From Caballeronia concitans (GTDB lineage Bacteria > Pseudomonadota > Gammaproteobacteria > Burkholderiales > Burkholderiaceae): a DNA stretch of 64,000 nt. Within the stretch, counting starts at the first letter, position 1. Each line of letters starts with the position of its first letter. Shown one piece after another: positions 1 to 64,000 of this stretch. Made by a program: the position numbers and the translations under genes. The notes beneath the pieces are model-generated. The model was not told the origin of the DNA. It made no database searches and saw only the letters and a list, made by a program, of their open reading frames with translations. The stretch lies in NCBI RefSeq assembly GCF_001544615.1, contig NZ_FCNV02000002.1:496001-560000 (forward strand), written 5' to 3'.

Positions 1-653
1 CACGCGCCACCTTCCGCGCGAAGATGCAGAAGCTCGCCGAGCATGTGGGGGTTTGCGAGCCTGTCGCGTTCGATATGACCGACGTGCATCGCACTTTCGA
101 TGTCATTCGCGCGCAGAACTTCATCGCCCAGTTCCGCGAGACGTATGAGCGCGATCCGTCGCTGCTCGGACCGAACACGCGCGCGAACTACGAAATGGGC
201 GTGACGATGACCCTCGCCGATGTCGTGTGGGCGCACGCGACGCAGACCACGCTGTATCGACGCTTTCAGCAGCAGTTGCAGCGCTACGACATCATCGTCT
301 CACCGACCACGCCCATCACGCCGTTCCCGTGGTCGCAATGGCATCTCGACGCGATCAACGGCAAGCCGCTCGACACGTACTATCGCTGGCTCGGCCTCAC
401 TTACGTCATCTCGCTGATGACGAACCCCGCGGTCTCGCTGCCGTGCGGTGTCGATCACGCGGGCATGCCGTTCGGCCTGCAACTCATCGGCGCGCTTCGT
501 GGCGATGCGCGCCTGCTCGATATCGCCGAAGCGCTCGAAACCGCGTTCGCCAACGACGATGCGCTCAAGCGCCCGACGCCCGACCTCGCGAAACTGCGCG
601 CGCCGGTGGCGGAGCTGACGTCGATCGTCACGCATCCGCCCGTGCACGGATAA
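1..653 (+). CDS. Amidase signature family protein, C-terminal part (5' end outside window)
   Basis: The frame is open from the first bases, so the gene starts upstream of the window; the first internal ATG is at 24 but is not a convincing start. About 217 residues are visible. They match the C-terminal part of amidase-signature hydrolases: the 'YDIIVSPTTPITPFPW' strand, a 'NPAVSLPCG' segment followed by 'GMPFGLQLIG', and the terminal helix that closes the fold. These enzymes hydrolyse amide bonds with a Lys-cisSer-Ser triad, which lies in the missing N-terminal part, so the substrate and activity cannot be judged. It converges on the CBS-BON gene with an 8-base gap. Family confident; substrate unknown. 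Confidence 0.85.
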   Translation, partial: RATFRAKMQKLAEHVGVCEPVAFDMTDVHRTFDVIRAQNFIAQFRETYERDPSLLGPNTRANYEMGVTMTLADVVWAHATQTTLYRRFQQQLQRYDIIVSPTTPITPFPWSQWHLDAINGKPLDTYYRWLGLTYVISLMTNPAVSLPCGVDHAGMPFGLQLIGALRGDARLLDIAEALETAFANDDALKRPTPDLAKLRAPVAELTSIVTHPPVHG

Positions 654-661
654 GCGCTCGG

Positions 662-1357
662 TCAGATGCCCGGCATGATGGGATACGGAATGGTGTGGTC
701 TTCCACGTACTTCACGCCGGGAATATTCACCGAAGCGGTGCGCATGGCTTCGAGTTGTTCCGTGGACCAGACCGTGCCCCACAAATGCACGACGCCGTTG
801 CGCACGACGATATTGCGCCCGGGAAACGCCCAGCCGCGCCCGGAGAGTTCGCCCATGAGCATCGCGCGGATTTCGTTATCGCTCGGGGATACACCCGGCT
901 CGGCTTCGTCGTCCGGCGCGGAAGCCAGCGCCTGCACCAGATTCGAACGGCTGACGATGCCGACGAGCCGCCGGTCGCGCAGCACCGGCACGCGCTTGAT
1001 GTGCCGGCTTTCCAGCAACGCGGCGATTTCCCCGAGCGACGCGTCCTCTTCCACGCACACCACGTTGCGGCTCATGATCTCGCCGACCTTGCGCGCGTGC
1101 GACTTCACGTAGTCCGCCGCGCCATCGGAGCCGACGAGATCGAGCCACCATGAACGCCGGCCCTGGCGCTTCTCGGTATCGGTTTCGCTGCGATGAAGCA
1201 GGTCGCCTTCGCTGACCATGCCGATCACATGCCCCTTTTCATCGACGACCGGCGTCGCGCTGATGCGATGCTTCACCAGCAATTGCGCCAGTTCGCGGAC
1301 GGTGGTGTCGGGCGTGACGGTCACGACGTTCGATGTCATCACATCGCGTGCTTGCAT
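662..1357 (-). CDS. CBS domain pair protein with C-terminal BON domain
   Basis: 231 residues. Two CBS motifs occupy roughly residues 1-60 ('MQARDVMTSNVVTVTPDTTV', 'HRISATPVVDEKGHVIGMVSEGDLL') and 90-145 ('EIMSRNVVCVEEDASLGEIA', 'IKRVPVLRDRRLVGIVSRS'). A BON domain follows at about 155-225 ('VVHLWGTVWSTEQLEAMR...IPGVKYVEDH'). CBS pairs bind adenine nucleotides as energy sensors; BON domains are linked to membrane or phospholipid association. A perfect FNR-type dyad lies about 105 bases upstream of the start, and the neighbours (alcohol dehydrogenases, DUF1488, flavodoxin) fit a low-oxygen response, as in the low-oxygen-activated locus known in Burkholderia cenocepacia. The precise partner is unknown. 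Confidence 0.88.
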   Translation of the reverse strand: MQARDVMTSNVVTVTPDTTVRELAQLLVKHRISATPVVDEKGHVIGMVSEGDLLHRSETDTEKRQGRRSWWLDLVGSDGAADYVKSHARKVGEIMSRNVVCVEEDASLGEIAALLESRHIKRVPVLRDRRLVGIVSRSNLVQALASAPDDEAEPGVSPSDNEIRAMLMGELSGRGWAFPGRNIVVRNGVVHLWGTVWSTEQLEAMRTASVNIPGVKYVEDHTIPYPIMPGI

Positions 1358-1463
1358 GATGGGCTCCTTGAATGTTGGATTCGAGTGAATTCGTCAGTTG
1401 ATCGAAGCGACCGCTGCTTCTGGCTTATGCGTGTCCACGATACCCTTCACGCCATGCACAGCC

Positions 1464-1477
1464 TTGACGTGTGTCAA
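1464..1477. promoter_or_regulatory. FNR/ANR-type box, TTGAC-N4-GTCAA
   Basis: A perfect 5+5 dyad with a 4-base spacer in the divergent region between the CBS-BON gene (start 1357, minus) and the histidine kinase (plus). It matches the FNR/ANR consensus TTGAT-N4-ATCAA except for the symmetric C/G at the inner position, a variation tolerated by ANR/DNR proteins. Two further boxes of the same type lie at 4170 and 6201. Confidence 0.6.
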
Positions 1478-1555
1478 TCGTGCGTCATATGCGCCGGATG
1501 CGGGACCGCGCACGTCGTGACGTGACGCGCCAAGTCGCGGCGTCTACACTGGCAC

Positions 1556-2674
1556 ATGCGGCCCGAACTTCAACCGATCCGAACCTCAATCGATCCGTTC
1601 ATGACGCCCGACGAACCGACGCTTTCTTCGCCCTTGCAGACCGACGCGCACTTCCGCCTTTTAGTGGAAACGGTCGAGGACTACGCCATCTTTCTGCTCG
1701 ATGCGCGCGGTCATGTCGCTACCTGGAACAATGGCGCGCAACGTATCAAAGGCTATGACGCGTGCGAAATCGTGGGCCGTCATTTTTCGGTCTTTTATCC
1801 GCGCGAAGATGTCGAGACGGGCAAGCCGCAACACGAACTCGATGCAGCGGCGCGTGCGGGCCGCATCGAGGACGAAGGCTGGCGCGTTCGCAAGGACGGC
1901 ACGCGCTTCTGGGCGAACGTCGTCGTCACGGCGCTGCATGACGCGAACGGCAAGCTGATCGGCTTCGCCAAGGTCACGCGCGACCTGACCGACCGCCTGC
2001 GCCTGGCTGAACTTCAGCATGCGCGCGATTTATCCGCGCACGTGCAGGCCGCGCTCGAAAACGAACGCGCGTCGATTGCGCGCGAATTGCACGACGACCT
2101 CGGCCAGCAGCTGGCCGCTTTGAAGATGCAGATCGCCACGCTCGGCAACGCCGCCGCACGCCCTCCGCGCGCCGACATCCAGCCGATAGAAGCGCAGATC
2201 GACACGATCATCGCTTCGGTCAGACGAATCGCGGCTGGCCTGCGCCCCCCCGTGCTCGACGACCTCGGTCTCTTCGCCGCCATCGAGTGGCTCGTCAACG
2301 ACTTTCGCCGCCGCTACGGCATCGAGATCGCGCTCGTCATCGAAGGCGAGGAGATCGAATTCGGCGCGGCGGCATCGACCTCGGTATTCAGGCTCGTGCA
2401 GGAAGCGCTCACGAACGTCGCGCGGCATGCAGAGGCGAGCGAAGTGCGCATCGTCATCGGCTGCACGGCGGCGCACTGCACGTTGCGCATCGAGGACAAC
2501 GGCCGCGGCGCGACCCTCGGCAAGCGCGACCCGAGCGCATTCGGCCTGCTCGGCATGGGCGAACGCGTGCGGCAACTGGGCGGCGTCATCGTGTTTCATA
2601 GCAGGCCGGGCGAAGGATTCCGCATCGACGTGACGCTGCCTTTGAGCGCGATGATGAGCGACGGTCGCGCTTGA
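1556..2674 (+). CDS. PAS-domain sensor histidine kinase (HisKA_3 / NarX-type)
   Basis: 372 residues from the ATG at 1556. A second ATG at 1601 is equally possible, as neither has a clear ribosome-binding site. A PAS domain covers about residues 30-145 ('VETVEDYAIFLLDARGHVATWNNGAQRIKGY', ending 'FAKVTRDLTDR'). The HisKA_3 dimerisation domain carries the phospho-acceptor His179 in 'IARELHDDLGQQ'. A HATPase_c domain follows ('RLVQEALTNVARHA', 'IEDNGRG', 'GLLGMGERVRQLGG'). There are no transmembrane segments, so it is a soluble kinase sensing a cytoplasmic cue through PAS. No response regulator is encoded next to it. Its stop lies 2 bases from the convergent alcohol dehydrogenase stop. Confidence 0.9.
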   Translation: MRPELQPIRTSIDPFMTPDEPTLSSPLQTDAHFRLLVETVEDYAIFLLDARGHVATWNNGAQRIKGYDACEIVGRHFSVFYPREDVETGKPQHELDAAARAGRIEDEGWRVRKDGTRFWANVVVTALHDANGKLIGFAKVTRDLTDRLRLAELQHARDLSAHVQAALENERASIARELHDDLGQQLAALKMQIATLGNAAARPPRADIQPIEAQIDTIIASVRRIAAGLRPPVLDDLGLFAAIEWLVNDFRRRYGIEIALVIEGEEIEFGAAASTSVFRLVQEALTNVARHAEASEVRIVIGCTAAHCTLRIEDNGRGATLGKRDPSAFGLLGMGERVRQLGGVIVFHSRPGEGFRIDVTLPLSAMMSDGRA

Positions 2675-2676
2675 CC

Positions 2677-3669
2677 TCAATCGCCGATGCGCAATACCGC
2701 CGCGCCCGCCAGCCGTCCCGCGCGAAGATCGGCGAGCGCCTGGTTTGCATCGGCGAGCGCGTAGGTTCGTGTGCGAATGCGAAGCGCAACGGCGTCCGCG
2801 CAGGCCATGAACGCCGCGCCGTCCGCGCGCGTCAGGTTCGCCACCGATACGATGCGCCGCTCGCCCCAAAGCAGCGCATAAGGAAACGCGGGAATGTCGC
2901 TCATGTGGATGCCGCCGCACACCACCACGCCGCCCTTCGCCACCGCGCCGAGCGCGACCGGCACGAGCGCACCGGCGGGCGCGAAGATCAGCGCGGCATC
3001 GAGTTCGTCGGGCGCGCGTTCGTCGCTGCTGCCGGCCCAGTGCGCGCCGAGATCGAGCGCGAGCGCTTGCGCCGCCGTATCGCCCGCCCGCGTGAACGCG
3101 TAGACCGTGCGCCCTTCGTGGCGCGCCACTTGCGCGACGATATGCGCCGCCGCGCCGAACCCGTATATGCCGATGCGCCTCGCGTCGCCCGCCATCTTCA
3201 GCGTTCTATAGCCGATGAGTCCGGCGCACAGCAGCGGCGCGGCTTCGACGTCCGAATAGCGCGACGGCAACGGCAGGCAGAAACGGCTATCGGCGACGAT
3301 GCGCGTGGCATAGCCGCCATCGAGCGTATAGCCGGTGAAGCCGGGCGCATCGCACAGATTCTCGCGATGGCTCGCGCAATAACGGCACTGCCCGCACGTA
3401 TGGCCGAGCCACGGCACGCCGACGCGCTCGCCGGGCGAGAAGCCTTCGACGCCCGCGCCGATCGCCGCGACGCGACCGACGACTTCGTGCCCCGGTATCA
3501 CCGGGCGCTTCGGATGCGCGAGTTCGCCATCGACCACATGCAGGTCGGTGCGGCACACGCCGCACGCGGCGATATCGATCAGCAGTTGGCCCGCGCCCGC
3601 GACGGGATCGTCGAGTTCGGCGGCGCGCAATTCGGGCGATGTTCCGTCATAGAGCATCGCGCGCATCAT
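2677..3669 (-). CDS. Zinc-dependent alcohol dehydrogenase family protein
   Basis: 330 residues from the ATG at 3669 (a second ATG follows at 3666). It is a medium-chain dehydrogenase: catalytic zinc Cys in 'CGVCRTDLHVVDGEL', His in 'GHEVVGRV', four structural-zinc cysteines in 'CGQCRYCASHRENLC', then a Rossmann fold ('IGIYGFGAAAHIVAQVA'). It should oxidise an alcohol or reduce an aldehyde with NAD(P)H. The start overlaps the DUF1488 gene stop in an ATGA arrangement, so the two are translationally coupled and probably controlled by the FNR-type box at 4170. That placement suggests a fermentative or redox-balancing role. The substrate cannot be told from sequence. Confidence 0.9.
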   Translation of the reverse strand: MMRAMLYDGTSPELRAAELDDPVAGAGQLLIDIAACGVCRTDLHVVDGELAHPKRPVIPGHEVVGRVAAIGAGVEGFSPGERVGVPWLGHTCGQCRYCASHRENLCDAPGFTGYTLDGGYATRIVADSRFCLPLPSRYSDVEAAPLLCAGLIGYRTLKMAGDARRIGIYGFGAAAHIVAQVARHEGRTVYAFTRAGDTAAQALALDLGAHWAGSSDERAPDELDAALIFAPAGALVPVALGAVAKGGVVVCGGIHMSDIPAFPYALLWGERRIVSVANLTRADGAAFMACADAVALRIRTRTYALADANQALADLRAGRLAGAAVLRIGD

Positions 3670-4082
3670 TTGGCTCCGGGCGTCTCCCGTCCGCCGCGCG
3701 GCTTCTTCGCGGCTTCGGGCGGCTTTTGCAGCTCGGATTCGTGTTGCGCGGAAGGGGTGCCGCTCGTCACACGTGGATCGCGATGTGCGTTGAATCCCGA
3801 CGGCACGCTGCCGCTGAACCGGAAGTAGCCGCTGCGAAGCATGACCGGCTTGCGTCCGACGCTCGTGAGCAATTGCTCGGCGGCGCCTTCTATCGCGACG
3901 CGGTTGTTCTCGAACGCGCGCCGCAAGTCCTCTTCCCGCGACGACGCCGCGCCGAAATGGTCGCGCAGCGCTTCCGCCGATATCGTGCAGGCGATGTGCT
4001 CGCCGTCGGCGATTGCGTCGAACGTGAGCGCGGGTTCGTCGCCCTGATAGACGGGCGGAGTGGCGGGAAACGCAATGTCCAT
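3666..4082 (-). CDS. DUF1488 family protein with Pro/Lys-rich tail
   Basis: 138 residues from the ATG at 4082. The first about 85 residues ('MDIAFPATPPVYQGDEPALTF', 'CTISAEALRDHFGA', 'VGRKPVMLRSGYF') match DUF1488, a small family of unknown function common in Burkholderia. The remaining about 50 residues are a low-complexity tail ending in 'KKPRGGRETPGAK', which most family members lack. The gene is first in a two-gene unit with the alcohol dehydrogenase (4-base overlap), 88 bases downstream of a consensus FNR box. An upstream extension of the frame to 4121 lacks a ribosome-binding site, so 4082 is preferred. Confidence 0.75.
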   Translation of the reverse strand: MDIAFPATPPVYQGDEPALTFDAIADGEHIACTISAEALRDHFGAASSREEDLRRAFENNRVAIEGAAEQLLTSVGRKPVMLRSGYFRFSGSVPSGFNAHRDPRVTSGTPSAQHESELQKPPEAAKKPRGGRETPGAK

Positions 4083-4169
4083 GATGAGGGGCCTCGCAGG
4101 ACGTGGAAGCGCGCGGCGCATGCACCGTGACCTACGCTCTCAATCATCGCGCGCGAGTCTGCATGAACG

Positions 4170-4183
4170 TTGATGTAGATCAA
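4170..4183. promoter_or_regulatory. Consensus FNR/ANR box, TTGAT-N4-ATCAA
   Basis: An exact match to the FNR consensus dyad (TTGAT-GTAG-ATCAA), extended by flanking CG/CG. It lies 88 bases upstream of the DUF1488 start and just at the 3' end of the next upstream gene. It probably drives the DUF1488-alcohol dehydrogenase unit under low oxygen. Confidence 0.7.
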
Positions 4184-4485
4184 CGCCCGGACCCGCGTTC
4201 CCGCAGCACGTGCTCCGCATGCTCGAAAGCGCGATGTATTGCGACGCGCGATTCGGCATCCGTCATGCCCGGCCCCGGCAGCAGCTCTAAGTCGCACGTG
4301 ACCATGTCGAGCCGCGCGCGATGGAGCCTGCGCCCCGATTCGTCGTCGTAAGACTCGACGGTCAGATGACAGTCGAGAATATCGCCCGCCGTGCGCGATA
4401 GAAGCACGAGTTCCGCGCCGGCATCGCGCTCCACCTCGCCGGGACTCGCGAATCCGAGGCACGCGATCTGCATTCCGAGGCCCAT
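4180..4485 (-). CDS. Conserved hypothetical protein
   Basis: 101 residues from the ATG at 4485, chosen because GGAG stands 9 bases upstream; a GTG at 4545 in the same frame has no such site. The sequence is acidic, with no signal peptide or membrane segment and no motif I recognise ('GEVERDAGAELVLLSRTAGDILDCHLTVESYDDESGRR'). It follows the flavodoxin gene on the same strand with a gap of about 75 bases and is probably co-transcribed from the promoter upstream of the second alcohol dehydrogenase. The function is unknown. Its coding end overlaps the FNR-type box of the next unit. Confidence 0.6.
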   Translation of the reverse strand: MGLGMQIACLGFASPGEVERDAGAELVLLSRTAGDILDCHLTVESYDDESGRRLHRARLDMVTCDLELLPGPGMTDAESRVAIHRAFEHAEHVLRERGSGR

Positions 4486-4560
4486 GATCGGCAACTCCCA
4501 TCGTCCTGTTCTGATTGCCCCGATGCGTTGAAGCGCTGACTTCACACTGTCATGGCGAAA

Positions 4561-5073
4561 CTAGACGACCCACTCCACCTTGTCGATGCGCGCGAGCTTG
4601 CGCCGGATGCGATCGGCGAAAGCATCCAGCAGGCGGCGTTCGCCGTCGTCGCCGGGGTTGCCCCTGATCGCACAGCGCGCCACCGGCTGCTTGCCGCTCG
4701 CCGCCGTCATGTCCCTGAATGCGGTGGACTCGCCACGCATGTGCTCCGTGCAGAAAAAGGCCACGTACGGCAGCTTGCGCCGGTTGGCGAGGATCCACGA
4801 ACGCACCGGCGCGCTCACGGTGCCCGCCCAGACCGGCGTGCCGATGACCACCAGCTCGTAGCACGCGGGTTCGTGCCGGGGAGCGTCGACGCGAACGGTG
4901 CGTCCGAACACGGTATCGATGATCGCGCGCGCATAACCGATCGGCCCCGCGCGATCCTCAGGCTCGGCGATCGCTTCGAAATCGGCCTCCAGCCGCCTGG
5001 CGATCGCCGCGCCGACCGCGCGCGTCCGGCCGCTTCGGGAATAGCAGACCACGAGCACTCTGGACACGGCCAT
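4561..5073 (-). CDS. Flavodoxin domain protein
   Basis: 170 residues from the ATG at 5073. GGAGG abuts this ATG, so the GTG at 5067 (spacing 6) may be the true start. The FMN phosphate-binding loop is 'VCYSRSGRTRAVG' near the N-terminus, and 'GTPVWAGTVSAPVRSWI' is the second flavin loop typical of long-chain flavodoxin-like proteins. It should bind FMN and act as an electron carrier or quinone/flavin reductase in the cytoplasm. It lies 20 bases after the alcohol dehydrogenase stop at 5093, forming an operon downstream of the FNR-type box at 6201. Confidence 0.82.
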   Translation of the reverse strand: MAVSRVLVVCYSRSGRTRAVGAAIARRLEADFEAIAEPEDRAGPIGYARAIIDTVFGRTVRVDAPRHEPACYELVVIGTPVWAGTVSAPVRSWILANRRKLPYVAFFCTEHMRGESTAFRDMTAASGKQPVARCAIRGNPGDDGERRLLDAFADRIRRKLARIDKVEWVV

Positions 5074-5092
5074 CCTCCGCAAGGAAAGCGCT

Positions 5093-6136
5093 TCACGCCA
5101 CTTCGATGATCACCTTCAGCGCACCGGTCTCCGCCGCGCGGCTGAACGTGTCGTAAGCATCCAGCACGCGGTTCAGCCCGAAGCGATGCGTAATGAGCTG
5201 CTTCGGCGCGAGCCGCCCCGCGCGCACGGTCTTGAGCAGCATCGGCGTGCTGACGGTATCGACGAGCCGCGTCGTGATGTTGATATTGCGGTCCCACAGC
5301 GTTTCCAGATGCAGGTCCGCCTTCACGCCATGCACGCCGACATTCGCGATGGTCCCGCCCGCCGCGATGATCGCCTGGCACAGCTCGAACGTCGAAGGCA
5401 CGCCCACCGCTTCCACCGCGCAATCGACGCCCGCGCCGTCGGTCAGGCGCAGCGTTTCCTCGACGGGATCGGTGCGCGCAATGTCGATGCACGCGCTCGC
5501 GCCGAACGTGCTCGCCACTTCCAGCCGGTGCTTGTCGCGATCGATCATGATGATCTGCGCCGGAGTGTAGAACTGCGCGGTGAGCAGGGCGGCGAGTCCG
5601 ATCGGTCCCGCGCCGACGATCGCGACGGTCGAGCCCGGCTGCACGCGGCCGTTGAGCACGCCGCATTCGAAGCCCGTCGGCAGAATGTCCGACAGCATCA
5701 CGAGCGCTTCTTCCTCCACGCCCGCGGGAATCGGATACAGGCTCGTGTCGGCGTGCGGAATGCGCACGTATTCGGCCTGCGTGCCGTCGATCTTGTTGCC
5801 GAGAATCCAGCCGCCCGTCGCGCAATGCGAGTACATGCCGCGCCGGCACGCATCGCATTTTCCGCACGACGAAATGCACGAGATCAGCACGTGATCGCCC
5901 GGCTTGAACGCCGCGACCGCCGCGCCGACATGTTCGACGACGCCCACGCCTTCGTGCCCGAGCACGCGGCCGGGCTCGCACGTCGGCACGTCGCCCTTGA
6001 GGATATGCAGGTCGGTGCCGCAGATGGTCGTGCGCGTCACGCGGACGATCGCATCCGTGGGCGCGACGACCTTCGGCAACGGACGCTCGTCGAGCGACTT
6101 TCTTCCCGGACCGTGGTAGACGAGTGCTTTCATCAT
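5093..6136 (-). CDS. Zinc-dependent alcohol dehydrogenase (medium chain)
   Basis: 347 residues from the ATG at 6136, which has GGAG 5 bases upstream; the frame extends to 6214 but that part is not protein-like. Motifs: catalytic Zn Cys in 'TICGTDLHILKGD', 'GHEGVGVVEHVG', structural Zn cysteines in 'CGKCDACRRGMYSHC', and the NAD-binding 'VAIVGAGPIGLAALL'. It resembles glutathione-independent formaldehyde or secondary-alcohol dehydrogenases of the TDH/2,3-butanediol group. It is the first gene of an operon with the flavodoxin; an FNR-type dyad 65 bases upstream suggests oxygen-limited expression. It is a paralogue of the dehydrogenase at 2677 but clearly divergent from it. Confidence 0.9.
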   Translation of the reverse strand: MMKALVYHGPGRKSLDERPLPKVVAPTDAIVRVTRTTICGTDLHILKGDVPTCEPGRVLGHEGVGVVEHVGAAVAAFKPGDHVLISCISSCGKCDACRRGMYSHCATGGWILGNKIDGTQAEYVRIPHADTSLYPIPAGVEEEALVMLSDILPTGFECGVLNGRVQPGSTVAIVGAGPIGLAALLTAQFYTPAQIIMIDRDKHRLEVASTFGASACIDIARTDPVEETLRLTDGAGVDCAVEAVGVPSTFELCQAIIAAGGTIANVGVHGVKADLHLETLWDRNINITTRLVDTVSTPMLLKTVRAGRLAPKQLITHRFGLNRVLDAYDTFSRAAETGALKVIIEVA

Positions 6137-6200
6137 CGGGCTCCTCACACATTGGCGTTGGATGAACCCGGCCACTTTATTCGCGCGGCGAAAGCGGCCC

Positions 6201-6214
6201 TTGACCTGGGTCAA
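6201..6214. promoter_or_regulatory. FNR/ANR-type box, TTGAC-N4-GTCAA
   Basis: A perfect dyad (TTGAC-CTGG-GTCAA) 65 bases upstream of the alcohol dehydrogenase at 5093-6136, a typical distance for an activating FNR/ANR site. It has the same symmetric variant as the box at 1464. Confidence 0.62.
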
Positions 6215-6241
6215 GCGATGCGCGATGTGCGTGCGAAAGCG

Positions 6242-7171
6242 TCAACGCGCCGCGCGCGCGATACGCCTTGGCGGCACCACTTCCGCGAGCAGTTCGTCCT
6301 GCAACCCGCGCAGGACATCGACGAACGCCGTGGCGAGCCGCTCGCGCGGCCTGTGCGGCGGAAAGAGCAGATACATCGGAAACAGCGTGGCCGGCAGAAA
6401 CGGCCGAATGGCGATCTCCGGCCCCGCATAGTCGCGCGCGACGATAGGATGCGCGAGCGTCACGCCCATCCCGTGCCGCACCATTTCGCAGCACATGGCC
6501 GTGTATTGCGCCTCGATGGCGAGCACGCGATTGACGCCCGCGCGCTGGAACACGTCGTCCATCATGGCGCGCGTGCCGTCCCCGTGACAGAGCGAAATGA
6601 ACGATTCGCCTTCGAGATCCTCGGGCCGGATGACACGCTTCGCCGCGAGCCTGTGCGCCGCCGGCATCACGCAAACGGCGGCCACGCTGGATAGCTGCTC
6701 GATCTCGCAGTCCGACGCCTCGCTCACATACACGGCCACGCCCAGATCGCAGAACTGCGAGGCGGTCCAGTGATTGATCGTGCCCGACGTATTCACGTGC
6801 AACGACACCGTGACTTCCGGAAACAGCGCGACGAAGCGTTTGATGGCATGCGGTACGAGCGTCATGCCCGCCGACGGCATCGCCGCGATGCGCAGACGGC
6901 CGCTGCCGAGATTGCGGATCTGCGCCGCCGCGTTGGCGAGTCCCTGCAAACCGACGAACGCCCGCTCCACTTCGCGGAAGAATGCGGTGCCTTCGCTCGT
7001 CGGGATCAGGCGCACGCCGCTGCGCTGAAAAAGCTGCAGGCCCGTGTCGCGTTCGAGCTGTGAAATGAGGCGGCTCACGTTGGGCTGCGACGTGAACAGC
7101 GCCTTGGCGGCGGCGGTCATCGACCCCGAGACCATTACTGCGCGAAACGCCTCGATGTGCTTCAGATTCAT
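6242..7171 (-). CDS. LysR family transcriptional regulator of the opine-like oxidation operon
   Basis: 309 residues. The N-terminal winged helix-turn-helix is clear ('MNLKHIEAFRAVMVSGSMTAAA', 'TSQPNVSRLISQLE'), followed by a LysR substrate-binding domain. The N-terminus resembles OccR/NocR-type regulators of opine catabolism. It is divergent from the ABC transporter-oxidase operon starting at 7328, the standard arrangement for a LysR protein controlling its neighbour. A perfect ATCCAT-N11-ATGGAT dyad lies 30 bases upstream of its own start. The effector is presumably the transported substrate. A gaGGGA ribosome-binding site precedes the ATG at 7171. Confidence 0.9.
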   Translation of the reverse strand: MNLKHIEAFRAVMVSGSMTAAAKALFTSQPNVSRLISQLERDTGLQLFQRSGVRLIPTSEGTAFFREVERAFVGLQGLANAAAQIRNLGSGRLRIAAMPSAGMTLVPHAIKRFVALFPEVTVSLHVNTSGTINHWTASQFCDLGVAVYVSEASDCEIEQLSSVAAVCVMPAAHRLAAKRVIRPEDLEGESFISLCHGDGTRAMMDDVFQRAGVNRVLAIEAQYTAMCCEMVRHGMGVTLAHPIVARDYAGPEIAIRPFLPATLFPMYLLFPPHRPRERLATAFVDVLRGLQDELLAEVVPPRRIARAAR

Positions 7172-7200
7172 GCGCGTTTTCCCTCATCGGAACAACCATG

Positions 7201-7223
7201 ATCCATATCATCCCTGCATGGAT
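7201..7223. promoter_or_regulatory. LysR-type operator dyad, ATCCAT-N11-ATGGAT
   Basis: A perfect 6+6 inverted repeat with an 11-base spacer containing the T-N11-A core of LysR recognition boxes. It is centred in the divergent region between the LysR gene (7171) and the binding-protein gene (7328), about 105 bases upstream of the latter. Confidence 0.6.
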
Positions 7224-7327
7224 AGGTATTTTATTCGTATTGGACGATATGAACCGCCGGCGCGACACTGCCTCTCAGGCTCAGGTTCGAAGCCGCCTCG
7301 CACATACCGGAACTGGAGATCGTCGTC

Positions 7328-8374
7328 ATGAAAAGAGCGTTGCATCGCCGTCTGTCCGCCCCCGCCTTCGCCGCACTCTGCCTTGCTGCCCCGCTGCTCT
7401 CGCATGCCGAAACGACGCTCTATGTCGCCAACGTGGGCGGCTCGAACGAGCAGTTGTATCGGCAGAAGGTGATTCCGCCGTTCGAGAAGGCGCATAACGT
7501 CAAGATCGTCTATGTCGCCGGCAATTCCAGCGACACGCTCGCGAAATTGCAGGCGCAAAAGGGCCATCAGCAGATCAACGTCGCGGTGATGGACGACGGC
7601 CCCATGTATCAGGCGATGCAGCTCGGCCTTTGCGCGAAGATCGAAGACGCACCCGTGATGAACGACCTCTATCCGCTCGCGAAGATCGGGCCGACGGCCG
7701 TGGGCGTCGGCATGGTGGCGACCGGCATCGGCTATAACGAGGAAGCGTTCAGGAAGGCGGGCCTGCCGCCGCCCGATTCGTGGAAGGTGCTCACGGACTC
7801 GCGCATCAAGGGCAAGCTCGGCGTGCCGCCGATCACCAACACGTATGGCCTGCATACGCTCGTGATGCTCGCGCGCCTGAACGGCGGCGGCGAGAAGAAC
7901 ATCGATCCCGGCTTCACCGCGATGACCAAGCAGGTCGCGCCGAACGTGCTTTCGTGGGCGCCGACGCCCGGCGAGATGGACGGCCAGATGCAATCCGGCG
8001 ACGTGATCCTCGCGCCCTACGGCAGCGGCCGCGCCGTGGCCCTGCAAAACACGGGCTTTCCGCTCAAGTTCGTGTATCCGAAGGAAGGCGCGGTCGCGCT
8101 GCAGGTGGCCGCATGCGCCGTCGCGGAGAACGCGCAGCCGCAGCTCTCGCAGCAATTCGTGCAGTACATCCTGAGCCCCGAAGTGCAGGCGATGCAGGCG
8201 CAGGCTATCGGCCTTGGTCCGGTCAACAAGACGGTCAAGCTCACGCCGGAAGTTGCCGCGCGCGTGCCTTATGGCCCGGACCAGATCGCGAAGCTCACGC
8301 CGATGGACTGGACGAGCATCAACCAGCATCGCACGGAATGGACGGAGCGCTGGAACCGTTCGGTCGAACGCTGA
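7328..8374 (+). CDS. ABC transporter periplasmic substrate-binding protein (PotD/SBP_bac type)
   Basis: 348 residues, with a signal peptide ending near 'PLLSHAE' and a GGAG ribosome-binding site. The mature protein begins 'TTLYVANVGGSNEQLYRQKVIPPFEKAHNVKIVYVAGNSSDTLAKL', the usual start of type II extracellular solute-binding proteins of the spermidine/putrescine-iron(III) group. 'GIGYNEEAFRKAGLPPPDSW' is the hinge region. It is first in an operon with an ATPase, two permeases and a set of amine-oxidising flavoproteins, so the ligand is probably an amine, amino acid or opine. It is an ABC importer component; ligand not determinable. Confidence 0.9.
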   Translation: MKRALHRRLSAPAFAALCLAAPLLSHAETTLYVANVGGSNEQLYRQKVIPPFEKAHNVKIVYVAGNSSDTLAKLQAQKGHQQINVAVMDDGPMYQAMQLGLCAKIEDAPVMNDLYPLAKIGPTAVGVGMVATGIGYNEEAFRKAGLPPPDSWKVLTDSRIKGKLGVPPITNTYGLHTLVMLARLNGGGEKNIDPGFTAMTKQVAPNVLSWAPTPGEMDGQMQSGDVILAPYGSGRAVALQNTGFPLKFVYPKEGAVALQVAACAVAENAQPQLSQQFVQYILSPEVQAMQAQAIGLGPVNKTVKLTPEVAARVPYGPDQIAKLTPMDWTSINQHRTEWTERWNRSVER

Positions 8375-8422
8375 TTCCCACACCGGCTCTGGTGCACGTG
8401 ACTCGATGAAGGAGCAAGGCGC

Positions 8423-9502
8423 ATGGCCTTCCTGACGCTGCAAGGCATTTCCAAACGCTACGGCGATTTCACCGCCATCGAGCAACTCGATCTCGATGTC
8501 GAGCGCGGCGAACTTCTCTCGCTGCTCGGGCCTTCGGGCTGCGGCAAGACGACGACGCTGCAAATGGTCGCGGGCTTCGTCACGCCGAGCACGGGCCGCA
8601 TTCTGCTCGATGGCCGCGACATCACGCACGAGCGCCCGGAGAAGCGCGGCATCGGCGTGGTGTTCCAGAGCTATGCGCTCTTTCCGCACATGACGGTCGC
8701 GGGCAACGTCGGCTTCGGGCTGGAAATGCGCAAGGTCAAGCGCAAGGAGCGCGAAGCGCGCGTGGCCGAAGCGCTTGCGCTCGTGCGGCTCAACGGCCTC
8801 GGGCATCGCTATCCGAAGGAACTGTCGGGCGGCCAGCGGCAGCGCGTGGCCATCGCGCGGGCCATTGCGATGGAACCCGAACTGCTGCTGCTCGACGAGC
8901 CGATGTCGAACCTCGACGCCAAGCTCCGAGAAGAGATGCACATCGAGTTGCGCGCCATCCAGAAGCGCCTCGGCATCACGACGATTCTCGTCACGCACGA
9001 TCAGGTCGAAGCAATGACCATGAGCGATCGCATCGCGGTGATGCATCGCGGGACCATCGCGCAACTGAGCACGCCGTACGACGCGTATGAACGCCCCGCG
9101 ACGCCGTTCGCATCGACGTTTCTCGGGCGCACGAATGCGTTCTCGGGCGAAGTGCTGCGGCGCAATCCGCGTTGCGCGGAAGTGTCCGTCGCGGGCGCGA
9201 CGCTGCATGTGCCGCATGAAGGCCGTCATGTCGATGGCGCGGTGAACGTGTATATCCGCCCCGAGAAACTGCACCTCGCCAATGGCGATGCCCGCGTGCG
9301 CGGACGCATTTCCACGCGCGTGTTCGTCGGCAATCAATGGCTGCTCGAAGTCGAGACGCATCTCGGCAAATTGCGCGTGGCGCAGCCGAATCATGGCGCG
9401 CCGCCGCCCGAGGAAGGCGATGAAGTCGGCCTTGCATGGACCGACGACGACCTGCGCGTGCTCACGCAAGACACGGCGGGAGGCGCGCATGGCCACGCTT
9501 GA
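8423..9502 (+). CDS. ABC transporter ATP-binding protein (PotA-like)
   Basis: 359 residues; AAGGAG ribosome-binding site. Walker A 'GPSGCGKTTTLQM', Q-loop 'GVVFQSYALFPHMTV', signature '[14 protein letters not shown]', Walker B 'LLLLDEPMSNLDAK' and H-loop 'ILVTHDQ' are all intact. A C-terminal TOBE/OB regulatory domain follows, at about residues 260-355 ('VNVYIRPEKL'). This length and layout are those of PotA/UgpC/FbpC-type importers. It energises uptake through the two permeases encoded next; the first permease gene overlaps its end by 14 bases. Confidence 0.93.
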   Translation: MAFLTLQGISKRYGDFTAIEQLDLDVERGELLSLLGPSGCGKTTTLQMVAGFVTPSTGRILLDGRDITHERPEKRGIGVVFQSYALFPHMTVAGNVGFGLEMRKVKRKEREARVAEALALVRLNGLGHRYPKELSGGQRQRVAIARAIAMEPELLLLDEPMSNLDAKLREEMHIELRAIQKRLGITTILVTHDQVEAMTMSDRIAVMHRGTIAQLSTPYDAYERPATPFASTFLGRTNAFSGEVLRRNPRCAEVSVAGATLHVPHEGRHVDGAVNVYIRPEKLHLANGDARVRGRISTRVFVGNQWLLEVETHLGKLRVAQPNHGAPPPEEGDEVGLAWTDDDLRVLTQDTAGGAHGHA

Positions 9503-10361
9503 CGACGCGCGTCCCGGCGCCGCGCCGTGGCTGCTGTCCGGTCCCGCGCTGCTGCTGTTCATCGGCCTCTTGCTGGTGCCGTTGCTGCTCACGCTGATGC
9601 TGTCGTTCCGCGTTTTCAGCGATACCGCCGGCATTCAAAGCACGTACACGCTGACGAACTATTGGAACGTCGTTAGCGATCCTTACTATGGCACGATCTT
9701 CCTGCGCACGGCGGGGCTTGCGTTCGCGGTGACGCTGCTGTCCATCGTGCTCGGCGTGCCGGAGACCATCGTGCTTGCGCGCATGAAGCGGCCGTGGCAG
9801 TCGCTGTGCCTGCTCATCGTGCTCGGTCCGCTGCTCATTTCCGTGGTCGTGAGAACGCTCGGCTGGCAGATCCTGCTCGGCAACAACGGCGTGCTCAACA
9901 ACGTGTTGCAGGCGCTGCATATCACGGACGAACCCATTCGCCTCGTCTTCACGATGACCGGCATGATCATCGCGCTCACGCACGTTCTGGTGCCCTTCAT
10001 GGTGATGTCCGTGTGGGCGAACATGCAGAAGCTCGACAGCCAGGTGGAATGGGCGGGCCGCTCGCTCGGCGGATCGCCGTTCGCGGTGTTTCGACGCGTG
10101 GTGCTGCCGCAGATCATGCCGGGCGTGCTGTCCGGATCGATCATCGTGTTCGCGTTGTCGGCATCCGCGTTCGCGACGCCCGCGCTCATCGGCGGAAGGC
10201 GTCTGAAAGTGGTCGCCACCGCCGCCTACGACGAATTCCTCGGCACGCTGAACTGGCCGCTCGGCGCGAGCATCGCGGTGCTGCTGCTGATTGCGAACGT
10301 GGCGATCGTGATGGGCTGCAGCCGGCTCGCCGAACGCCGCTTCAAGCACATCTTCGACTGA
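9489..10361 (+). CDS. ABC transporter permease (PotB-like)
   Basis: 290 residues from the ATG at 9489 ('MATLDDARPGAAPWLLSGP'), which overlaps the ATPase gene; the longer frame upstream is the ATPase read out of frame. There are six predicted membrane segments, beginning 'ALLLFIGLLLVPLLLTLML'. The EAA loop that contacts the ATPase is 'AGRSLGGSPFAVFRRVVLP'. It forms the inner-membrane channel together with the following permease. Confidence 0.92.
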   Translation: MATLDDARPGAAPWLLSGPALLLFIGLLLVPLLLTLMLSFRVFSDTAGIQSTYTLTNYWNVVSDPYYGTIFLRTAGLAFAVTLLSIVLGVPETIVLARMKRPWQSLCLLIVLGPLLISVVVRTLGWQILLGNNGVLNNVLQALHITDEPIRLVFTMTGMIIALTHVLVPFMVMSVWANMQKLDSQVEWAGRSLGGSPFAVFRRVVLPQIMPGVLSGSIIVFALSASAFATPALIGGRRLKVVATAAYDEFLGTLNWPLGASIAVLLLIANVAIVMGCSRLAERRFKHIFD

Positions 10362-10376
10362 GCGCGAGGCAACGAC

Positions 10377-11174
10377 ATGAAACAGAACGGCATACTCGGC
10401 CTCGTCTATAACGCGTTCTTTCTCACGTTCATCATTGCGCCGCTCGCGGTGGTAATGCTCGTCGCGTTCACGGACAAGGGCTTCATCTCGATGCCCTTCG
10501 ATGGCGCGTCGCTGCGCTGGTTCCGCGCGATCCTCGAGAACGGCGACATCGTCGCGGCTTTCTGGCTGTCGATCCGCCTCGCGTTCGCGGCGGCGACCAT
10601 CGGCGTGCTGCTCGCGGTGCCTGCCGCGCTCGCCATCGCCCGTTATCGCTTTCCGGGCCGCGCCGCGCTCACGAGCTTCTTTCTCTCGCCGATGATGATT
10701 CCCGCGGTCGTGCTCGGCATCGCGTTCCTGCGCTTCCTGTCGCTCCTGCACCTGTCGGGATCGTTCTGGTCGCTGGTGTGCGCGCACGTGATCATCGTGC
10801 TGCCGTATGCGCTGCGGCTCGCGTTGTCGTCGGCGGTAGGACTCGATCGCGATGCCGAACGCGCCGCGCTCTCGTGTGGCGCGAGCCGCTTCACCGCGTT
10901 TCGCCGCGTGGTGCTGCCGATGATTCGCACGGGTGTCGCGGGCGGCTGGGTGCTGTCCTTCATCCAGAGCTTCGACGAACTCACGATGACCATCTTCGTC
11001 GCGACGCCCGGCACCACGACGCTGCCCGTCGCCATGTACAACCAGATCGCGCAGACGATCGATCCGCTGGTCGCCTCGGTGTCGGCGGTGCTGATCGTCG
11101 GCACGGTGCTCTTGATGATTCTGCTCGACCGCATGGTCGGACTCGACCGCATTCTGATCGGAGAAGCGCGATGA
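10377..11174 (+). CDS. ABC transporter permease (PotC-like)
   Basis: 265 residues with about six membrane segments starting 'AFFLTFIIAPLAVVMLVAF'. The EAA loop is 'AALSCGASRFTAFRRVVLP'. Second permease of the importer. Its TGA stop overlaps the ATG of the next gene (ATGA), tying transport to the downstream flavoprotein in one translationally coupled operon. Confidence 0.92.
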   Translation: MKQNGILGLVYNAFFLTFIIAPLAVVMLVAFTDKGFISMPFDGASLRWFRAILENGDIVAAFWLSIRLAFAAATIGVLLAVPAALAIARYRFPGRAALTSFFLSPMMIPAVVLGIAFLRFLSLLHLSGSFWSLVCAHVIIVLPYALRLALSSAVGLDRDAERAALSCGASRFTAFRRVVLPMIRTGVAGGWVLSFIQSFDELTMTIFVATPGTTTLPVAMYNQIAQTIDPLVASVSAVLIVGTVLLMILLDRMVGLDRILIGEAR

Positions 11175-12298
11175 CATCTTCCAGCCCCGACGTGCTGGTG
11201 CTCGGCGGCGGCCTCGTCGGTTCAGCCGTGGCGTACGGCCTCGCCCGCGAAGGCGCGCGCGTGACCGTGCTCGACGAGGACGACGGCGGTTTTCGCGCCT
11301 CGCGCGGCAACTTCGGCCTCGTGTGGATTCAGGGCAAGGGCTACGGTCTTTCGCCTTACGCGCGATGGTCGCGCAGTTCGGCCACGCGCTGGCCGCAACT
11401 GGCGGACTCGTTGTTGCAGGAAACGGGCATCGACGTGGCGCTCAAGCAGCCGGGCGGCTTCCACTTCTGTTTCAACGACGCCGAGCTCGCCGACCGCGAA
11501 AAACGCCTCTCGACGCTCAAGGCCGAACTGGGCGACTATCCCTACGAAATGCTCGATGCCGCCGACGTGCGCGCGCGCATTCCGCAAATCGGCCGGACGG
11601 TGATCGGCGCGAGCTACACGCCGATGGACGGCCACGTCAATCCGCTCAAGCTGCTGCGCGCGCTGCATGTGGCGATGCAGGCGCGCGGCGTGACGCTCGT
11701 GTCGGGCGAACGCGCGGAACGCATCGTGCCGGAGGCGAACGGCTTCGTCGTGCACGGCAAGCGCGGCACGTATCGCGCATCGCGCGTGGTGCTCGCGGCG
11801 GGCCTCGGCAATCGCACGCTCGCGCCGTTCGTCGGGCTGAACGCGCCGGTCGCGCCGAATCGCGGGCAAGTGCTCGTGAGCGAACGCGTCGCGCCGTTTC
11901 TCCACTATCCGACGCTCAACGTGCGTCAAACCGACGAAGGTTCCGTGCAGTTCGGCGATTCAATGGAAGAAGTCGGCTTCAACGATTTCACCACGACGCA
12001 CGTGCTCGCCGACATCGCGCGTCGCGGCGTGCGCGCCTTTCCGATGCTGCAAAACGTGCGGCTCGTGCGCATGTGGGCCGCGTTGCGCGTCTATAGCCCC
12101 GACGGTTTCCCGATCTACAACCAGTCCGAAGCGCACCCGGGCGCGTTCGTCGTCACTTGTCATAGCGGCGTGACGCTCGCGGCGGCGCATGCCATGCGCA
12201 TCGCGCCGTGGATCGCGGGTGCGCCGATGCCCGACGAATTGCCCGCGTTTTCCGCGCGCCGTTTCGGGAACGCCGAACAATTGACACTCGCACACTGA
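11171..12298 (+). CDS. FAD-dependent oxidoreductase, D-amino acid oxidase (DAO) family
   Basis: 375 residues from the ATG at 11171. The N-terminal dinucleotide-binding motif is 'VLVLGGGLVGSAVAYGLAREGARVTVLDEDD', then 'RASRGNFGLVWIQGKG', and a DAO-type C-terminus ('RMWAALRVYSPDGFPIYNQ', 'GVTLAAAHAMRIAPWI'). Members oxidise amines or amino acids to imines and pass electrons to oxygen or to a partner. It is the first of two DAO-type flavoproteins in this operon; the second (14048) completes an HcnABC-like complex. This one may act as a separate dehydrogenase or as an alternative catalytic subunit. Confidence 0.85.
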   Translation: MTSSSPDVLVLGGGLVGSAVAYGLAREGARVTVLDEDDGGFRASRGNFGLVWIQGKGYGLSPYARWSRSSATRWPQLADSLLQETGIDVALKQPGGFHFCFNDAELADREKRLSTLKAELGDYPYEMLDAADVRARIPQIGRTVIGASYTPMDGHVNPLKLLRALHVAMQARGVTLVSGERAERIVPEANGFVVHGKRGTYRASRVVLAAGLGNRTLAPFVGLNAPVAPNRGQVLVSERVAPFLHYPTLNVRQTDEGSVQFGDSMEEVGFNDFTTTHVLADIARRGVRAFPMLQNVRLVRMWAALRVYSPDGFPIYNQSEAHPGAFVVTCHSGVTLAAAHAMRIAPWIAGAPMPDELPAFSARRFGNAEQLTLAH

Positions 12299-12305
12299 AT
12301 CCGAC

Positions 12306-12659
12306 ATGACTTCTCACACGACGTTGTTCAAGCCGCTAAACGGCGAAGGCGCGGCCATCGACATCTGGTTCAACGATCAGCGCCTGTCCGTGCCGGGCGG
12401 CCGCTCGGTCGCGGCGGCGCTGCTCGCGGCGGGCGTGTCGCGCTTTCGTGCGACGCCGGTCTCGGGCGCGCCGCGTGCGCCGTACTGCATGATGGGCGCG
12501 TGCTTCGAATGCCTCGTCGAGATAGACGGCGTGCCGAGCCGCCAGAGCTGCATGGTCGAAGTGAAGGCCGGCATGCGGATTCGCTCGCAGGAAGGCGCGC
12601 GCGATCTGCCGCCGATGAATCTCACCGATGCCCCTCTGGAGAACGCGCATGGCCGCTGA
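12306..12659 (+). CDS. (2Fe-2S)-binding subunit of HcnA/opine-oxidase type
   Basis: 117 residues. A plant-type ferredoxin fold is indicated by the cysteine pattern in 'YCMMGACFECLVEIDG' plus the fourth Cys in 'SRQSCMVEV'. Small subunits of this kind (HcnA, the small subunit of octopine/nopaline oxidases, LhpE/F-type D-hydroxyproline dehydrogenases) pass electrons from the flavin subunits. It is followed, with an 11-base overlap, by an HcnB-like gene and then an HcnC-like gene, the same order as hcnABC. Confidence 0.85.
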   Translation: MTSHTTLFKPLNGEGAAIDIWFNDQRLSVPGGRSVAAALLAAGVSRFRATPVSGAPRAPYCMMGACFECLVEIDGVPSRQSCMVEVKAGMRIRSQEGARDLPPMNLTDAPLENAHGR

Positions 12660-14055
12660 TTTCGCATCCGAAGCCGTCGATGTGGTCGTCGTCGGCGCAG
12701 GCCCCGCCGGCATGCGCGCGGCGACCGTCGCGGCGCGCGCGGGTCTCAAGACCGTCTTGATCGACGAACAGGACGCCGTCGGCGGGCAGATTTATCGCGG
12801 TATCGTGAAAGCGGATACGCAGCGCAAGCAGATACTCGGCCCCGACTATGCAGCGGGCGCGACCATCGCCGAGTCTTTCGCTACTTCCGGCGCGCGCCAC
12901 ATCACGAACGCGACCGTGTGGCAGGTCACGCGCGAACGCGGCGTCAATTATCTGAAGGACGGCAAGATCGGCAGCTTCGACGCACAGCGCGTGATTCTCG
13001 CGAGCGGCGCGCTCGAGCGCCCCTTTCCGATTCCCGGCTGGACGCTGCCCGGCGTGCTGACGGCGGGCGCCGCGCAGATTCTCTTGAAGAGCGCGGGCGA
13101 AGTGCCCGCCGCGCCGCCGGTCCTCGCGGGCTGCGGGCCGCTGCTGTATCTGCTCGGCTGGCAATACGTGCGCGCGGGCGTGCCGATCCGCGCATTGGTC
13201 GATACCACGCGCCACGAAGATCGCTGGCGCGCGAAGCGTCACATGCTGTCGGCGTTGCGCGCGTGGCCGTTCCTCTCGAAGGGACTGCAATTGATTCGCA
13301 CGTTGCGCGAGGCCGGCGTGCCGATCTTCGAGGCCGCCGACGACCTGCGCGTGGAGGCGCGCATCGGCACGGACAACGTGGAGCGCGCGGCCGCGCTCAC
13401 CTTCACGACGCAAGGCGCGGCGCATCGCATCGAAGCCGACGTTATTCTGCTGCATCAGGGCGTCGTGCCGAACACGCAGTTCACGCAGGCGTTGCGCGCA
13501 TCGCACCGATGGGACGATGCCCAGCTCTGCTTCACGCCCAAGGTCGATGCATGGGGCGAGTTGGATGTGCCTGGCATCTTCGTCGCGGGCGATGGCGCGG
13601 GCATCGGCGGCGCACAGGCGGCAGCCTTGCAGGGCATGCTCGCGGGACTCGCCGTGGCCGCGCAACTCGGCGCGATCAACGACGCGAAGCGCGATGCCGA
13701 AGCGCTTGCCCAGCGGCGCACGCTCGCGGGCGTGCTGCGCATCCGGCCGTTTCTCGACAGCCTCTATCGTCCGCGCGACGTCAACCGCATTCCGCGCAAC
13801 GAGACCATCGTGTGCCGATGCGAGGAAGTCACGGCGGGCGAGTTGCGCAAGTTCGTCGAACTCGGCTGTGTCGGACCGAATCAGGCAAAGTCGTTCGGGC
13901 GCTGCGGCATGGGCCCGTGCCAGGGCCGCATGTGCGGTCTCACGGTGACGGAAGTCATCGCGGATGCGCGCCGCGTGTCGCCCGCGGAAGTGGGCTATTA
14001 CCGCATTCGTCCGCCGATCAAGCCGCTCACGCTCGGAGAACTCGCCGGTGAATGA
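12649..14055 (+). CDS. FAD-dependent oxidoreductase alpha subunit with BFD-like [2Fe-2S] domain (HcnB/OoxA-like)
   Basis: 468 residues from the ATG at 12649 (ctctGGAGaacgcgc upstream). An FAD motif 'VVVVGAGPAGMRAATVAARAG' starts near residue 12, a second dinucleotide-binding region lies mid-protein, and 'DVPGIFVAGDGAGIGGAQ' closes the FAD site. The C-terminal about 90 residues form a BFD-like iron-sulfur domain with cysteines in 'VCRCEEVTAGE' and 'RCGMGPCQGRMCG'. This architecture is that of HcnB and of OoxA/NoxA opine oxidase subunits. It should be the electron-transfer partner of the DAO-like subunit encoded next. Confidence 0.88.
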   Translation: MAADFASEAVDVVVVGAGPAGMRAATVAARAGLKTVLIDEQDAVGGQIYRGIVKADTQRKQILGPDYAAGATIAESFATSGARHITNATVWQVTRERGVNYLKDGKIGSFDAQRVILASGALERPFPIPGWTLPGVLTAGAAQILLKSAGEVPAAPPVLAGCGPLLYLLGWQYVRAGVPIRALVDTTRHEDRWRAKRHMLSALRAWPFLSKGLQLIRTLREAGVPIFEAADDLRVEARIGTDNVERAAALTFTTQGAAHRIEADVILLHQGVVPNTQFTQALRASHRWDDAQLCFTPKVDAWGELDVPGIFVAGDGAGIGGAQAAALQGMLAGLAVAAQLGAINDAKRDAEALAQRRTLAGVLRIRPFLDSLYRPRDVNRIPRNETIVCRCEEVTAGELRKFVELGCVGPNQAKSFGRCGMGPCQGRMCGLTVTEVIADARRVSPAEVGYYRIRPPIKPLTLGELAGE

Positions 14056-15220
14056 TGCACGCGCGGTACAGGAAGCCGATGTGCTCGTGATCGGCGGCGG
14101 CCTGCACGGCACGAGCAGCGCGTTTCATCTGGCGCGTCGCGGCGCGAAGGTCATCGTGCTCGAAGCGGATTACGTCGCGCGTCATTCGTCCGGCGTGAAC
14201 GCGGGCGGCGTGCGCACGCTCGGGCGTCCGCTGCCGGAGATTCCGCTCGCGCTGATGTCGCGCGAGATATGGCACGGCATGACCGAACTCATCGGCGAGG
14301 ATGGCGGCTTCGTTCCATCCGGACAACTAAAGATTGCCGAGACCGACGACGAACTCGAAGCGTGCCGTGAACGCGTCGCGCTGCTCGAATCGCATGGCTT
14401 CACGCATGAGAAAGTGATCGATCGCGAGACCGTGCTGGAACTGGAACCCGCGCTCGCGCGGCACGTGACGGGCGGCATATGGGTCGAGCGCGATGGCTAT
14501 GCGCTGCCCTTTCGCACGACCACGGCGTTTCGCCTCGCGGCACAAAGGCTCGGCGCGAGGTTTCTCGAAGGAACGCCGGTGCGGCGCATCGAGCAGCGAG
14601 GCGCGCGGTGGTTCGCACATACGACACAAGGCGCGTTCAGCGCGGAGAAGCTCTTGGTCACTGCGGGCGCGTGGTCCGGCGAACTCGCGAAGCAGGTGGG
14701 CGAACCGGTGCCGGTGCATCCCGAAGGGCTGATGCTGATGGTCACGCATCGCGTGGCGCCCTTCTGCCGTGCGACGCTCGGCGCAACGGGCCGCCCGCTC
14801 TCGTTCAAGCAATTCGACAACGGCACGGTGGTGATCGGCGGGAAGCTGATCGGCATCGCGGAGCTGGCGAACCGTCATGGCGAAGTGGATTTCATGCGCC
14901 TCGTGCGCAGCGCGCAGACCGTCACCGATCTCTTCCCGCATCTGCGTCATCTCGGCGTGAATCGCGCATGGGCCGGCGTCGAAGCGTTCACCGAGGATGA
15001 ACTGCCGGTGATATCCGCGAGCCGCAAGGCATCGAATCTCTATTACTCGTTCGGATATTGCGGCAGCGGCTTTCAACTGGGACCCGGCTGCGGCAAGCTC
15101 GTGTCGGAACTGATGCTGGATGGCGCGCCATCCATTTCACTCGATGCCTTCGCCGTCGACCGGTTCGAGGCGCGCGCGGCTGCTTCAGACGCGGACGCCA
15201 GGCATCTCGCCACTCACTAA
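14048..15220 (+). CDS. FAD-dependent oxidoreductase beta subunit, DAO family (HcnC/OoxB-like)
   Basis: 390 residues from a GTG at 14048, overlapping the previous stop by 8 bases; no in-frame ATG exists nearby. FAD motif 'VLVIGGGLHGTSSAFHLARRGAKVIVLEAD', then 'RHSSGVNAGGVRTLGR', and a DAO C-terminus 'YYSFGYCGSGFQLGPGCGKLVSELM'. In the related complexes this subunit binds and oxidises the amine substrate. Together with the two preceding genes it completes an HcnABC-like membrane-associated dehydrogenase. The transporter and RidA neighbours favour catabolism of an opine, imino acid or secondary amine over cyanide production. Confidence 0.87.
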   Translation: MNDARAVQEADVLVIGGGLHGTSSAFHLARRGAKVIVLEADYVARHSSGVNAGGVRTLGRPLPEIPLALMSREIWHGMTELIGEDGGFVPSGQLKIAETDDELEACRERVALLESHGFTHEKVIDRETVLELEPALARHVTGGIWVERDGYALPFRTTTAFRLAAQRLGARFLEGTPVRRIEQRGARWFAHTTQGAFSAEKLLVTAGAWSGELAKQVGEPVPVHPEGLMLMVTHRVAPFCRATLGATGRPLSFKQFDNGTVVIGGKLIGIAELANRHGEVDFMRLVRSAQTVTDLFPHLRHLGVNRAWAGVEAFTEDELPVISASRKASNLYYSFGYCGSGFQLGPGCGKLVSELMLDGAPSISLDAFAVDRFEARAAASDADARHLATH

Positions 15221-15249
15221 TTCAACATACTCAATACCGGAGAACACGT

Positions 15250-15603
15250 ATGAGCGATATCGTTCGCATTGAAACCAATCAGCGCATGAGCCGCGTCGTC
15301 AAGGCAGGCGGGCTCGTGTTCGTCGGCGGTCAGACTTCCGCCGATCACACGCCCGACATCAAGGTGCAAACCGCAAAGGTGCTGGACAAGATCGATGCGT
15401 TCCTCGAGAAAGCCGGCATCGACAAGACGCGGCTCGTGTCCGCGCAAGTGTGGCTCGCGGACATCGACCGCGACTTCGCCGGCATGAACGCCGTGTGGGA
15501 CGCATGGGTGCCGCAAGGCCACGCGCCCGCGCGTGCGACCGTGCAGGCGAAGCTCGCCGCACCGGAATTGCTGGTCGAGATCGCGGTCGTCGCGCTGGCC
15601 TGA
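15250..15603 (+). CDS. RidA family enamine/imine deaminase
   Basis: 117 residues from the ATG at 15250. The RidA/YjgF fold is clear: 'FVGGQTSADHTPDIKVQTAKVLDKIDAFLEKAG', 'VSAQVWLADIDRDFAGMNAVWDAWV', and 'PARATVQAKLAAPELLVEIAVVAL' with the conserved Arg that binds the substrate carboxylate. RidA proteins hydrolyse reactive imines to ketones and ammonia. It is the last gene of the operon, consistent with the DAO-type enzymes upstream releasing imine products. Many DAO-linked operons carry such a gene. Confidence 0.9.
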   Translation: MSDIVRIETNQRMSRVVKAGGLVFVGGQTSADHTPDIKVQTAKVLDKIDAFLEKAGIDKTRLVSAQVWLADIDRDFAGMNAVWDAWVPQGHAPARATVQAKLAAPELLVEIAVVALA

Positions 15604-15623
15604 TCGCGTTGTCGTGCGTGAAT

Positions 15624-15649
15624 GGCGATGAGCGCGCTAGTTCATCGCC
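15624..15649. terminator. Hairpin between convergent ridA-like and tauD-like genes
   Basis: Inverted repeat GGCGATGA / TCATCGCC, 8-bp stem with a 10-base loop, spanning the junction of the two convergent genes and overlapping the last codons of the dioxygenase. No U-tract follows on either strand, so a role as a bidirectional terminator is only tentative. Confidence 0.4.
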
Positions 15650-16611
15650 ACCGCAGCCGCTGCACCCACGGGCGATCCTTCGATCGCCACCGACGTTCTT
15701 CCATCCGGGCCGACCGGCACATCGCCGACAAGCGTCGTGCGATAAAGCTGGCGATCGAAGTCGAGATCGAAGATATCGCTCGGCGCGAGATGCGCGGTCG
15801 CACGGTTATCCCAGAACGCGATGCTGCCCGCTTCCCACTTGAAGCGCACTGTGAACTCGGGCCGCGTCACATGTTCCCACAGCAGTTCGAGCAGCGCCTG
15901 ACTCTCGCGCGGCGCAAGTCCCACGATCTGCTTCAGGAAGCTCGGGCTCACATACAGCGCGCGTTCGCCCGTTTCCGGATGCACGCGCACGAGCGGATGT
16001 TCGCTGATCAGCGTGCGTGCATCGACCGCTTGCGAGAACGCATGCGTGCCGCTCGCGCCTTGCGGCGGCGCGAAGCGATGCACGCCGCGCAAGCCATCGA
16101 CGAATGCGCGCAACGGCGCGGACAGCTTCTCGTACGCGATCACGAGATTGGTCCATTGCGTGTCGCCGCCATAGGGCGGAATGGTTACGCCGCGCAGTAT
16201 CGATGCAAACGGCGGATTCACCGCCGCCGTCACGTCCGTATGCCAGCCTGTCCACGGACGCAGCAGCGCTTGTCCTTCGAAGCGCGTCGCCTTGCGAAAC
16301 TTGGAGATCGAGTAGATTTCCGGGTGACCATCGACATGGCCGAACACCGGATGTCCCAACGTCAATTCGCCGAACTGCGCCGAGAATGCGACATGCTGTT
16401 CGTGACTCAGAAACTGCTCGCGAAAGAACACGACGCGCCACTTCAGGAGCGCGGCGCGAATGGCCTTCACTTGCGCCGCCGACAACGTCTGCTTCAGATC
16501 GACACCGCTGATCTCCGCGCCGATATGCGCCGACAGCGGACTCACTTTCACACCCGCATCGTGGGCTTCTATCTCTTCGCGCGAATCATGGGCGATAACG
16601 GCTGCGTTCAC
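15637..16611 (-). CDS. TauD/TfdA family alpha-ketoglutarate-dependent dioxygenase
   Basis: 324 residues from a GTG start at 16611 with GGAG 8 bases upstream. The Fe(II) facial triad begins in 'TGWHTDVTAAVNP' (HxD) and the distal His is in 'IAFWDNRATAHLAPSD'; the Arg that binds 2-oxoglutarate is in 'LYRTTLVGD'. TauD-type enzymes hydroxylate the carbon next to a sulfonate or sulfate, releasing sulfite or sulfate. The gene follows a sulfonate-type periplasmic binding protein with a 33-base gap, so sulfonate or sulfate-ester use is likely. No ATPase or permease gene accompanies this pair. Confidence 0.9.
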   Translation of the reverse strand: MNAAVIAHDSREEIEAHDAGVKVSPLSAHIGAEISGVDLKQTLSAAQVKAIRAALLKWRVVFFREQFLSHEQHVAFSAQFGELTLGHPVFGHVDGHPEIYSISKFRKATRFEGQALLRPWTGWHTDVTAAVNPPFASILRGVTIPPYGGDTQWTNLVIAYEKLSAPLRAFVDGLRGVHRFAPPQGASGTHAFSQAVDARTLISEHPLVRVHPETGERALYVSPSFLKQIVGLAPRESQALLELLWEHVTRPEFTVRFKWEAGSIAFWDNRATAHLAPSDIFDLDFDRQLYRTTLVGDVPVGPDGRTSVAIEGSPVGAAAAVAMN

Positions 16612-16644
16612 TGAGGTGTCTCCGTTCGATGGATGAAATGGCGC

Positions 16645-17661
16645 TCAACTGCCTTGTGCGTTGGGGTCGTCCGCGAAGAAGTAGTCGCGCCACGACTTCG
16701 GCTCGTGCCTTATTACGCCGACCTTGTACAGGAACGCGCCGAGCGAGAGCGTGTTGTTCGGCGTCGTGGCGAAGCTGACTTCCTTGTCGTTGAGAATGCG
16801 TTCGACGAATGCGGGCGCGAGCTTCGAACCGTCCTGCCGGATGTAGATGGATGCCGCCTGCGCCTTGTCGTTTTCGATGAGCCGCGCAGCGTCCGCGAGC
16901 GCCGCGCGTACCGCCGCATAGGTCTTCGGATTATCCTTGCGCCACTTGTCCGACGTGACCGCGACGCTGCTCGTCGCGAGGCCGCCGAGAATATCGGTAG
17001 AACTGATTACCTTGTGGATCTTCGGATCGTCGAGTTCCTGATACTGATACGGCGCATTCGAAAAATGCAGGCTGATGACGGAACTGCCCGAGAGCATCGC
17101 GGTTGTGGCGTCCGCATGCGGCATGCTCACTTCATAACGATCGAGCCGCGCGTATTGCGCGTCGCCGAACGCCTGCGCGGACGCCATCTGCAAGAGCCGC
17201 CCTTGCTGCGATACCGCGACGGACACCACCGCAATGCGGTCTTTCTCACCGATATCCCTGATGCTGCGAATGCGCGGATCGTTCGATACAAGGTACACGG
17301 GCACCGCGCTTTGCGCCGACATTGCGCGGAAGTCCTGATGCCCGCGCGTGCGGTCCCAGATGGTCATGAGTGGACCGATGCCGAGCGTCGCGATATCGGC
17401 CGCGCCTGACAGCAGCGCTTCGTTCACCGCTGCGCCGCCCGAGAGCGTGGTCCATTGAACATCGATGGCAAGGCCCGCGCGTGCGCCTTCCTTCTCGATC
17501 AGCTTCTGGTCTTTCGCCACTTTCAGCAGCAAGGAACCGACACCGTATTGATCGACGATCCTGACGCTCCCTTCAGCGTGCGCGCGACTCGAAGGCGCAC
17601 CGAACGCGGCGATCAACGCGATGCAGGAAAAGATGCGTGTGAGGCGAGCGAAGGTCGTCAT
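16645..17661 (-). CDS. ABC transporter substrate-binding protein, sulfonate/nitrate/taurine (NMT1/SsuA) type
   Basis: 338 residues from the ATG at 17661 ('MTTFARLTRIFSCIALIAAFG'), a signal peptide cleaved near 'SSRAHAEG'; the frame continues upstream to 17727 but without a start signal. The mature part has the usual layout: 'RIVDQYGVGSLLLKVAKDQKLIEKEGARAG', 'LSGAADIATLGIGPLMTIWDR', 'VYLVSNDPRIRSIRDIGEKDRIAV'. It probably captures a taurine-like sulfonate for the adjacent TauD-type dioxygenase. It must borrow an ATPase and permease from elsewhere; the ssu genes at 33564-35194 are the nearest candidates. Confidence 0.87.
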   Translation of the reverse strand: MTTFARLTRIFSCIALIAAFGAPSSRAHAEGSVRIVDQYGVGSLLLKVAKDQKLIEKEGARAGLAIDVQWTTLSGGAAVNEALLSGAADIATLGIGPLMTIWDRTRGHQDFRAMSAQSAVPVYLVSNDPRIRSIRDIGEKDRIAVVSVAVSQQGRLLQMASAQAFGDAQYARLDRYEVSMPHADATTAMLSGSSVISLHFSNAPYQYQELDDPKIHKVISSTDILGGLATSSVAVTSDKWRKDNPKTYAAVRAALADAARLIENDKAQAASIYIRQDGSKLAPAFVERILNDKEVSFATTPNNTLSLGAFLYKVGVIRHEPKSWRDYFFADDPNAQGS

Positions 17662-17803
17662 ACGATGAACGTTGAAGCGCAAAGCGCCGAGAACGTTCAC
17701 TGTACAGGCGGCATCCTTCCCGCCCAACGAAGAAAGGATGATAGGGATATGCGCTCACGCGCAAAGGGAACGGGCGAAACGCATGCGCTCCGCCCAACCC
17801 CGA

Positions 17804-18583
17804 TTACTGCGCGGAGAAGTAGAACGCGGCGTTGCGTTGCGGCGTGACGCCGACCACCGTGAGCAGGCCGTTGACGACGGTGGCTTCCACGGGCACCGAC
17901 ACGCTGTCGAGATAGCACGTCGAGCCCGAGAAATTCAGCGTGCCGTCGAGCAGATGCTTGCCGGTGGCGCGCGGCTTGAAGCTGCCGGTGAACGTGCACA
18001 GTCCGCGCGAATCGGCGGCTGCGCCTTTGGCGGTGCCATCGACGGCGATGGTGATGGTCGCGGCCGGCACGATGCCCGATGTGCTCGACCACGTGCGCGC
18101 CACGTCGCTGATGCCGAGCGGCGTGTCGTACGTCGCGTTGTAGTTGCCGTTGAAGGGCGTGGTGCTCGTATCGTCCGCTTTCAATGAGAGCGTGGTGGTC
18201 GCGCTGAGCGTGCTCTTCGTTGCGAACGTGCCGGACAGCGATCCCCCGCGAATCGAGCTCGAGACCGCGCCGAGCGTCGCGGAATCGGTGAAGTTGCCGT
18301 TGGTGGCCGTCATGATGCCTTCGATCAGCCACGAAAACGAGCCTTGCTTGGTGAAGACGGTGAAGTACTGCCCCGTTTCCAGCACGATGGTTTGCGCCGC
18401 GACCGAGAAGTCGCTATTCACCGCGCCGTACCAGATGCCTTCGGGAACCGCGTGCGACGTCTTCGGCACGCAACTCCTCTGAAGGTTGTTGAGGTCGGTG
18501 ACGCACGATTCGTCGTGGCCGCCGCCACCGCAGGCCGCCAGCACGGGCAGCGCGAGCAGCGTCAATCGGGAAAGCAGTTTCAT
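17804..18583 (-). CDS. Putative lipoprotein of unknown function
   Basis: 259 residues from the ATG at 18583; the long upstream extension of the frame is antisense to the nitroreductase and is rejected. A lipoprotein signal is clear: 'MKLLSRLTLLALPVLAACGG', with lipobox LAAC and Cys18, followed by a Gly stretch. The mature part is rich in Thr, Ser and Gly with a repeating beta-strand pattern ('GSLSGTFATKSTLSATTTLSL', 'GLCTFTGSFKPRATGKHLLDG'), suggesting an envelope-anchored beta-sandwich protein. No family recognised. The Ser/Thr-rich pattern resembles other Burkholderia lipoproteins of unknown role. Confidence 0.75.
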   Translation of the reverse strand: MKLLSRLTLLALPVLAACGGGGHDESCVTDLNNLQRSCVPKTSHAVPEGIWYGAVNSDFSVAAQTIVLETGQYFTVFTKQGSFSWLIEGIMTATNGNFTDSATLGAVSSSIRGGSLSGTFATKSTLSATTTLSLKADDTSTTPFNGNYNATYDTPLGISDVARTWSSTSGIVPAATITIAVDGTAKGAAADSRGLCTFTGSFKPRATGKHLLDGTLNFSGSTCYLDSVSVPVEATVVNGLLTVVGVTPQRNAAFYFSAQ

Positions 18584-18672
18584 GGGCGTCTTCGTTGTCT
18601 TGTGGTTTATTCTGGCTGCCGCTTTTCTTACGGCACGCCGACAACGGAATAACGGATGGACGCCGGGAATCT

Positions 18673-19278
18673 TTAACGCAAATGCTGCGCGGTATCGCTC
18701 CATGCGCCGAAGTGCGCGATTGCTTCCAGCGGCAAGCGCGCACGCGGCGCGAGCTCGCGTTCGGCCAGTTCGGCCGGCAATGCGCGCGCGTCGCCATGAT
18801 GCGCCACCGAGATCATGCTGAGCGCCGCGAAGCGCTCGGGTATCGCGAACGTCTTGGCGAGCCCGATTGCGTCGAAGCCGCCCATCGCATGCGCGGCCAG
18901 CTCTTGCGCGTGAGCTTGCAGAAGCAGGGCCATCGCGGCTGCGCCGGCGTCGTAACTTGCGCTTGGATTCACGGTGCCTTTCGCGGTGAGCGTGTCGGCG
19001 AGCACCGCGATCAACACCTGCGCGTGCTCGTTCCACTTTTGATTGAAGGGCACGAGCAGTGCGAACGCGCGATCGAACGCCTCGCGATCCTGCGACTTCT
19101 CGAACACGAGAAAGCGCCACGGCTGCACGTTATACGCCGATGGCGCCCAGCGCGCCGCTTCCAGCAGCGCGACGACCTGCGCGTGCGGAACGGGGCGGTC
19201 AGCATAGGCGCGCGGGCTCCATCGTCCGGCGATGAGCGGATGAATGGCGATATCGGTCGGAGCGGGTCGATGTGTCAT
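18673..19278 (-). CDS. Nitroreductase family protein
   Basis: 201 residues. FMN-binding nitroreductase motifs: 'RWSPRAYADRPVP' near the N-terminus (Arg-Ser-x-Arg), 'ARWAPSAYNVQPWRFLVF', and the C-terminal 'AIPERFAALSMISVAHHG'. Family members use NAD(P)H to reduce nitro groups, quinones or enones. It is divergent from an FMN reductase-like gene at 19527, and a 14-bp direct repeat lies between the two. Substrate unknown. Confidence 0.85.
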   Translation of the reverse strand: MTHRPAPTDIAIHPLIAGRWSPRAYADRPVPHAQVVALLEAARWAPSAYNVQPWRFLVFEKSQDREAFDRAFALLVPFNQKWNEHAQVLIAVLADTLTAKGTVNPSASYDAGAAAMALLLQAHAQELAAHAMGGFDAIGLAKTFAIPERFAALSMISVAHHGDARALPAELAERELAPRARLPLEAIAHFGAWSDTAQHLR

Positions 19279-19317
19279 TGCAATAATGCGCTGAGTTCAC
19301 GATGAATGTTCGAGCAT

Positions 19318-19368
19318 ACCGTTTGCGATATCGCGAAAGAAGCGCTGGCAACGAACCGTTTGCGATAT
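19318..19368. repeat. Two 14-bp direct repeats, ACCGTTTGCGATAT, in a divergent promoter region
   Basis: The word ACCGTTTGCGATAT occurs at 19318-19331 and again at 19355-19368, 37 bases apart start to start, between the nitroreductase gene and the FMN reductase gene. A tandem site in a divergent region suggests a regulator-binding array, but I cannot name the protein. Confidence 0.55.
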
Positions 19369-19526
19369 GCATTCCAGTGCGATTGCTATGGCGACAGTGA
19401 GCGTGCGCTGCCGCACCCATGCATATCCTTAGCGGAATTCGTGCGTTCCGGCGTGCGCGCGTGCTGGTTATGATGTCTGGCTCATGGCTTGCATCATTGC
19501 CGACTTCATACCAAGGGAGCCTGATC

Positions 19527-20168
19527 TTGACCCAGCTTCAAACATCGAAGAGACCGCTTGTTGTCGGCATTGGCGGGACGACGCGACCGGCGTCATCGAC
19601 CGAGCGCGCATTGGCTTTTGCATTGAAAGGCGCGCAGGAATCGGGCGCGCGCGTGCAGTTGTTTGGTGGTGCGTTCCTGCAAAGCTTGCCGCATTACGCG
19701 CCGGAAACGCGCGAATTGACCGACGAGCAGCACGAGTTGATTGAAGCGGTGCGTGCGGCGGATGCGCTCATCATTGCGACGCCGGGATATCACGGCGGCA
19801 TCTCGGGCCTGGTGAAGAACGCGCTGGATACGCTGGAGGAATTGCGTCTAGACGAGCGTCCGTATCTGGATGGCCGCGCGGTCGGGGGCATTGTGACCGC
19901 CTATGGATGGCAGGCTGCGGGCACGGTGCTGACTTCGTTGCGTTCGATTGTGCATGCATTGCGCGGCTGGCCGACGCCGTTCGGCGCGGCCGTGAACACG
20001 CTGGAAACGCGCTTCGAAACGAACGATACCTGCTCCGACCCGAAGGTTGTCGAACAGCTACGCACGGTGGGACGACAAGCCTGCACGTTCGCGCTTGCGT
20101 TCGGTGCGCATGGATCGCCGGATGCGTATAACGTGGGTGAGCAACACGTAGCGGTGGCGCAGAGTTGA
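19527..20168 (+). CDS. NADPH-dependent FMN reductase family protein
   Basis: 213 residues from a TTG at 19527, preferred because AAGGGAG stands 8 bases upstream; ATGs at 19419 and 19470 in the same frame lack such a site. Flavodoxin-like fold: 'VVGIGGTTRPASSTERALAFAL' binds the FMN phosphate, 'ALIIATPGYHGGISGLVKNALDTLEEL' is the family signature. It is related to SsuE/ChrR/ArsH-type reductases and could supply reduced FMN to a monooxygenase such as SsuD at 35231, but it stands apart from that locus. Divergent from the nitroreductase. Confidence 0.82.
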   Translation: MTQLQTSKRPLVVGIGGTTRPASSTERALAFALKGAQESGARVQLFGGAFLQSLPHYAPETRELTDEQHELIEAVRAADALIIATPGYHGGISGLVKNALDTLEELRLDERPYLDGRAVGGIVTAYGWQAAGTVLTSLRSIVHALRGWPTPFGAAVNTLETRFETNDTCSDPKVVEQLRTVGRQACTFALAFGAHGSPDAYNVGEQHVAVAQS

Positions 20169-20200
20169 TGCAGAGCGTGGGTGGGCGGGTGTGGTTTTGA

Positions 20201-20216
20201 CGAGCCGAGGGGCTCG
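20201..20216. repeat. Short hairpin CGAGCC-GAGG-GGCTCG
   Basis: Perfect 6-bp stem with a 4-base loop, 32 bases after the FMN reductase stop. There is no downstream T-run, so it may be a weak terminator or nothing more than GC-rich chance. Confidence 0.35.
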
Positions 20217-20338
20217 GAGGACGTGAGTGCTCAGCGGGCGCGGAAGGTGATTCAGGGCTGTGTCAAGCTGAGTGCCAACGTGTGTCTACGGAGTGGTTAC
20301 GCTTTCGATGCTTCGGGCCAAGAAAGCTGCTTTCTTTG

Positions 20339-20370
20339 GTTACTTTCTTTGCAGCAGCAAAGAAAGTAAC
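20339..20370. repeat. Perfect 13-bp inverted repeat (REP-like hairpin)
   Basis: Arms GTTACTTTCTTTG and CAAAGAAAGTAAC separated by CAGCAG. The flanks repeat parts of the arms ('AAGAAAGC...TTTCTTT' before, and a GC-rich palindromic stretch after). From memory, near-identical copies occur at many sites in Burkholderia and Paraburkholderia chromosomes, usually downstream of genes. This suggests a dispersed intergenic element that may act as a terminator or mRNA stabiliser for the FMN reductase gene upstream. Confidence 0.7.
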
Positions 20371-20421
20371 CCCCGCCCCGGGGAGGGGCGAGCTAATAGA
20401 CCGACACGAAAAGAAAGCACA

Positions 20422-20634
20422 TCAGTGCGGCATGAAATCCGCCGACATATGAAAGGCATCGACGGTATACCCCATATTGAAGTACCCCGCCCGCGCATAA
20501 ATGGCGATCTGTTCGAGCCGCTCCGACGCGCTAGCGTTGAATTCACGCTGATAAGCGCACACCCGCCGGCGCTCGATAACGCGTTCCATCGGCGATGAAA
20601 ACGCCCGCAAGCAATGCATGAGAACGTGCGTCAT
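20422..20634 (-). CDS. Small hypothetical protein (70 aa)
   Basis: 70 residues from the ATG at 20634, which has GGAGG 4 bases upstream. The frame continues upstream to 20718 but without a better start. The sequence ('MERVIERRRVCAYQREFNASASERLEQIAIYARAGYFNMGYTVDAF') has a basic N-terminal half and an aromatic C-terminus, with no signal peptide or membrane helix. No known family recognised. It sits alone between the hairpin element and the MetQ-like gene. Moderately likely to be real on ribosome-binding site and amino-acid composition. Confidence 0.5.
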   Translation of the reverse strand: MTHVLMHCLRAFSSPMERVIERRRVCAYQREFNASASERLEQIAIYARAGYFNMGYTVDAFHMSADFMPH

Positions 20635-20703
20635 GACCCCTCCGTTCGCTGCGTGACGAGACAAATCTAGCAGCAATAAAAAGATCTGCAAAACGACATA
20701 TCG

Positions 20704-20717
20704 TGCAATGCATTGCA
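20704..20717. promoter_or_regulatory. 14-bp palindrome TGCAATGCATTGCA
   Basis: Perfect palindrome in the region between the divergent small gene (start 20634, minus) and the MetQ-like gene (20841, plus). Possible operator; the cognate regulator is unknown. A similar TGCAAT-containing stretch lies upstream of the hydrolase at 40050. Confidence 0.4.
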
Positions 20718-20840
20718 AAGCACGCGCGATGCATCGCTCTCCAGATCGCGGCAGATAACGATAGCGTCCGAAATCATTTCCCAGGCGAGCAAGCGCCCTC
20801 TAGCATCACGGCTCTTACAACACACGGGGGAAAGCCGACC

Positions 20841-21659
20841 ATGAAACTAAAAGCCGCACTGACAACCGTCCTGCTTGCAAGCGCCATCATCATGGGCACG
20901 CAGCCAGCACAGGCCGCAGGCCAGACAATACGAGTAGGCATCATGTCGGGCGAAGACGAGGACGTCTGGCGCGCCGTCGCCGCGAATGCCGCGAAACAGG
21001 GCATTACCGTGAAAGTGACGACCTTCTCCGACTACACGCAGCCCAACGAAGCGCTCGCGCAACGCGACCTCGACGCCAATTCGTTTCAGCACAAGCCCTA
21101 TCTCGATGCGCAGATCAGCGCGCGTCACTACGACATCGTGCCCGTGGGATTCACGTATGTGCAGCCCATCGGCCTCTATTCGCGCAAGGTGAAAGCGGTG
21201 GCGGAATTGCCGCAGAACGCGGCCATCGGCGTGCCGAACGATCCGAGCAATGAAGGCCGCGCGTTGTTGCTGCTGCAGGCGAACGGCATCATCAAGCTGC
21301 GCGACGGCGTCGGCCTGTTGCCGACCGCTCGCGATATAGCAAGCAATCCGAAGCATGTGCAGATAAAGGAGCTGGACGCGGGCATTGTCGGACGCGCGAT
21401 CGGCGATCTGGACGCGGCTGTCGTCAACACCGACTGGGCGATCAAGGCGGGCATCAAGATCCCGCAGGAACGCATTGCGCAAGAGAACGTCACGGGCAAT
21501 CCGTATCGCAACTTCATCGCGGTCAATGCAAAGGATGCGCAAGCGCCCTGGGTCAAGACGCTGGTGCAGAGTTATCAGCAGGCGAACGTGGCGTCGGCGA
21601 TTCTGACCGTCTACCACGGCGCGACACTGCCCGCGTGGGACGGCGCGCCGCAACATTGA
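20841..21659 (+). CDS. MetQ/NlpA family ABC transporter substrate-binding protein
   Basis: 272 residues with a signal peptide ending near 'GTQPAQAAG'. Unlike most MetQ proteins it has no lipobox Cys and looks like a signal-peptidase I substrate. Family motifs: 'IRVGIMSGEDEDVWRAVAANAAKQGITVKVTTFSDYTQPNEAL', 'DLDANSFQHKPYLDAQISARHYDIVPVGFTYVQPIGLYS', and 'GVPNDPSNEGRALLLLQ'. The family binds methionine or other amphipathic ligands. No metN or metI is adjacent, so this is an orphan binding protein. A GGGGGAAAG ribosome-binding site precedes the ATG. Confidence 0.88.
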   Translation: MKLKAALTTVLLASAIIMGTQPAQAAGQTIRVGIMSGEDEDVWRAVAANAAKQGITVKVTTFSDYTQPNEALAQRDLDANSFQHKPYLDAQISARHYDIVPVGFTYVQPIGLYSRKVKAVAELPQNAAIGVPNDPSNEGRALLLLQANGIIKLRDGVGLLPTARDIASNPKHVQIKELDAGIVGRAIGDLDAAVVNTDWAIKAGIKIPQERIAQENVTGNPYRNFIAVNAKDAQAPWVKTLVQSYQQANVASAILTVYHGATLPAWDGAPQH

Positions 21660-21683
21660 ACGCCGACCGCAATCACCCGACGC

Positions 21684-22112
21684 TCAAGCTGCGACCTCGA
21701 GCTGATCGGCCGACAGATTGAACTCGCGCGCAATCGATTGAAGTCGCTCGGACCACTCCCACTTGCCGAACACGTCGTGTACGTTCTGAAGACAACTGAG
21801 CAGGCTGATCGTCGAAGGATCGTAGACGTTGATACGTGCTCGGAGCAGGCCCTTCCTGAGCGCCGCGATGCCGGCGTCCATATAGGCCGGAATGCCCGTC
21901 GACGATTGCGCGCCGACATAGCGCACGGGTACGCCCTCCATCGCGGTGACATAGTCTCGCGGCTTGATGAAACTGCCCACGGGGCATCCACCGCAGTATC
22001 CGCGATACGCGCCGCCACCGCGTGGCAGCAGCGCCGCCTGGCCCTGGGCGAAGAGATGGTCGACAGCGCGATCGAAGATCTGCTGATGGGTCAAGAAGGT
22101 CTGAGTTCGCAT
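21684..22112 (-). CDS. Conserved hypothetical protein with CGGCP motif
   Basis: 142 residues, no signal peptide or membrane helix. Notable features are a Gly/Cys-rich segment 'LPRGGGAYRGYCGGCPVGSFIKPRDYVTAMEG' and a helical C-terminus 'WSERLQSIAREFNLSADQL'. I do not recognise the family; the CxxCP motif could bind metal. It lies at the edge of the lower-GC island, 178 bases downstream of the ferredoxin reductase on the same strand, and may belong to it. Confidence 0.6.
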   Translation of the reverse strand: MRTQTFLTHQQIFDRAVDHLFAQGQAALLPRGGGAYRGYCGGCPVGSFIKPRDYVTAMEGVPVRYVGAQSSTGIPAYMDAGIAALRKGLLRARINVYDPSTISLLSCLQNVHDVFGKWEWSERLQSIAREFNLSADQLEVAA

Positions 22113-22290
22113 GATGCTGCTCCGCTATGTCCTAACGTGACGATCAGAGCCATCAGGTTAAGACGGACTGCTCTCTCTCGACATAGACGGAGCTTGCTTT
22201 GTGAAGCTATCGCGGATGCGCTTGCCGGCTACCGTGATTGCGACGAATCCGCATTGTATCGGCGCGTTCATCAAGACAGTTGGTGCGCTC

Positions 22291-23523
22291 TCACTCGCAA
22301 CGCACGGCGCCTGCATCGGTGATGAATCTTTCGACGCTTTGAATCGCTTCGTCATATGAAGCAGAAGAACTGATCTTGCCGCGCAAGATGGAGAAGGCTC
22401 TCGGTGAATTGATCGCTAACGCGCCAACGACGCGGCCTTCGTGTTCATACACACCGAGGAACGGCCGACTGACCGGCGTGCCCGTGAGGCTACGCAACTG
22501 ACCGATGTCCGTTCGTCCGACCGATTGAATCTTCACCCCGTACTGATCCGACCAGAAGTACGGGGCGGTTGAAAAGCTCGTTGCCGCCTCCCTGCCCGCC
22601 AGCAGATTCGCTGCGGCGTGTCTTCCTTGATCGCCGGACACCGTCCACTGTTCGCTTCGAGACGTTGTTCCGCTCCACTCGTTGAGCCAGCTTGCTACGT
22701 CACCAGCGGCATAGATTCGATCGTGTCCGACATTCAACGTTCGATCGCACACGAGTCCGTTGTCGATGTCCAGCCCAGAGCCCGCAAGCCATTCGGTGTT
22801 CGGCACGCAACCGATGCCGACGACCACGACATCGGCGGGAAGCTCGGTTCCATCCGACAGCACGACGGCTTGAACGCGATCTCTGCCGCGAATAGCGTGC
22901 ACGTGCGCATTGCAAAGCAACTGCACGCCGTTCTGTTCATGCAACGCACCGAGCTGCGCCCCGGTAGTGGCGCCGAAAGCCCGGATCAACGGAGCGTGAG
23001 CCGCCTCGAGCACCGTCACCTCTGCGCCGATCAAGCGCGCGCTCGACGCGACTTCCGCACCGATGAATCCCGCGCCGATGACAACCACGCGAGCGCCCGC
23101 GTGCAGTTGCTCTTTCAGCGCGAGTGCGTCGTCGAGCGTGCGCAGCGTGTGCATGCCGCTCAACGCTTTACCGATGGGAAGGGTGCGGGGTCGCGCGCCG
23201 GTTGCGATGATCAATCCGTCGAACGATATGTCGCCATCGTCCACGCTGACGCGCTGGTTGATTACGTCCAACGCAGTCGCCCGCTTGCCTAGCAGCGCAT
23301 CGACCCGCTGATCGCGAAACCACTGCGCGTCGCGATAGGCAAGAACCGACGAGTCGAGATCCCCGGTGAGAATCTGCTTCGAGAGCGGTGGCCGGTCATA
23401 GGGCAAATGGAACTCGTCTCCGATGAGAACGATCTTTCCGTCGAAGCCGTTCTGACGTAACGACTCTACAGCCTTCAGTCCGGCAACATTCGCACCAACG
23501 ACCAGGATTCGATTCAAAGTCAT
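22291..23523 (-). CDS. FAD-dependent ferredoxin/putidaredoxin-reductase-like oxidoreductase (copy 1)
   Basis: 410 residues from the ATG at 23523 (GAGGAG 4 bases upstream). FAD motif 'ILVVGANVAGLKAVESLRQNGFDG', NAD(P) motif 'VVVIGAGFIGAEVASSARLIG', 'LPYDRPPLSKQIL' and the closing 'RIYAAGDVASWLNEW' mark the BphA4/CamA/ThcD class. It transfers electrons from NAD(P)H to a small ferredoxin that feeds a Rieske or P450 oxygenase. A close paralogue is at 25889. The likely partners here are the [3Fe-4S] ferredoxin and Rieske oxygenase at 29957-31393. An 89-residue protein precedes it with a 37-base gap. Confidence 0.9.
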   Translation of the reverse strand: MTLNRILVVGANVAGLKAVESLRQNGFDGKIVLIGDEFHLPYDRPPLSKQILTGDLDSSVLAYRDAQWFRDQRVDALLGKRATALDVINQRVSVDDGDISFDGLIIATGARPRTLPIGKALSGMHTLRTLDDALALKEQLHAGARVVVIGAGFIGAEVASSARLIGAEVTVLEAAHAPLIRAFGATTGAQLGALHEQNGVQLLCNAHVHAIRGRDRVQAVVLSDGTELPADVVVVGIGCVPNTEWLAGSGLDIDNGLVCDRTLNVGHDRIYAAGDVASWLNEWSGTTSRSEQWTVSGDQGRHAAANLLAGREAATSFSTAPYFWSDQYGVKIQSVGRTDIGQLRSLTGTPVSRPFLGVYEHEGRVVGALAINSPRAFSILRGKISSSASYDEAIQSVERFITDAGAVRCE

Positions 23524-23560
23524 GCGACTCCTCGGAGTTTTACTTTTTTCCGGCATTTCG

Positions 23561-23830
23561 TCAGCTGAGCGACAGCTGCAACTCTCGTTCGGTTGAGCAC
23601 GTAAATGCACCCATGCTCGTCGGGCGACGGATTGCCGGGTAGACCCGCCAGTCGCCGCCTTCATGTTCGAAGAAATAGATCGTGACCGGCGCCGGCGCTT
23701 CGATGCCTTCCACGCGCACACATCGCCCTGTATTCGGACTGTCCACCTGTATGCGACGCACCCGCAACGGTTGGGTGTGATCGAACCATTTGTCGATCGC
23801 CATGCGCAGCGACGCGTGACCGGTGCTCAT
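23561..23830 (-). CDS. Hypothetical protein upstream of ferredoxin reductase (89 aa)
   Basis: 89 residues; AGGAGG 5 bases before the ATG at 23830 makes the start firm. The sequence looks like a compact alpha/beta domain ('MAIDKWFDHTQPLRVRRIQVDSPNTGRCVRVEGIEAPAPVTIYFFEHEGGDWRVYP') without Cys clusters, signal peptide or membrane helices. No family recognised. It is the first gene of a two-gene unit with the reductase and divergent from the NCS1 permease, so it probably belongs to the oxygenase system, perhaps as a coupling or accessory protein. The function is inference only. Confidence 0.65.
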   Translation of the reverse strand: MSTGHASLRMAIDKWFDHTQPLRVRRIQVDSPNTGRCVRVEGIEAPAPVTIYFFEHEGGDWRVYPAIRRPTSMGAFTCSTERELQLSLS

Positions 23831-24318
23831 ATGACCCTCCTACCGACGTATGCCAGTGTTCGTGATGAAGAGGGTATGTGAGGGGCCGGCGGCCAAACAT
23901 ATACGGAAGCGGGCTTCTCGAACTACCGTGAATGTTCAACCATTGCGCCGTATTGAGGCCGGGACCATGACAGTTTCGTCAGTCGTTGGAGTGCCGCGTC
24001 GTCATCGGCCTCCGATGGCCGTGGGGCTTGCGTTCGCGCGAAGGTTTCATCTGTACAGGCCATCGCGACATAACGGCTTTTCCAGACCGTCATGACGCTT
24101 TTGGACGATATCGCTCACTGCACATGGTCGGCGAATTTTTTAATGCCGACGATCTGATTAAGACGTGGTCATCCGCGTGTGCACCTCGTCAGCAGAACAA
24201 GCGGAATGCGCGACGATCATCGGCACCGGGGACAAGACAAAAAATCAAACGACGCCGGCTGCGCGACGCGCCGTCCGCGGTCGAAATAAAGCGTTTAACT
24301 TACACGGAGACACTACGC
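23831..24318. other. Divergent intergenic region of the catabolic island (488 bases)
   Basis: Separates the 89-residue gene (minus) from the NCS1 permease (plus). Upstream parts of the permease frame run through it but are not protein-like. It is less GC-rich than the neighbours, contains the palindrome CTGTACAG at 24051, and has A/T-rich patches near 24136-24142 and 24241-24246 that could hold promoters. No clear -35/-10 pair seen. Confidence 0.5.
24051..24058. promoter_or_regulatory. CTGTACAG palindrome upstream of NCS1 permease
   Basis: The same 8-bp palindrome core occurs within AACTGTACAGTT at 31595, upstream of the ferredoxin-Rieske unit of the same island. It is a candidate operator for the MocR regulator at 28301. 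An 8-bp palindrome also occurs by chance (other copies at 17700 and 55494), so confidence is low. Confidence 0.3.
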
Positions 24319-25806
24319 ATGCCTAATGATTATCAGAAGCGCTCGAATTTATGGAATGAGGATCTTGCTCCAACCGATGCCCGTCATCGCACATGGCGCT
24401 GGCGACACTTCGCCGCCCTGTGGACAGGCATGGTCATGTGCATTCCCTGCTATATCCTCGCGTCGGGACTCATCGATCAAGGCATGTCGGCGATGCAGGC
24501 AGTCGGCACCGTGCTGCTCGGAAACGCCGTCGTGCTCATCCCGATGCTGTTGATCGGGCACTCGGGAACCAAGTTCGGTGTGCCGTTCGCCGTCATCGTC
24601 CGCTCGTCGTTCGGCACGAAAGGCGCCAAGCTGCCCGCATTCCTGCGCGCCATCGTTGCGTGCGGCTGGTTCGGTATCCAGTGCTGGGTCGGCGGGAACG
24701 CTATCTATGCCGTCGGCAATATTCTCTTTCATGGCGCTCTGGTCGGACCCGTGATCGGCTGGGTAGGTATCGACGCAGCGCATCTGGCCTGCTTCTTTGT
24801 CTTCTGGGCCTTGCATCTCTACTTCATCTCGCGCGGCCCCGAGTCGATTCGATGGATAGAAACGATCACGGCCCCGGTCAAGATCGCTATCGTTCTCGCG
24901 CTTCTCTGGTGGGCTTATAACAAGGCGGGCGGCTTTGGTCCGATTGTTTCCGCGCCGTCTCAGTTCGTCGAAGGCGGCAAGAAGGCCGGTCAGTTCTGGT
25001 CGGTCTTCTGGCCCTCGCTGACTGCCATGATCGGCTTCTGGTCCACACTCGCACTCAATATCCCGGACTTCACCCGCTTCGCGAAGTCCCAGCGCGATCA
25101 ATGCGTAGGGCAGGCTGTCGGCCTTCCCGTGCCCATGGCCGGCCTTGCTTTCATAGGCGTTGCGGTGACATCGGCCACTGTCACGATTTACGGCAAGGCA
25201 ATCTGGGATCCCGTCGACCTGGCCGGAAGAATGGAAGGAATCGGCGTGGCGATTGGCCTTGCCATCATCACGCTCGACACGCTTTGCGTGAACCTGGCGG
25301 CGAACACCGTCGGACCCGCATATGATTTCGCGGCCATCTTCCCCCGGCGTATCACGTTCAGTACGGGGGGCTATCTGACTGCGGTGATCGGCGTGCTGAT
25401 GATGCCGTGGAAACTGATTGCATCGACGCAAGGCTTTATCTTCACCTGGCTCATCGGTTATAGCGCGTTGCTTGGGCCCGTACTCGGGATCATGCTCGCG
25501 GACTACTGGCTCATTCGACGCCGCGAGATCGAGGTCGACGATCTGTTCAAGGAGAACGGCATCTATCGCTACAAGAACGGTTGGAACCCGGCGGCACTCA
25601 TTGCTTTGATTCTTTCAGTGCTTCCTAACCTTCCTGGCTTCCTTGCCGTTGCCTTCCCTGATCGATTCAGTTGGATCCCCGCCGGCTTCAAGGACGTGAA
25701 CAACTACTCATGGTTCGTCGGAGTGTTTCTGGCCATCGTGATTTACTCGGTGTTGATGCGTCCGGCGCCTCGCAAATCCACTCACTTCGACATCGAAAGC
25801 GTCTAG
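24319..25806 (+). CDS. NCS1 family permease (cytosine/purine/uracil/thiamine/allantoin/hydantoin type)
   Basis: 495 residues with about 12 membrane segments. The start 'NLWNEDLAPTDARHRTWRWRHFAALWTGMVMCIPCYILASGLIDQGMS' is the characteristic NCS1 N-terminus (Mhp1/PucI/Fur type). Further signatures are 'GWFGIQCWVGGNAIYAV', 'WIETITAPVKI' and 'NLAANTVGPAYDF'. NCS1 carriers import nucleobases, hydantoins and related N-heterocycles with Na+ or H+. Its position between two ferredoxin reductases and near a Rieske oxygenase suggests it brings in the heterocyclic substrate of that oxygenase. Start at 24319 with GGAG upstream. Confidence 0.93.
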   Translation: MPNDYQKRSNLWNEDLAPTDARHRTWRWRHFAALWTGMVMCIPCYILASGLIDQGMSAMQAVGTVLLGNAVVLIPMLLIGHSGTKFGVPFAVIVRSSFGTKGAKLPAFLRAIVACGWFGIQCWVGGNAIYAVGNILFHGALVGPVIGWVGIDAAHLACFFVFWALHLYFISRGPESIRWIETITAPVKIAIVLALLWWAYNKAGGFGPIVSAPSQFVEGGKKAGQFWSVFWPSLTAMIGFWSTLALNIPDFTRFAKSQRDQCVGQAVGLPVPMAGLAFIGVAVTSATVTIYGKAIWDPVDLAGRMEGIGVAIGLAIITLDTLCVNLAANTVGPAYDFAAIFPRRITFSTGGYLTAVIGVLMMPWKLIASTQGFIFTWLIGYSALLGPVLGIMLADYWLIRRREIEVDDLFKENGIYRYKNGWNPAALIALILSVLPNLPGFLAVAFPDRFSWIPAGFKDVNNYSWFVGVFLAIVIYSVLMRPAPRKSTHFDIESV

Positions 25807-25818
25807 ATTTCTCATGGA

Positions 25819-25844
25819 GCCTTGCGCCTCGAGAGGCGCAAGGC
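25819..25844. repeat. Strong 12-bp-stem hairpin between NCS1 permease and reductase genes
   Basis: Perfect inverted repeat GCCTTGCGCCTC / GAGGCGCAAGGC with a 2-base centre (effective loop of about 4 bases), 12 bases after the permease stop. No T-run follows, so it is not a textbook intrinsic terminator; it may limit read-through or stabilise the permease mRNA, setting different levels for permease and reductase. Confidence 0.6.
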
Positions 25845-25888
25845 AGGAGGGTTCCCCGCTTTCACAATGAAGCGTCCAAGGAGACGGC

Positions 25889-27106
25889 ATGGTCATGAAC
25901 CGAATCGTCGTGGTGGGAGGCAGCGTCGCCGGTCTGCGTGCCGTGGAGACGTTGCGCCTGGAGGGGTTCGAGGGAGCCGTCACGCTCGTGTGCGGCGAGC
26001 CGCATCTGCCCTATGATCGGCCGCCTTTGACCAAGCAGATTCTCACCGGCGAGATAAACGCCGAGCAGTTGTGCTACCGCGACCATCAATGGTTCGAGCG
26101 GAACGCGGTAGACCTGTGCCTTGGCACGCCCGCGAGCGCGCTCGATATTTCCACGGGCCGTGTTCATCTCGGATCGAACTCGATACCTTTTGACGGGCTG
26201 ATAGTCGCAACCGGCGCCCGGCCGAAGTCATTCAGCCCCAGGAGTTCTCTACGCGGCATATTCACGCTGCGGACCGTGGACGACGCACTCGCGATCAAAG
26301 AGCGGATGTTGCCCGGCGTACGAATGATCTTGGTCGGAGCGGGATTCATCGGCTCCGAGATCGCTTCGAGCGCGGCGGCGTGTGGCGTGCAAGTGACGAT
26401 CGTGGAGCTTGCAGAAGCGGCCATGATTCGTGCCGTAGGGCCTCAATTGGGCCGAATTCTGGCGGGACTCCATGACGAGTTCGGCGTGAACGTTGTTTGC
26501 AACGCGCGCGTGACGGGCTTCGGCGGTAAAGGGTCCGTTGAAGCCGTCATGCTCGATGGCGGGTGGGAATTGCCGGCCGACATCGTCGTAGTGGGTATCG
26601 GCGTCGATCCTAACTGCGAATGGCTGATCGGATCGGGCTTGCGGATCGAGGATGGTCTCGCTTGCGACCGTACATTGAACGCCGGTCCCCGCAACGTCTA
26701 CGGCGCCGGCGATGTGGTTTCATGGCCGAACGAGTGGTGGGGCGGCGTCATGCGGGGTCAACAGTGGCTCGTGGCCGCGGACCAGGGCAAGCACGCCGCA
26801 AGGAATCTCCTTGCCGGTCCCGAGCGAGCCACCCCGTTTTCAACGATTCCCTACTTCTGGACCGACCAGTACGGATGTCGTGTACAGGCTGCCGGGAGAA
26901 CCGATCTGGGGCAACTGATCGCTGTCGCGGGCGGACATCGTCAGCGCCCGTTCATTGGCGTGTACAGGCACAACGGACAGCTGACCGGCGTAGTGACCAT
27001 CAACGCTCCGAAAGCGTTCGCCGCCTTGCGTACCTGCTTGCATGACCACAGCAGCTTCGATACCGCATGGGAGGTCGCGGTGAAGAACTGCCCGCCACCG
27101 GATTGA
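25889..27106 (+). CDS. FAD-dependent ferredoxin-reductase-like oxidoreductase (copy 2)
   Basis: 405 residues from the ATG at 25889 (AAGGAG upstream). Motifs as in copy 1: 'RIVVVGGSVAGLRAVETLRLEGFEG', 'LPYDRPPLTKQIL', 'MILVGAGFIGSEIASSAAACG', 'NVYGAGDVVSWPNEW'. The two paralogues align along their whole length but differ in many positions, so they are not a recent duplication. It follows the NCS1 permease on the same strand and converges on the CofE-like gene with a 15-base gap. It presumably reduces the island's ferredoxin or a second, unlinked one. Confidence 0.9.
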   Translation: MVMNRIVVVGGSVAGLRAVETLRLEGFEGAVTLVCGEPHLPYDRPPLTKQILTGEINAEQLCYRDHQWFERNAVDLCLGTPASALDISTGRVHLGSNSIPFDGLIVATGARPKSFSPRSSLRGIFTLRTVDDALAIKERMLPGVRMILVGAGFIGSEIASSAAACGVQVTIVELAEAAMIRAVGPQLGRILAGLHDEFGVNVVCNARVTGFGGKGSVEAVMLDGGWELPADIVVVGIGVDPNCEWLIGSGLRIEDGLACDRTLNAGPRNVYGAGDVVSWPNEWWGGVMRGQQWLVAADQGKHAARNLLAGPERATPFSTIPYFWTDQYGCRVQAAGRTDLGQLIAVAGGHRQRPFIGVYRHNGQLTGVVTINAPKAFAALRTCLHDHSSFDTAWEVAVKNCPPPD

Positions 27107-27121
27107 CTTCTGTTTCGACGT

Positions 27122-27901
27122 TCATTTGAACAGGTCTTCTTCCAAAGGACGTACATAACTCCGCGCGTGTGACTGGCTGCATGACTTCCACGCCAGCCCC
27201 CGGACGAGAATCGCCGGAGTGAGTCCGTCCTTCGCCATCAGAAGCCCGGCGGCGGCGGCCACCTCGTCTGCCGTCGCCTGTTGAGACACCTGCAACTGTC
27301 TGCCGAACGCGTCTCGCCTGCCGATCCAGCTATCCAGCGCCGGCACGCCCGATAAGCCGATGGCGACATTCACCAGACCGCGACGCCACGGCCGGCCGAA
27401 CGTATCGCTCACGATGACGCCCGGTTCGATGCCGGTGCGGTCGTAGATACGGCCCGCGATTCGACGCGCGCTGGCGTCCGGATCTTCGGGCAAAAGGAGA
27501 AGCGCATCATCGTCACCGACATTCGATTCATCTATCGCCGCGTTCGCGCAAATCCATCCTTGCCGATGGCGGCTGATCAGAACGCCGTCCGGCGGGTGAT
27601 CGCAAGCCCGCACGATCTCTGTCGACTCATCCAGCACGGCCTGAACCTTCCTGGCGTCTTTGCCCGTGATGCGTGCGTATTCGAGCGCTTCATCGGTCGG
27701 GACGATATCGGATGCTTTGCGCACGCGCCCTTCCGCTTTCGACACGATCTTTTGAGCCACGACCACGATGTCGCCACGCTGCCACCGCTTGCCGTTCGAC
27801 CTCATTGCGTCCGCGATCAGTCCGCCCACATCGTCGCCTGCTTTTACTTTGGGAATGCCTGTCAGAGCGAAGATTTCCAACGAATGTGCGTTCTTTTCCA
27901 A
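27122..27901 (-). CDS. CofE-like F420-0:gamma-glutamyl ligase family protein
   Basis: 259 residues from a TTG at 27901, selected because a perfect AGGAGG lies 5 bases upstream; the frame extends to 28015 without a start signal. It carries the CofE family motifs along its length: 'GIPKVKAGDDVGGLI', 'GDIVVVAQKIVSKAEGRV', 'WICANAAIDESNV', 'LLLPEDPDASARRI', 'GVIVSDTFGRPWRRGLVNVAIGLSG', 'ADEVAAAAGLLMAKDG'. CofE adds glutamate to F420-0 using GTP. No other F420 genes (cofC, cofD, fbiC) are present, so in this catabolic setting it may glutamylate another carboxylate. Divergent from the MocR regulator. Confidence 0.85.
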   Translation of the reverse strand: MEKNAHSLEIFALTGIPKVKAGDDVGGLIADAMRSNGKRWQRGDIVVVAQKIVSKAEGRVRKASDIVPTDEALEYARITGKDARKVQAVLDESTEIVRACDHPPDGVLISRHRQGWICANAAIDESNVGDDDALLLLPEDPDASARRIAGRIYDRTGIEPGVIVSDTFGRPWRRGLVNVAIGLSGVPALDSWIGRRDAFGRQLQVSQQATADEVAAAAGLLMAKDGLTPAILVRGLAWKSCSQSHARSYVRPLEEDLFK

Positions 27902-28300
27902 GTTGGCCTCCTGCGTGGCTGGAGAACTAAATCCCAGCAGAAATGCGATCTTCGCGTATCCAGTACGAGCATGTTCGGTGCGCCATCGATCCATATCGGC
28001 CCGTTGGTCGCACATGAATCGATATTAAGTGCACCGACGTCGACGAAACATGCTCAGCCTCGCGAACATCATCCGAGCGCTCCAGCTGGAATGCCATAAC
28101 GTAGTGGTGAAATGAGCAATACAGTTCGGACGCGATGACAGTGCTGTTAATTGACAAGGATTCGACCGCATGAAAAAGTCGATTCGTGCGCGCTACCGAA
28201 AGCAAACGAGTTCTGTAAGTTGTGGCCGAATAACCCGGCAGTTTCTCTCACGCCGCCGTTGCGCTTGCAATCCCCTCTAATCCTTCGTGCGAGAGGCAAT
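27902..28300. other. Divergent intergenic region, cofE-like / mocR (about 400 bases)
   Basis: No convincing gene. A TTGACA hexamer at 28151-28156 is a possible -35 for the MocR gene but no good -10 follows at 17 bases. MocR regulators often bind direct repeats in their own divergent promoter; I do not see an obvious long repeat here. Confidence 0.4.
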
Positions 28301-29821
28301 ATGACAGTCAGTCACTCCAGCGCCGACAGTGAAAGGATGAAGGTTCCGGAGACGCGCGACTCTACGCTCCTGGAGGAATTGCGAGTTGAGCGTCAACGTG
28401 GAATCAGCCTGGTCGGGCAGATCGTCGCCAAGCTTGAACAGATGGTGGAATCGGGTCGGCTTCGAGCGGGAACCAAGACGCCCTCCGTCCGCGAGCTCGC
28501 GAAGCAGCTCGGCGTCAGCACCTTTACCGTGACAGAAGCCTACGACGTCCTCGTTTCGAAGCGCGTTCTCAGTTCGAGACCGGGCTCAGGGTACTTCGTC
28601 ACGGCCCGCGTCGCGCATGTGCCGGTGCTTCGCAGCGAAGCGTTGGCCTCGCGCGTGGTCGATCCCGACGCGTGGATGCCAGTGCTCGTATGGAATCGCA
28701 ATCCGGATTTGTTGCCGGTCGGTTCGGGCGTGCTTCCGCCCGAATGGTGCAGTGAGAGCATGATTCTGCAAGCGGTCCGGCAGGCCATCAAGATGCCGGC
28801 GGAGCGGCTCGTCGGATACGGCCATCCGTTGGGCTTTTACCGGCTCCGCCAGCTTCTCGCGCGCGGCTTCACGGAGCGATTCTGTGCGGTCGCACCGGAA
28901 CAGATCATATTGACTAACGGGGTTTCCCACGGCCTGGATCTGGTCGTACGAAGTCTCTTGAAGCCCGGCGACACCGTTCTGATTGAAGATCCGACTTACT
29001 TCAATATTCACCATCTTCTTCGCAGCTATGGCGTCAAGGTGGTTTCGGTGAAACGAAATCACGATGGAATCGATCTCGATCAGCTTGCTTCATTGGCAGC
29101 GCTGCACCGGCCCAAGGCCATGTATGTCAACACGGTCCTGCAGAATCCACTCTCTACAACGCTTTCGCCCGCCCAGGCGTATCGCATCATTGCTCTGGCG
29201 GAGCAGTTCGATTTTCTGATCATCGAAGACGATATCTTCCGCGACCTCGCTTCTCCATCTGATCCTTCTCTCGCGTCGCTGGACGGACTCAACCGGGTGA
29301 TTTGTCTCGGCGGATTCTCCAAAACCGTCGCTCCGTCTCTTCGAACAGGCTACATTCTGTGTCCGGGTCAGCTCGTATCGGATGTGGTACGTACCAAGAT
29401 GGCTTGCGGACTGACAACGTCCGAGTTGAACGAACGCTGCATTCTCGAGGTGCTTTCGGATCCCGGGCACCGCAGATATCTCGATCGGCTGCGCATGCGG
29501 CTTGCCAACGAGCGCGAGCAGTTTCTATCGGTGTTGACCGACGTGGGCATGACCGCGCTCGCCACGCCTAAAGGTGGCCTCTTCGTTAGCGCAGGATGGC
29601 TTGTTCCGCCCAGTGCTCAATTCAACGCGGAACTCATCACTGAAAAGGCCTCGGAAGCCGGACTCGCCTTCTCACGCGGAGAACTCTTTTCCTTGTCCGC
29701 CAAGACGGAAACCGTGTGGTTTCGATTCAACGTGGCTTACTGTGGGGCGCCGAAACTCAACTCGTTCCTGCGTGAGGTTTCGCGGATGGCTGCGCATCTT
29801 GCGAGGGTGCCCGGTCTATAG
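28301..29821 (+). CDS. MocR-type (GntR-aminotransferase fusion) transcriptional regulator
   Basis: 506 residues from the ATG at 28301 (GAGAGG upstream). A GntR winged helix lies at about residues 45-105 ('GISLVGQIVAKLEQMVESGRLRAGTKTPSVRELAKQLGVSTFTVTEAYDVLVSKRVLSSRPGSGYFV'). The rest is a fold-type I aminotransferase domain: 'LTNGVSHGLDLVVRSLLKPGDTVLIEDPTY', 'IIEDDIFRDL', and the PLP lysine Lys341 in 'LGGFSKTVAPSLRTGYI'. Such proteins use PLP as a sensor of an amino-acid-like effector. It sits centrally in the island and is the only regulator there, so it probably controls it. Confidence 0.92.
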   Translation: MTVSHSSADSERMKVPETRDSTLLEELRVERQRGISLVGQIVAKLEQMVESGRLRAGTKTPSVRELAKQLGVSTFTVTEAYDVLVSKRVLSSRPGSGYFVTARVAHVPVLRSEALASRVVDPDAWMPVLVWNRNPDLLPVGSGVLPPEWCSESMILQAVRQAIKMPAERLVGYGHPLGFYRLRQLLARGFTERFCAVAPEQIILTNGVSHGLDLVVRSLLKPGDTVLIEDPTYFNIHHLLRSYGVKVVSVKRNHDGIDLDQLASLAALHRPKAMYVNTVLQNPLSTTLSPAQAYRIIALAEQFDFLIIEDDIFRDLASPSDPSLASLDGLNRVICLGGFSKTVAPSLRTGYILCPGQLVSDVVRTKMACGLTTSELNERCILEVLSDPGHRRYLDRLRMRLANEREQFLSVLTDVGMTALATPKGGLFVSAGWLVPPSAQFNAELITEKASEAGLAFSRGELFSLSAKTETVWFRFNVAYCGAPKLNSFLREVSRMAAHLARVPGL

Positions 29822-29877
29822 GACGGCGCGAGTAACTTCATCGAGCCGCCTGCTTCGAATGCGCTATTTCTTGTTAT

Positions 29878-29905
29878 CCGCCGGATAGCCGATCGACTCC
29901 GGCGG
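29878..29905. terminator. Hairpin between convergent mocR and Rieske oxygenase genes
   Basis: Inverted repeat CCGCCGGA / TCCGGCGG, 8-bp stem with a 12-base loop, between the two convergent stops. There is no strong T-run on either side (ATTTCTTGTT precedes it on the plus strand), so a bidirectional terminator is plausible but not certain. Confidence 0.45.
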
Positions 29906-29956
29906 CGTGAACAGATCACAACAGGTCTTGCACGGCGGTTGCCGTGTTAGGTGCGA

Positions 29957-31159
29957 TTAATATTCGCCCGTTTCGTTGAGCGTCCGATTGAGCGCTTCAG
30001 GTCCTTCCATCGCGGCCATCGCAATCTCGCGCATCCACTTTCGCCAGATGATGTCGGGCTTGTCCGCAGGCACGGAAACCTCGTCACGGGATTCGCCGAT
30101 AGCACGCGGACGGTGAGACGCGACGAGCGGCAAGTCTTCCGTCAGCACGATCGACTGCAACGCCAGATGCTCCTGCTCCGACGATCCGTCCGTCGAATGG
30201 CACGTGTACCAATAGCTCCGACAGTTCTCGGCGTCGATCGGAGTCGCGTGCATGAAGATCTGCGTGTCCCTCGTTTCCGACCATTTGAAGAACAGAAGAA
30301 CCGTGAACGGCATATGAACGTGATACGTGCCCGGGCCGAGCATCTTCGAGTCCGGACCCGTCGGCGGACCGTACGTGGCGTCTCCCGCGTTGAAGGCAAG
30401 GAAGGTGTCCACCTGGAATTCCAGACGCTTTTTGTGCTGCGTGACGGGATAGGGCCTGAAACGCGTGTGCGGAGGACCGCCGAGCGTTCCCTGATGCCCG
30501 TAAGCGAAGTGCGTGACATCGGTGAAGTTTCCAATCCGACGTCCGGCCGACGCGGGCCAAAGATACGGCTCGCCGAGATGGCATGTCATCTCGCTCGAAT
30601 CCCACGCAGGGAAATGCGGAATCGTCGTATCCGCCCCGCCTTTCATGCGTACCCAAATGAGATCGTACTTGACTTCGCATTCGTACTCTTTCAGCTTCGC
30701 ACGGGCCGGGATCGCATCGCCTTCTTGCTGCGACGGAATATCCGTGCATTTCCCCGCCTGGTTGTAGCACCAGCCGTGGTAGCGGCAGCGAAGCTGATCG
30801 CCTTCGATCCATCCCAGGCCGAGCGACGCACCGCGATGCGCGCACTTGTCATCGAACGCACAGATGCGGCCACCCAGATCCACGAGCACGATGCGTTCGC
30901 CCAGCAGCATCGTGGTCATCGGACCTTTGGCGCCGTGCGTATGGGACCGGAATTCCTTGACAGTCGCCGCGACGTGCCAGAAGTACTTCCACGTTTCGGC
31001 TGTCGAACCGAGGTCGTAAGCGACGTCAGGCTTGCTCAGCGGAACGAGCGTTTTGTACTCCGGCGGCTTGCACGGACTGCCGGGATCGATCATGTCGGAT
31101 GATGTGATCCACTCCGGCGGATGATACGAGAGATTTGCATGCAACCAGTTCTGCGCCAT
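29957..31159 (-). CDS. Rieske non-heme iron oxygenase, alpha (oxygenase) subunit
   Basis: 400 residues. The Rieske [2Fe-2S] ligands are C106, H108, C125 and H128 ('KCAHRGASLG', 'CRYHGW'); the mononuclear iron site is D214, H217, H222 in 'NFTDVTHFAYGHQG'. It is the single-subunit (homotrimer, VanA/DdmC/N-demethylase-like) type, with no beta subunit gene. Such enzymes do O- or N-demethylation or ring hydroxylation. It is downstream of a [3Fe-4S] ferredoxin gene with an 18-base gap; electrons probably come from one of the reductases at 22291 or 25889. The NCS1 permease suggests an N-heterocyclic substrate. The frame stays open for 31 codons after the stop. Confidence 0.93.
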   Translation of the reverse strand: MAQNWLHANLSYHPPEWITSSDMIDPGSPCKPPEYKTLVPLSKPDVAYDLGSTAETWKYFWHVAATVKEFRSHTHGAKGPMTTMLLGERIVLVDLGGRICAFDDKCAHRGASLGLGWIEGDQLRCRYHGWCYNQAGKCTDIPSQQEGDAIPARAKLKEYECEVKYDLIWVRMKGGADTTIPHFPAWDSSEMTCHLGEPYLWPASAGRRIGNFTDVTHFAYGHQGTLGGPPHTRFRPYPVTQHKKRLEFQVDTFLAFNAGDATYGPPTGPDSKMLGPGTYHVHMPFTVLLFFKWSETRDTQIFMHATPIDAENCRSYWYTCHSTDGSSEQEHLALQSIVLTEDLPLVASHRPRAIGESRDEVSVPADKPDIIWRKWMREIAMAAMEGPEALNRTLNETGEY

Positions 31160-31177
31160 TCTTGTCTCCCAGATGTT

Positions 31178-31393
31178 CTAGTACAGGTCCACTTCCTTAT
31201 CGTTCTCGAATAGAGCAATACATTGCGTCGGGCAGCTTCGCGCAGCCTTGACGAGCTGATGAAGCGGGCACGCGCCCGCCTCGGGCAATACGCCCGCAAC
31301 GCCGGAATCGAGAAGTACGAAGGCTTGGGGCGCCAAACTCACGCACATTTTGGATCCACAGCAAATGGATTGATCCAGTTCTACTTTGATCAC
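31178..31393 (-). CDS. [3Fe-4S]-type ferredoxin
   Basis: 71 residues from a GTG at 31393 with GGAG 6 bases upstream; a GTG at 31408 is possible but overlaps that site. Cluster ligands C11, C17 and C54 in 'ICCGSKMCVSLAP' and 'SCPTQC' follow the CxxxxxC...CP pattern, with Ser at the middle position where a fourth Cys would sit in a [4Fe-4S] protein. These ferredoxins usually serve P450s; pairing with a Rieske oxygenase is less common but documented. Very acidic near the C-terminus. Forms an operon with the Rieske gene. Confidence 0.88.
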   Translation of the reverse strand: MIKVELDQSICCGSKMCVSLAPQAFVLLDSGVAGVLPEAGACPLHQLVKAARSCPTQCIALFENDKEVDLY

Positions 31394-31594
31394 GAAAGTC
31401 TCCTGCACGGATTAGTCTTCGACTGTTAGTTCACGTTGAATACTCTCGACAGCAGCATCGAAGGGCGAGCGATACCTGCACCCGGCGCAGTCGATGATTG
31501 CATGATCGGCAGTCGACGCATCATCGAACAGAAGCAGTCGGTATTCGTTTCTTCTAGCGTTATGGGGTAGTCGACAAACCGTCTAGCGCTGTCC

Positions 31595-31606
31595 AACTGT
31601 ACAGTT
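31595..31606. promoter_or_regulatory. 12-bp palindrome AACTGTACAGTT upstream of the ferredoxin-Rieske unit
   Basis: Perfect palindrome in the gap between the alanine-racemase-like gene and the ferredoxin gene, about 200 bases upstream of the latter. It contains the CTGTACAG core also seen at 24051 upstream of the permease. Candidate operator. Confidence 0.4.
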
Positions 31607-31665
31607 CCGGCGCCCCCGGCCGTCTTTCCATTTCGAGCGCCATCCGTCGATTGACAAAGACACGC

Positions 31666-32721
31666 TTAAACGATCTCCAGCGGCAGGCGCGAACTGACCG
31701 ACGACAAGAGCCGGCTCGCAGTCGTTCCCGAGTGCGCCGCGACGAGATCCACGCTCACATGCTGCCCCCAAAGCTCGACTTCGCTTCCTACATGAACGCC
31801 TGGACAGGGATCGAGATCCACGACGATGGTGTCCATCGAAACTCTCTCCAGCACACGCGTCACGATGCCGTCGATTGCAACGGGTGTTCCGACCGCGGCG
31901 GTGTCCGGATAACCGTCCGCATATCCGCAGGCCACGACACCTATCTTGCGCGCCCCGCCCCAGCGACTTCCCGTAGTACTTGCCGACGCCACATCTCTGA
32001 TGCAAACAACCTTGCTGACGAATCTCATGACCGGCAGAAAACCCCCGAGGGCCGAAGTTCCTGGCGCAGACGCGGGCGAAGCGCCGTATAAGATGACCCC
32101 CGCTCTCACCCAATCGGGCATCGCACGCGGTTGATCGATAATTTCAGCGGAGCCGCCATAACTTCTGTCGCCCTTCAAGCCCGAAACCGTTTCGCTAAAC
32201 TCAATGACTTCGCGCTTTCTTTCGTCTTTCGTCGTGGCGTCAATGCGGCCATAAAGCGCTGTCGATCTGATTGCTTCGACTCGCTTTACCCGCTCGATGA
32301 CGTCGCGCAGTTCGTTCGGATGGAACCCGAGAATACCGTTGCGGTTCGCCACAGTGACTTCGATATAAATCGGCTTGGCGAATCTCGCTAGCTCCAGGAG
32401 ACGCAATTGTTCCTCGGTCTGAACGGCCAGCGTCAGCGTGTGTTCCTCGACTGCGTAGAGGTCGCTTCGGTTGTATGTCCCGTCGACGATCAGCACCGGT
32501 CCTTGCCAGCCTGTCTTCCTAAGCTCGACGCCCTGCTCCACGTCACAGACGGCGAATCCAGTGGTCGTGCGAAGGTGCGGAAGAACGACGTCGATCCGAT
32601 GACCATACGCATTCGCCTTCACGAGCGCCCAGGTTTTCGAATGAGGCGCGAGGCGACGGATAAGTGCAAGGTTGTGATGCAACGCACTTGTATCGATCTT
32701 CAGCCCGGTTGGACGCGGCAT
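31666..32721 (-). CDS. Alanine racemase-like PLP protein lacking the catalytic tyrosine
   Basis: 351 residues from the ATG at 32721 (GGAG 7 bases upstream). The fold-type III PLP barrel is clear: Lys35 in 'WALVKANAYGHR', 'MPDWVRAGVILYGASP', 'IGVVACGYADGYPDTA', 'RVSMDTIVVDLDP'. Several key positions differ from true alanine racemases: the 'VGYG.RW' segment holding the second catalytic base reads 'STTGSRW', so Tyr is absent; 'GMNRLGF' is 'NRNGILGF'; and the usual 'MSHFA' strand is not recognisable. It is therefore probably not a normal racemase but a repurposed or decaying one. Same strand as the ferredoxin-Rieske unit, 272 bases upstream. Confidence 0.8.
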   Translation of the reverse strand: MPRPTGLKIDTSALHHNLALIRRLAPHSKTWALVKANAYGHRIDVVLPHLRTTTGFAVCDVEQGVELRKTGWQGPVLIVDGTYNRSDLYAVEEHTLTLAVQTEEQLRLLELARFAKPIYIEVTVANRNGILGFHPNELRDVIERVKRVEAIRSTALYGRIDATTKDERKREVIEFSETVSGLKGDRSYGGSAEIIDQPRAMPDWVRAGVILYGASPASAPGTSALGGFLPVMRFVSKVVCIRDVASASTTGSRWGGARKIGVVACGYADGYPDTAAVGTPVAIDGIVTRVLERVSMDTIVVDLDPCPGVHVGSEVELWGQHVSVDLVAAHSGTTASRLLSSVSSRLPLEIV

Positions 32722-33219
32722 AGTTCGTCTCCAGATTTCCAGAGTCATTTCGCCGTCGAGCGATCCAGATCCTTCGACGGCGATGAAACGTCAATGTAAC
32801 GACGACCAGCGCGGGAGCCCCGATACAGTTCGATACCCATATGCCTCAGCGTTCAGTTGCGATGCAACATGCCGTATTGGTCCAGATTCCAGCATGAGCA
32901 ATGTCCGCATGCGTTATTGTGATTCGGTATCCTTAGTTATCAAAGCCGGACGGCGATCTAAGCCGTTAATCCAGGATTGAAGACCTCGCCCTTTCGATCC
33001 GTTCAGGAATTCGGAGCTATACGGTTTCTTGACACATGCACCGACTGCCCATGTTGCTCCGAATTTTGGCGGTCCACTCTACAGGAACGAGGTCGGGACA
33101 AGACCTATCAAAAATCAAAGGGCCGTGACCCAAGGTCCAGCAACGTCGGAAGGTTTAGCGCAAATGCGCGCAACGCTCCGACAGGAGGACAATCCGAAAA
33201 TCGATGGGAAGAGTGAAAG
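32722..33219. other. Non-coding gap before the IS3 remnant (about 500 bases)
   Basis: No open frame here looks like protein. Base composition is lower in GC than the flanks. If the IS3 element once had a left end it should fall between about 33000 and 33200; I could not identify a matching right-end inverted repeat. Possibly decayed island DNA. Confidence 0.5.
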
Positions 33220-33516
33220 ATGGCGAAGAGGAACACGAGATTCGACGCGAGTTTCAAGCGGGAAGTGGCCCGGATGGTTCGAGACCAGAGGCTATCGGTC
33301 AGCGAAGTGTGCCGGTCGATGAACCTGGTCGAGGCAGCCGTGCGGCGTTGGGTCGCCCAATACGATGGGAAGCCCGCTCGCGATCCGGGCGAGAATGAGT
33401 CGTTCACGGAGGAACAGCAGCGCATCCGGCAACTGGAAGCGGAAAACCGGCAACTGCGCGAAGACAACGTACTCTTGAAGAGAGCGTCGGCCATCCTCGC
33501 GCGGGAACTCGAATGA
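33220..33516 (+). pseudogene. IS3 family transposase OrfA remnant (orfB missing)
   Basis: 98 residues: an N-terminal helix-turn-helix ('RFDASFKREVARMVRDQRLSVSEVCRSMNLVEAAVRRWVAQY') and a C-terminal leucine zipper ('RIRQLEAENRQLREDNVLLKRASAILAREL'), the standard OrfA of IS3 elements. The catalytic OrfB (DDE domain) that should follow by -1 frameshift is absent: ssuB ends 48 bases later at 33564. Upstream GGAG-type sites remain. The element cannot transpose by itself and probably marks one edge of the lower-GC island. Confidence 0.85.
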
Positions 33517-33563
33517 CTTCGGCGTGGTGAATCAGTGGCCGACAGAACGCCGAATCAGATCAT

Positions 33564-34355
33564 TCACGCCTGTTTCAAGATCCGCCGCAACACGCGCTCC
33601 TCCAGCGCGGACGCTTCCGCCGATGCCTGCCTGCGAGGCCGTGCAAGCGGCACTGATTGATCCAGCGCAATGCGCCCTTCCTCGATCAACAGAATGCGAT
33701 CGCCGAGCACCACGGCTTCATGCACGTCGTGCGTGACCAGCAATGCGGTGAAGCGATGCTCGCGCCATAGCCGTTCGATCAGCGCATGCATTTCAATGCG
33801 CGTGAGCGCATCGAGCGCGCCGAGCGGTTCATCGAGCAGCAGCAGTTGCGGCCTATGCACCAGCGCCCGCGCCAGCGCCACGCGCTGTCTTTGTCCGCCC
33901 GACAATTGCGACGGCCAGTCGTTTTCGCGCTCCAGCAGCCCGACTTCGTTGAGCACCGCGCGAGCCTGATCGCGTGCGCCGCGTTTCAATCCGAGCATGA
34001 CGTTCTGCAGCACGGTCTTCCACGGCAAGAGGCGTGCGTCCTGAAACATGATGCGCGTATCGAGCGTCGCGCCATTGCCCGCGCGCTTGATCAATGCGCC
34101 GCCGGTCGGCGTTTCCAGTTCGGCGATAAGGCGCAGCAGCGTCGACTTTCCACATCCGCTGCGCCCGACGATCGTGACGAAACTGCCCTGTTCGATCGAC
34201 AAATCTAGCGCCGACAATACCGTACGGTCTCCGAATCGTTTTTCGACGCCACGCAATTCGACGGCCACGTCGACTGCAGTGCGCGCATGCGGTTGTGCGC
34301 GCTCGACCGCGAAGCGCTCTTCCATCCTCAACGAAACAGATGCGGTCGCGCTCAT
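33564..34355 (-). CDS. ssuB: Aliphatic sulfonate ABC transporter ATP-binding protein
   Basis: 263 residues from the ATG at 34355 (GAGGAAAG upstream). Walker A '[17 protein letters not shown]', signature '[14 protein letters not shown]', Walker B '[14 protein letters not shown]', H-loop '[11 protein letters not shown]' are intact. Preceding genes are ssuC (4-base overlap) and ssuD, the classical sulfonate-sulfur locus. It couples ATP hydrolysis to uptake of alkanesulfonates. The IS3 remnant lies 48 bases beyond its stop. Confidence 0.93.
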
Positions 34356-35194
34356 GCCTTTCCTCCTCGTTGATACGCGGGATGCCAGCGCAGCGCCACG
34401 CGTTCTAATGCTTTCGCGAGCACATCCGCGAGCTTGCCGAGCACCGCGTAAAGCAGAATGCCCACGACGACGACATCGGTTTGCAGGAACTCGCGCGCGT
34501 TCATCGTCATATAGCCGATGCCCGATTGCGCGGAAATCGTTTCGGCCACGATCAGCATCACCCACATGAGGCCGAGCGCGAAACGCACGCCGACCAGAAT
34601 GGAAGGCAACGCGCCCGGCAGAATCACATCGCGATACAACGCGAAGCCCTTCACGCCATAACTGCGCGCCATTTCGATGAGGTTCGCATCGACCGAACGA
34701 ATGCCGTGAAACGTGTTGACGTAGACCGGAAAGAACACACCCAGCGCAACCAGAAAGATCTTCGCTTCTTCCTCGATACCGAACCACAGGATCACGAGCG
34801 GAATCATGGCGAGCGCGGGAATGTTGCGGATCATCTGCACGGTGGAATCGAGCGCGACTTCGAACGGCCGAAAGAGTCCCGTCCAAAGTCCGAGCACGAG
34901 CCCCACGCCGCCGCCGATTGCAAGCCCGAGCAGCGCGCGCCACGCGCTGACCTTCACGTTGGCCCACATATCGCCGGACTGAACGAGCGCCCACGCCGAT
35001 TTGACGACGGCAAGCGGCTCCGGCAACACGCGCGTGGACAGCACGCCCGAGCGCGCGGCGTATTCCCAGAGCAGCAGAATCGCAACCGGCACGAGCCACG
35101 GCGCGATGGCCGCGCCCACGCGCCTGAACACCGGACCCGCGCTGCGTTTGACCGGCTGCGTCGCGGGTATCGTTTGAGTGAGGGCATCGGCCAT
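34352..35194 (-). CDS. ssuC: Aliphatic sulfonate ABC transporter permease
   Basis: 280 residues with about six membrane segments ('[20 protein letters not shown]' first) and the EAA loop '[29 protein letters not shown]'. The length and position between ssuD and ssuB identify it as the sulfonate permease. Its stop overlaps the ssuB start (ATGA), implying coupled translation. A conserved NitT/TauT-family fold. Confidence 0.93.
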
Positions 35195-35230
35195 GCTGCT
35201 AGTTCCTTCGATGATGTGACACGTTCACGA

Positions 35231-36394
35231 TCAGCTCTGGCTCGCGTTCGGCAGATAGCTATTGCCGACGATCTCACCGAAGGGTCCCGACAGCGGCCCC
35301 GAACGCTTCTCCACTTGCGCGCCGCGTTCGCCGAGCAGTGGGAACACGAGTTCGGCGAAACGGTACGACTCTTCCAGGTGCGGATAGCCGGACAGAATGA
35401 ACGTCTCGATGCCGAGGTCCGCGTATTCCTTCATGCGCGCCGCCACTTGTTCCGGATTCCCAACTAATGCCGTTCCCGCGCCGCCGCGCACGAGCCCCAC
35501 GCCGGCCCACAGGTTGGGATAGATTTCGAGCGTCTCGCGGCCGCCGCGCTTGCCGCCGTGCAGTTGAGCCATGCGCCGCTGGCCTTCGGAATCCATCTTG
35601 GAGAACGCAGCTTGCGCACGCGCGACGGTTTCATCGTCGAGATGGCTGATGAGCGCGTCCGCTGCCGCCCATGCTTCGTCCTCGGTTTCACGCACGATCA
35701 CATGCAGACGAATGCCGAAGCGTATCTTGCGGCCCTGCGCTTCGGCGCGGCTGCGGATATCGTCGAGCTTCTTCTTCACGGCTTCGGGCGGTTCGCCCCA
35801 CGTGAGATACGTGTCGATGTGCGTCGCGGCGATATCGTGCGCCGCCGCCGACGATCCGCCGAACCACAGCGGCGGATGCGGCGTCTGCACCGGCGGATAC
35901 AGCGCCTTGCCGCCCTTCGATTGCAGATGCTTGCCGTCGAAGTCGATCGCTTCGTTCGTATGCGATGCGCTCAGCAGATTGCGCCAGATATGCAGGAATT
36001 CATCGGTAATTTCATAGCGCGTGTCGTGATCGACGAAGACGCCATCGCCTTCCAGCTCGGCCGGATCGCCGCCCGTCACGACATTGATAAGCAGGCGTCC
36101 GTCCGAAAGACGGTCGAACGTTGCGGCCATGCGTGCGGCGAGTCCCGGCGAGGAAAGACCCGGACGTATCGCGACGAGGAACTTCAGCTTCTTCGTGGCC
36201 GCGATGAGGCTCGATGCAACCACCCATGCGTCCTCGCACGAACGTCCCGTGGGCAGCAGCACGCCCTGATAGCCGAGCGTATCGGCGGCAACTGCGATCT
36301 GCTGAAAATACGAGAGGTCAGCGGCGCGCGCCCCTTTCGACGTGCCCAGATAACGGCTGTCTCCGTGTGTCGGGATGAACCAGAACACATTCAT
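35231..36394 (-). CDS. ssuD: FMNH2-dependent alkanesulfonate monooxygenase
   Basis: 387 residues, the normal length of SsuD. '[19 protein letters not shown]', '[29 protein letters not shown]', '[27 protein letters not shown]', and '[15 protein letters not shown]' are typical of the family. It desulfonates alkanesulfonates to aldehydes and sulfite using FMNH2 and O2. No ssuE is in the operon; a FMN reductase-like protein is encoded at 19527, but whether it partners is unknown. GAGGAG ribosome-binding site. Confidence 0.95.
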
Positions 36395-36684
36395 GCGCTA
36401 CTCCTCTTTGCCTTTCACAAGTATTGTCGATGCCGTCGAAGACGAGTAAGCCAGTTTAAGTACGCGATTCACGGCTGCGAACAATGGAATTCAGCTTTCC
36501 ATTTCTGCTTTGGTGCTTTGGAAGCGGTCGCGTCTCGCTCATTACCATGACGATGATTTGCTTAGATGCAAACGTCATTTCACGGCGCTTTCATGCTTCG
36601 CTAGCATGGCAAGCCGGGCCGCGATGACACGCGACGCGCATGAGCTATGCGGCCTCTGAATCCATATGACGGAGGCTTTTCATC

Positions 36685-37641
36685 ATGAAACACACCACAT
36701 TGCAAAGCCGCCGACTCTTTCTGGCCGCACTTGCCGGAACGCTTGGCACAGCGGCGCTGCCATCCTGGGCCAAGTTTGAGAACGACCGCTTCAGAATCGG
36801 TTATCAAAAGGCGGCGAGCACGCTCGTGCTGCTCAAGGCGAACGGCACGCTCGAAAAGCAGCTCGCACCGCTAGGCGTGAAAGTGAGTTGGACCGAATTT
36901 CCCGCGGGTCCGCAATTGCTCGAAGGATTGAATGTCGGTGCGATCGACTTCGGTTATGTCGGCGAAGCGCCGCCGGTCTTCGCGCAAGCGGCAGGCGCGG
37001 ACTTCGTCTATACCGCGTATGAAATCCCGACGCCGCGCGCCGAAGGCGTGATCGTCGCGCAAGACTCGCCCATCAAGAGCGTCGCGGATTTGAAGGGCAA
37101 GAAAGTCGCCTTCAACAAGGGATCGGATGTGCACTGGTTCATCGTCGCGCTGTTGCGCAAGCATGGTCTCGAGTACACGGACATTCATCCCGTGTTCCTC
37201 GCGCCCGCCGATGCGCGCGCCGCGCTTGAACGCCAGTCCGTCGATGCATGGGCCATCTGGGATCCGTTCCTCGCGGCAGTGCGTGCGCAAAGCAATGCAC
37301 GGTTGATCGCGGATGCCGAGGGCGTCGCGAGTCATCATCAGTTCTTTCTAAGCCAACGCGAATTCGCGCAGAAGCGCAAGGACGTGATCGCCATCGCGAT
37401 GGATGCGCTCGGCAAGCAAGGGCAATGGGTCAGGCAGAATACGGCGGAAGCGGCCGCGCAGCTCGCGCCGATTCAGGGTCTCGATGCCGCGATCATCAAG
37501 GCGGGGCTCGCGCATTACGAACATGTGTATCGCCCGATCGATGCGCCCGTGCTCGAACAGCAGCAGCGCATCGCGGATGCGTTCTATGACCTCAAGCTGA
37601 TCCCGCGCAAGATCGTGACGAAGGACGCGGCTTTGGCCTAA
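36685..37641 (+). CDS. ssuA: Aliphatic sulfonate ABC transporter substrate-binding protein (SsuA-like)
   Basis: 318 residues with a twin-arginine-containing signal peptide ('MKHTTLQSRRLFLAALAGTLGTAALPSWA'). Mature motifs 'FRIGYQKAASTLVLLKANGTLEKQLAPLGVKVSWTEFPAGPQLLEGLNVGAIDFGYVGEAPPVFAQAAG' are typical of SsuA. It captures sulfonates in the periplasm. It is divergent from ssuDCB rather than at its head, an unusual but seen arrangement. The 290-base divergent gap (36395-36684) should hold both promoters; no clear pair was seen. Its last codons overlap the convergent MFS gene by 4 bases. Confidence 0.92.
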   Translation: MKHTTLQSRRLFLAALAGTLGTAALPSWAKFENDRFRIGYQKAASTLVLLKANGTLEKQLAPLGVKVSWTEFPAGPQLLEGLNVGAIDFGYVGEAPPVFAQAAGADFVYTAYEIPTPRAEGVIVAQDSPIKSVADLKGKKVAFNKGSDVHWFIVALLRKHGLEYTDIHPVFLAPADARAALERQSVDAWAIWDPFLAAVRAQSNARLIADAEGVASHHQFFLSQREFAQKRKDVIAIAMDALGKQGQWVRQNTAEAAAQLAPIQGLDAAIIKAGLAHYEHVYRPIDAPVLEQQQRIADAFYDLKLIPRKIVTKDAALA

Positions 37642-38846
37642 CGCGTGGACGTGCTGGCGCGTAGCGCGATTACATCGACGATGAACGCCACGCCCAGCGC
37701 CGCCGCGCCGATTGCAAAGAGCAGCCGGTAGTCGCCGCCGCTCTTCGAGAACAGGAACGACAGCCCGTATGCGGATGCCGCCTGCATCACGGCGAAGCTC
37801 GTCGTCGCGGTGCGCCATGCGCGCTTCTGCGCGGCGGGATGATGCGCGAGCAGTTCGTTCGCGCGGCCGAGCACGAGCGGCACGATGCCCGGCGTGAACG
37901 CGCCGACCACGACGCTCGATATCATCAGCAACGCCGCATTCGATGAAAGCACCGGCAACACGACCGCCGCGAGCTGAAGCAGCAACGCGACACGCAATGC
38001 ACGGCCGAAGCCGGCACGATCCGCGAGATGCCCGCTCAGGAGCGGACCGGCTATCGCGCCGAGACCGTAGAGCACCCAGTAATACGCGCCCGCATCGACG
38101 CCACGGCCGAGACCGCGCGCGACGTAATCGACGAGAAAGATCATGTGCGGCACGAGACCGACCGCGTTTAGCCCGTACTCCGCGAAGAGCGCGCGCAATG
38201 CGGGCGTCGGCGCAGGCTTCGTGTGCGGATGATCGCTCGTATGCGATAACGGCGCTTCGTGCGGCGGCCATCCGTTCCACGCGACGATCGTCAGCACGAG
38301 CGATACCGCCGCGAGCCCGAGCCATGTCTCGTGAAGCCCCTGACGCAGGAGCAGCGGCACGATGGTCCCCGATGCCGCGATGCCGAGCCCGACGCCCGTG
38401 AAGATCGCGCCGCCCGCGAAACCGCGTCGCGATGGCGCGACGTGCGCGAGGATGGTCGGTGCGGCGAGCACCATCAGCGCGCCGCCGGAGATGCCCGATG
38501 CAAGCCGCCACGCGAAGAACCACGCGAACGAAACGGGATACGCGCACGCGACGAAGGCGATGGTGGCGAGCAGCATCATCGCGCGAAGGACGTTTGCCGC
38601 GCGCGCGTGACGCACGAGCGCGCCCGCCGTGAGCGCGCCGACGAGATAGCCGCCGAGATTGGCGGCGCCGAGATAAGCGGCCGTCGATGCGGGGAACCAG
38701 TGCGCGCCGATGATCGCGGGCAAGAGCGGCGTGTACGCGAAACGTGCAAGCCCGATGCCGACGAGACTCGCGCTCGCGCCCGCCAGCACGCCGCGCCATA
38801 TCTGGAATGACGCGCCTTTCGTTTGATTCGAGACTGCGTGTTGCAT
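37638..38846 (-). CDS. YbfB/YjiJ family MFS transporter
   Basis: 402 residues from the ATG at 38846 (GGAGG 4-5 bases upstream). The characteristic N-terminus 'LAGASASLVGIGLARFAYTPLLPAIIGAHWFPASTAAYLGAANLGGYLVGAL' and about 12 membrane segments define the YbfB/YjiJ branch of the major facilitator superfamily. Some members are linked to arginine or drug efflux; substrate here unknown. Another member of the same family starts at 63520. Confidence 0.88.
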   Translation of the reverse strand: MQHAVSNQTKGASFQIWRGVLAGASASLVGIGLARFAYTPLLPAIIGAHWFPASTAAYLGAANLGGYLVGALTAGALVRHARAANVLRAMMLLATIAFVACAYPVSFAWFFAWRLASGISGGALMVLAAPTILAHVAPSRRGFAGGAIFTGVGLGIAASGTIVPLLLRQGLHETWLGLAAVSLVLTIVAWNGWPPHEAPLSHTSDHPHTKPAPTPALRALFAEYGLNAVGLVPHMIFLVDYVARGLGRGVDAGAYYWVLYGLGAIAGPLLSGHLADRAGFGRALRVALLLQLAAVVLPVLSSNAALLMISSVVVGAFTPGIVPLVLGRANELLAHHPAAQKRAWRTATTSFAVMQAASAYGLSFLFSKSGGDYRLLFAIGAAALGVAFIVDVIALRASTSTR

Positions 38847-38926
38847 GGCGCCTCCGTGGGGATGCACGCAGTTTATAGGCGCGCGAATCGCGAGAGAATC
38901 CGCGCGTGACGAAAGAGATTCTTCCG

Positions 38927-39862
38927 CTAGGCGAACGAGTGCTTGCGCGGATCGAGATGCAATCGCTTGAACTCGCGGCGCAAGCGCGGCGTGGCGAAAT
39001 CGACGAACGCGCGCACTTTCGGCACCGCGAGCCGTCCTTCGGGCGTCAGCAGATGAACCGGCAGCGGCGCGTGCTCGCTATCGGGCAGCACGATGCGCAG
39101 CGTCGCTTCCTTCACTTCCTTCGCGACGTGATACGAAAAGAGCCGCGTCACGCCCTGTCCATCGACGGCGGCAGCCACCGCCGCGTGCACGGTATTCACG
39201 ATGATGCGCGGCGCGAACTGCACGACTTGCGGGATCGCCGATCCGCCCGATGCCGGGAAACTCCATGAATCGAGGCCGAAATGCGTCATCGAGATGATGC
39301 GATGCTGCGCCAGATCGGCGGGCGTCTCGATCTGCGGATGCGCGTCCAGGTAGCCCGGCGACGCTGCCACGACGCGCCGCACTTCGCCCACCGGAATCGC
39401 GATGAGCGTCGAATCGGCGAGATGCGCGATGCGCAGCGCGATATCGATGCCTTCATCGATCAGGCTGACGGGCCGGTCGAGCAACTGGAGGCGCACCGAA
39501 ACGGCGGGAAAGCGGGCGAGGAAGGCGTCGAGCATCGGCGCGAGCAGCGCTTCGCCGGCGGCGACGGGCGCGGTGATCGTCAGAAGACCGCGCGGCGCGG
39601 AGCGTTCATGCGCGACGAGAAGGTCCGCCTCTTCGAGATCGGTGAGAATGCGGCGGCACGCGGACGCATAGCGCTCGCCCGCTTCGCTCAGCTTGATGGT
39701 GCGCGTCGTGCGATGCAGAAGCGCGGTGCCCGTGTGCGCTTCGAGAAAAGCGATCGCGCGGCTGACCGCTGCGGGCGAACGTCCGAGCCGCCGTCCCGCG
39801 CCCGCGAGACTGCCTTCGTCGAGGATAGCGATGAAGACTTTCATCGCGTCGATTCGGTCCAT
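38927..39862 (-). CDS. LysR family transcriptional regulator
   Basis: 311 residues from the ATG at 39862. Helix-turn-helix 'AMKVFIAILDEGSLAGAGRRLGRSPAAVSRAIAFLEAHTGTALLHR', then a LysR effector domain of the CrgA/AaeR type ('SVRLQLLDRPVSLIDEGIDIALRIAHLADSTLIAIPVGEVRRVVAASPGYL'). Divergent from the alpha/beta hydrolase at 40050, its likely target. Effector unknown. Confidence 0.9.
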   Translation of the reverse strand: MDRIDAMKVFIAILDEGSLAGAGRRLGRSPAAVSRAIAFLEAHTGTALLHRTTRTIKLSEAGERYASACRRILTDLEEADLLVAHERSAPRGLLTITAPVAAGEALLAPMLDAFLARFPAVSVRLQLLDRPVSLIDEGIDIALRIAHLADSTLIAIPVGEVRRVVAASPGYLDAHPQIETPADLAQHRIISMTHFGLDSWSFPASGGSAIPQVVQFAPRIIVNTVHAAVAAAVDGQGVTRLFSYHVAKEVKEATLRIVLPDSEHAPLPVHLLTPEGRLAVPKVRAFVDFATPRLRREFKRLHLDPRKHSFA

Positions 39863-40049
39863 GTCGATGAGTGCAGTTCGATTGAGTGAGTTCGCCCGGC
39901 GCGGCACGCTCGCCGTATTGATCTTCGGAATATACAGGAGGCTTTATTTCGCCCGTTATCGCTGTGGATAGCGCGATTCCCCGCAGCATGCACGTGCCAA
40001 TGCAATGTACGATGCATCACCCATTGCGCATTCAAGGAGCACGCATCTC

Positions 40050-40790
40050 ATGTCGTCCACTCACGCGATCGCAGCAAGAACCTTCGTCCTCGTTCATGGC
40101 GCATGGCATGGCGGATGGTGCTGGCGCTTCGTCGCGGACCGGCTCACGGCGCGCGGGCATCGCGTGTTCGCGCCTTCGCTGACCGGGCTCGGCGACCGGC
40201 GTCATTTGCTCGCGGCGGCAACATCGCTCGATGTGCCGATAGCGGACATCGAGAATCTGATCGAGTCGGAAGAACTGAGCGATGTCGTGCTCGTCGGCCA
40301 TAGCTTCGGCGGGCTGGTGGCATCGGGCGTGGCGGACCGCAGGCCGGATGCCCTCCGCGCGCTCGTGTTTCTGGATAGCCTGCTCGTCGAAAATGGACAG
40401 GCCGCGTTCGATGTGCTGCCGGCAAGCGTCGTGAAAGAACGCATGGACTCGATGACGGCGAGCGGGCAGACGCTCGGGATGCCCGTCAATGGACTCGCGG
40501 GCACGGGCATACCGGACGATCATCCGCTTGCTGATTGGGTGCGTCGCAGGTTGACGCCGCATCCGGTGGCGACGTATCGCACGCCGCTGACGTTGAAGCA
40601 TCCGCTTGGCAATGGCTTGCCGTGCACGTATGTGCATTGCGCGAATCCGTCTTATGAGACGCTCGCGGCGGTGCGCGAGCATGTCCGCGCGTTGCCGGGG
40701 TGGCAATGGGAAGCGATCGATACCGGGCACGACGCGATGGTGCTCGCGCCGGATCTGCTGGTGGAAGTGCTGGAGCGGCTGGCGGGGTAA
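40050..40790 (+). CDS. Alpha/beta hydrolase, plant-esterase-like
   Basis: 246 residues from the ATG at 40050 (AAGGAG upstream). Oxyanion region 'LVHGAWHGGWCWRFVADRL', nucleophile Ser in 'VLVGHSFGGLVASG', and terminal His in 'AIDTGHDAMVLAPDLL' form the triad. The HGAWHGGWCW start resembles salicylate/methyl-ester esterases and hydroxynitrile lyases of plants and their bacterial relatives. Probably a carboxylesterase regulated by the divergent LysR protein. Substrate unknown. Confidence 0.87.
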   Translation: MSSTHAIAARTFVLVHGAWHGGWCWRFVADRLTARGHRVFAPSLTGLGDRRHLLAAATSLDVPIADIENLIESEELSDVVLVGHSFGGLVASGVADRRPDALRALVFLDSLLVENGQAAFDVLPASVVKERMDSMTASGQTLGMPVNGLAGTGIPDDHPLADWVRRRLTPHPVATYRTPLTLKHPLGNGLPCTYVHCANPSYETLAAVREHVRALPGWQWEAIDTGHDAMVLAPDLLVEVLERLAG

Positions 40791-40869
40791 GGGTTACTGC
40801 GGCCGGCCTGCGTCGATCCACGCCTGCGTGACGGCGAACGTCAGCCGGTATCGGGCGGCGCAGTCCGCT

Positions 40870-41814
40870 CTACGCCGCCACCCTCTCCCCAAACGTCTTC
40901 GGCACGCCCGCCCGCGCGATGGCCCCGCTGAACGGTTCCCCGGGCAGCCATTCAGCAAGCGTCGCCCGCATCGCCAGCAGCTTGTCCAGATCGATCCCCG
41001 TCCTGAGCCCTTCGGCCTCCAGCAAGAACACCGTGTCCTCGGTATTGATGTTCCCCGTGGCATTCGGCGCGAACGGACACCCGCCCAGACCGCCGAGCGA
41101 TGAATCGAACGCGCGCACGCCAGCATCGAGCGCGGCGAACACATTGGCAAGCCCGAGGCCGCGCGTATCGTGGAAATGACACGCCACCGGCACCGCGCCC
41201 GCCAGCGCGCACACCTTGCGCATCAACGCGCGCACCTGCCCGGGATTCGCATAGCCGACCGTATCCGCGACGGTGATCTCGTCCGCGCCCGCCTCGATCA
41301 GCGTCTCGACAAGGCCGAGCACGATGCGCTCCTCTACCTTCCCCGAAATCGTGCAGCCGAACGCGGTCGCCACGCCCGCACCGAGCACGACCGGCTTCGC
41401 GCGCTCGTCCCGCTCCGCGACGATGCGCCCGAAGTCCGCCACCGACTCCGCCGTGCTGCGCCGCACGTTCTTGAGATTGTGCGCATCGCTCGCCGAGAGC
41501 ACGTAATGCACTTGCGCGACGCCCACATCGAACGCACGCTGCGCGCCCTTCAGATTCGGCACGAGCGCCGCCGCATGCAGGCCGTCTATCGCGAGCGCGC
41601 CGCGCGCCACGTCGACCGCATCGGCGAATTGCGGCACGATCTTCGGCGGCACGAACGACGTGACCTCGATCTCGCGCACGCCCGCATCCACCATGCGGCG
41701 GCACCATTCGAGCTTCTGCCCGGTCGTGAGGATGGTGCCGACCATCTGCAGGCCATCGCGCAACCCCACTTCGCGCACACGGACAGCGGGCGTGCCAATT
41801 ACTGCGTCATTCAT
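40870..41814 (-). CDS. Hydroxymethylglutaryl-CoA lyase family protein
   Basis: 314 residues from the ATG at 41814 (GAGAGG upstream). 'VREVGLRDGLQMV' holds the catalytic Arg-Asp; 'ACHFHDTRGLGLANVFAALDAGV' the metal-binding His residues; and 'GLGGCPFAPNATGNINTEDTVFLLEAEGL' the active-site loop with the catalytic Cys. The family cleaves 3-hydroxy-3-methylglutaryl-CoA or similar 3-hydroxyacyl-CoAs to acetyl-CoA plus a ketoacid. It is the last gene of the hydantoinase-CoA operon. The pathway context suggests the true substrate may be another branched hydroxyacyl-CoA. Confidence 0.9.
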   Translation of the reverse strand: MNDAVIGTPAVRVREVGLRDGLQMVGTILTTGQKLEWCRRMVDAGVREIEVTSFVPPKIVPQFADAVDVARGALAIDGLHAAALVPNLKGAQRAFDVGVAQVHYVLSASDAHNLKNVRRSTAESVADFGRIVAERDERAKPVVLGAGVATAFGCTISGKVEERIVLGLVETLIEAGADEITVADTVGYANPGQVRALMRKVCALAGAVPVACHFHDTRGLGLANVFAALDAGVRAFDSSLGGLGGCPFAPNATGNINTEDTVFLLEAEGLRTGIDLDKLLAMRATLAEWLPGEPFSGAIARAGVPKTFGERVAA

Positions 41815-41827
41815 CTCGATGTTCCTC

Positions 41828-43189
41828 TCAAAGCGTCGCATCCGCGACAGTCGCGCCGCCTTCCGCGCGGCCGTCTTCCTTCGCCATCGCCGCCGACGTC
41901 GACGGCGCGAACTTCACCGCCGCGATCGCGCCGAGCACCATCAGGAGCGCAATCGCGCCGAGGCCGCCGACCATGCTGTTCGTGAGCGTCTTGATCGAGC
42001 CGATGATCATCGGGCTCACGAAGCCGCCGAGCAGGCCGAGGCAGTTGATCATCGCCACGCCGCCCGCCGCGCCGCTGCCGCGGATGTAGTCGGTCGAGAT
42101 CGCCCAGATCAGCGGATTCGGCGCGAGAATGCCGGCGGTCGCAACAGAAAGCGCGGCGAGCGACAGCGCCAGATTGCCCGTCGTGAACGCGGCGACGACA
42201 AGGCCCGCCGCGCCGCAAATCATCGCGAGGGCGCAATGCCAGCGGCGCTCCATCGTGCGGTCCGAATGACGGTTCAGCGTGATGAGCGCGATCCAGCTCA
42301 CGAAGTACGGAATCGCCGAATAGCAGCCGATGGCAAGCGAACTCGTCACGCCCGCGCTCTTGATGAGCGTCGGCAGCCAGAAGCCGATCGCGAACACGCC
42401 CGCGATCTGCGTGAACCACACGAAGCCCATCACGTAGACGCGGAAATCGCGCAGCGCGCGGCCGAACGTATGCTCGGTGTGCGTCGCGGAAACGCTCGAC
42501 GTCTTGCGAATATCGCGCAGCACGATGTTCTTTTCCGCCTGCGTCAGCCACTTCGCCTGCTCGGGGCCGTCCTGCAGATAGAAATACGCCATCACGCCGA
42601 GCACGCTCGCCGGCAGCCCTTGCACGATGAACATCCACTGCCAGCCGTGCAGTCCGCCATAGCCGTTGAAGTACGTCATCAGCGCGCCGGAAAGCGGCCC
42701 GCCGAAGAGACCGGCAATGCCTGTCGCGCATGTGAAGATCGCGATGACTTTCGCGCGCCGCTCGACCGGATACCAGCGCGTGAGATAGAAAATCACGCCG
42801 GGATACAGCCCCGCTTCGGCGAGGCCGAGGAAGAAGCGCACGGTGTACAGATGCGATGGCAGCGTGACGAACGCCGTCCCCGCCGCGATCAGGCCCCACA
42901 GGATCATGATGCGCGAGAACGTGCGCTTCACGCCGATGCGCGCGAGCAGCAGATTGCTCGGCACTTCCATCAGCACGTAGCCGAGAAAGAAGATGCCCGC
43001 GCCGACGCTATAGGTGAGATCGCTGAAGCCGACATCGTGCTTCATGTCGAGCTGTGCAATGCCGATGTTGATGCGGTCCAGAAACGCGAACACGTAGCAC
43101 AGGAACAGGAACGGGATCAGCCTGCGCGTGATCTTGCCGTAGGTCCGCTCCGCGTCGGGCGCGTCGAAACTGCCAGGGTTGGGGGTCAT
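41828..43189 (-). CDS. MFS transporter, anion:cation symporter (ACS) type
   Basis: 453 residues, 12 predicted membrane segments; GGAGGAG 6 bases before the ATG. 'RRLIPFLFLCYVFAFLDRINIGIAQLDMKHDVGFSDLTYSVGAGIFFLGYVLMEVPSNLLLARIG' is the ACS/tartrate-phthalate-type N-terminus. It imports organic anions with protons. It lies between the enoyl-CoA hydratase and HMG-CoA lyase genes, so it probably takes up the acid or lactam fed into this pathway. Confidence 0.92.
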   Translation of the reverse strand: MTPNPGSFDAPDAERTYGKITRRLIPFLFLCYVFAFLDRINIGIAQLDMKHDVGFSDLTYSVGAGIFFLGYVLMEVPSNLLLARIGVKRTFSRIMILWGLIAAGTAFVTLPSHLYTVRFFLGLAEAGLYPGVIFYLTRWYPVERRAKVIAIFTCATGIAGLFGGPLSGALMTYFNGYGGLHGWQWMFIVQGLPASVLGVMAYFYLQDGPEQAKWLTQAEKNIVLRDIRKTSSVSATHTEHTFGRALRDFRVYVMGFVWFTQIAGVFAIGFWLPTLIKSAGVTSSLAIGCYSAIPYFVSWIALITLNRHSDRTMERRWHCALAMICGAAGLVVAAFTTGNLALSLAALSVATAGILAPNPLIWAISTDYIRGSGAAGGVAMINCLGLLGGFVSPMIIGSIKTLTNSMVGGLGAIALLMVLGAIAAVKFAPSTSAAMAKEDGRAEGGATVADATL

Positions 43190-43277
43190 GTCTGTCTCCT
43201 CCGGTGAGTCCGGGTGTCGTGCCGGCCGGTCGATGCCGGCCGGTGCTTTGCTGCTCGTCTACTGCTTTCGCCGTTTT

Positions 43278-44093
43278 TCAGCGGCCCCTGAACGCGGGCT
43301 GACGCTTCTCGTTGTACGCGCTGATGCCTTCCTGTCTGTCCGATGTCGGAATCAGGCGGTTGTACGCTTCGATTTCCACATAGAGACCCGTGCGCAGGTC
43401 GCCCTGAATGCCGAGGTCGATCGCCTTCTTCGCCTGCGCCACCGAAAGCGGCGCGCTCGTGCAGATGTCGCGCGCGGCTTCGATCGCATCGGCGAGCACG
43501 CGGCCGCGTTCGCACAGGCGATTGACGACGCCCCACGCGAGCGCTTCATCGGCGGTAAAACGTGCGCCGCGGAAGATCAGCTCCTTCGCGCGTCGCGTGC
43601 CGATGGTGCGCGGCAACTGCTGCGTGCCGCCGCCGCCCGGCATGATGCCGCGCTTGACTTCGGTAAAGCCGAAGACCGCATCCTTCGCGGCGTACGCGAA
43701 GTCGCATGCGAGCAGCAGTTCCAGCCCGCCCGCCACCGCCGATCCGTTCGCCGCGCAGATCAGCGGCAGCGGGCAATACGTGATCGCGCGGTTCATGCGC
43801 TCGAAGAGGTAGTGCTGCACGCCGAAGTCTTCGTCGGTCATGCCTTCGCGCTGCTTCAGATCCGCGCCGCCGCAGAACGCGTGATCGCCCGCGCCCGTCA
43901 GGATCACGCAGCGATACAGCGACGGGTCCGCCTCCAGCGCGCCGAACACGCGGATGATTTCGTGGCCCATCGTCGTGCTGATCGCATTCGATACCGCCGG
44001 ACGGTTGAGCGTCACGACCAGAATCTGCTGATCGATTTCTTCGAGTTGCAGCGTTTCGAGCGGCGCTTGGCCGAGGTGCTTTGCCAGTTTCAA
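43278..44093 (-). CDS. Enoyl-CoA hydratase/isomerase family protein
   Basis: 271 residues from a TTG at 44093, whose TTGA overlaps the preceding stop and which has GGAG 5 bases upstream; the longer frame upstream is antisense or out of frame. Crotonase motifs: 'VVTLNRPAVSNAISTTM', oxyanion-hole 'AFCGGADLK', 'ANGSAVAGGLELLLACDFAYA' with the first catalytic Glu, and 'FGFTEVKRGIMPGGGGTQQLPR' with the second. It hydrates or isomerises an enoyl-CoA produced downstream of the CoA-transferase encoded just before. Confidence 0.9.
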   Translation of the reverse strand: MKLAKHLGQAPLETLQLEEIDQQILVVTLNRPAVSNAISTTMGHEIIRVFGALEADPSLYRCVILTGAGDHAFCGGADLKQREGMTDEDFGVQHYLFERMNRAITYCPLPLICAANGSAVAGGLELLLACDFAYAAKDAVFGFTEVKRGIMPGGGGTQQLPRTIGTRRAKELIFRGARFTADEALAWGVVNRLCERGRVLADAIEAARDICTSAPLSVAQAKKAIDLGIQGDLRTGLYVEIEAYNRLIPTSDRQEGISAYNEKRQPAFRGR

Positions 44094-45259
44094 GGTGTCT
44101 CCAGTGGCGTCTTGGCCAGCAGATGATTGTGTTCGCCGAGCTTCGGCGTGCGGCCGACCTGCGCGGGCCGCGCGCCGCCGAACGAAATGGGCACGCCGAC
44201 GACCGTGGCCGCGCCGTCGTCGGTGATGCGCAAAAGATCGAGCGCCTTCGTCTGTTCGTGCGCGACGACCTGATCGATGGTTTGCAGCGGCCCGCTCGGA
44301 ATGCCGGCGGCATCGAGCGCGGCGAGCCAGTGCGCGCTGCCTGCCTTCGCGAATTCCGCATGCAGCAGTTCGATCAGCTCGACGCGGTTCTGCACGCGTG
44401 CGCCGTTGGTGGCGAAACGCGCATCGGCGGCGAGCGCGGGAACCGCGAGCACATCGCACAGGCGGCGGAACAGGCGGTCGTTGCCGGCCGCGACCATGAT
44501 CGTGCCGTCCGCGCATTCGAACGCCTGATGCGGCACGATCGCGGCGGTGCCGGAGCCCCATCGCCCCGGCAGCACGCCCGATGCAAGGTAGTCAGCGATC
44601 TGAATGCCCGCCCAGCTGATCGCCGTTTCGTAGAGCGATACGGAGACGACTTCGCCCTCGCCCGTCGCCTGACGGCGAAACAGCGCGGCCAGCACGCCGA
44701 TGGCGGCCCACAGTCCCGTGCCCATGTCGTTCACGGAAACGGGGATGCGGCTCGGCGGCTCGCCCGGCTGCCCGAGAAAGCTCATGAGGCCGGAAAGCGC
44801 CTGCACGAGCGGATCGTAGCCGGGCTTGTCGCGCAGCGGCCCGGCCGTGCCGAACGCGCCGAGATTGCAGTACACGAGCGACGGCTTCATGCGCAGCATG
44901 TCGTCGGCGCCGAGACCGTACTTTTCGGTGCCGCCCGCCTTCAGATTCTGCAACACGACATCGGCGCGGCTGCGGATGAGTTCGCGCAGCGCATCGGCTT
45001 CATCCGCATTCGAGAGCGACATCGCGATGCTCGACTTGCCGTGATTCACCGCATGAAAGAGCGCCGCCGCGCCGTCGATGAACGGCGGGCCCCAGTCGCG
45101 CGCATAGTCGCCGCCTTCCGCGCTTTCTATCTTGATGACCGTCGCGCCGAGCGAGCCGAGGATCATGCCCGCATACGGCGCGGCGAGGCTGTGGCCGATC
45201 TCGACCACGCACACGCCTTCGAGCGGCAACGGCTTGGGCATGTCGTCGCGCGTGCTCAT
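44090..45259 (-). CDS. CaiB/BaiF class III CoA-transferase
   Basis: 389 residues from the ATG at 45259, which overlaps the hyuB-like stop (ATGA). Class III motifs: 'LEGVCVVEIGHSLAAPYAGMILGSLGATVIKIES', 'GGDYARDWGPP', and the catalytic Asp in 'KPGYDPLVQALSGLMSFLG'. It transfers CoA from a donor thioester to a carboxylate. It follows the ATP-dependent hydantoinase/lactamase genes, so the acid released by ring opening is probably activated here. Family firm; acceptor unknown. Confidence 0.9.
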   Translation of the reverse strand: MSTRDDMPKPLPLEGVCVVEIGHSLAAPYAGMILGSLGATVIKIESAEGGDYARDWGPPFIDGAAALFHAVNHGKSSIAMSLSNADEADALRELIRSRADVVLQNLKAGGTEKYGLGADDMLRMKPSLVYCNLGAFGTAGPLRDKPGYDPLVQALSGLMSFLGQPGEPPSRIPVSVNDMGTGLWAAIGVLAALFRRQATGEGEVVSVSLYETAISWAGIQIADYLASGVLPGRWGSGTAAIVPHQAFECADGTIMVAAGNDRLFRRLCDVLAVPALAADARFATNGARVQNRVELIELLHAEFAKAGSAHWLAALDAAGIPSGPLQTIDQVVAHEQTKALDLLRITDDGAATVVGVPISFGGARPAQVGRTPKLGEHNHLLAKTPLETP

Positions 45260-46995
45260 TCGGCTGTCACCGCGAGCGCGGCTTCTTCGTGCGACACGGT
45301 CTCGCCGTGGCCGTAGAAGCGGCGCGCGGCTTCCTCGCTGATGTAGCCATCGGCGATATCGGCTTCGACGCGTGCGCGTTCGCGCGTCGCCGGGTCGCCA
45401 TAACCGCCGCTGCCCGCGGGCTGCACGGTCACGCGGTCGCCGCGATACACCACCGTCTGCCCGCCCTTCGCGGCCACTTTCTGCTCGCTGCCGTCCGCGC
45501 GCTGCACAGAGCACAGAAAGCGCGTGCCGGGCAATCCGCCGAAGTGGCCTTCGGGCGCGGACCGTCCGCGTTCGCCGGAGACCGTGAACGTGGCTTCGTC
45601 GTATTCCACGCGATACACGCGCCGCGACGTGAGACCGCCGCGCCTGCGTCCCGCGCCGCCGCTATCGGTGACGAGCGACCATTCCTCGACCACGAGCGGC
45701 GACGTCGCTTCGATCATCTCGATGGACTGGCTGCCCGCGTTGCCCACATACACGCGCACGCCGCTCACGCCGTCCTTCTCGGCGCGCGCGCCCATGCCGC
45801 CCGCGTGGACATCGTGCATGGTGACGAACGCCTGGCCCGTTTGCGCGACGCGCGTGGCATCCGTATCGCGTCCGCTGAAAATGCCTGCACACGACGCGCA
45901 GTTGCTCTGCCCCGTGATGCGTTCCGGCACGGCGGGCGCGAGCGCCTTCAGCAACAGATCGATCACGCGCGGCGAAGTCTCGGTATTGCCCGACACGACG
46001 GAGGCCGGATACTGGCAATTCAGCACGCTGCCTTCGGGCGCGATGATCGTGACCGGCCGATAGCAGCCCTGGTTGATCTGAATGGCCGGATCGGTCAGCG
46101 CCTTCACGGTGAACCACGTGCTGTTGCAGGTGACCGACAGCGGACAGTTGATCCCGCCGCGCACTTGCGCGCCGGTGCCGGTGTAATCGAACGTGATGTG
46201 ATCGCCTTCTACCGTCACCTTCACTTTCAGCAGTGGACGCTCCTGCTTCCAGCCCGGCGCTTCGATGGGATCGAGATACTCTTCCGCTTCGTACACGCCA
46301 TCCGGAATGCGGGCGATCTCCGCGCGAATCAGCTTCTCCGAATGATCGAGGCTCTGCGCCATGACTTCGGCGAGCGCCTCCGCGCCGTACTTCGCGACGA
46401 GTTCGCCGATGCGCCGGTCGCCCACGAACGTGCCCGCGTATTGCGCCTGAATGTCGAGCAGGAGTTCGTGCGCGTTGCGGCTGTTCTTCGTGAGCAGGTT
46501 CAGCATGTCCTTCACCGGCTCGTCGTTGCGATACAGCAGCACCGGCGGAATGCGGATGCCTTCGGCAAACACGTCCCACGTCGTCACGGTATAGCTGCCG
46601 GGCGATTGCCCGCCGATATCGGTCCAGTGGCCGCGCGTCATCACGAACGCGACTATCTTTCCGTCCGCGAAAACGGGCCGCGTGAACTGCACATCCGGCT
46701 GGTGATTGCCGCCGCCCACATACGCGTCGTTGCTGACGATGACATCGCCGGGGCGCAGGTTCTCGCGGCCCACGGCTTCCACGGAGACGCGCGTCGAGAT
46801 GACGGCCGAGCCGAGCATCGTCGGGATGTCGTTGCCTTGCGCGACGAGCTGCATGTCGGCGTCGAAGATCGCGGCGGATGAATCGCCGCTTGCGTGCATC
46901 AGCGGGCTGCCCGCCGTGCGCATCATCGCGATCTTCATTTCACGCGCGACCGCGAAGAGACTGCTGCGAATGATTTCGTAGGTAACGATGTCCAT
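45256..46995 (-). CDS. Hydantoinase B/oxoprolinase family protein (HyuB-like)
   Basis: 579 residues. 'MDIVTYEIIRSSLFAVAREMKIAMMRTAGSPLMHASGDSSAAIFDADMQLVAQG', 'DVIVSNDAYVGGGNHQPDVQFTRPVFADGKIVAFVMTRGHWTDIGGQSPGSY' and the Gly-rich C-terminal 'TSRRVYRVEYDEATFTVSGERGRSAPEGHFGG' mark HyuB. With HyuA it forms an ATP-dependent ring-opening enzyme such as N-methylhydantoinase, 5-oxoprolinase or caprolactamase (CapAB). The gene starts 3 bases after the hyuA-like stop. Confidence 0.92.
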   Translation of the reverse strand: MDIVTYEIIRSSLFAVAREMKIAMMRTAGSPLMHASGDSSAAIFDADMQLVAQGNDIPTMLGSAVISTRVSVEAVGRENLRPGDVIVSNDAYVGGGNHQPDVQFTRPVFADGKIVAFVMTRGHWTDIGGQSPGSYTVTTWDVFAEGIRIPPVLLYRNDEPVKDMLNLLTKNSRNAHELLLDIQAQYAGTFVGDRRIGELVAKYGAEALAEVMAQSLDHSEKLIRAEIARIPDGVYEAEEYLDPIEAPGWKQERPLLKVKVTVEGDHITFDYTGTGAQVRGGINCPLSVTCNSTWFTVKALTDPAIQINQGCYRPVTIIAPEGSVLNCQYPASVVSGNTETSPRVIDLLLKALAPAVPERITGQSNCASCAGIFSGRDTDATRVAQTGQAFVTMHDVHAGGMGARAEKDGVSGVRVYVGNAGSQSIEMIEATSPLVVEEWSLVTDSGGAGRRRGGLTSRRVYRVEYDEATFTVSGERGRSAPEGHFGGLPGTRFLCSVQRADGSEQKVAAKGGQTVVYRGDRVTVQPAGSGGYGDPATRERARVEADIADGYISEEAARRFYGHGETVSHEEAALAVTAE

Positions 46996-46998
46996 GAA

Positions 46999-49056
46999 TC
47001 AGGCTGCCAGTTCGATAACGAGGTTGAGATCACGATCGACGCGCGCGACGTGCGACGCCTTCAGCACCGCGCAACTGCTGTGCTCTTCGATCACGGCCGG
47101 CCCTTCGATGCTCGCGCCCACCGGAATCTCGGTGCGGGCGAACACGGGCAGCGTGCGCACGTTGCCGTCGAAATACACGTCGCGGGTGCGCGTGGGCGCG
47201 GGCGTCGCGCCGCCGTTGCGTTGAGCCGCCGCGCCGCGCCAGCCGGTCGACGTGACGAGTTGCAGCCGCACGTTGGCGACGACGATCGGCTTGTCCTTGC
47301 TCACGAAGTTCCATTGCCGCAGATGCGCCGCCTCGAAGCCCGCCGCGAGCGCGTCGCAGACGCCTTGCGTGTCGTCCTGCACTTCCACGGTGATGACATC
47401 GGGCTGGCCGGCGTAGCGGCAATCCGCGAGACGCACGACCTTCACGCCGTCCGCATCGACGCCGTGGCGCGCAAGCTCTTCCATGCCCTGCGTGCGCAGG
47501 TCGTCGAGCGCGCGGCTGAGCGTGGCGTCGTCGATCTTCGCGAGATCGCTTTCGAGCGGACGCTGATAGTCGTATTGCTGATCGGCGACGGTCATGCCGA
47601 ACGCGCTGAACAGCCCCGGCAGCGGCGGAATGACGACGCGGCGAATGCCCATTTCCTGCGCGAGATCGACCGCGTGCACCGGGCCCGCGCCGCCGTAGCA
47701 GATATAGCTGAACTCGCGCGGATCGTAGCCGCGCTCGACGGTCATGATGCGAATGGCCTGCGCCATCAGCGCGTTCGCGACCGAGCGCACCACTTGCGCC
47801 GCTTCCGGCACGGAAAGGCCGAGCGGCTTCGCGATCACGTCGTCGACGACGCGCCATGCGGCCTTCGCATCGAGCTTGAATTCGCCGCCCAGGAAGCTGT
47901 CCGGATCGATATAGCCGAGCACGAGATTGCAGTCGGTGACGGTCGGGCGCGTGCCGCCGCGTCCGTAGCACGCGGGACCGGGGTCGGCCGCCGCGCTTTC
48001 CGGTCCGATGCGCACGCCGCCGCCCGCATCGATCCACACGATGGAGCCGCCGCCCGCGCCGACCGAATCGATATCGATGCTCGGCGAGCGCACCGTGTAC
48101 GTGTGCAGCACGCTCTTGTTGCGCAGTTCGGGGCGGAAGTCGCGGATGAGCGAGACATCGAACGTGGTGCCGCCCATGTCGCCGAGAATCGCGTTCTTCA
48201 GTTCGCTCTTCTCGCAGTTGCGGATCGCCGCCGATACGCCGCCCGCCGGGCCCGATTCGAGCAGCACGATGGGACGGTCCGCGACCATCGCCGGGCTGGC
48301 GAGACCGCCGTTCGATTGCATGAAGAGGAACTTGCCCGCGAAGCCCAATTGCGCGAGCGCGTTGATGAGCCGGCCGATGTATCGGCCGCAGACCGGGCCG
48401 AGCATCGCGTTGATGACGGTGGAACTCGCGCGCTCGTACTCCATCGCTTCGGGATTGACTTCGTGCGATGCGCAAATGAAGCGGTCCGGCAGGAGGCGCC
48501 GCAGCGTATCGACGGCTTCGCGTTCGTGCTGCGGATTCACGTGCGCGTGCAGCAGACACACGGCGACGGCTTCGACATCGGAATCGCGAATCTGCGCGGC
48601 GATGGCTTCGAGTTGGGCGTGATCGAGCGGCGTCGCGACGGTGCCGTCGTAACGCATGCGCTCGGTCACTTCGAGCCGCCAGCGGCGTTCGACGAGCGGA
48701 CGCGGATTGTCGAAGAGCAGGTCGTAGAGATCGGCGCGGTCGTGGCGCGAAACGCGGCGCAGTTCGAGAATGTCGCGAAAGCCGTGCGTGGTGACGAGCG
48801 CGGTTTTCGCGCCGGTGCCTTCGACGACCATGTTGGTCGCCATCGTCGTGCCATGTCCGAGGAAGGACACGTCCGTGCTCGCCGCGCCCGACAGTTCGAG
48901 AATCTTGCGGAAGCCTTCCACCGTGCCGACAACGCGATCCTTCGGCGTCGTGGGAACCTTGGTCGACCAGATGCGGCCCGTTTCGTCATCCACCATGACG
49001 ACGTCGGTGAAGGTGCCGCCGACATCGATACCGATTCGTTTCAATTGCGTCTCCAT
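46999..49056 (-). CDS. Hydantoinase/oxoprolinase A family protein (HyuA-like)
   Basis: 685 residues from the ATG at 49056; the frame extends upstream to 49437 without coding character. N-terminal ASKHA phosphate-binding motif 'RIGIDVGGTFTDVVMVD', 'FLGHGTTMATNMVVEGTGAKTALVTTHGF', 'ILGDMGGTTFDVSLI', 'SVGAGGGSIVWID', 'GYDPREFSYICYGGAGPVHA'. It phosphorylates the ring substrate for hydrolysis by the HyuB partner. First gene of the operon hyuA-hyuB-CoA transferase-hydratase-MFS-HMG-CoA lyase, and divergent from a LysR regulator. Confidence 0.93.
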   Translation of the reverse strand: METQLKRIGIDVGGTFTDVVMVDDETGRIWSTKVPTTPKDRVVGTVEGFRKILELSGAASTDVSFLGHGTTMATNMVVEGTGAKTALVTTHGFRDILELRRVSRHDRADLYDLLFDNPRPLVERRWRLEVTERMRYDGTVATPLDHAQLEAIAAQIRDSDVEAVAVCLLHAHVNPQHEREAVDTLRRLLPDRFICASHEVNPEAMEYERASSTVINAMLGPVCGRYIGRLINALAQLGFAGKFLFMQSNGGLASPAMVADRPIVLLESGPAGGVSAAIRNCEKSELKNAILGDMGGTTFDVSLIRDFRPELRNKSVLHTYTVRSPSIDIDSVGAGGGSIVWIDAGGGVRIGPESAAADPGPACYGRGGTRPTVTDCNLVLGYIDPDSFLGGEFKLDAKAAWRVVDDVIAKPLGLSVPEAAQVVRSVANALMAQAIRIMTVERGYDPREFSYICYGGAGPVHAVDLAQEMGIRRVVIPPLPGLFSAFGMTVADQQYDYQRPLESDLAKIDDATLSRALDDLRTQGMEELARHGVDADGVKVVRLADCRYAGQPDVITVEVQDDTQGVCDALAAGFEAAHLRQWNFVSKDKPIVVANVRLQLVTSTGWRGAAAQRNGGATPAPTRTRDVYFDGNVRTLPVFARTEIPVGASIEGPAVIEEHSSCAVLKASHVARVDRDLNLVIELAA

Positions 49057-49203
49057 GTGCGTTGCGTTCTTTGCGCCCGATGCGCCCGTTGCGGCTATGA
49101 TCGTGCCGCTCAGGGGCCAGGCATCGACGGAACCAGTGTAGAGACGCGCGCCCCGCCCGGATAATGAAACCTTCGGATCAGGTGAGTCAGTGGAGTTATA
49201 TCG

Positions 49204-50142
49204 GTGATAACCAGTATCGACGCGATCCTGCGGCGCTTGCGCGGGAACCACGTGGCGCTCCTGATCGCGCTCGACGATCACGGGTCGCTTCGCAAGGCCG
49301 CGCAGCAGGTCTCGCTTTCGCAGCCCGCGACGACGAAATCCCTGCGCGAAATCGAAGCGATGTTCGGCGCGGAGCTGTTCGCGCGTTCGCCGCGCGGCAT
49401 CGTGGCGAACGAGCTGGGACGCTGTGTGATCCGGCATGCGCGCGCGGTGCGATCGGAGATCGGCGCATTGCGCGACGAACTCGCGGCGATCATGCGCGGC
49501 GGCGGCGGCACGCTCGCCATCGGCGCGGTGATGGGTTCGGTGCCCGTGTGGCTCACGCCGATCCTGCGATCGCTGCGTGAAGTGCAGCCGGACATTTCAG
49601 TCGAAGTGTGGGAGGACAACAGCGCGCGGCTCTTGTCGATGCTCGATCAGCGTCTGCTCGATCTCGTGATCGGCAGGCCGAGCATCAGCGTGCATCCGGA
49701 TGCTTACGATTTCGTGCCGCTCGAAGCCGAGGAAGTGTGCTTCGTGGTGGATGGCGGCGATGCGCTCGCGAACGTGGAGCGCATCGAACTCGCGGATCTC
49801 GCGGACAATCCGTGGATCGTGCCGCAAGCCGCGCTGCCCATGCGCTCGCTGCTGGAGCAACTCTTCGATGACAGGCAGCTGCCGTTTCCGCGCTATGCAA
49901 TCGAGACGTCATCGACATTCGCGACGCTCGCGCTGCTGCGCTCGGGAAACGGCACGGTCGGGCTCGTGCCGATGAAGGTTGCGCGGTACTTCGAGGAGCA
50001 CGGGCTCGTTGCCGTGCTGCCGATCAAGATCGAGCGGCGCGGGCCGCCCTACGGCATCGCGACGCGGCGTGGCGCGACCCTGACACAGCCGGTGCAAAGG
50101 TTCATCGATCTCTGTCTCGCCAAGCGCAACGAGGAAGCCTGA
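49204..50142 (+). CDS. LysR family transcriptional regulator of the hydantoinase operon
   Basis: 312 residues from a GTG at 49204 with GGAG 8 bases upstream. Helix-turn-helix 'LLIALDDHGSLRKAAQQVSLSQPATTKSLREIEAMFGAELFAR', followed by a GbpR/CbbR-like effector domain ('GGGTLAIGAVMGSVPVWLTPILRSLREVQPDISVEVWEDNSARLLSML'). Divergent from the hyuA-like gene, 147 bases apart, so it most likely activates that operon. Effector unknown. Converges with the TupA-like gene. Confidence 0.9.
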   Translation: MITSIDAILRRLRGNHVALLIALDDHGSLRKAAQQVSLSQPATTKSLREIEAMFGAELFARSPRGIVANELGRCVIRHARAVRSEIGALRDELAAIMRGGGGTLAIGAVMGSVPVWLTPILRSLREVQPDISVEVWEDNSARLLSMLDQRLLDLVIGRPSISVHPDAYDFVPLEAEEVCFVVDGGDALANVERIELADLADNPWIVPQAALPMRSLLEQLFDDRQLPFPRYAIETSSTFATLALLRSGNGTVGLVPMKVARYFEEHGLVAVLPIKIERRGPPYGIATRRGATLTQPVQRFIDLCLAKRNEEA

Positions 50143-50143
50143 T

Positions 50144-51040
50144 CTAAGCCTTTTCACCCGCCCATTGCTGGCGAATCATCTCGAGCATGCGGCCCCACTC
50201 GTAGTCCACGCTATCGGGCTGCATCCGCAGAACGCCCGCGCCCGGCGTGAATGTCAGTTCACCGAAGTAAATCTTGTCTCTCAGCGAATACAGATCGACG
50301 CGCACATATTCGAAGTCGCGTGCGAGCGCGCCCGCCGTCTCCAGCAACGCATCGAGATTCTCGGGACGCGGCACCGGCGTTTCGCTCGGCTTGTAGTGGC
50401 CGAAGCGGATGTTCTGCACGTTCCAGTTCGCATCGAACGTGTCGCCGTGCGGAATGGCGCCGAACCGATCCGAAATCACCAGGATATAGATGGTCTGCTT
50501 GCCCGACTTCTCGTTGAACACATGGAACTTGAGATCGGGCGGAACGGTGCCGGTATCGTCGAGCAGCAATTCTTCGAAAAAGATGCGCGGCTTGATCGCA
50601 CGATAATGCCGCTCCCGCGCAATGCGATAAAAATCGGTCGTCAGCCATTCTTGCGCCAATTGCGAAAGCTCTTCGAAAGACGTCGTCGATTTGTCGCGGA
50701 CAACTTTAACGAAACCGCTGCCGTGATTTGCTTTCATGACGAAAGCCTTCGGCAATTCGTCAAATACGGTTTTAGTAAATACTGAAGGTGCTGCGAGCAG
50801 CGGAATCAGGTATTGCGGCCCGATTTTCCGGGCGATGTAGTCGCGCACCGCCAGTTTGTCGCTCAAATCGACATAACGCGGATCAGGATGCAGGCAGCGC
50901 CGAAGGATTTGCTCGTTGAACGTCAAAGGACGCCGCAAATTAGGGAATCGCCCGATGCGCCTGCGATGAACGAAGCTCAGGAACACATCGTCCGGCAACC
51001 ACACCTTTGCGCTGTCAAAGAGCCGTTTCGAAAGCGACAT
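50144..51040 (-). CDS. TupA-like ATP-grasp protein
   Basis: 298 residues. 'FNEQILRRCLHPDPRYVDLSDKLAVRDYIARKIGPQYLIPLLA', 'PKAFVMKANHGSGFVKVV' (ATP-grasp nucleotide-binding loop), 'IFFEELLLDDTGTVPPDLKFHVFNEK' and 'FEYVRVDLYSLRDKIYFGELTFTPGAG' are typical of the TupA/teichuronopeptide-like ATP-grasp family, often found in polysaccharide loci. It may ligate an amino acid or glutamate unit to a surface glycan. It stands alone here, 1 kb from the hopanoid genes. Role is inference. Confidence 0.85.
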   Translation of the reverse strand: MSLSKRLFDSAKVWLPDDVFLSFVHRRRIGRFPNLRRPLTFNEQILRRCLHPDPRYVDLSDKLAVRDYIARKIGPQYLIPLLAAPSVFTKTVFDELPKAFVMKANHGSGFVKVVRDKSTTSFEELSQLAQEWLTTDFYRIARERHYRAIKPRIFFEELLLDDTGTVPPDLKFHVFNEKSGKQTIYILVISDRFGAIPHGDTFDANWNVQNIRFGHYKPSETPVPRPENLDALLETAGALARDFEYVRVDLYSLRDKIYFGELTFTPGAGVLRMQPDSVDYEWGRMLEMIRQQWAGEKA

Positions 51041-51432
51041 CCGGTATTCTCCGTATGACTATTGTGTAATAGTGGTCGTGATTCAAGCCCCGTTTCGTGA
51101 GCGAGCGCCTGTGGTCGTGCACCGGTTGGTGGACTGAAATCGTCCCAAGTCAGCGATGCCGCGACCGTGCGGCAGCCCACACTACTCACGCAAAAGACTT
51201 GCCTGCCTATTTTGGTTGTATTAAGCGGCTGGCAAAGCGCCGCTTCTCGTAAAACGAGCGTAGCAGACGGTCAACGGTGAGCGGAGCGCGTTTCCCCACG
51301 CTCGCGAGTAAATTTTTTTTAGCTTGACACTTTCGCAAGCAAGGCAAAGTCCCGATTATCACGGAATGCGAATCGTTTTTACGAAACGCATTCGAACGTT
51401 CGCGAATCCTTCGATGCCGGCTCTGCGCAACT
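51041..51432. other. Intergenic region upstream of the TupA-like gene (about 390 bases)
   Basis: No gene seen. A/T-rich stretch GTAAATTTTTTTTAGC around 51306-51321 followed by TTGACA at 51324 could be a plus-strand -35, but no good -10 follows and no gene reads plus here. The promoter of the TupA-like gene must lie nearer 51040. Confidence 0.45.
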
Positions 51433-51714
51433 TTAATCGGCAGGATCGCCGAAGAGATCCGGCGTGGCGTCGTTCGCCGGATGTCTCGGCTGGAATGCGC
51501 CGCCGCGCACCTGCTCCAGCATGTCCGGCGGAAGCCAGGTCTCTTCCATCGCGCTGATGCCACGCTCGATCATCTGCTGCAGGAAAAACGACTGCTTGTG
51601 TCCCGTTACTTCTGCCAATAGCCGCAATCGCTGCTCGATCGCCGGCTCGACACGTACCGCGACCACCTTCAACTTGTTTTCGGCGGTCCTTCTCACCTTC
51701 TGCTCCCAGTTCAT
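51433..51714 (-). CDS. Ribbon-helix-helix / antitoxin-like protein
   Basis: 93 residues from the ATG at 51714. 'NKLKVVAVRVEPAIEQRLRLLAEVTGHKQSFFLQQMIERGISAMEE' has the beta-strand plus two helices of RHH (CopG/ParD/RelB-like) DNA-binding proteins. The C-terminal tail ends 'TPDLFGDPAD'. Most such proteins pair with a toxin gene, but no partner is found on either side. Could be an orphan antitoxin or a stand-alone repressor. A leaderless upstream extension to 51747 is unlikely. Confidence 0.72.
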   Translation of the reverse strand: MNWEQKVRRTAENKLKVVAVRVEPAIEQRLRLLAEVTGHKQSFFLQQMIERGISAMEETWLPPDMLEQVRGGAFQPRHPANDATPDLFGDPAD

Positions 51715-52114
51715 TGCCGATGCTTCGCGCCGCATCGCGACGCGCACGAAGCGGTGCTTCTACCACGATGTCTCGCTGCGGTGCAATGCTTTTGTGAGGC
51801 AGGGTAAGAATTCCGCGATGCACTTTGTCTGGGTTGCAAGCCGCATCGTCCATTCTTACGAAGATGCAGCGCGCGCGTCGGCGTTATGAAGGTTGTTTGC
51901 CAGCTTGCCGCATGGATTGCACGAATAGACATTCCTCACAGAAATGGATTGATTGCGACTGCTTAAGCGTCCCTTAAGCTCGCCGCCCGCAGCCTTCCGT
52001 TGAGTCCGCCCGCTCGCGACAGCGGACGACGGCAGCCGCTTCGGAGATGTCCATGCGAAACCGAATACCATTGGCCTCGAACGCCGCGCCCGAGTCGATC
52101 GGGGAGACGACGGC
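51715..52114. other. Leader region of the hopanoid operon (about 400 bases)
   Basis: No convincing gene in either strand. It contains the CTTAAG-N5-CTTAAG direct repeat at 51962. The segment nearest hpnI is GC-rich. No good -35/-10 pair for RNA polymerase was recognised, in keeping with an activator-dependent promoter. Confidence 0.5.
51962..51978 (+). promoter_or_regulatory. PmrA/QseB-type direct repeat, CTTAAG-N5-CTTAAG
   Basis: Two identical CTTAAG half-sites exactly 11 bases apart, matching the published PmrA box pattern (YTTAAK-N5-YTTAAK) and the QseB box (CTTAA-N6-CTTAA). Because CTTAAG is self-complementary, the site also reads as the 7-bp inverted repeat GCTTAAG / CTTAAGC. It lies 136 bases upstream of hpnI, the first gene of hpnIJKL. 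Confidence 0.65.
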
Positions 52115-53374
52115 ATGAGCTTGCATTCCGTTCCGATTCCGCTTTGGGTGGTCATTGCGCTGTGCTGCGCGTCGTCGTTGTACGCGACGCTCGTGGCGCT
52201 CGTTCATCCTGGATGGCGCGCGTCGGCCCGGACGTCGCGCGTCGATGGCGACGAAGCACGCGAAACCGTCCACGCGCCGGTCAGCGTGCTCAAGCCGTTA
52301 TGCGGCGCAGAGCCGCGCCTCTACGCGAATCTCGAGACGTTCTGCAATCAGACGCATCCGTCGTATCAATTGCTGTTCGGCGTCGCGAGCGCGTCGGACC
52401 CGGCGGCGCGCATCGTACGAACGCTGATGCGCAATTATCCGCAGCTCGATATCGAACTCGTGATCGATGCCACGCCGCACGGCAGCAACCGCAAGGTGAG
52501 CAATCTCATCAGCCTCGCGGCGCGCGCACGTCACGACGCGCTCGTGATCGCCGACAGCGATATTGCCGTTCAGCCGGACTACCTCACGCGCGTCACCGCG
52601 CCGCTCGCCGATGCGAAGGTCGGCGTGGTTACGTGTCTTTATCGGGGGCGCCGTGTCGGCGGTTTCTGGGCGCGCATGGGCGTGCTGTTCATCGACAAGT
52701 GGTTCGCGCCTTCGGTGTATCTGGCGAACGCGCTCGATGTCGATGCCTTCGGCTTCGGCGCGACCATCGCCGTGCGGCGCGAGGCGTTGTCGAAAAGCGG
52801 CGGCTTCGAAGCGCTGCGCGACATGCTTGCCGACGACTATCGGCTTTCGGAGCGCGTGCGCGCGCTGGGTCTGCGCACCGTGCTGTCCGACGTGGTGGTC
52901 ACGACGGATGTGACCGAGCGCGGCCTCGGCGCGCTATGGCAACGCGAGACGCGCTGGCTTCGCACCATCCGTTCGGTCAATCCGTCGGGGTTCGCCTCGC
53001 TGTGCATCACCATCACGACGCCCTGGCTCCTGACGAGCGGATTGCTGGGCTTGCACCTCGATTCGAGCGGTGCGGACTTCACGCAATCGGTGGCGGACAC
53101 CATCGTCGATCTGAGCACATCGTTCGGATTGAGCGCACGCTTGCTGTTGCACTGGCGCACCGCGCGATCGATGCGCGCGTTCTGGCGCGACTTGCCGCTC
53201 ATCCCTTTGCGCGACGCGCTGCTCATGCTCGAATGGTGCGCGGCGTGTTTCGGGTCGAGCGTGCTGTGGCGCGGCTCGCGCGTTCCCGTCGATGATTCGG
53301 GCGCGGCGAACCGCGTGCGCGAACAGAATTCTCCAGCCGTCGCCGATACAGGCGATGCATCCGACATTCACTAG
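52115..53374 (+). CDS. hpnI: Hopanoid biosynthesis glycosyltransferase HpnI
   Basis: 419 residues; GGGGAG ribosome-binding site. Family 2 glycosyltransferase related to ceramide glucosyltransferase: an N-terminal membrane segment ('LWVVIALCCASSLYATLVALV'), 'PVSVLKPLCGAEPRLYANLETFCNQ', the DxD 'ADSDIAVQPDYL', 'DDYRLSERVRALG', and (Q/R)xxRW as 'QRETRW'. HpnI adds N-acetylglucosamine to bacteriohopanetetrol. It is first of hpnI-hpnJ-hpnK-hpnL, the pathway for the cyclitol ether headgroup linked to polymyxin resistance in Burkholderia. Confidence 0.94.
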   Translation: MSLHSVPIPLWVVIALCCASSLYATLVALVHPGWRASARTSRVDGDEARETVHAPVSVLKPLCGAEPRLYANLETFCNQTHPSYQLLFGVASASDPAARIVRTLMRNYPQLDIELVIDATPHGSNRKVSNLISLAARARHDALVIADSDIAVQPDYLTRVTAPLADAKVGVVTCLYRGRRVGGFWARMGVLFIDKWFAPSVYLANALDVDAFGFGATIAVRREALSKSGGFEALRDMLADDYRLSERVRALGLRTVLSDVVVTTDVTERGLGALWQRETRWLRTIRSVNPSGFASLCITITTPWLLTSGLLGLHLDSSGADFTQSVADTIVDLSTSFGLSARLLLHWRTARSMRAFWRDLPLIPLRDALLMLEWCAACFGSSVLWRGSRVPVDDSGAANRVREQNSPAVADTGDASDIH

Positions 53375-53407
53375 CCAGTTTCCCTTGATCGCCAACGAGA
53401 TCGCATC

Positions 53408-54835
53408 ATGATGCAAACGCTCTTTCTGCAAGCGCCGTCGTTCGACGGCTTCGACGGCGGCGCCGGCTCGCGTTATCAGGCCAAGCGCGAAATCCGCTCG
53501 TTCTGGTATCCGACGTGGCTCGCGCAGCCCGCCGCGCTCATTCCCGGCAGCCGCGTGATCGATGCGCCCGCCGATGGCCTCTCCGTGGAAGCCACGCTCG
53601 ACATCGCCGCGCAATACGAACTGGTCATCATCCATACGAGCACGCCTTCCTTCTCGACCGATGCGCTCTTCGCGCAGCATTTGAAAGCGCGCGCGCCGTC
53701 GATTCGCATCGGCATGGTGGGCGCGAAGGTGGCCGTCGATCCGCACAACTCGCTCGCAGCCAGCGACGCCATCGACTTCGTGTGCCGCGAAGAGTTCGAC
53801 TTCACGTGCAAGGAAATCGCCGAGGGCAGACCTTACGCGTCCATTCAGGGGCTTTCGTATCGCTTGCCGGACGGGTCCATCGAACACAACGCGGCGCGCC
53901 CGGTCCTCGAAAACATGGACGAATTGCCGTTCGTCGCGCCCGTCTACAAGCGCGACCTGAAGATCGAGAACTACTTCATCGGCTATCTGAACTATCCGTA
54001 TGTATCGATCTATACGGGCCGTGGCTGCCGTTCGCGCTGCACGTTCTGCCTGTGGCCGCAGACGGTGGGCGGGCATCGGTATCGCGTGCGCTCCGTGGAG
54101 AACGTGCTGGAAGAAGTGAAGTGGATTCGCGACAACATGCCCGAAGTGAAAGAGATCATGTTCGACGACGACACCTTCACCGACTTCAAGCCGCGCGTCG
54201 AGGAAATCGCGCGCGGTCTCGGCAAGCTGGGCGTCACGTGGTCGTGCAATGCGAAGGCCAACGTGCCCTATTCCACGCTCAAGATCATGAAGGAAAACGG
54301 CTTGCGCCTTCTGCTCGTCGGCTATGAATCGGGCGATGACCAGATTCTGCTCAACATCAAGAAGGGCCTGCGCACCGACATCGCGCGACGCTTCGCCGAA
54401 GACTGCCGCAAGCTCAATATCAAGGTGCATGGCACGTTCATTCTCGGTCTGCCCGGCGAGACGCGGGAGACGATCGAGAAGACCATTCAGTACGCGAAGG
54501 AAATCAATCCGCATACGATCCAGGTGTCGCTCGCCGCGCCGTATCCGGGCACGACGCTGTATGCGCAAGCGGTCGAGAACGGCTGGCTCGAAGAGAACAA
54601 GGTGATCAATCTCGTCAGCAAGGAAGGCGTGCAGCTCGCGGCCATCGGCTATCCGCATCTTCCGCGCGAGGACATTTATCACGAGCTGGAACGCTTCTAT
54701 AAGCGCTTTTACTTCCGGCCGTCGAAGATATGGGAGATCGTGCGCGAGATGCTCACGAGCTGGGACATGATGAAGCGCCGCCTGCGCGAAGGCGTCGAGT
54801 TCTTCCGGTTCCTGCACGCGCACGAGGCGCATTGA
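53408..54835 (+). CDS. hpnJ: Hopanoid biosynthesis radical SAM protein HpnJ
   Basis: 475 residues. An N-terminal B12-binding-like domain ('LIPGSRVIDAPADGLSVEATLDIAAQYELVIIHTSTPSF') is followed by a radical SAM barrel with C207, C211, C214 in 'GRGCRSRCTFCLW' binding the [4Fe-4S] cluster. HpnJ contracts the glucosamine ring to the cyclitol ether. Position and length are standard for the hpnIJKL cluster. One base separates it from hpnK. Confidence 0.95.
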   Translation: MMQTLFLQAPSFDGFDGGAGSRYQAKREIRSFWYPTWLAQPAALIPGSRVIDAPADGLSVEATLDIAAQYELVIIHTSTPSFSTDALFAQHLKARAPSIRIGMVGAKVAVDPHNSLAASDAIDFVCREEFDFTCKEIAEGRPYASIQGLSYRLPDGSIEHNAARPVLENMDELPFVAPVYKRDLKIENYFIGYLNYPYVSIYTGRGCRSRCTFCLWPQTVGGHRYRVRSVENVLEEVKWIRDNMPEVKEIMFDDDTFTDFKPRVEEIARGLGKLGVTWSCNAKANVPYSTLKIMKENGLRLLLVGYESGDDQILLNIKKGLRTDIARRFAEDCRKLNIKVHGTFILGLPGETRETIEKTIQYAKEINPHTIQVSLAAPYPGTTLYAQAVENGWLEENKVINLVSKEGVQLAAIGYPHLPREDIYHELERFYKRFYFRPSKIWEIVREMLTSWDMMKRRLREGVEFFRFLHAHEAH

Positions 54836-54836
54836 C

Positions 54837-55652
54837 GTGCGCGGCTTGATCGTCACGGCCGATGACTTCGGCCTGCATGAGCATGTGAACGAAGCGGTCG
54901 AAGTCGCGCATCGTCAGGGCGTGCTGGACTGCGCGAGCCTGATGGTGAGCGGCGCCGCCGCGCGCGATGCGGTGGATCGCGCGCGCAGGCTTCCGCGCTT
55001 GCGCGTGGGCTTGCATATCGTGCTGGCCGATGGATTATCGACGTCGCCGGTCCGTGAAATCCCCGCACTCGTCGATGCGAACGGCCGCTTCGGCGACCGC
55101 ATGGTGCGCGACGGCGTGCGCTTCTTCTTTCTGCCGCATGTCCGACGTCAGTTGCGACACGAAATCCGCGCGCAATTCGAAGCGTTCGCCGCGACGGGTC
55201 TCGAGCTCGATCACGTCAACGCGCACAAGCACTTTCATCTTCATCCCACGGTGCTTTCGCTGATACTCGACATCGGCAAGGAGTTCGGCATGCGCGCGAT
55301 GCGTCTGCCGCGCGAGTTGGGCGGACCCGCGCTGCTTGCGCCGTGGACCGCGTGGATGAAGGCGCAATTGAAACGCGAAGGCATTGCGCATAACGACTGG
55401 GTCGCGGGCATCGCGGCCACGGGCCGCATGGATGAAGCGACGATGCTCGATGTGCTCGCGCGATCGCCCGAAGGCGTGCTCGAGCTGTACAGCCATCCTG
55501 CCGTCAGCGACGACACACCGATCACCGCATCGATGCGCGACTATCGCCACGCGGACGAACTCGCGGCGCTGTGCTCGCCGCGCGTGCGGCAAGCCATTGC
55601 CGCCACCGGCGCACGGCGTGGAGCGTTCTCCGACGTCCTGGCCTTCGCATGA
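54837..55652 (+). CDS. hpnK: Hopanoid biosynthesis deacetylase HpnK
   Basis: 271 residues from a GTG at 54837, 1 base after the hpnJ stop. YdjC/ChbG-type deacetylase: 'GLIVTADDFGLHEHVNEAV' with the Asp-Asp metal ligands, 'LDHVNAHKHFHLHP' with histidines, and 'LELYSHPAVSD'. HpnK removes the acetyl group from the N-acetylglucosaminyl hopanoid. Its stop overlaps the hpnL start by 4 bases. Confidence 0.93.
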   Translation: MRGLIVTADDFGLHEHVNEAVEVAHRQGVLDCASLMVSGAAARDAVDRARRLPRLRVGLHIVLADGLSTSPVREIPALVDANGRFGDRMVRDGVRFFFLPHVRRQLRHEIRAQFEAFAATGLELDHVNAHKHFHLHPTVLSLILDIGKEFGMRAMRLPRELGGPALLAPWTAWMKAQLKREGIAHNDWVAGIAATGRMDEATMLDVLARSPEGVLELYSHPAVSDDTPITASMRDYRHADELAALCSPRVRQAIAATGARRGAFSDVLAFA

Positions 55653-56653
55653 TGTCGCTCATCAAACGACTCGCGTGGCTGCGCTGGCCGATCGCCGTGG
55701 CGTTGTTGATCGCGCTCGCGCTGCATGAAGGCATCTTCGAAGCGCTCGCGCTCATCAAGCGTGCGGGGCCTGTTCTGCTATGGCTCATTCCGCTTCACGC
55801 GCTGCCGCTCCTGCTCGATGCGCGCGCGTGGCAAGTGCTGCTTCGCGATCGCCTGCCGCTGACAACGCTTTGGTGGATCGCGGTCGTGCGCGAAGCAGTC
55901 GGACGCCTGCTGCCCGTGCTCGGGATCGGCGGCGAGCTGATCGGCATCCGGCTTGCGGCGCGGTATATGAGCGATGTCGGCGTCGTGAGCGCGTCGGTCA
56001 TCGTCGAAACGCTCGTGACGATGGCCGTGCAATACGCGCTCGCCATGCTTGGACTCGCGTGCCTCTACATGACGCTCGGTCATGCAGACGGCCTGTCCGC
56101 GATCATCGCGTGGGGACTCGCCATGTCCTTGCCGATTGCCGTCTGTGCGTTCGTGGTTGCGCATCGCGGCGCACCGTTTCATCGGCTGGAAGCAATGGCG
56201 TGCCGATGGATCGGCGAGTCGCACCAGCTCGTCGCAAAGCTCGACGGCAAGCGTCTGGACGCCGAAATCCGTTCGCTTTTGCAACGCACATCGCGATGCG
56301 CGTCGGCGTTCGCATGGCAGCTGGCGGGCTATGTGCTGGGCGCATCGGAGATCTATTTCGGACTCGCGATGCTCGGGCATCCGGTATCCATCGCCGGCGC
56401 GATAGCGATCGAAGCGCTGACGCAGTGCGTGCGCAACGCGTTCTTCATCATGCCGGCGGGACTCGGCGTGCAGGAGGCGACCATCGTGACCGTGTCGGCG
56501 GCGCTCGGCATCGATCGTGAAGCGGCGCTGTCTCTGGCGCTGCTTCGGCGCGCACGCGAGTTCATCTGGGGCGGCATCGCGCTCACGCTTCTGCGCTTGC
56601 TGGGCGCGGCCGATGTCAAAGAGCGTTCAGGCGCGCCGGCCGGGCTGCCGTGA
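55649..56653 (+). CDS. hpnL: Hopanoid-associated membrane protein HpnL
   Basis: 334 residues from the ATG at 55649 (ATGA overlap with hpnK). About eight membrane segments of the lysylphosphatidylglycerol synthase transmembrane family; 'VGRLLPVLGIGGELIGIRLAARY' and 'FFIMPAGLGVQEATIVTVSAALGIDREAALSLALLRRAREFIWG' are characteristic of HpnL. Proposed to help transport or place hopanoids in the membrane. Converges with the MbfA gene 11 bases away. Confidence 0.9.
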   Translation: MMSLIKRLAWLRWPIAVALLIALALHEGIFEALALIKRAGPVLLWLIPLHALPLLLDARAWQVLLRDRLPLTTLWWIAVVREAVGRLLPVLGIGGELIGIRLAARYMSDVGVVSASVIVETLVTMAVQYALAMLGLACLYMTLGHADGLSAIIAWGLAMSLPIAVCAFVVAHRGAPFHRLEAMACRWIGESHQLVAKLDGKRLDAEIRSLLQRTSRCASAFAWQLAGYVLGASEIYFGLAMLGHPVSIAGAIAIEALTQCVRNAFFIMPAGLGVQEATIVTVSAALGIDREAALSLALLRRAREFIWGGIALTLLRLLGAADVKERSGAPAGLP

Positions 56654-56664
56654 TTATCGAGTCG

Positions 56665-57789
56665 TCAAGATACCGACACGCCAAGCAGATGGCCGACGCC
56701 GAACGTGAACGCCGCGGCGGCGAGTCCGATCAGAATCTGACGCACGGCGGAGAAAGCCGCGCCGCGGCCATTGAAAAGCGACGTGAACATGCCGATCGCG
56801 GCGAGCGCGAGGATGCTCAGCGCAACGCATTGAAGGATGGCGGACCTGCCTGAAGACCACAGAAAGGGCATTGCAGGAAACACGGCGCCCGCCGAAAACA
56901 GAAGAAACGACACCGCCGCCGCTGACCACGGATTGCCGCCGAGTTCGGCCGGATCGAGACCGAGTTCTTCGCGGGTCAAGGCATCGAGCGCCTTGTCCTT
57001 GTCGCGCATGATCTGCGCCGCCACGCGGCTGGCTTCATCGCCGTCGAGCCCTTTCGCGCGATAGATCATGCGAAGCTCGTGCTCCTCCGCTTCGGGCGTA
57101 TGCTCGAGTTCATCGGCTTCCTTTTGAATCTGCGTCCTCGCGAGTTCGCGCGCGTTGGTCACGGACAACCACTCGCCGAGCGCCATCGAGCATGCGCCGG
57201 CAATGATGCCCGCGAGCGCCGTCAACAAGATGGACTTGTTCTGCGCGCCCGCGCCGGCCACGCCCATGATCAGGCAGAAGTTCGACACGAGTCCGTCGTT
57301 CGCGCCGAGCACCGCCGCACGAAGATCGTTGCCCGACGATACGCCGCGGTGCCACGACTCCGCATTCGCGATCTCATCGCCTTTGGTGGCCGAAGGCCTG
57401 CCTTCGTTGGCCAGCGACTGCACGACGCTGGCATGCCGATTTTCATCGGCTGACATCGTGGCCGTATCGGGATTGCCCGCGTACTTGTTGCGGTCGGCGA
57501 ACTCGGCTGCCGCAAGCGACGGAAGCACGAAGCGCGGACCGAACACGTGAACGAGTCCTTTCATCAGGACCGTCTTGAAGCTCGGTCCCTTGCGAACGCG
57601 CTGATGATTCGCACTGAGCTTGTCCGCCCACACCTGTGCGTGTTGCTTCTCAGAGGCGGCGAGTTCATCGAACAGGCGCTTGCGATCAGCGCGCTTTTCC
57701 ACACGCGCAAGCGTCTCGTAGAGTTCCGCGCTATGCAGTTCATCGGCGAGATTCAACCGATACCGTCGCAATTCCTGCTTCGATGCCAT
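56665..57789 (-). CDS. mbfA: Membrane-bound ferritin (MbfA-type): erythrin domain fused to VIT1 iron transporter
   Basis: 374 residues from the ATG at 57789. The N-terminal ferritin-like diiron domain (about 1-150) has ExxH motifs in 'ELAASEKQHAQVW' and 'SADENRHASVV' and a supporting Glu in 'ELHSAELYETLARVE'. The C-terminal VIT1/CCC1 domain has five membrane segments, starting 'GNDLRAAVLGANDGLVSNFCLIMGVAGAG', with the acidic 'EADELEHTPEAEEHELRMIY' loop. MbfA proteins export iron and protect from peroxide. No Irr- or Fur-like site was recognised upstream. Confidence 0.9.
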   Translation of the reverse strand: MASKQELRRYRLNLADELHSAELYETLARVEKRADRKRLFDELAASEKQHAQVWADKLSANHQRVRKGPSFKTVLMKGLVHVFGPRFVLPSLAAAEFADRNKYAGNPDTATMSADENRHASVVQSLANEGRPSATKGDEIANAESWHRGVSSGNDLRAAVLGANDGLVSNFCLIMGVAGAGAQNKSILLTALAGIIAGACSMALGEWLSVTNARELARTQIQKEADELEHTPEAEEHELRMIYRAKGLDGDEASRVAAQIMRDKDKALDALTREELGLDPAELGGNPWSAAAVSFLLFSAGAVFPAMPFLWSSGRSAILQCVALSILALAAIGMFTSLFNGRGAAFSAVRQILIGLAAAAFTFGVGHLLGVSVS

Positions 57790-58026
57790 ATCCGTTTTCC
57801 GTCGGACGAGACACACGACTGTAGCGCGAGGCTCGCACGCGCGCCGCATAAACCCTCAAGTCCGCGATGACCGGGAATGGCAATAATTTGCATTCGTGTG
57901 CTCAGTCGCTTGAATGCATGAAACGTGCGACCGAGAGGCGCAACGATGCGCGCCTTAAGCAAATCTTCAGCACCGTCGGATAGACTCGGGGGCCCGTGTA
58001 CGCCGAGTCATCCTTTCGAGGCAGCC

Positions 58027-58323
58027 ATGAAACGCGATACCGTAGCGATCATTCGGGCACACCTGAAGACCGCTTGCGTTGCAGCGATGCTCATTCAGAT
58101 CGTGGAACTCGTGAGCATTCAGATTGGGGGAACGAGCGAAACGGTGTTCGAGACGCTGCGGTTCAGGCTGGTGGCGGGTTCGATCATCGTTTTATTCGTT
58201 GTGCTCATGCGCGTGGCCAGCTATTTTGCGTATGTCGAACCCATGTACCGACGTTCCCCCGAAACACAGCGATTCCTGATTCGCATGCATCATCGCTTCA
58301 CGGGCCGCGAAATGCCGGGCTGA
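58027..58323 (+). CDS. Small membrane protein of unknown function (98 aa)
   Basis: 98 residues from the ATG at 58027 (cGAGGc upstream; the frame extends to 57925 without a better start). Two membrane segments, 'TACVAAMLIQIVELVSIQIGG' and 'VAGSIIVLFVVLMRVASYFAYV', and a basic C-terminus 'RRSPETQRFLIRMHHRFTGREM'. No family recognised. It precedes the cytochrome b561 gene by 24 bases and may be co-transcribed. Confidence 0.65.
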   Translation: MKRDTVAIIRAHLKTACVAAMLIQIVELVSIQIGGTSETVFETLRFRLVAGSIIVLFVVLMRVASYFAYVEPMYRRSPETQRFLIRMHHRFTGREMPG

Positions 58324-58347
58324 GCCACTACTGCTGGAATATTCACG

Positions 58348-58944
58348 ATGCAACACGACAAACACCCCTCCACGCTTTCCAACGCTGCAACGCGCATTGC
58401 CGCCGGCGACGACAGAACGTCTTACGACCGCATTTCAATCGCGCTTCACTGGCTCACCGTCGTGCTCGTGCTGGCCCAGTTCGCGTTATCGCAAGTCTGG
58501 GGCTTCTTCCCGCGTCCGACACGGCACGTTCTGATCGTCACGCACATGTCGTTCGGCATCTTGCTGACGGCGGTGATCGTCATGCGAATCGTGTGGCGTC
58601 TGTCGCCGGGACATCAGGCGCCGGTCGCATCGTCCGGATGGGTGGAGCTTGCCGCCAAGGCCGTCCACTATCTGCTTTATGTCCTGCTGGCTGCGGAAGC
58701 CGTGCTCGGGTTCGTGCTGCGCTGGTCCGGCAATGAAGCGATGAGCTTCTTCGGTTTGCTGATCGCCCCGCCGTTCGCGCCGTTCAGCAAGGCGGCGCAT
58801 CACACCATTGGCGAAGCGCACGAGTTCATCGGATGGGCGATCATCGTGCTGGCCGCCGCGCACGCGGCAGCCGCGATGTTCCATCACTTCGTCGTGCGTG
58901 ATGCCGTGCTGACACGCATGCTGCCCGGATTGAAGCGGCGCTGA
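58348..58944 (+). CDS. Cytochrome b561 family protein
   Basis: 198 residues; four membrane segments with heme-ligand histidines in 'RISIALHWLTVVLVL', 'VTHMSFGILLTAVIV', 'KAVHYLLYVLLA' and 'GEAHEFIGWAIIVL'. This is the standard di-heme b561/CybB layout for electron transfer across or along the inner membrane, sometimes to superoxide or quinones. Preceded by a small membrane protein; converges with the AgcS gene 12 bases away. Confidence 0.9.
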   Translation: MQHDKHPSTLSNAATRIAAGDDRTSYDRISIALHWLTVVLVLAQFALSQVWGFFPRPTRHVLIVTHMSFGILLTAVIVMRIVWRLSPGHQAPVASSGWVELAAKAVHYLLYVLLAAEAVLGFVLRWSGNEAMSFFGLLIAPPFAPFSKAAHHTIGEAHEFIGWAIIVLAAAHAAAAMFHHFVVRDAVLTRMLPGLKRR

Positions 58945-58956
58945 ATCGCGCCTGGT

Positions 58957-60546
58957 TCAAGCCTCGACGCTGTCCGTCTCGCGCGCAGGCGCACTCGCAA
59001 CGTGCGCGCGCTGGCCTGCGGTCCAGTATTCGGTCCGCACGCCGATGTCATCGGAGACGAACGGGCCGCCGCGCGTGGCCCGATAATGCGCGAGCGCCTT
59101 GTACACGAGCGTTTGCCCGAGCAGCACGATCGGCACGTTGAGCAGCACCATGACGATGTTCATCAGGTCCGACAGCGCCCACAGGTTCGGCAGCTCGAGT
59201 CCCGCGAGCACGGTCAGCGCGCCGAACGGCACGAACACGAGCGATCCCACCACGCGAATGCCGGTAATGAAACGCTGGCTGCGTGAAATGAAGTTCGCGG
59301 ATATTTCGGCGAACGAGATCATGCCGAGCAGCGTCGTGAATGCGAAGAGCCCGTAGCAGACGCACATCACGATGCGAATGACATTGCCCGCCCACACCGG
59401 CACGAGCGCTTCGACCGACGCGAGATACACCGTGATCTTCGACGCGCGCACCGACTCCCACGCCTGACCATCCACGGTGCCGGTCCATACGTGCGCCATC
59501 ACCACGATGAAGCCCGTCATCGTGCAGATGACCATGGTGTCGAAGAACACGCCGAGACTTTGCACGAAGCCTTGCTCGCAGGGGTGATCATTGTCGGCGA
59601 TTGCGGCCGCCATCGTGATGGTGCCCTGCCCCGCTTCGTTCGACATCAGCCCGCGTTTGACGCCTTGCGCGAGCGCGGTGCCGATGGCGCCGCCGAACAG
59701 CGCATGCGGCGCGAACGCACCGACGACGACCTCATGGAAGAAGTACGGAATCAGCGGCAAGTTGATGCCGATGATGACGAGCGACATCACGCAGAAGAGC
59801 GTCGCCTTGATGGGCACGAGCACGTCGGTATAGGCGGTCACGCGGCGAATGCCGCCCATGATGATGAACGCACACGCGAGCACGAGGCCTGCCGCGATGA
59901 CGTAATAGACCGTCGATTGCCGCGCGAGATGCGTGCCCGCGACCGTATCGGCGATGGTGCCGATGGCCGTGAACACGTTGAACGTTTGCGGCGGAACGTT
60001 GAATAAAGCGTAGACGATGAACACGAGCGACAGGAACGTGCCGACGAAGCGCCGTCCGCCGAGAATGCGTCGTCCATAGAAGGGCAGGCCGCCTACGAAT
60101 TCGTTCTGCTTCCTTTCCTTGAAGAGCTGCGCGAGCGTCGATTCCATGAAGGCCGTCGCCATGCCGAAGAACGCGGCGACCCACATCCAGAAGAGCGCAC
60201 CCGGCCCGCCGACTGAAATCGCGCCCGTGATGCCGACGATGTTCCCCGGCCCCGCGCGCATCGCAAGTCCGAGCATGAACGATGCAAGCGCGCTGACGCC
60301 CGTGCTCGACGACTGTTTGCGCAGCATGATGCGCACGATCTTGCGGATGTTCATCGTCTGGATGAAGCGCGTGCGGATGCTGAAGTGAATGCCGACGCCG
60401 ACGAGCAGCAGGATCGCGAATGGAAACTGCCCGAGCACGGGAATGCGCGAGTACGCTTTGATGTTGGTGGGAAAGTCCCAGAGGAAGTCGGAGACAGGCG
60501 CGATGAACGCGAAGAATGCGTTCACGGATCGGAAAAGGTCATCCAC
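58957..60546 (-). CDS. Sodium:alanine symporter family protein (AgcS)
   Basis: 529 residues with about ten membrane segments. The family signature 'GLMSNEAGQGTITMAAAIADNDHPCEQGFVQSLGVFFDT' and the N-terminal 'FPFAILLLVGVGIHFSIRTRFIQTMNIRKIVRIM' define the AGCS group, which imports alanine or glycine with Na+. The C-terminal about 40 residues are a polar tail. A TATAAT stands 90 bases upstream on its strand. I looked for a glycine riboswitch in the leader and did not see one. Confidence 0.92.
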   Translation of the reverse strand: MDDLFRSVNAFFAFIAPVSDFLWDFPTNIKAYSRIPVLGQFPFAILLLVGVGIHFSIRTRFIQTMNIRKIVRIMLRKQSSSTGVSALASFMLGLAMRAGPGNIVGITGAISVGGPGALFWMWVAAFFGMATAFMESTLAQLFKERKQNEFVGGLPFYGRRILGGRRFVGTFLSLVFIVYALFNVPPQTFNVFTAIGTIADTVAGTHLARQSTVYYVIAAGLVLACAFIIMGGIRRVTAYTDVLVPIKATLFCVMSLVIIGINLPLIPYFFHEVVVGAFAPHALFGGAIGTALAQGVKRGLMSNEAGQGTITMAAAIADNDHPCEQGFVQSLGVFFDTMVICTMTGFIVVMAHVWTGTVDGQAWESVRASKITVYLASVEALVPVWAGNVIRIVMCVCYGLFAFTTLLGMISFAEISANFISRSQRFITGIRVVGSLVFVPFGALTVLAGLELPNLWALSDLMNIVMVLLNVPIVLLGQTLVYKALAHYRATRGGPFVSDDIGVRTEYWTAGQRAHVASAPARETDSVEA

Positions 60547-60635
60547 GCTGGGCCTTTCTGTGTTGCTTCGAGCTGCTTACAGCAGGCATTCGAATTTGGG
60601 ATATGAATAGCGCACGCGAAAACGCGCGGGCGGCT

Positions 60636-60641
60636 ATTATA
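60636..60641 (-). promoter_or_regulatory. TATAAT -10 hexamer, probable agcS promoter
   Basis: Exact -10 consensus on the minus strand, 90 bases before the AgcS start; the position 17 bases upstream has no good -35. A CGCGCGTTTTCGCGTGCG dyad lies between it and the gene and could be a small leader hairpin. Confidence 0.4.
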
Positions 60642-60759
60642 CGGCCCTCTTTCCGCTACTCGTTCTTGTCTCCGCCACCGCTTTCGAAGCACACGATCAT
60701 CCCGTGACATCGCGCTGTTCGAGCGCACGAATCCGGCGTTCCACTTCGCCCGGATCCTT

Positions 60760-60843
60760 CTATTCCGCGAGATACGACTCCCGGCGCTTGCACTCGGCTG
60801 CGGTGAACCACATGTCGATGAGGCAGAAGATATACGCAATCAT
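60760..60843 (-). CDS. Possible very small membrane protein (27 aa)
   Basis: A 27-residue frame from the ATG at 60843 with GGAG 9 bases upstream: hydrophobic N-terminus 'MIAYIFCLIDMWFTAAEC' and charged C-terminus 'KRRESYLAE'. Located alone between agcS and the diiron gene on the same strand. Single-pass small proteins look like this, but length and lack of homology knowledge keep this tentative. Confidence 0.35.
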   Translation of the reverse strand: MIAYIFCLIDMWFTAAECKRRESYLAE

Positions 60844-60904
60844 GATGGGTCGCTCCACGTTCGTCATACCGCGGCCCGTGTGACGAGCCGCGGCGCACAT
60901 CAAC

Positions 60905-61891
60905 TTACTCAGCGGGATCGAAGGCCGCGAAAACATCCGTGCCGCAATGAAGCGTCCGGCGACGCAGACCCGCAAGCGCCGCGCCGAGACGTTCGCCCTG
61001 CGCCTCGCTGACCATCCCGGTCAAGAGCTTCTCGAAGCGCGGTTCATCGATGCCGGACACGATGTACTGCCAGCGATACGCATCCAGCACGCCGGCATGC
61101 ACGCGCGCCTCCTCGTCCTCGGACAACGCGCGATCGAGCAGCGCGAGGAAGCACTGCGCATCGGCGACGGCTTGTGCCTGCAGCATGCCGTCGATCGCGC
61201 CGACGAGATCGATGAGATCGCCGATGGCATCGTCACGCTCTTTACCGTCGATGCGACTGTCCTCGCGCATCCATTCCAGTTCATCGATGATCGCGTGCTG
61301 CGACTCCTCCTTCCAGTGAAACAGGAAGATGTCCTTGAAGAGCGGCGACATGCTGCCGTCGGTCTCCATGCTCTCGCGATAGTGCACCTGCGTGACGATT
61401 TCGACGCAACAGGTCAACGCGAGAATCGCCCATGTCGATTTGGTGAGAACGAACGCGGCGACGTCGTCGGCATTCGCGATGAAGCGGTAGCCATACGGCA
61501 TGACGTCGGCGGCCAGCGCCTCGACGCGCCTAAAGAGTTCCTGGTGCTTCAGTTCTTCGTCGGTGAATCGCACGATCGCTTCGAACGCGGTCTGATCGGA
61601 AAGCGCATGGTCGCGCCCGACGTCCATCATCTTCGCGCCGATGAAACGTTCGATGAGCCCGAACATGTTTGCGTACGTGCGGCCCTGAATCTGCGACATC
61701 AGAAGCCGCTCGGCGGATTCGAGGAACGGCAGACGTTCGATTTCCGTGAGGCCGTCGGGCATGAATTTGTGCGATGGGTCGAAGCGGCGTCCGCGCAAGA
61801 CGTCGCGGTCGATGTCCCATCGGATGCGCCGCGAAACTTCGATGCATCGCGCATAACGTTGCTGGGCGGTGGGCTGGGGAACGGCGTTCAT
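60905..61891 (-). CDS. Ferritin-like diiron protein of unknown function
   Basis: 328 residues from the ATG at 61891 (GGAG upstream); the frame further upstream is antisense to the LuxR-type gene. Largely helical, with iron-ligand motifs in the order expected for a four-helix diiron site: Glu in 'IERFIGAKMMDVG', ExxH in 'TDEELKHQELF', Glu in 'CVEIVTQVHYRE', and ExxH in 'WKEESQHAIIDELEW'. It could be an N-oxygenase, a desaturase-like or another diiron oxidase; no close family recalled. Upstream lie two GTCCCG-based dyads and a LuxR-type regulator gene. Confidence 0.75.
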   Translation of the reverse strand: MNAVPQPTAQQRYARCIEVSRRIRWDIDRDVLRGRRFDPSHKFMPDGLTEIERLPFLESAERLLMSQIQGRTYANMFGLIERFIGAKMMDVGRDHALSDQTAFEAIVRFTDEELKHQELFRRVEALAADVMPYGYRFIANADDVAAFVLTKSTWAILALTCCVEIVTQVHYRESMETDGSMSPLFKDIFLFHWKEESQHAIIDELEWMREDSRIDGKERDDAIGDLIDLVGAIDGMLQAQAVADAQCFLALLDRALSEDEEARVHAGVLDAYRWQYIVSGIDEPRFEKLLTGMVSEAQGERLGAALAGLRRRTLHCGTDVFAAFDPAE

Positions 61892-62010
61892 GTGAGCTCC
61901 AGTGAACCTGTGCGTTGATGAAAACGACGGGTCGCTAGAGAAAGGGCTGCATTGCGTCACCGTCTGGAAACCATTCTCCGAAGACGGCGCGTGGCATACA
62001 TGAGGCGGGT

Positions 62011-62030
62011 GTCCCGGTCGGCACCGGGAC
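62011..62030. promoter_or_regulatory. Dyad GTCCCGG-N6-CCGGGAC upstream of the diiron gene
   Basis: Perfect 7+7 inverted repeat with a 6-base spacer (20 bp overall, the usual size of a LuxR-family site), about 120 bases upstream of the diiron start. The GTCCCG half-site recurs in the palindrome at 62054. Confidence 0.5.
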
Positions 62031-62053
62031 TCGAGCGCGCAATGGCCGTTAAG

Positions 62054-62069
62054 CGGGACACGTGTCCCG
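62054..62069. promoter_or_regulatory. 16-bp palindrome CGGGACACGTGTCCCG
   Basis: Perfect palindrome between the diiron gene and the end of the LuxR-type regulator, built from the same CGGGAC/GTCCCG half-sites as the dyad at 62011. Four half-sites within 60 bases suggest a tandem operator, probably for the regulator encoded next door. Confidence 0.55.
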
Positions 62070-62091
62070 GTCGAGGACGTTGCCGGGTTGG

Positions 62092-63186
62092 TCAGCGTCC
62101 GGCCGACGGCTGCGCATCGAAGCCCGCGCGCCTGGCGAGCACGATGGCCTGCGCGCGGTTCTCCACTTCGAGCTTCGAGAAGATGCTCGTGATGTGATTG
62201 CGCACGGTCTTCTCCGAAAGCGCGAGGCGCGCGGCGATCTGCGCGTTGTCGCGTCCGCCCGCCAGCAATTCGACGATATCGCGCTCGCGCGGCGTGAGGG
62301 TCGCGAATGCGGGATCGGCAGTCACCGACGCGGGCAGGAAGCCGTGCACTTCTTCGCGCCAGCGCGTCCAGGCCGGTTCGCCTTCGAGCACGAGATGGTT
62401 GTCGCTTTCGAGCGGCACGAAGCGCGCACCGGGAATGTTCCCGGCAAGCAGGCGGCTTTCTTCGAAGGGCACGCGCGCGTCGCCGCTCGAATGCAGAACG
62501 AGCGTCGGGCACTGCACCAGCGGCAGCAGATCGACCACGTCGATACGATTGAACACACGCATGATGCGCGCCGCGTTGACGGGCGTCGTGGTCAGACGTT
62601 CCAGCTCGTTGAACCAGTGATGCTGCTCGGGCGTGCCGCCCGGGATGAACTGCGTCGTGAAGAACTGCCGGAACGCCGGATTGTGCTTGCCCCAGCCGAG
62701 TTCCGCGAGGCGCACGAGCATTTCGGCCTCTTCGCACTCGGCGGCGCTGCGTGCGCGAATCAGGCGTCCGCGAGCGTAGCCGCCGTGCAGCACGAGATGA
62801 CTCACGCGCTCAGGATGCTTCACCGCGTAAGCCACCGCGATCGACGCGCCTTGCGAGATGCCGAGCAGCGGAAAACGCGCGATGCCGCATGCGTCGACGA
62901 CGGTTTCGAGGTCCCGCAGCCAGGCATCGAACGAGATGTCGGCGACGTCGCGGTCGGAGAGTCCGCAGCCGCGCTGGTCGTATCGGATGAGGGTGTATCG
63001 GCTGCAAAGCTCCAGCATCAGATGGCTCCAGACCGGGCTCATGAAGTCCAGTTCCAGATGACTGAGCCAGTTGGCGGCCTTGATGAGGGGCGCGCCCGAG
63101 CCGCACGCCGCATAAGCGATGCGCGCGCCGTCGCTCGCCGTGCACAGGCGGATATGCTGGCGGGGCGGGGCTGGACGGGGGGCCAT
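62092..63186 (-). CDS. Alpha/beta hydrolase fused to LuxR-type DNA-binding domain
   Basis: 364 residues. Residues about 15-290 are an alpha/beta hydrolase with nucleophile Ser in 'LLGISQGASIAVAY', acid Asp in 'HSSGDARVPFEES' and His in 'LESDNHLVLEGEPAW', so the triad looks complete. The C-terminal about 65 residues form a LuxR/NarL helix-turn-helix: 'LTPRERDIVELLAGGRDNAQIAARLALSEKTVRNHITSIFSKLEVENRAQAI'. It may bind or hydrolyse its own effector. Downstream on the same strand is the diiron gene behind a palindrome cluster; divergent is an MFS transporter at 63520. Confidence 0.9.
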   Translation of the reverse strand: MAPRPAPPRQHIRLCTASDGARIAYAACGSGAPLIKAANWLSHLELDFMSPVWSHLMLELCSRYTLIRYDQRGCGLSDRDVADISFDAWLRDLETVVDACGIARFPLLGISQGASIAVAYAVKHPERVSHLVLHGGYARGRLIRARSAAECEEAEMLVRLAELGWGKHNPAFRQFFTTQFIPGGTPEQHHWFNELERLTTTPVNAARIMRVFNRIDVVDLLPLVQCPTLVLHSSGDARVPFEESRLLAGNIPGARFVPLESDNHLVLEGEPAWTRWREEVHGFLPASVTADPAFATLTPRERDIVELLAGGRDNAQIAARLALSEKTVRNHITSIFSKLEVENRAQAIVLARRAGFDAQPSAGR

Positions 63187-63519
63187 CGGAGCGAAAGTAT
63201 GTATGGAGTACGTACCTATGCGGGCTCGACAGGGCGCGGCTTTCGAGCGTTCCTATGCTCGCGCGTTATGGAATTGAAAGTCAAGAGGCTGCAAATGTAG
63301 GGCGGGATGTTGCGGTCGTCGGGTTCGCTGTTCAGTGACGCATTGCGGCTTAACGAGGAGCCTCCGGATGTACCACCGCCAGGTCCAGTCCCGCTCCCGC
63401 GTTACCATACGTCCACACGACACACAGAACGAAGGTCATGAGGCGCGGAGACAGCTCATCCACGGCGCAGCGCGATTGCCGCCACCACGACGAGTCCGCC
63501 CAAACCAGGACGATAACGC
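63187..63519. other. Divergent region between the LuxR-type regulator and the MFS gene (about 330 bases)
   Basis: No gene recognised; the first half has mixed composition, including a GTACGTAC palindrome near 63215. One GTCCCG half-site near 63390 matches the half-site seen upstream of the diiron gene but has no partner. Confidence 0.4.
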
Positions 63520-64000
63520 GTGAACCAACGTGACGACCGAAGCGAAGCGCTCACCCGAAGCAACACCGACAGCATCTCTCACCCACGTACCGGGCCGACG
63601 CCGAACGACACGTCGTCCGTCACGCACGACCCGAATCCATTGCCCGCGCGCTCGCTCGCGGTGGCCTTGTCGCTTGGCAGCGCCATCGCGCTGGGCTTCG
63701 CACGCTTCGCGTACGCGCTGCTGCTGCCGCCGATGAAGCAGGACCTCGCCTGGAACTTCGCCCAGGCCGGCGCGATGAACACGGCCAACGCGCTCGGCTA
63801 CCTGCTCGGCGCGCTGGCCTTCGCACGCTTGTCCCGTCGATGGGCATCGGAGTCGTTGTTCGTCGCCGGCTGCGTCGCGACGGCCGTACTGATGGCGTGC
63901 AGCGGAGCCGTCATCCATACCGACGCCCTGCTCCTCTTGCGCGTCGCCACCGGCGCCGCGAGCGCGCTCGTCTTCGTCAGCGGCGGCGTGCTGGCGGCAC
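63520..64000 (+). CDS. YbfB/YjiJ family MFS transporter, N-terminal part (3' end outside window)
   Basis: Begins at a GTG at 63520 just after an in-frame stop at 63514; 160 residues are visible before the window ends. After a polar, Ser/Thr/Asp-rich leader of about 50 residues the membrane part starts: 'VALSLGSAIALGFARFAYALLLPPMKQDLAWNFAQAGAMNTANALGYLLGALAFARL', the typical N-terminus of YbfB/YjiJ transporters. Divergent from the LuxR-type regulator, which may control it. Start uncertain because the leader is not membrane-like. Confidence 0.8.
   Translation, partial: MNQRDDRSEALTRSNTDSISHPRTGPTPNDTSSVTHDPNPLPARSLAVALSLGSAIALGFARFAYALLLPPMKQDLAWNFAQAGAMNTANALGYLLGALAFARLSRRWASESLFVAGCVATAVLMACSGAVIHTDALLLLRVATGAASALVFVSGGVLAA

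Follow-up and report, generated by a model that had tools for sequence, protein, structure and literature searches.

Rieske systems of type V, as excerpts of Kweon et al. 2008 (PMC2358900) describe them, combine a [3Fe-4S] ferredoxin with a GR-type reductase and have an oxygenase group of alpha-n beta-n make-up. NdmA and NdmB, of the purine alkaloid (methylxanthine) N-demethylase system, have a multidomain reductase, NdmD, according to passages of PMC12445004. The reductive pyrimidine pathway comprises PreT/PreA, dihydropyrimidinase and carbamoylase, and some proteobacterial clusters for F420 biosynthesis also encode a TIGR03842 LLM oxidoreductase and a dihydropyrimidinase; why Proteobacteria make F420 is posed as an open question in the parts of a 2021 review cited here (PMC8498797). 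We have analysed a window of 64,000 nt from Caballeronia concitans, in which a candidate catabolic island (positions 21684-33516) has likenesses to, and differences from, each of these systems. No description of its gene combination was found among the best-ranked matches in the openly licensed literature. Our best explanation, to which we give about an even chance as a whole, is that the island is an acquired, rearranged version of a rare catabolic module, that an imported cyclic ureide (pyrimidine- or hydantoin-like) would be oxidised in it by an NdmA/B-like Rieske system, and that the CofE gene it contains is a passenger.

Every gene named in the island by the first-pass annotation (NCS1 permease, Rieske oxygenase, ferredoxin, 2 reductases, CofE, MocR and IS3) is present as an open reading frame. 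That gene list nevertheless needed amendment: it had missed an alanine racemase (31666-32748, minus strand; TIGR00492), which lies outside the conserved core and had no tblastn match at E 1e-4 in 14 stretches (13 of relatives, 1 of the same genome), and an 89-aa ORF (23561-23830, minus strand), and its interval takes in a 142-aa ORF (21684-22112), which probably belongs to the flank and whose family is present in 14 Caballeronia/Paraburkholderia plasmid-collection records. The 89-aa ORF, which Pfam and NCBIfam scans assigned to no family, is kept beside reductase 1 in Paraburkholderia oxyphila (48% identity over 65 aa to L029:4835-5029) and had no match in the stretches of a further relative, genome G664; its single-sequence AlphaFold model was poor (pLDDT 55.9) and was set aside. 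Reductase 1 itself (22291-23526, minus strand), a GR-type FAD ferredoxin reductase with Pyr_redox_2 and Reductase_C matches in Pfam/NCBIfam, is 63% identical to P. oxyphila L029:5515-6726, and that copy likewise adjoins the small ORF and an NCS1 gene. At the other edge of the island, an IS3-family OrfA remnant (33220-33516, plus strand; HTH_Tnp_1) ends 47 bases before the next gene, which leaves no space for OrfB.

The proposal that the island has lower G+C and looser codon use than its surroundings held, but without a sharp edge. The G+C content is 0.589 for 21684-33516 and 0.641 for the remainder of the window, and a scan in 500-base steps placed the lowest-G+C 11.8-kb stretches at starts 21501 and 22001. 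Eight island genes had GC3 values of 0.63-0.73 and codon log-likelihoods of -1.00 to -1.37, compared with 0.74-0.88 and -0.73 to -1.02 for 19 flank genes that were chosen by hand and also served as the codon reference. Seven adjoining flank genes, counted separately, gave 0.68-0.78 and -0.90 to -1.19; these values overlap those of the island, and G+C is low across 19-37 kb as a whole, both of which speak against an abrupt boundary.

A five-gene core, consisting of the NCS1 permease, a GR-type reductase, the ferredoxin, the Rieske oxygenase and MocR, co-occurs in all 3 genomes in which the oxygenase was found, namely the window genome, P. oxyphila and G664. Scattering of the genes, which the first-pass annotation had named as refuting its proposal, is seen in CofE and the alanine racemase and not in the five core genes. 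The core of G664 spans 12.9 kb of one contig in the order NCS1, familyless ORF, reductase, ferredoxin, oxygenase, HyuA, HyuB, isochorismatase-family amidase, TetR, MocR. The P. oxyphila core is divided between 2 contigs, so that full linkage there is no more than likely; these contigs also carry dihydropyrimidinases (one or more on each), methylmalonate-semialdehyde dehydrogenase, alanine dehydrogenase, formaldehyde-activating enzyme and the F420 genes CofG, CofH, CofC, CofD, CofE and NpdG. The restriction of the core to the three genomes found counts against our best explanation, as does the state of the P. oxyphila copy, which is in two pieces and has its dihydropyrimidinases 10 and 25 kb away from the genes for oxygenase and NCS1. 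The regulator (28301-29821, plus strand, from a predicted start at 28301) joins a GntR winged helix (PF00392) to an aminotransferase-like domain (Aminotran_1_2, PF00155) in one protein, as in the MocR type, and has GabR among its solved relatives; it is 79% and 69% identical to 2 P. oxyphila MocRs and 66% identical to that of G664. That it controls the cluster we infer from synteny.

The arrangement of these genes in the window is different from that in both relatives. Reductase, ferredoxin and oxygenase are co-directional neighbours in P. oxyphila and G664; in the window they are split and opposed, the ferredoxin-oxygenase-MocR-CofE block being inverted and lying apart from the permease and its neighbouring reductase. 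This inversion, which may have left the cluster impaired, also counts against our best explanation. No clear recombination site at the inversion ends was evident among the 25 inverted-repeat pairs examined out of 52, in which the longest repeat was formed by the two reductase genes themselves. One could suppose that the island is a non-working remnant, its ferredoxin and oxygenase cut off by the inversion and its ring-opening enzymes missing, and the IS3 fragment at its edge and the orphan state of CofE fit such a picture. We consider this unlikely: the core genes are all open and have evolved under constraint, with dN/dS of 0.03-0.16 where computable, and the genome has a dihydropyrimidine cluster of its own elsewhere. 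These ratios were obtained by NG86 for 13 pairs, with dS undefined in 2 (window versus P. oxyphila CofE and MocR) and close to saturation, at 1.5-2.7, in the remainder.

The case for a cyclic ureide as substrate comes from the permease and from the company it keeps. The NCS1 protein (24319-25806, plus strand, predicted start 24319; PF02133, and TIGR00800 above cut-off) has the hydantoin permease Mhp1 as its closest solved structure (E 6e-36). It is 84-85% identical to its P. oxyphila and 73-74% identical to its G664 counterpart, and 62-65% identical to NCS1 proteins that adjoin dihydropyrimidinases in its own genome and in P. oxyphila (L031). The cluster in its own genome (C12:133-141 kb) consists of an NCS1 permease, a dihydropyrimidinase, PreA and a carbamoylase-family amidase, PreA having been checked for at such a position in the window genome alone. 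The island is thus related through its permease to the reductive pyrimidine pathway, and differs from it in that a proposed oxygenase step would precede the ring chemistry and in having no dihydropyrimidinase, a family that is found elsewhere in the genome and gave no match within the 64-kb window. Ring-opening genes differ between P. oxyphila and G664 and none is present in the island, which weighs against the ureide explanation. In G664, ATP-dependent HyuA/HyuB proteins directly follow the oxygenase; neither the island nor the P. oxyphila stretches searched yielded any. The right flank of the window does contain, at 45.3-49.0 kb and 12 kb past the island, a distant HyuA/HyuB pair (32% and 27%) that we could not tie to the island.

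The G664 proteins also leave room for lactam or carboxylation chemistry, as their best models are the caprolactamase subunits and the best solved relative of HyuA is acetophenone carboxylase, others being 5-oxoprolinase and N-methylhydantoinase. A pathway in which the oxygenase hydroxylates a cyclic amide that is then hydrolysed nevertheless seems improbable to us, because the HyuA/HyuB scores (507 and 240 bits) are both below the caprolactamase cut-off of 1000, and because the kinship of the permease to Mhp1 and to permeases adjoining dihydropyrimidinases, together with the P. oxyphila dihydropyrimidinases, favours cyclic ureides. A homarine-type pathway was dropped when the literature gave no such cluster for comparison.

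The oxygenase (29957-31159, minus strand) is 87.5% identical to its P. oxyphila and 76% identical to its G664 ortholog. Like NdmA and NdmB, it is an alpha subunit of a single type with Rieske and VanA_C-like catalytic domains; it shares about 35-42% identity and an NFTD-x2-HFA stretch with Ndm-type proteins. The alignment contains the CAH and CRYH Rieske cluster ligands and the D-x2-H-x4-H iron-site motif NFTDVTHFAYGH, whose residues we take to have these ligand roles. NdmB and NdmA are its closest solved and characterised relatives (334 and 341 query residues aligned), and a methylxanthine N-demethylase system might therefore be supposed. In a tree of 15 rows, however, the oxygenase was placed outside the NdmA/NdmB clade, in a clade of three of its own (support 100/100), with nine Ndm-type rows separate (92/95), so that by sequence its clade is sister to NdmA/NdmB; the solved chains were not themselves rows, but two of the rows were later matched to these chains (E 6.5e-198 and 5.8e-211), and the remaining labels are our own. 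Moreover, in the Ndm-type clusters examined, those of Cupriavidus EM10 and P. caffeinilytica, the permease is of the NCS2 type and the reductase of the PDR/VanB type, and genes for glutathione-dependent handling of formaldehyde are present; similar ORFs were also recognised by eye elsewhere. None of these was seen in the island, where the permease is of the NCS1 type. We regard a methylxanthine system as quite unlikely.

The electron-transfer genes likewise set the island apart from Ndm, in which, by the partial account cited, NdmD serves as reductase; here a separate ferredoxin and a GR-type reductase are encoded. The ferredoxin (76 aa; 31178-31408, minus strand) adjoins the oxygenase in 3 of 3 genomes. 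Aligned to ferredoxin 1rof, it has serine for the second cluster cysteine and keeps three cysteines, so that the cluster is probably [3Fe-4S], as the first-pass annotation had it. Reductase 2 (25889-27106, plus strand), a GR-type FAD ferredoxin reductase by Pfam/NCBIfam matches, has orthologs that head the reductase-ferredoxin-oxygenase run in P. oxyphila and G664. This combination resembles type V as excerpted above, with the cluster type judged from the cysteines; unlike the type V oxygenases of those excerpts, the island enzyme is NdmA-like and does not fit the alpha-n beta-n definition, no beta-subunit family being found in the island (11 ORFs scanned with Pfam).

In the mechanism that we favour for the cyclic-ureide module, the NCS1 permease would take up a pyrimidine- or hydantoin-like ureide, possibly N-methylated, electrons from NAD(P)H would pass through the GR-type reductase and the [3Fe-4S]-type ferredoxin to the oxygenase, and the latter would hydroxylate or N-demethylate the ring. 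Ring opening would fall to separate enzymes: in P. oxyphila a dihydropyrimidinase near the F420-biosynthesis genes, in G664 the HyuA/HyuB proteins and the amidase, and in the window genome possibly the chromosomal PreA/dihydropyrimidinase/carbamoylase cluster. MocR may respond, via PLP, to an amino-acid product. A gene for formaldehyde oxidation, however, was not seen among those of the island, which counts against this mechanism. The earlier proposal of N-heterocycle uptake and Rieske oxygenation or N-demethylation with MocR is to this extent supported, on sequence grounds, by the shared core and the NdmB/NdmA kinship.

The first-pass annotation also made the CofE-like enzyme (27122-27901, minus strand) a pathway step, and this part of the proposal was not supported. 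The protein scores 258.6 bits against TIGR01916, the F420 equivalog model for coenzyme F420-0:L-glutamate ligase (cut-off 180.65), and below the cut-offs of PRK13293 and PRK13294. Its start is not at 28015, as assigned before, but at a TTG (27901) five bases past AGGAGG that aligns with residue 1 of the P. oxyphila CofE. From there it is open over 259 codons; it keeps all 48 of the alignment columns that do not vary among nine other CofEs, and its dN/dS is 0.18 versus the copy of genome G089, compared with 0.17 between two F420-cluster copies. On these features a decayed pseudogene was ruled out. A complete F420 pathway was ruled out as well, since neither CofD nor CofH gave a match in the genome, which is 99.97% complete; the genome-wide search covered these two genes, and in control searches they matched in 10 and 11 of 14 genomes, over cut-off in 10 and 3, respectively. 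Relics of CofC, CofD, CofG, CofH and NpdG were likewise missing at E 0.01 from 19-37 kb of the window (queries: ORFs from stretches of eight relatives). Separately, one Agrobacterium LLM protein matches an ssuD-like gene in this segment. That CofE adds L-glutamate to a carboxylic intermediate of the pathway, as its intact frame, its constraint and its place next to MocR might suggest, is very unlikely, given its absence from the G664 stretch that was read (39 kb including the core), the location of its nearest relatives (about 60-67% identity) in F420-biosynthesis clusters and its match to an F420 model. From the sequence, it looks like an intact passenger, outside the catabolic core, that stems from the F420 section of a formerly larger island, and it may have been orphaned only recently.

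Should N-methyl pyrimidines or hydantoins be the substrates of the core, an oxygenase for them would be gained, and NdmA-like chemistry would be joined to a different electron chain. More broadly, and with considerable doubt, we put forward that a further NdmA-like Rieske clade, served by a type V electron chain, opens an undescribed route for N-substituted cyclic ureides that is finished either by F420-dependent reduction or by HyuA/HyuB, and that in the window genome the intact CofE has persisted after the loss of F420 synthesis, perhaps with another molecule as the target of its glutamylation. The loci of the relatives bear on the role of F420 in Proteobacteria raised in the cited parts of PMC8498797. 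In G089, whose CofE is about 65% identical to that of the window genome, which differs in lacking CofD and CofH, the F420 genes adjoin a dihydropyrimidinase, a TIGR03842 oxidoreductase and a carbamoylase-family amidase; with F420 genes so placed beside dihydropyrimidinase, F420-dependent reduction of cyclic ureides becomes directly testable.

On re-examination of the window, we confirmed the ORFs, gene families and coordinates reported for the island in the first-pass annotation. The gene content of stretches from Paraburkholderia oxyphila and genome G664 showed further that an NCS1 permease, a GR-type reductase, a ferredoxin, a Rieske oxygenase and a MocR regulator are common to all 3 genomes. 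In G664 they occupy 12.9 kb of one contig, in the order NCS1, an ORF that matches no Pfam or NCBIfam family, reductase, ferredoxin and oxygenase, followed by HyuA and HyuB, an amidase of the isochorismatase family, a TetR regulator and MocR. P. oxyphila has the core on 2 contigs: the L035 stretch carries co-directional reductase, ferredoxin and oxygenase genes, faced by a TetR-like ORF and MocR, and the L029 stretch carries NCS1 (85% identity), the 89-aa ORF (23561..23830 in the window), reductase 1 (22291..23526) and a second MocR. These contigs may join, as both start close to core genes, 2.8 kb from the start in the case of NCS1 and 0.4 kb in that of the reductase. The island is an uncommon variant of known parts, new in its combination but not in its kind, and is probably working or was so recently.

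Relatives of the oxygenase were few. A scan with 6 oxygenase peptides against one genome per species (84,980 species), which detects close relatives only, returned 6 stretches, 1 of them encoding a relative, that of P. oxyphila (87% identical). In whole-genome searches of samples that overlap one another, the oxygenase was present in 1 of 58 genomes of the genus (E 1e-75), 2 of 398 of the family (E 1e-75; the second is G664, 76%), 1 of 399 of the order (E 1e-72) and 1 of 398 of the phylum (E 1e-80), its own genome being included each time and at most 4 candidates per genome being scored among the matches listed for the last three of these samples. At a looser E of 1e-60, 4 of 150 relatives matched, namely its own genome and 3 at 37–42% identity, which sit in clusters that we judged from their ORFs to be of methylxanthine type.

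The solved structures closest to the oxygenase are the methylxanthine N-demethylases NdmB (E 8.2e-65) and NdmA (E 3.8e-62), followed by SxtDIOX and SxtT. A tree of 15 rows placed the oxygenases of the window, P. oxyphila and G664 in one clade (100/100), adjoining 9 rows that we labelled Ndm-type, 2 of which were checked (NdmA-like, E 6.5e-198; NdmB-like, E 5.8e-211). The deeper branching order is unsure because 3 rows, HpxD and the 2 other P. oxyphila oxygenases, are long-branched. Compared with the type V systems of Kweon et al. (PMC2358900), the island has the same ferredoxin and reductase types, whereas a beta subunit was not found in it. P. oxyphila also has a second oxygenase set (L035:7273-12131), consisting of a VanB-type reductase, 2 further Rieske oxygenases (27–30% identical to that of the window), a small ORF resembling a ferredoxin and another reductase; the set lies just ahead of a dihydropyrimidinase.

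A cyclic ureide would be the substrate class that fits best with the neighborhoods in both P. oxyphila and G664. The island NCS1, whose closest solved relative is the hydantoin permease Mhp1, has 62–65% identity to permeases that adjoin a dihydropyrimidinase, in the L031 stretch of P. oxyphila and in the window genome's own chromosomal dihydropyrimidine cluster (L045). This cluster also encodes PreA (748.7 bits; cut-off 335), an amidase of the carbamoylase family and a dihydropyrimidinase above its cut-off. Dihydropyrimidinases occur on both P. oxyphila contigs, and L029 also has a methylmalonate-semialdehyde dehydrogenase. The model nearest to the G664 HyuA/HyuB is caprolactamase, at a score under its cut-off; among solved structures, this HyuA ranks closest to acetophenone carboxylase, followed by 5-oxoprolinase, N-methylhydantoinase and acetone carboxylase. 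The NCS1 contig of P. oxyphila encodes a formaldehyde-activating enzyme (TIGR03126; L029:11309-11842) as well as a protein of the beta-RFAP synthase family (TIGR00144; L029:17825-18907), hinting that formaldehyde is released upstream. The oxygenase reaction may be a demethylation, which is favored by kinship with the Ndm enzymes together with the formaldehyde-activating enzyme.

Among the 3 genomes, CofE (27122..27901, minus strand) is close to the core in the window alone: P. oxyphila has an intact CofE 29 kb from NCS1 and a CofE fragment 15 kb from the oxygenase, and none was found within the 39 kb read around the G664 core. The window CofE satisfies the equivalog model TIGR01916, retains 48 of 48 columns that are invariant among 9 other CofEs, and likely starts at the TTG at 27901, five bases past AGGAGG, in agreement with the P. 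oxyphila start. Its dN/dS against the copy in genome G089 was 0.18 (P. oxyphila against G089, 0.17); between window and P. oxyphila, synonymous sites are saturated. At E 1e-15, CofE was found in 7 of 150 relatives, its own genome included; CofD and CofH had no match in the window genome, which is rated 99.97% complete. The nearest CofE copies stand in F420 operons of G089, P. oxyphila and Variovorax. A new use for CofE is possible, its intactness being the one argument for it; we read the gene as a passenger that has lost its partner genes, perhaps recently.

P. oxyphila itself carries 2 mutually complementary F420 clusters. L035 (contig C162) has CofG, CofH, CofC and NpdG, with CofD and CofE as fragments only; L034 (contig C203) has CofD, CofE and NpdG, with CofG as a fragment only and no match to CofH or CofC. 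Both contigs stop 25 codons inside an LLM-like gene. In G089 (L020, 3825-16094), a complete F420 operon is accompanied by NpdG, a carbamoylase-family amidase, a dihydropyrimidinase, a TIGR03842-family LLM oxidoreductase (510.5 bits vs a cut-off of 295.45), and an aldehyde dehydrogenase and an alanine dehydrogenase, both assigned by similarity to those of P. oxyphila; this gene set has the look of a route for cyclic ureides that depends on F420. On plasmid 3 of Variovorax sp. PBL-E5, from linuron-contaminated soil (L010), an F420 operon has as its neighbors a dihydropyrimidinase/allantoinase-like hydrolase, a carbon-nitrogen hydrolase and a protein of LLM type that scores under the TIGR03842 cut-off.

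The arrangement in the window seems to be a derived form. Reductase, ferredoxin and oxygenase run in one direction in both P. oxyphila and G664; in the window, MocR and CofE separate reductase 2 (25889..27106), which is on the plus strand, from the oxygenase and ferredoxin, which are on the minus strand. Flipping the block at about 27.1-31.4 kb recovers the P. oxyphila arrangement, in which reductase, ferredoxin and oxygenase are faced by MocR. Among the repeat pairs listed, none was an inverted repeat at the inversion ends.

In third-position G+C, the eight main island genes stand apart from 19 flank genes that we selected; in codon likelihood they do so too, the oxygenase excepted. The 11.8-kb island stretch has the lowest G+C of the window; however, the 7 genes adjoining the island (both sides together) overlap it in both measures. 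The acquired genes probably span about 22.3 to 33.0 kb. We placed the left limit there because the 142-aa ORF at 21684-22112 has relatives in 14 Caballeronia and Paraburkholderia records (67–79% identity among 10 listed), and the right limit because ssu-like genes stand to the right of IS3 OrfA. The segment 33220-37641 contains the OrfA remnant and, directly after it, an alkanesulfonate-type cluster (ssuB, ssuC and ssuD, as identified by eye); this adjacency suggests insertion beside ssu genes. About 12 kb from the island, the right flank has a second, distant HyuA/HyuB-like pair (45310-49035, minus strand), 32% and 27% identical to the G664 pair, for which no tie to the island was found. An alanine racemase (31666-32748), seen in the window alone among the stretches compared and only 43% identical to its best plasmid-collection relative among those listed, shares the strand of the ferredoxin and lies upstream of it.
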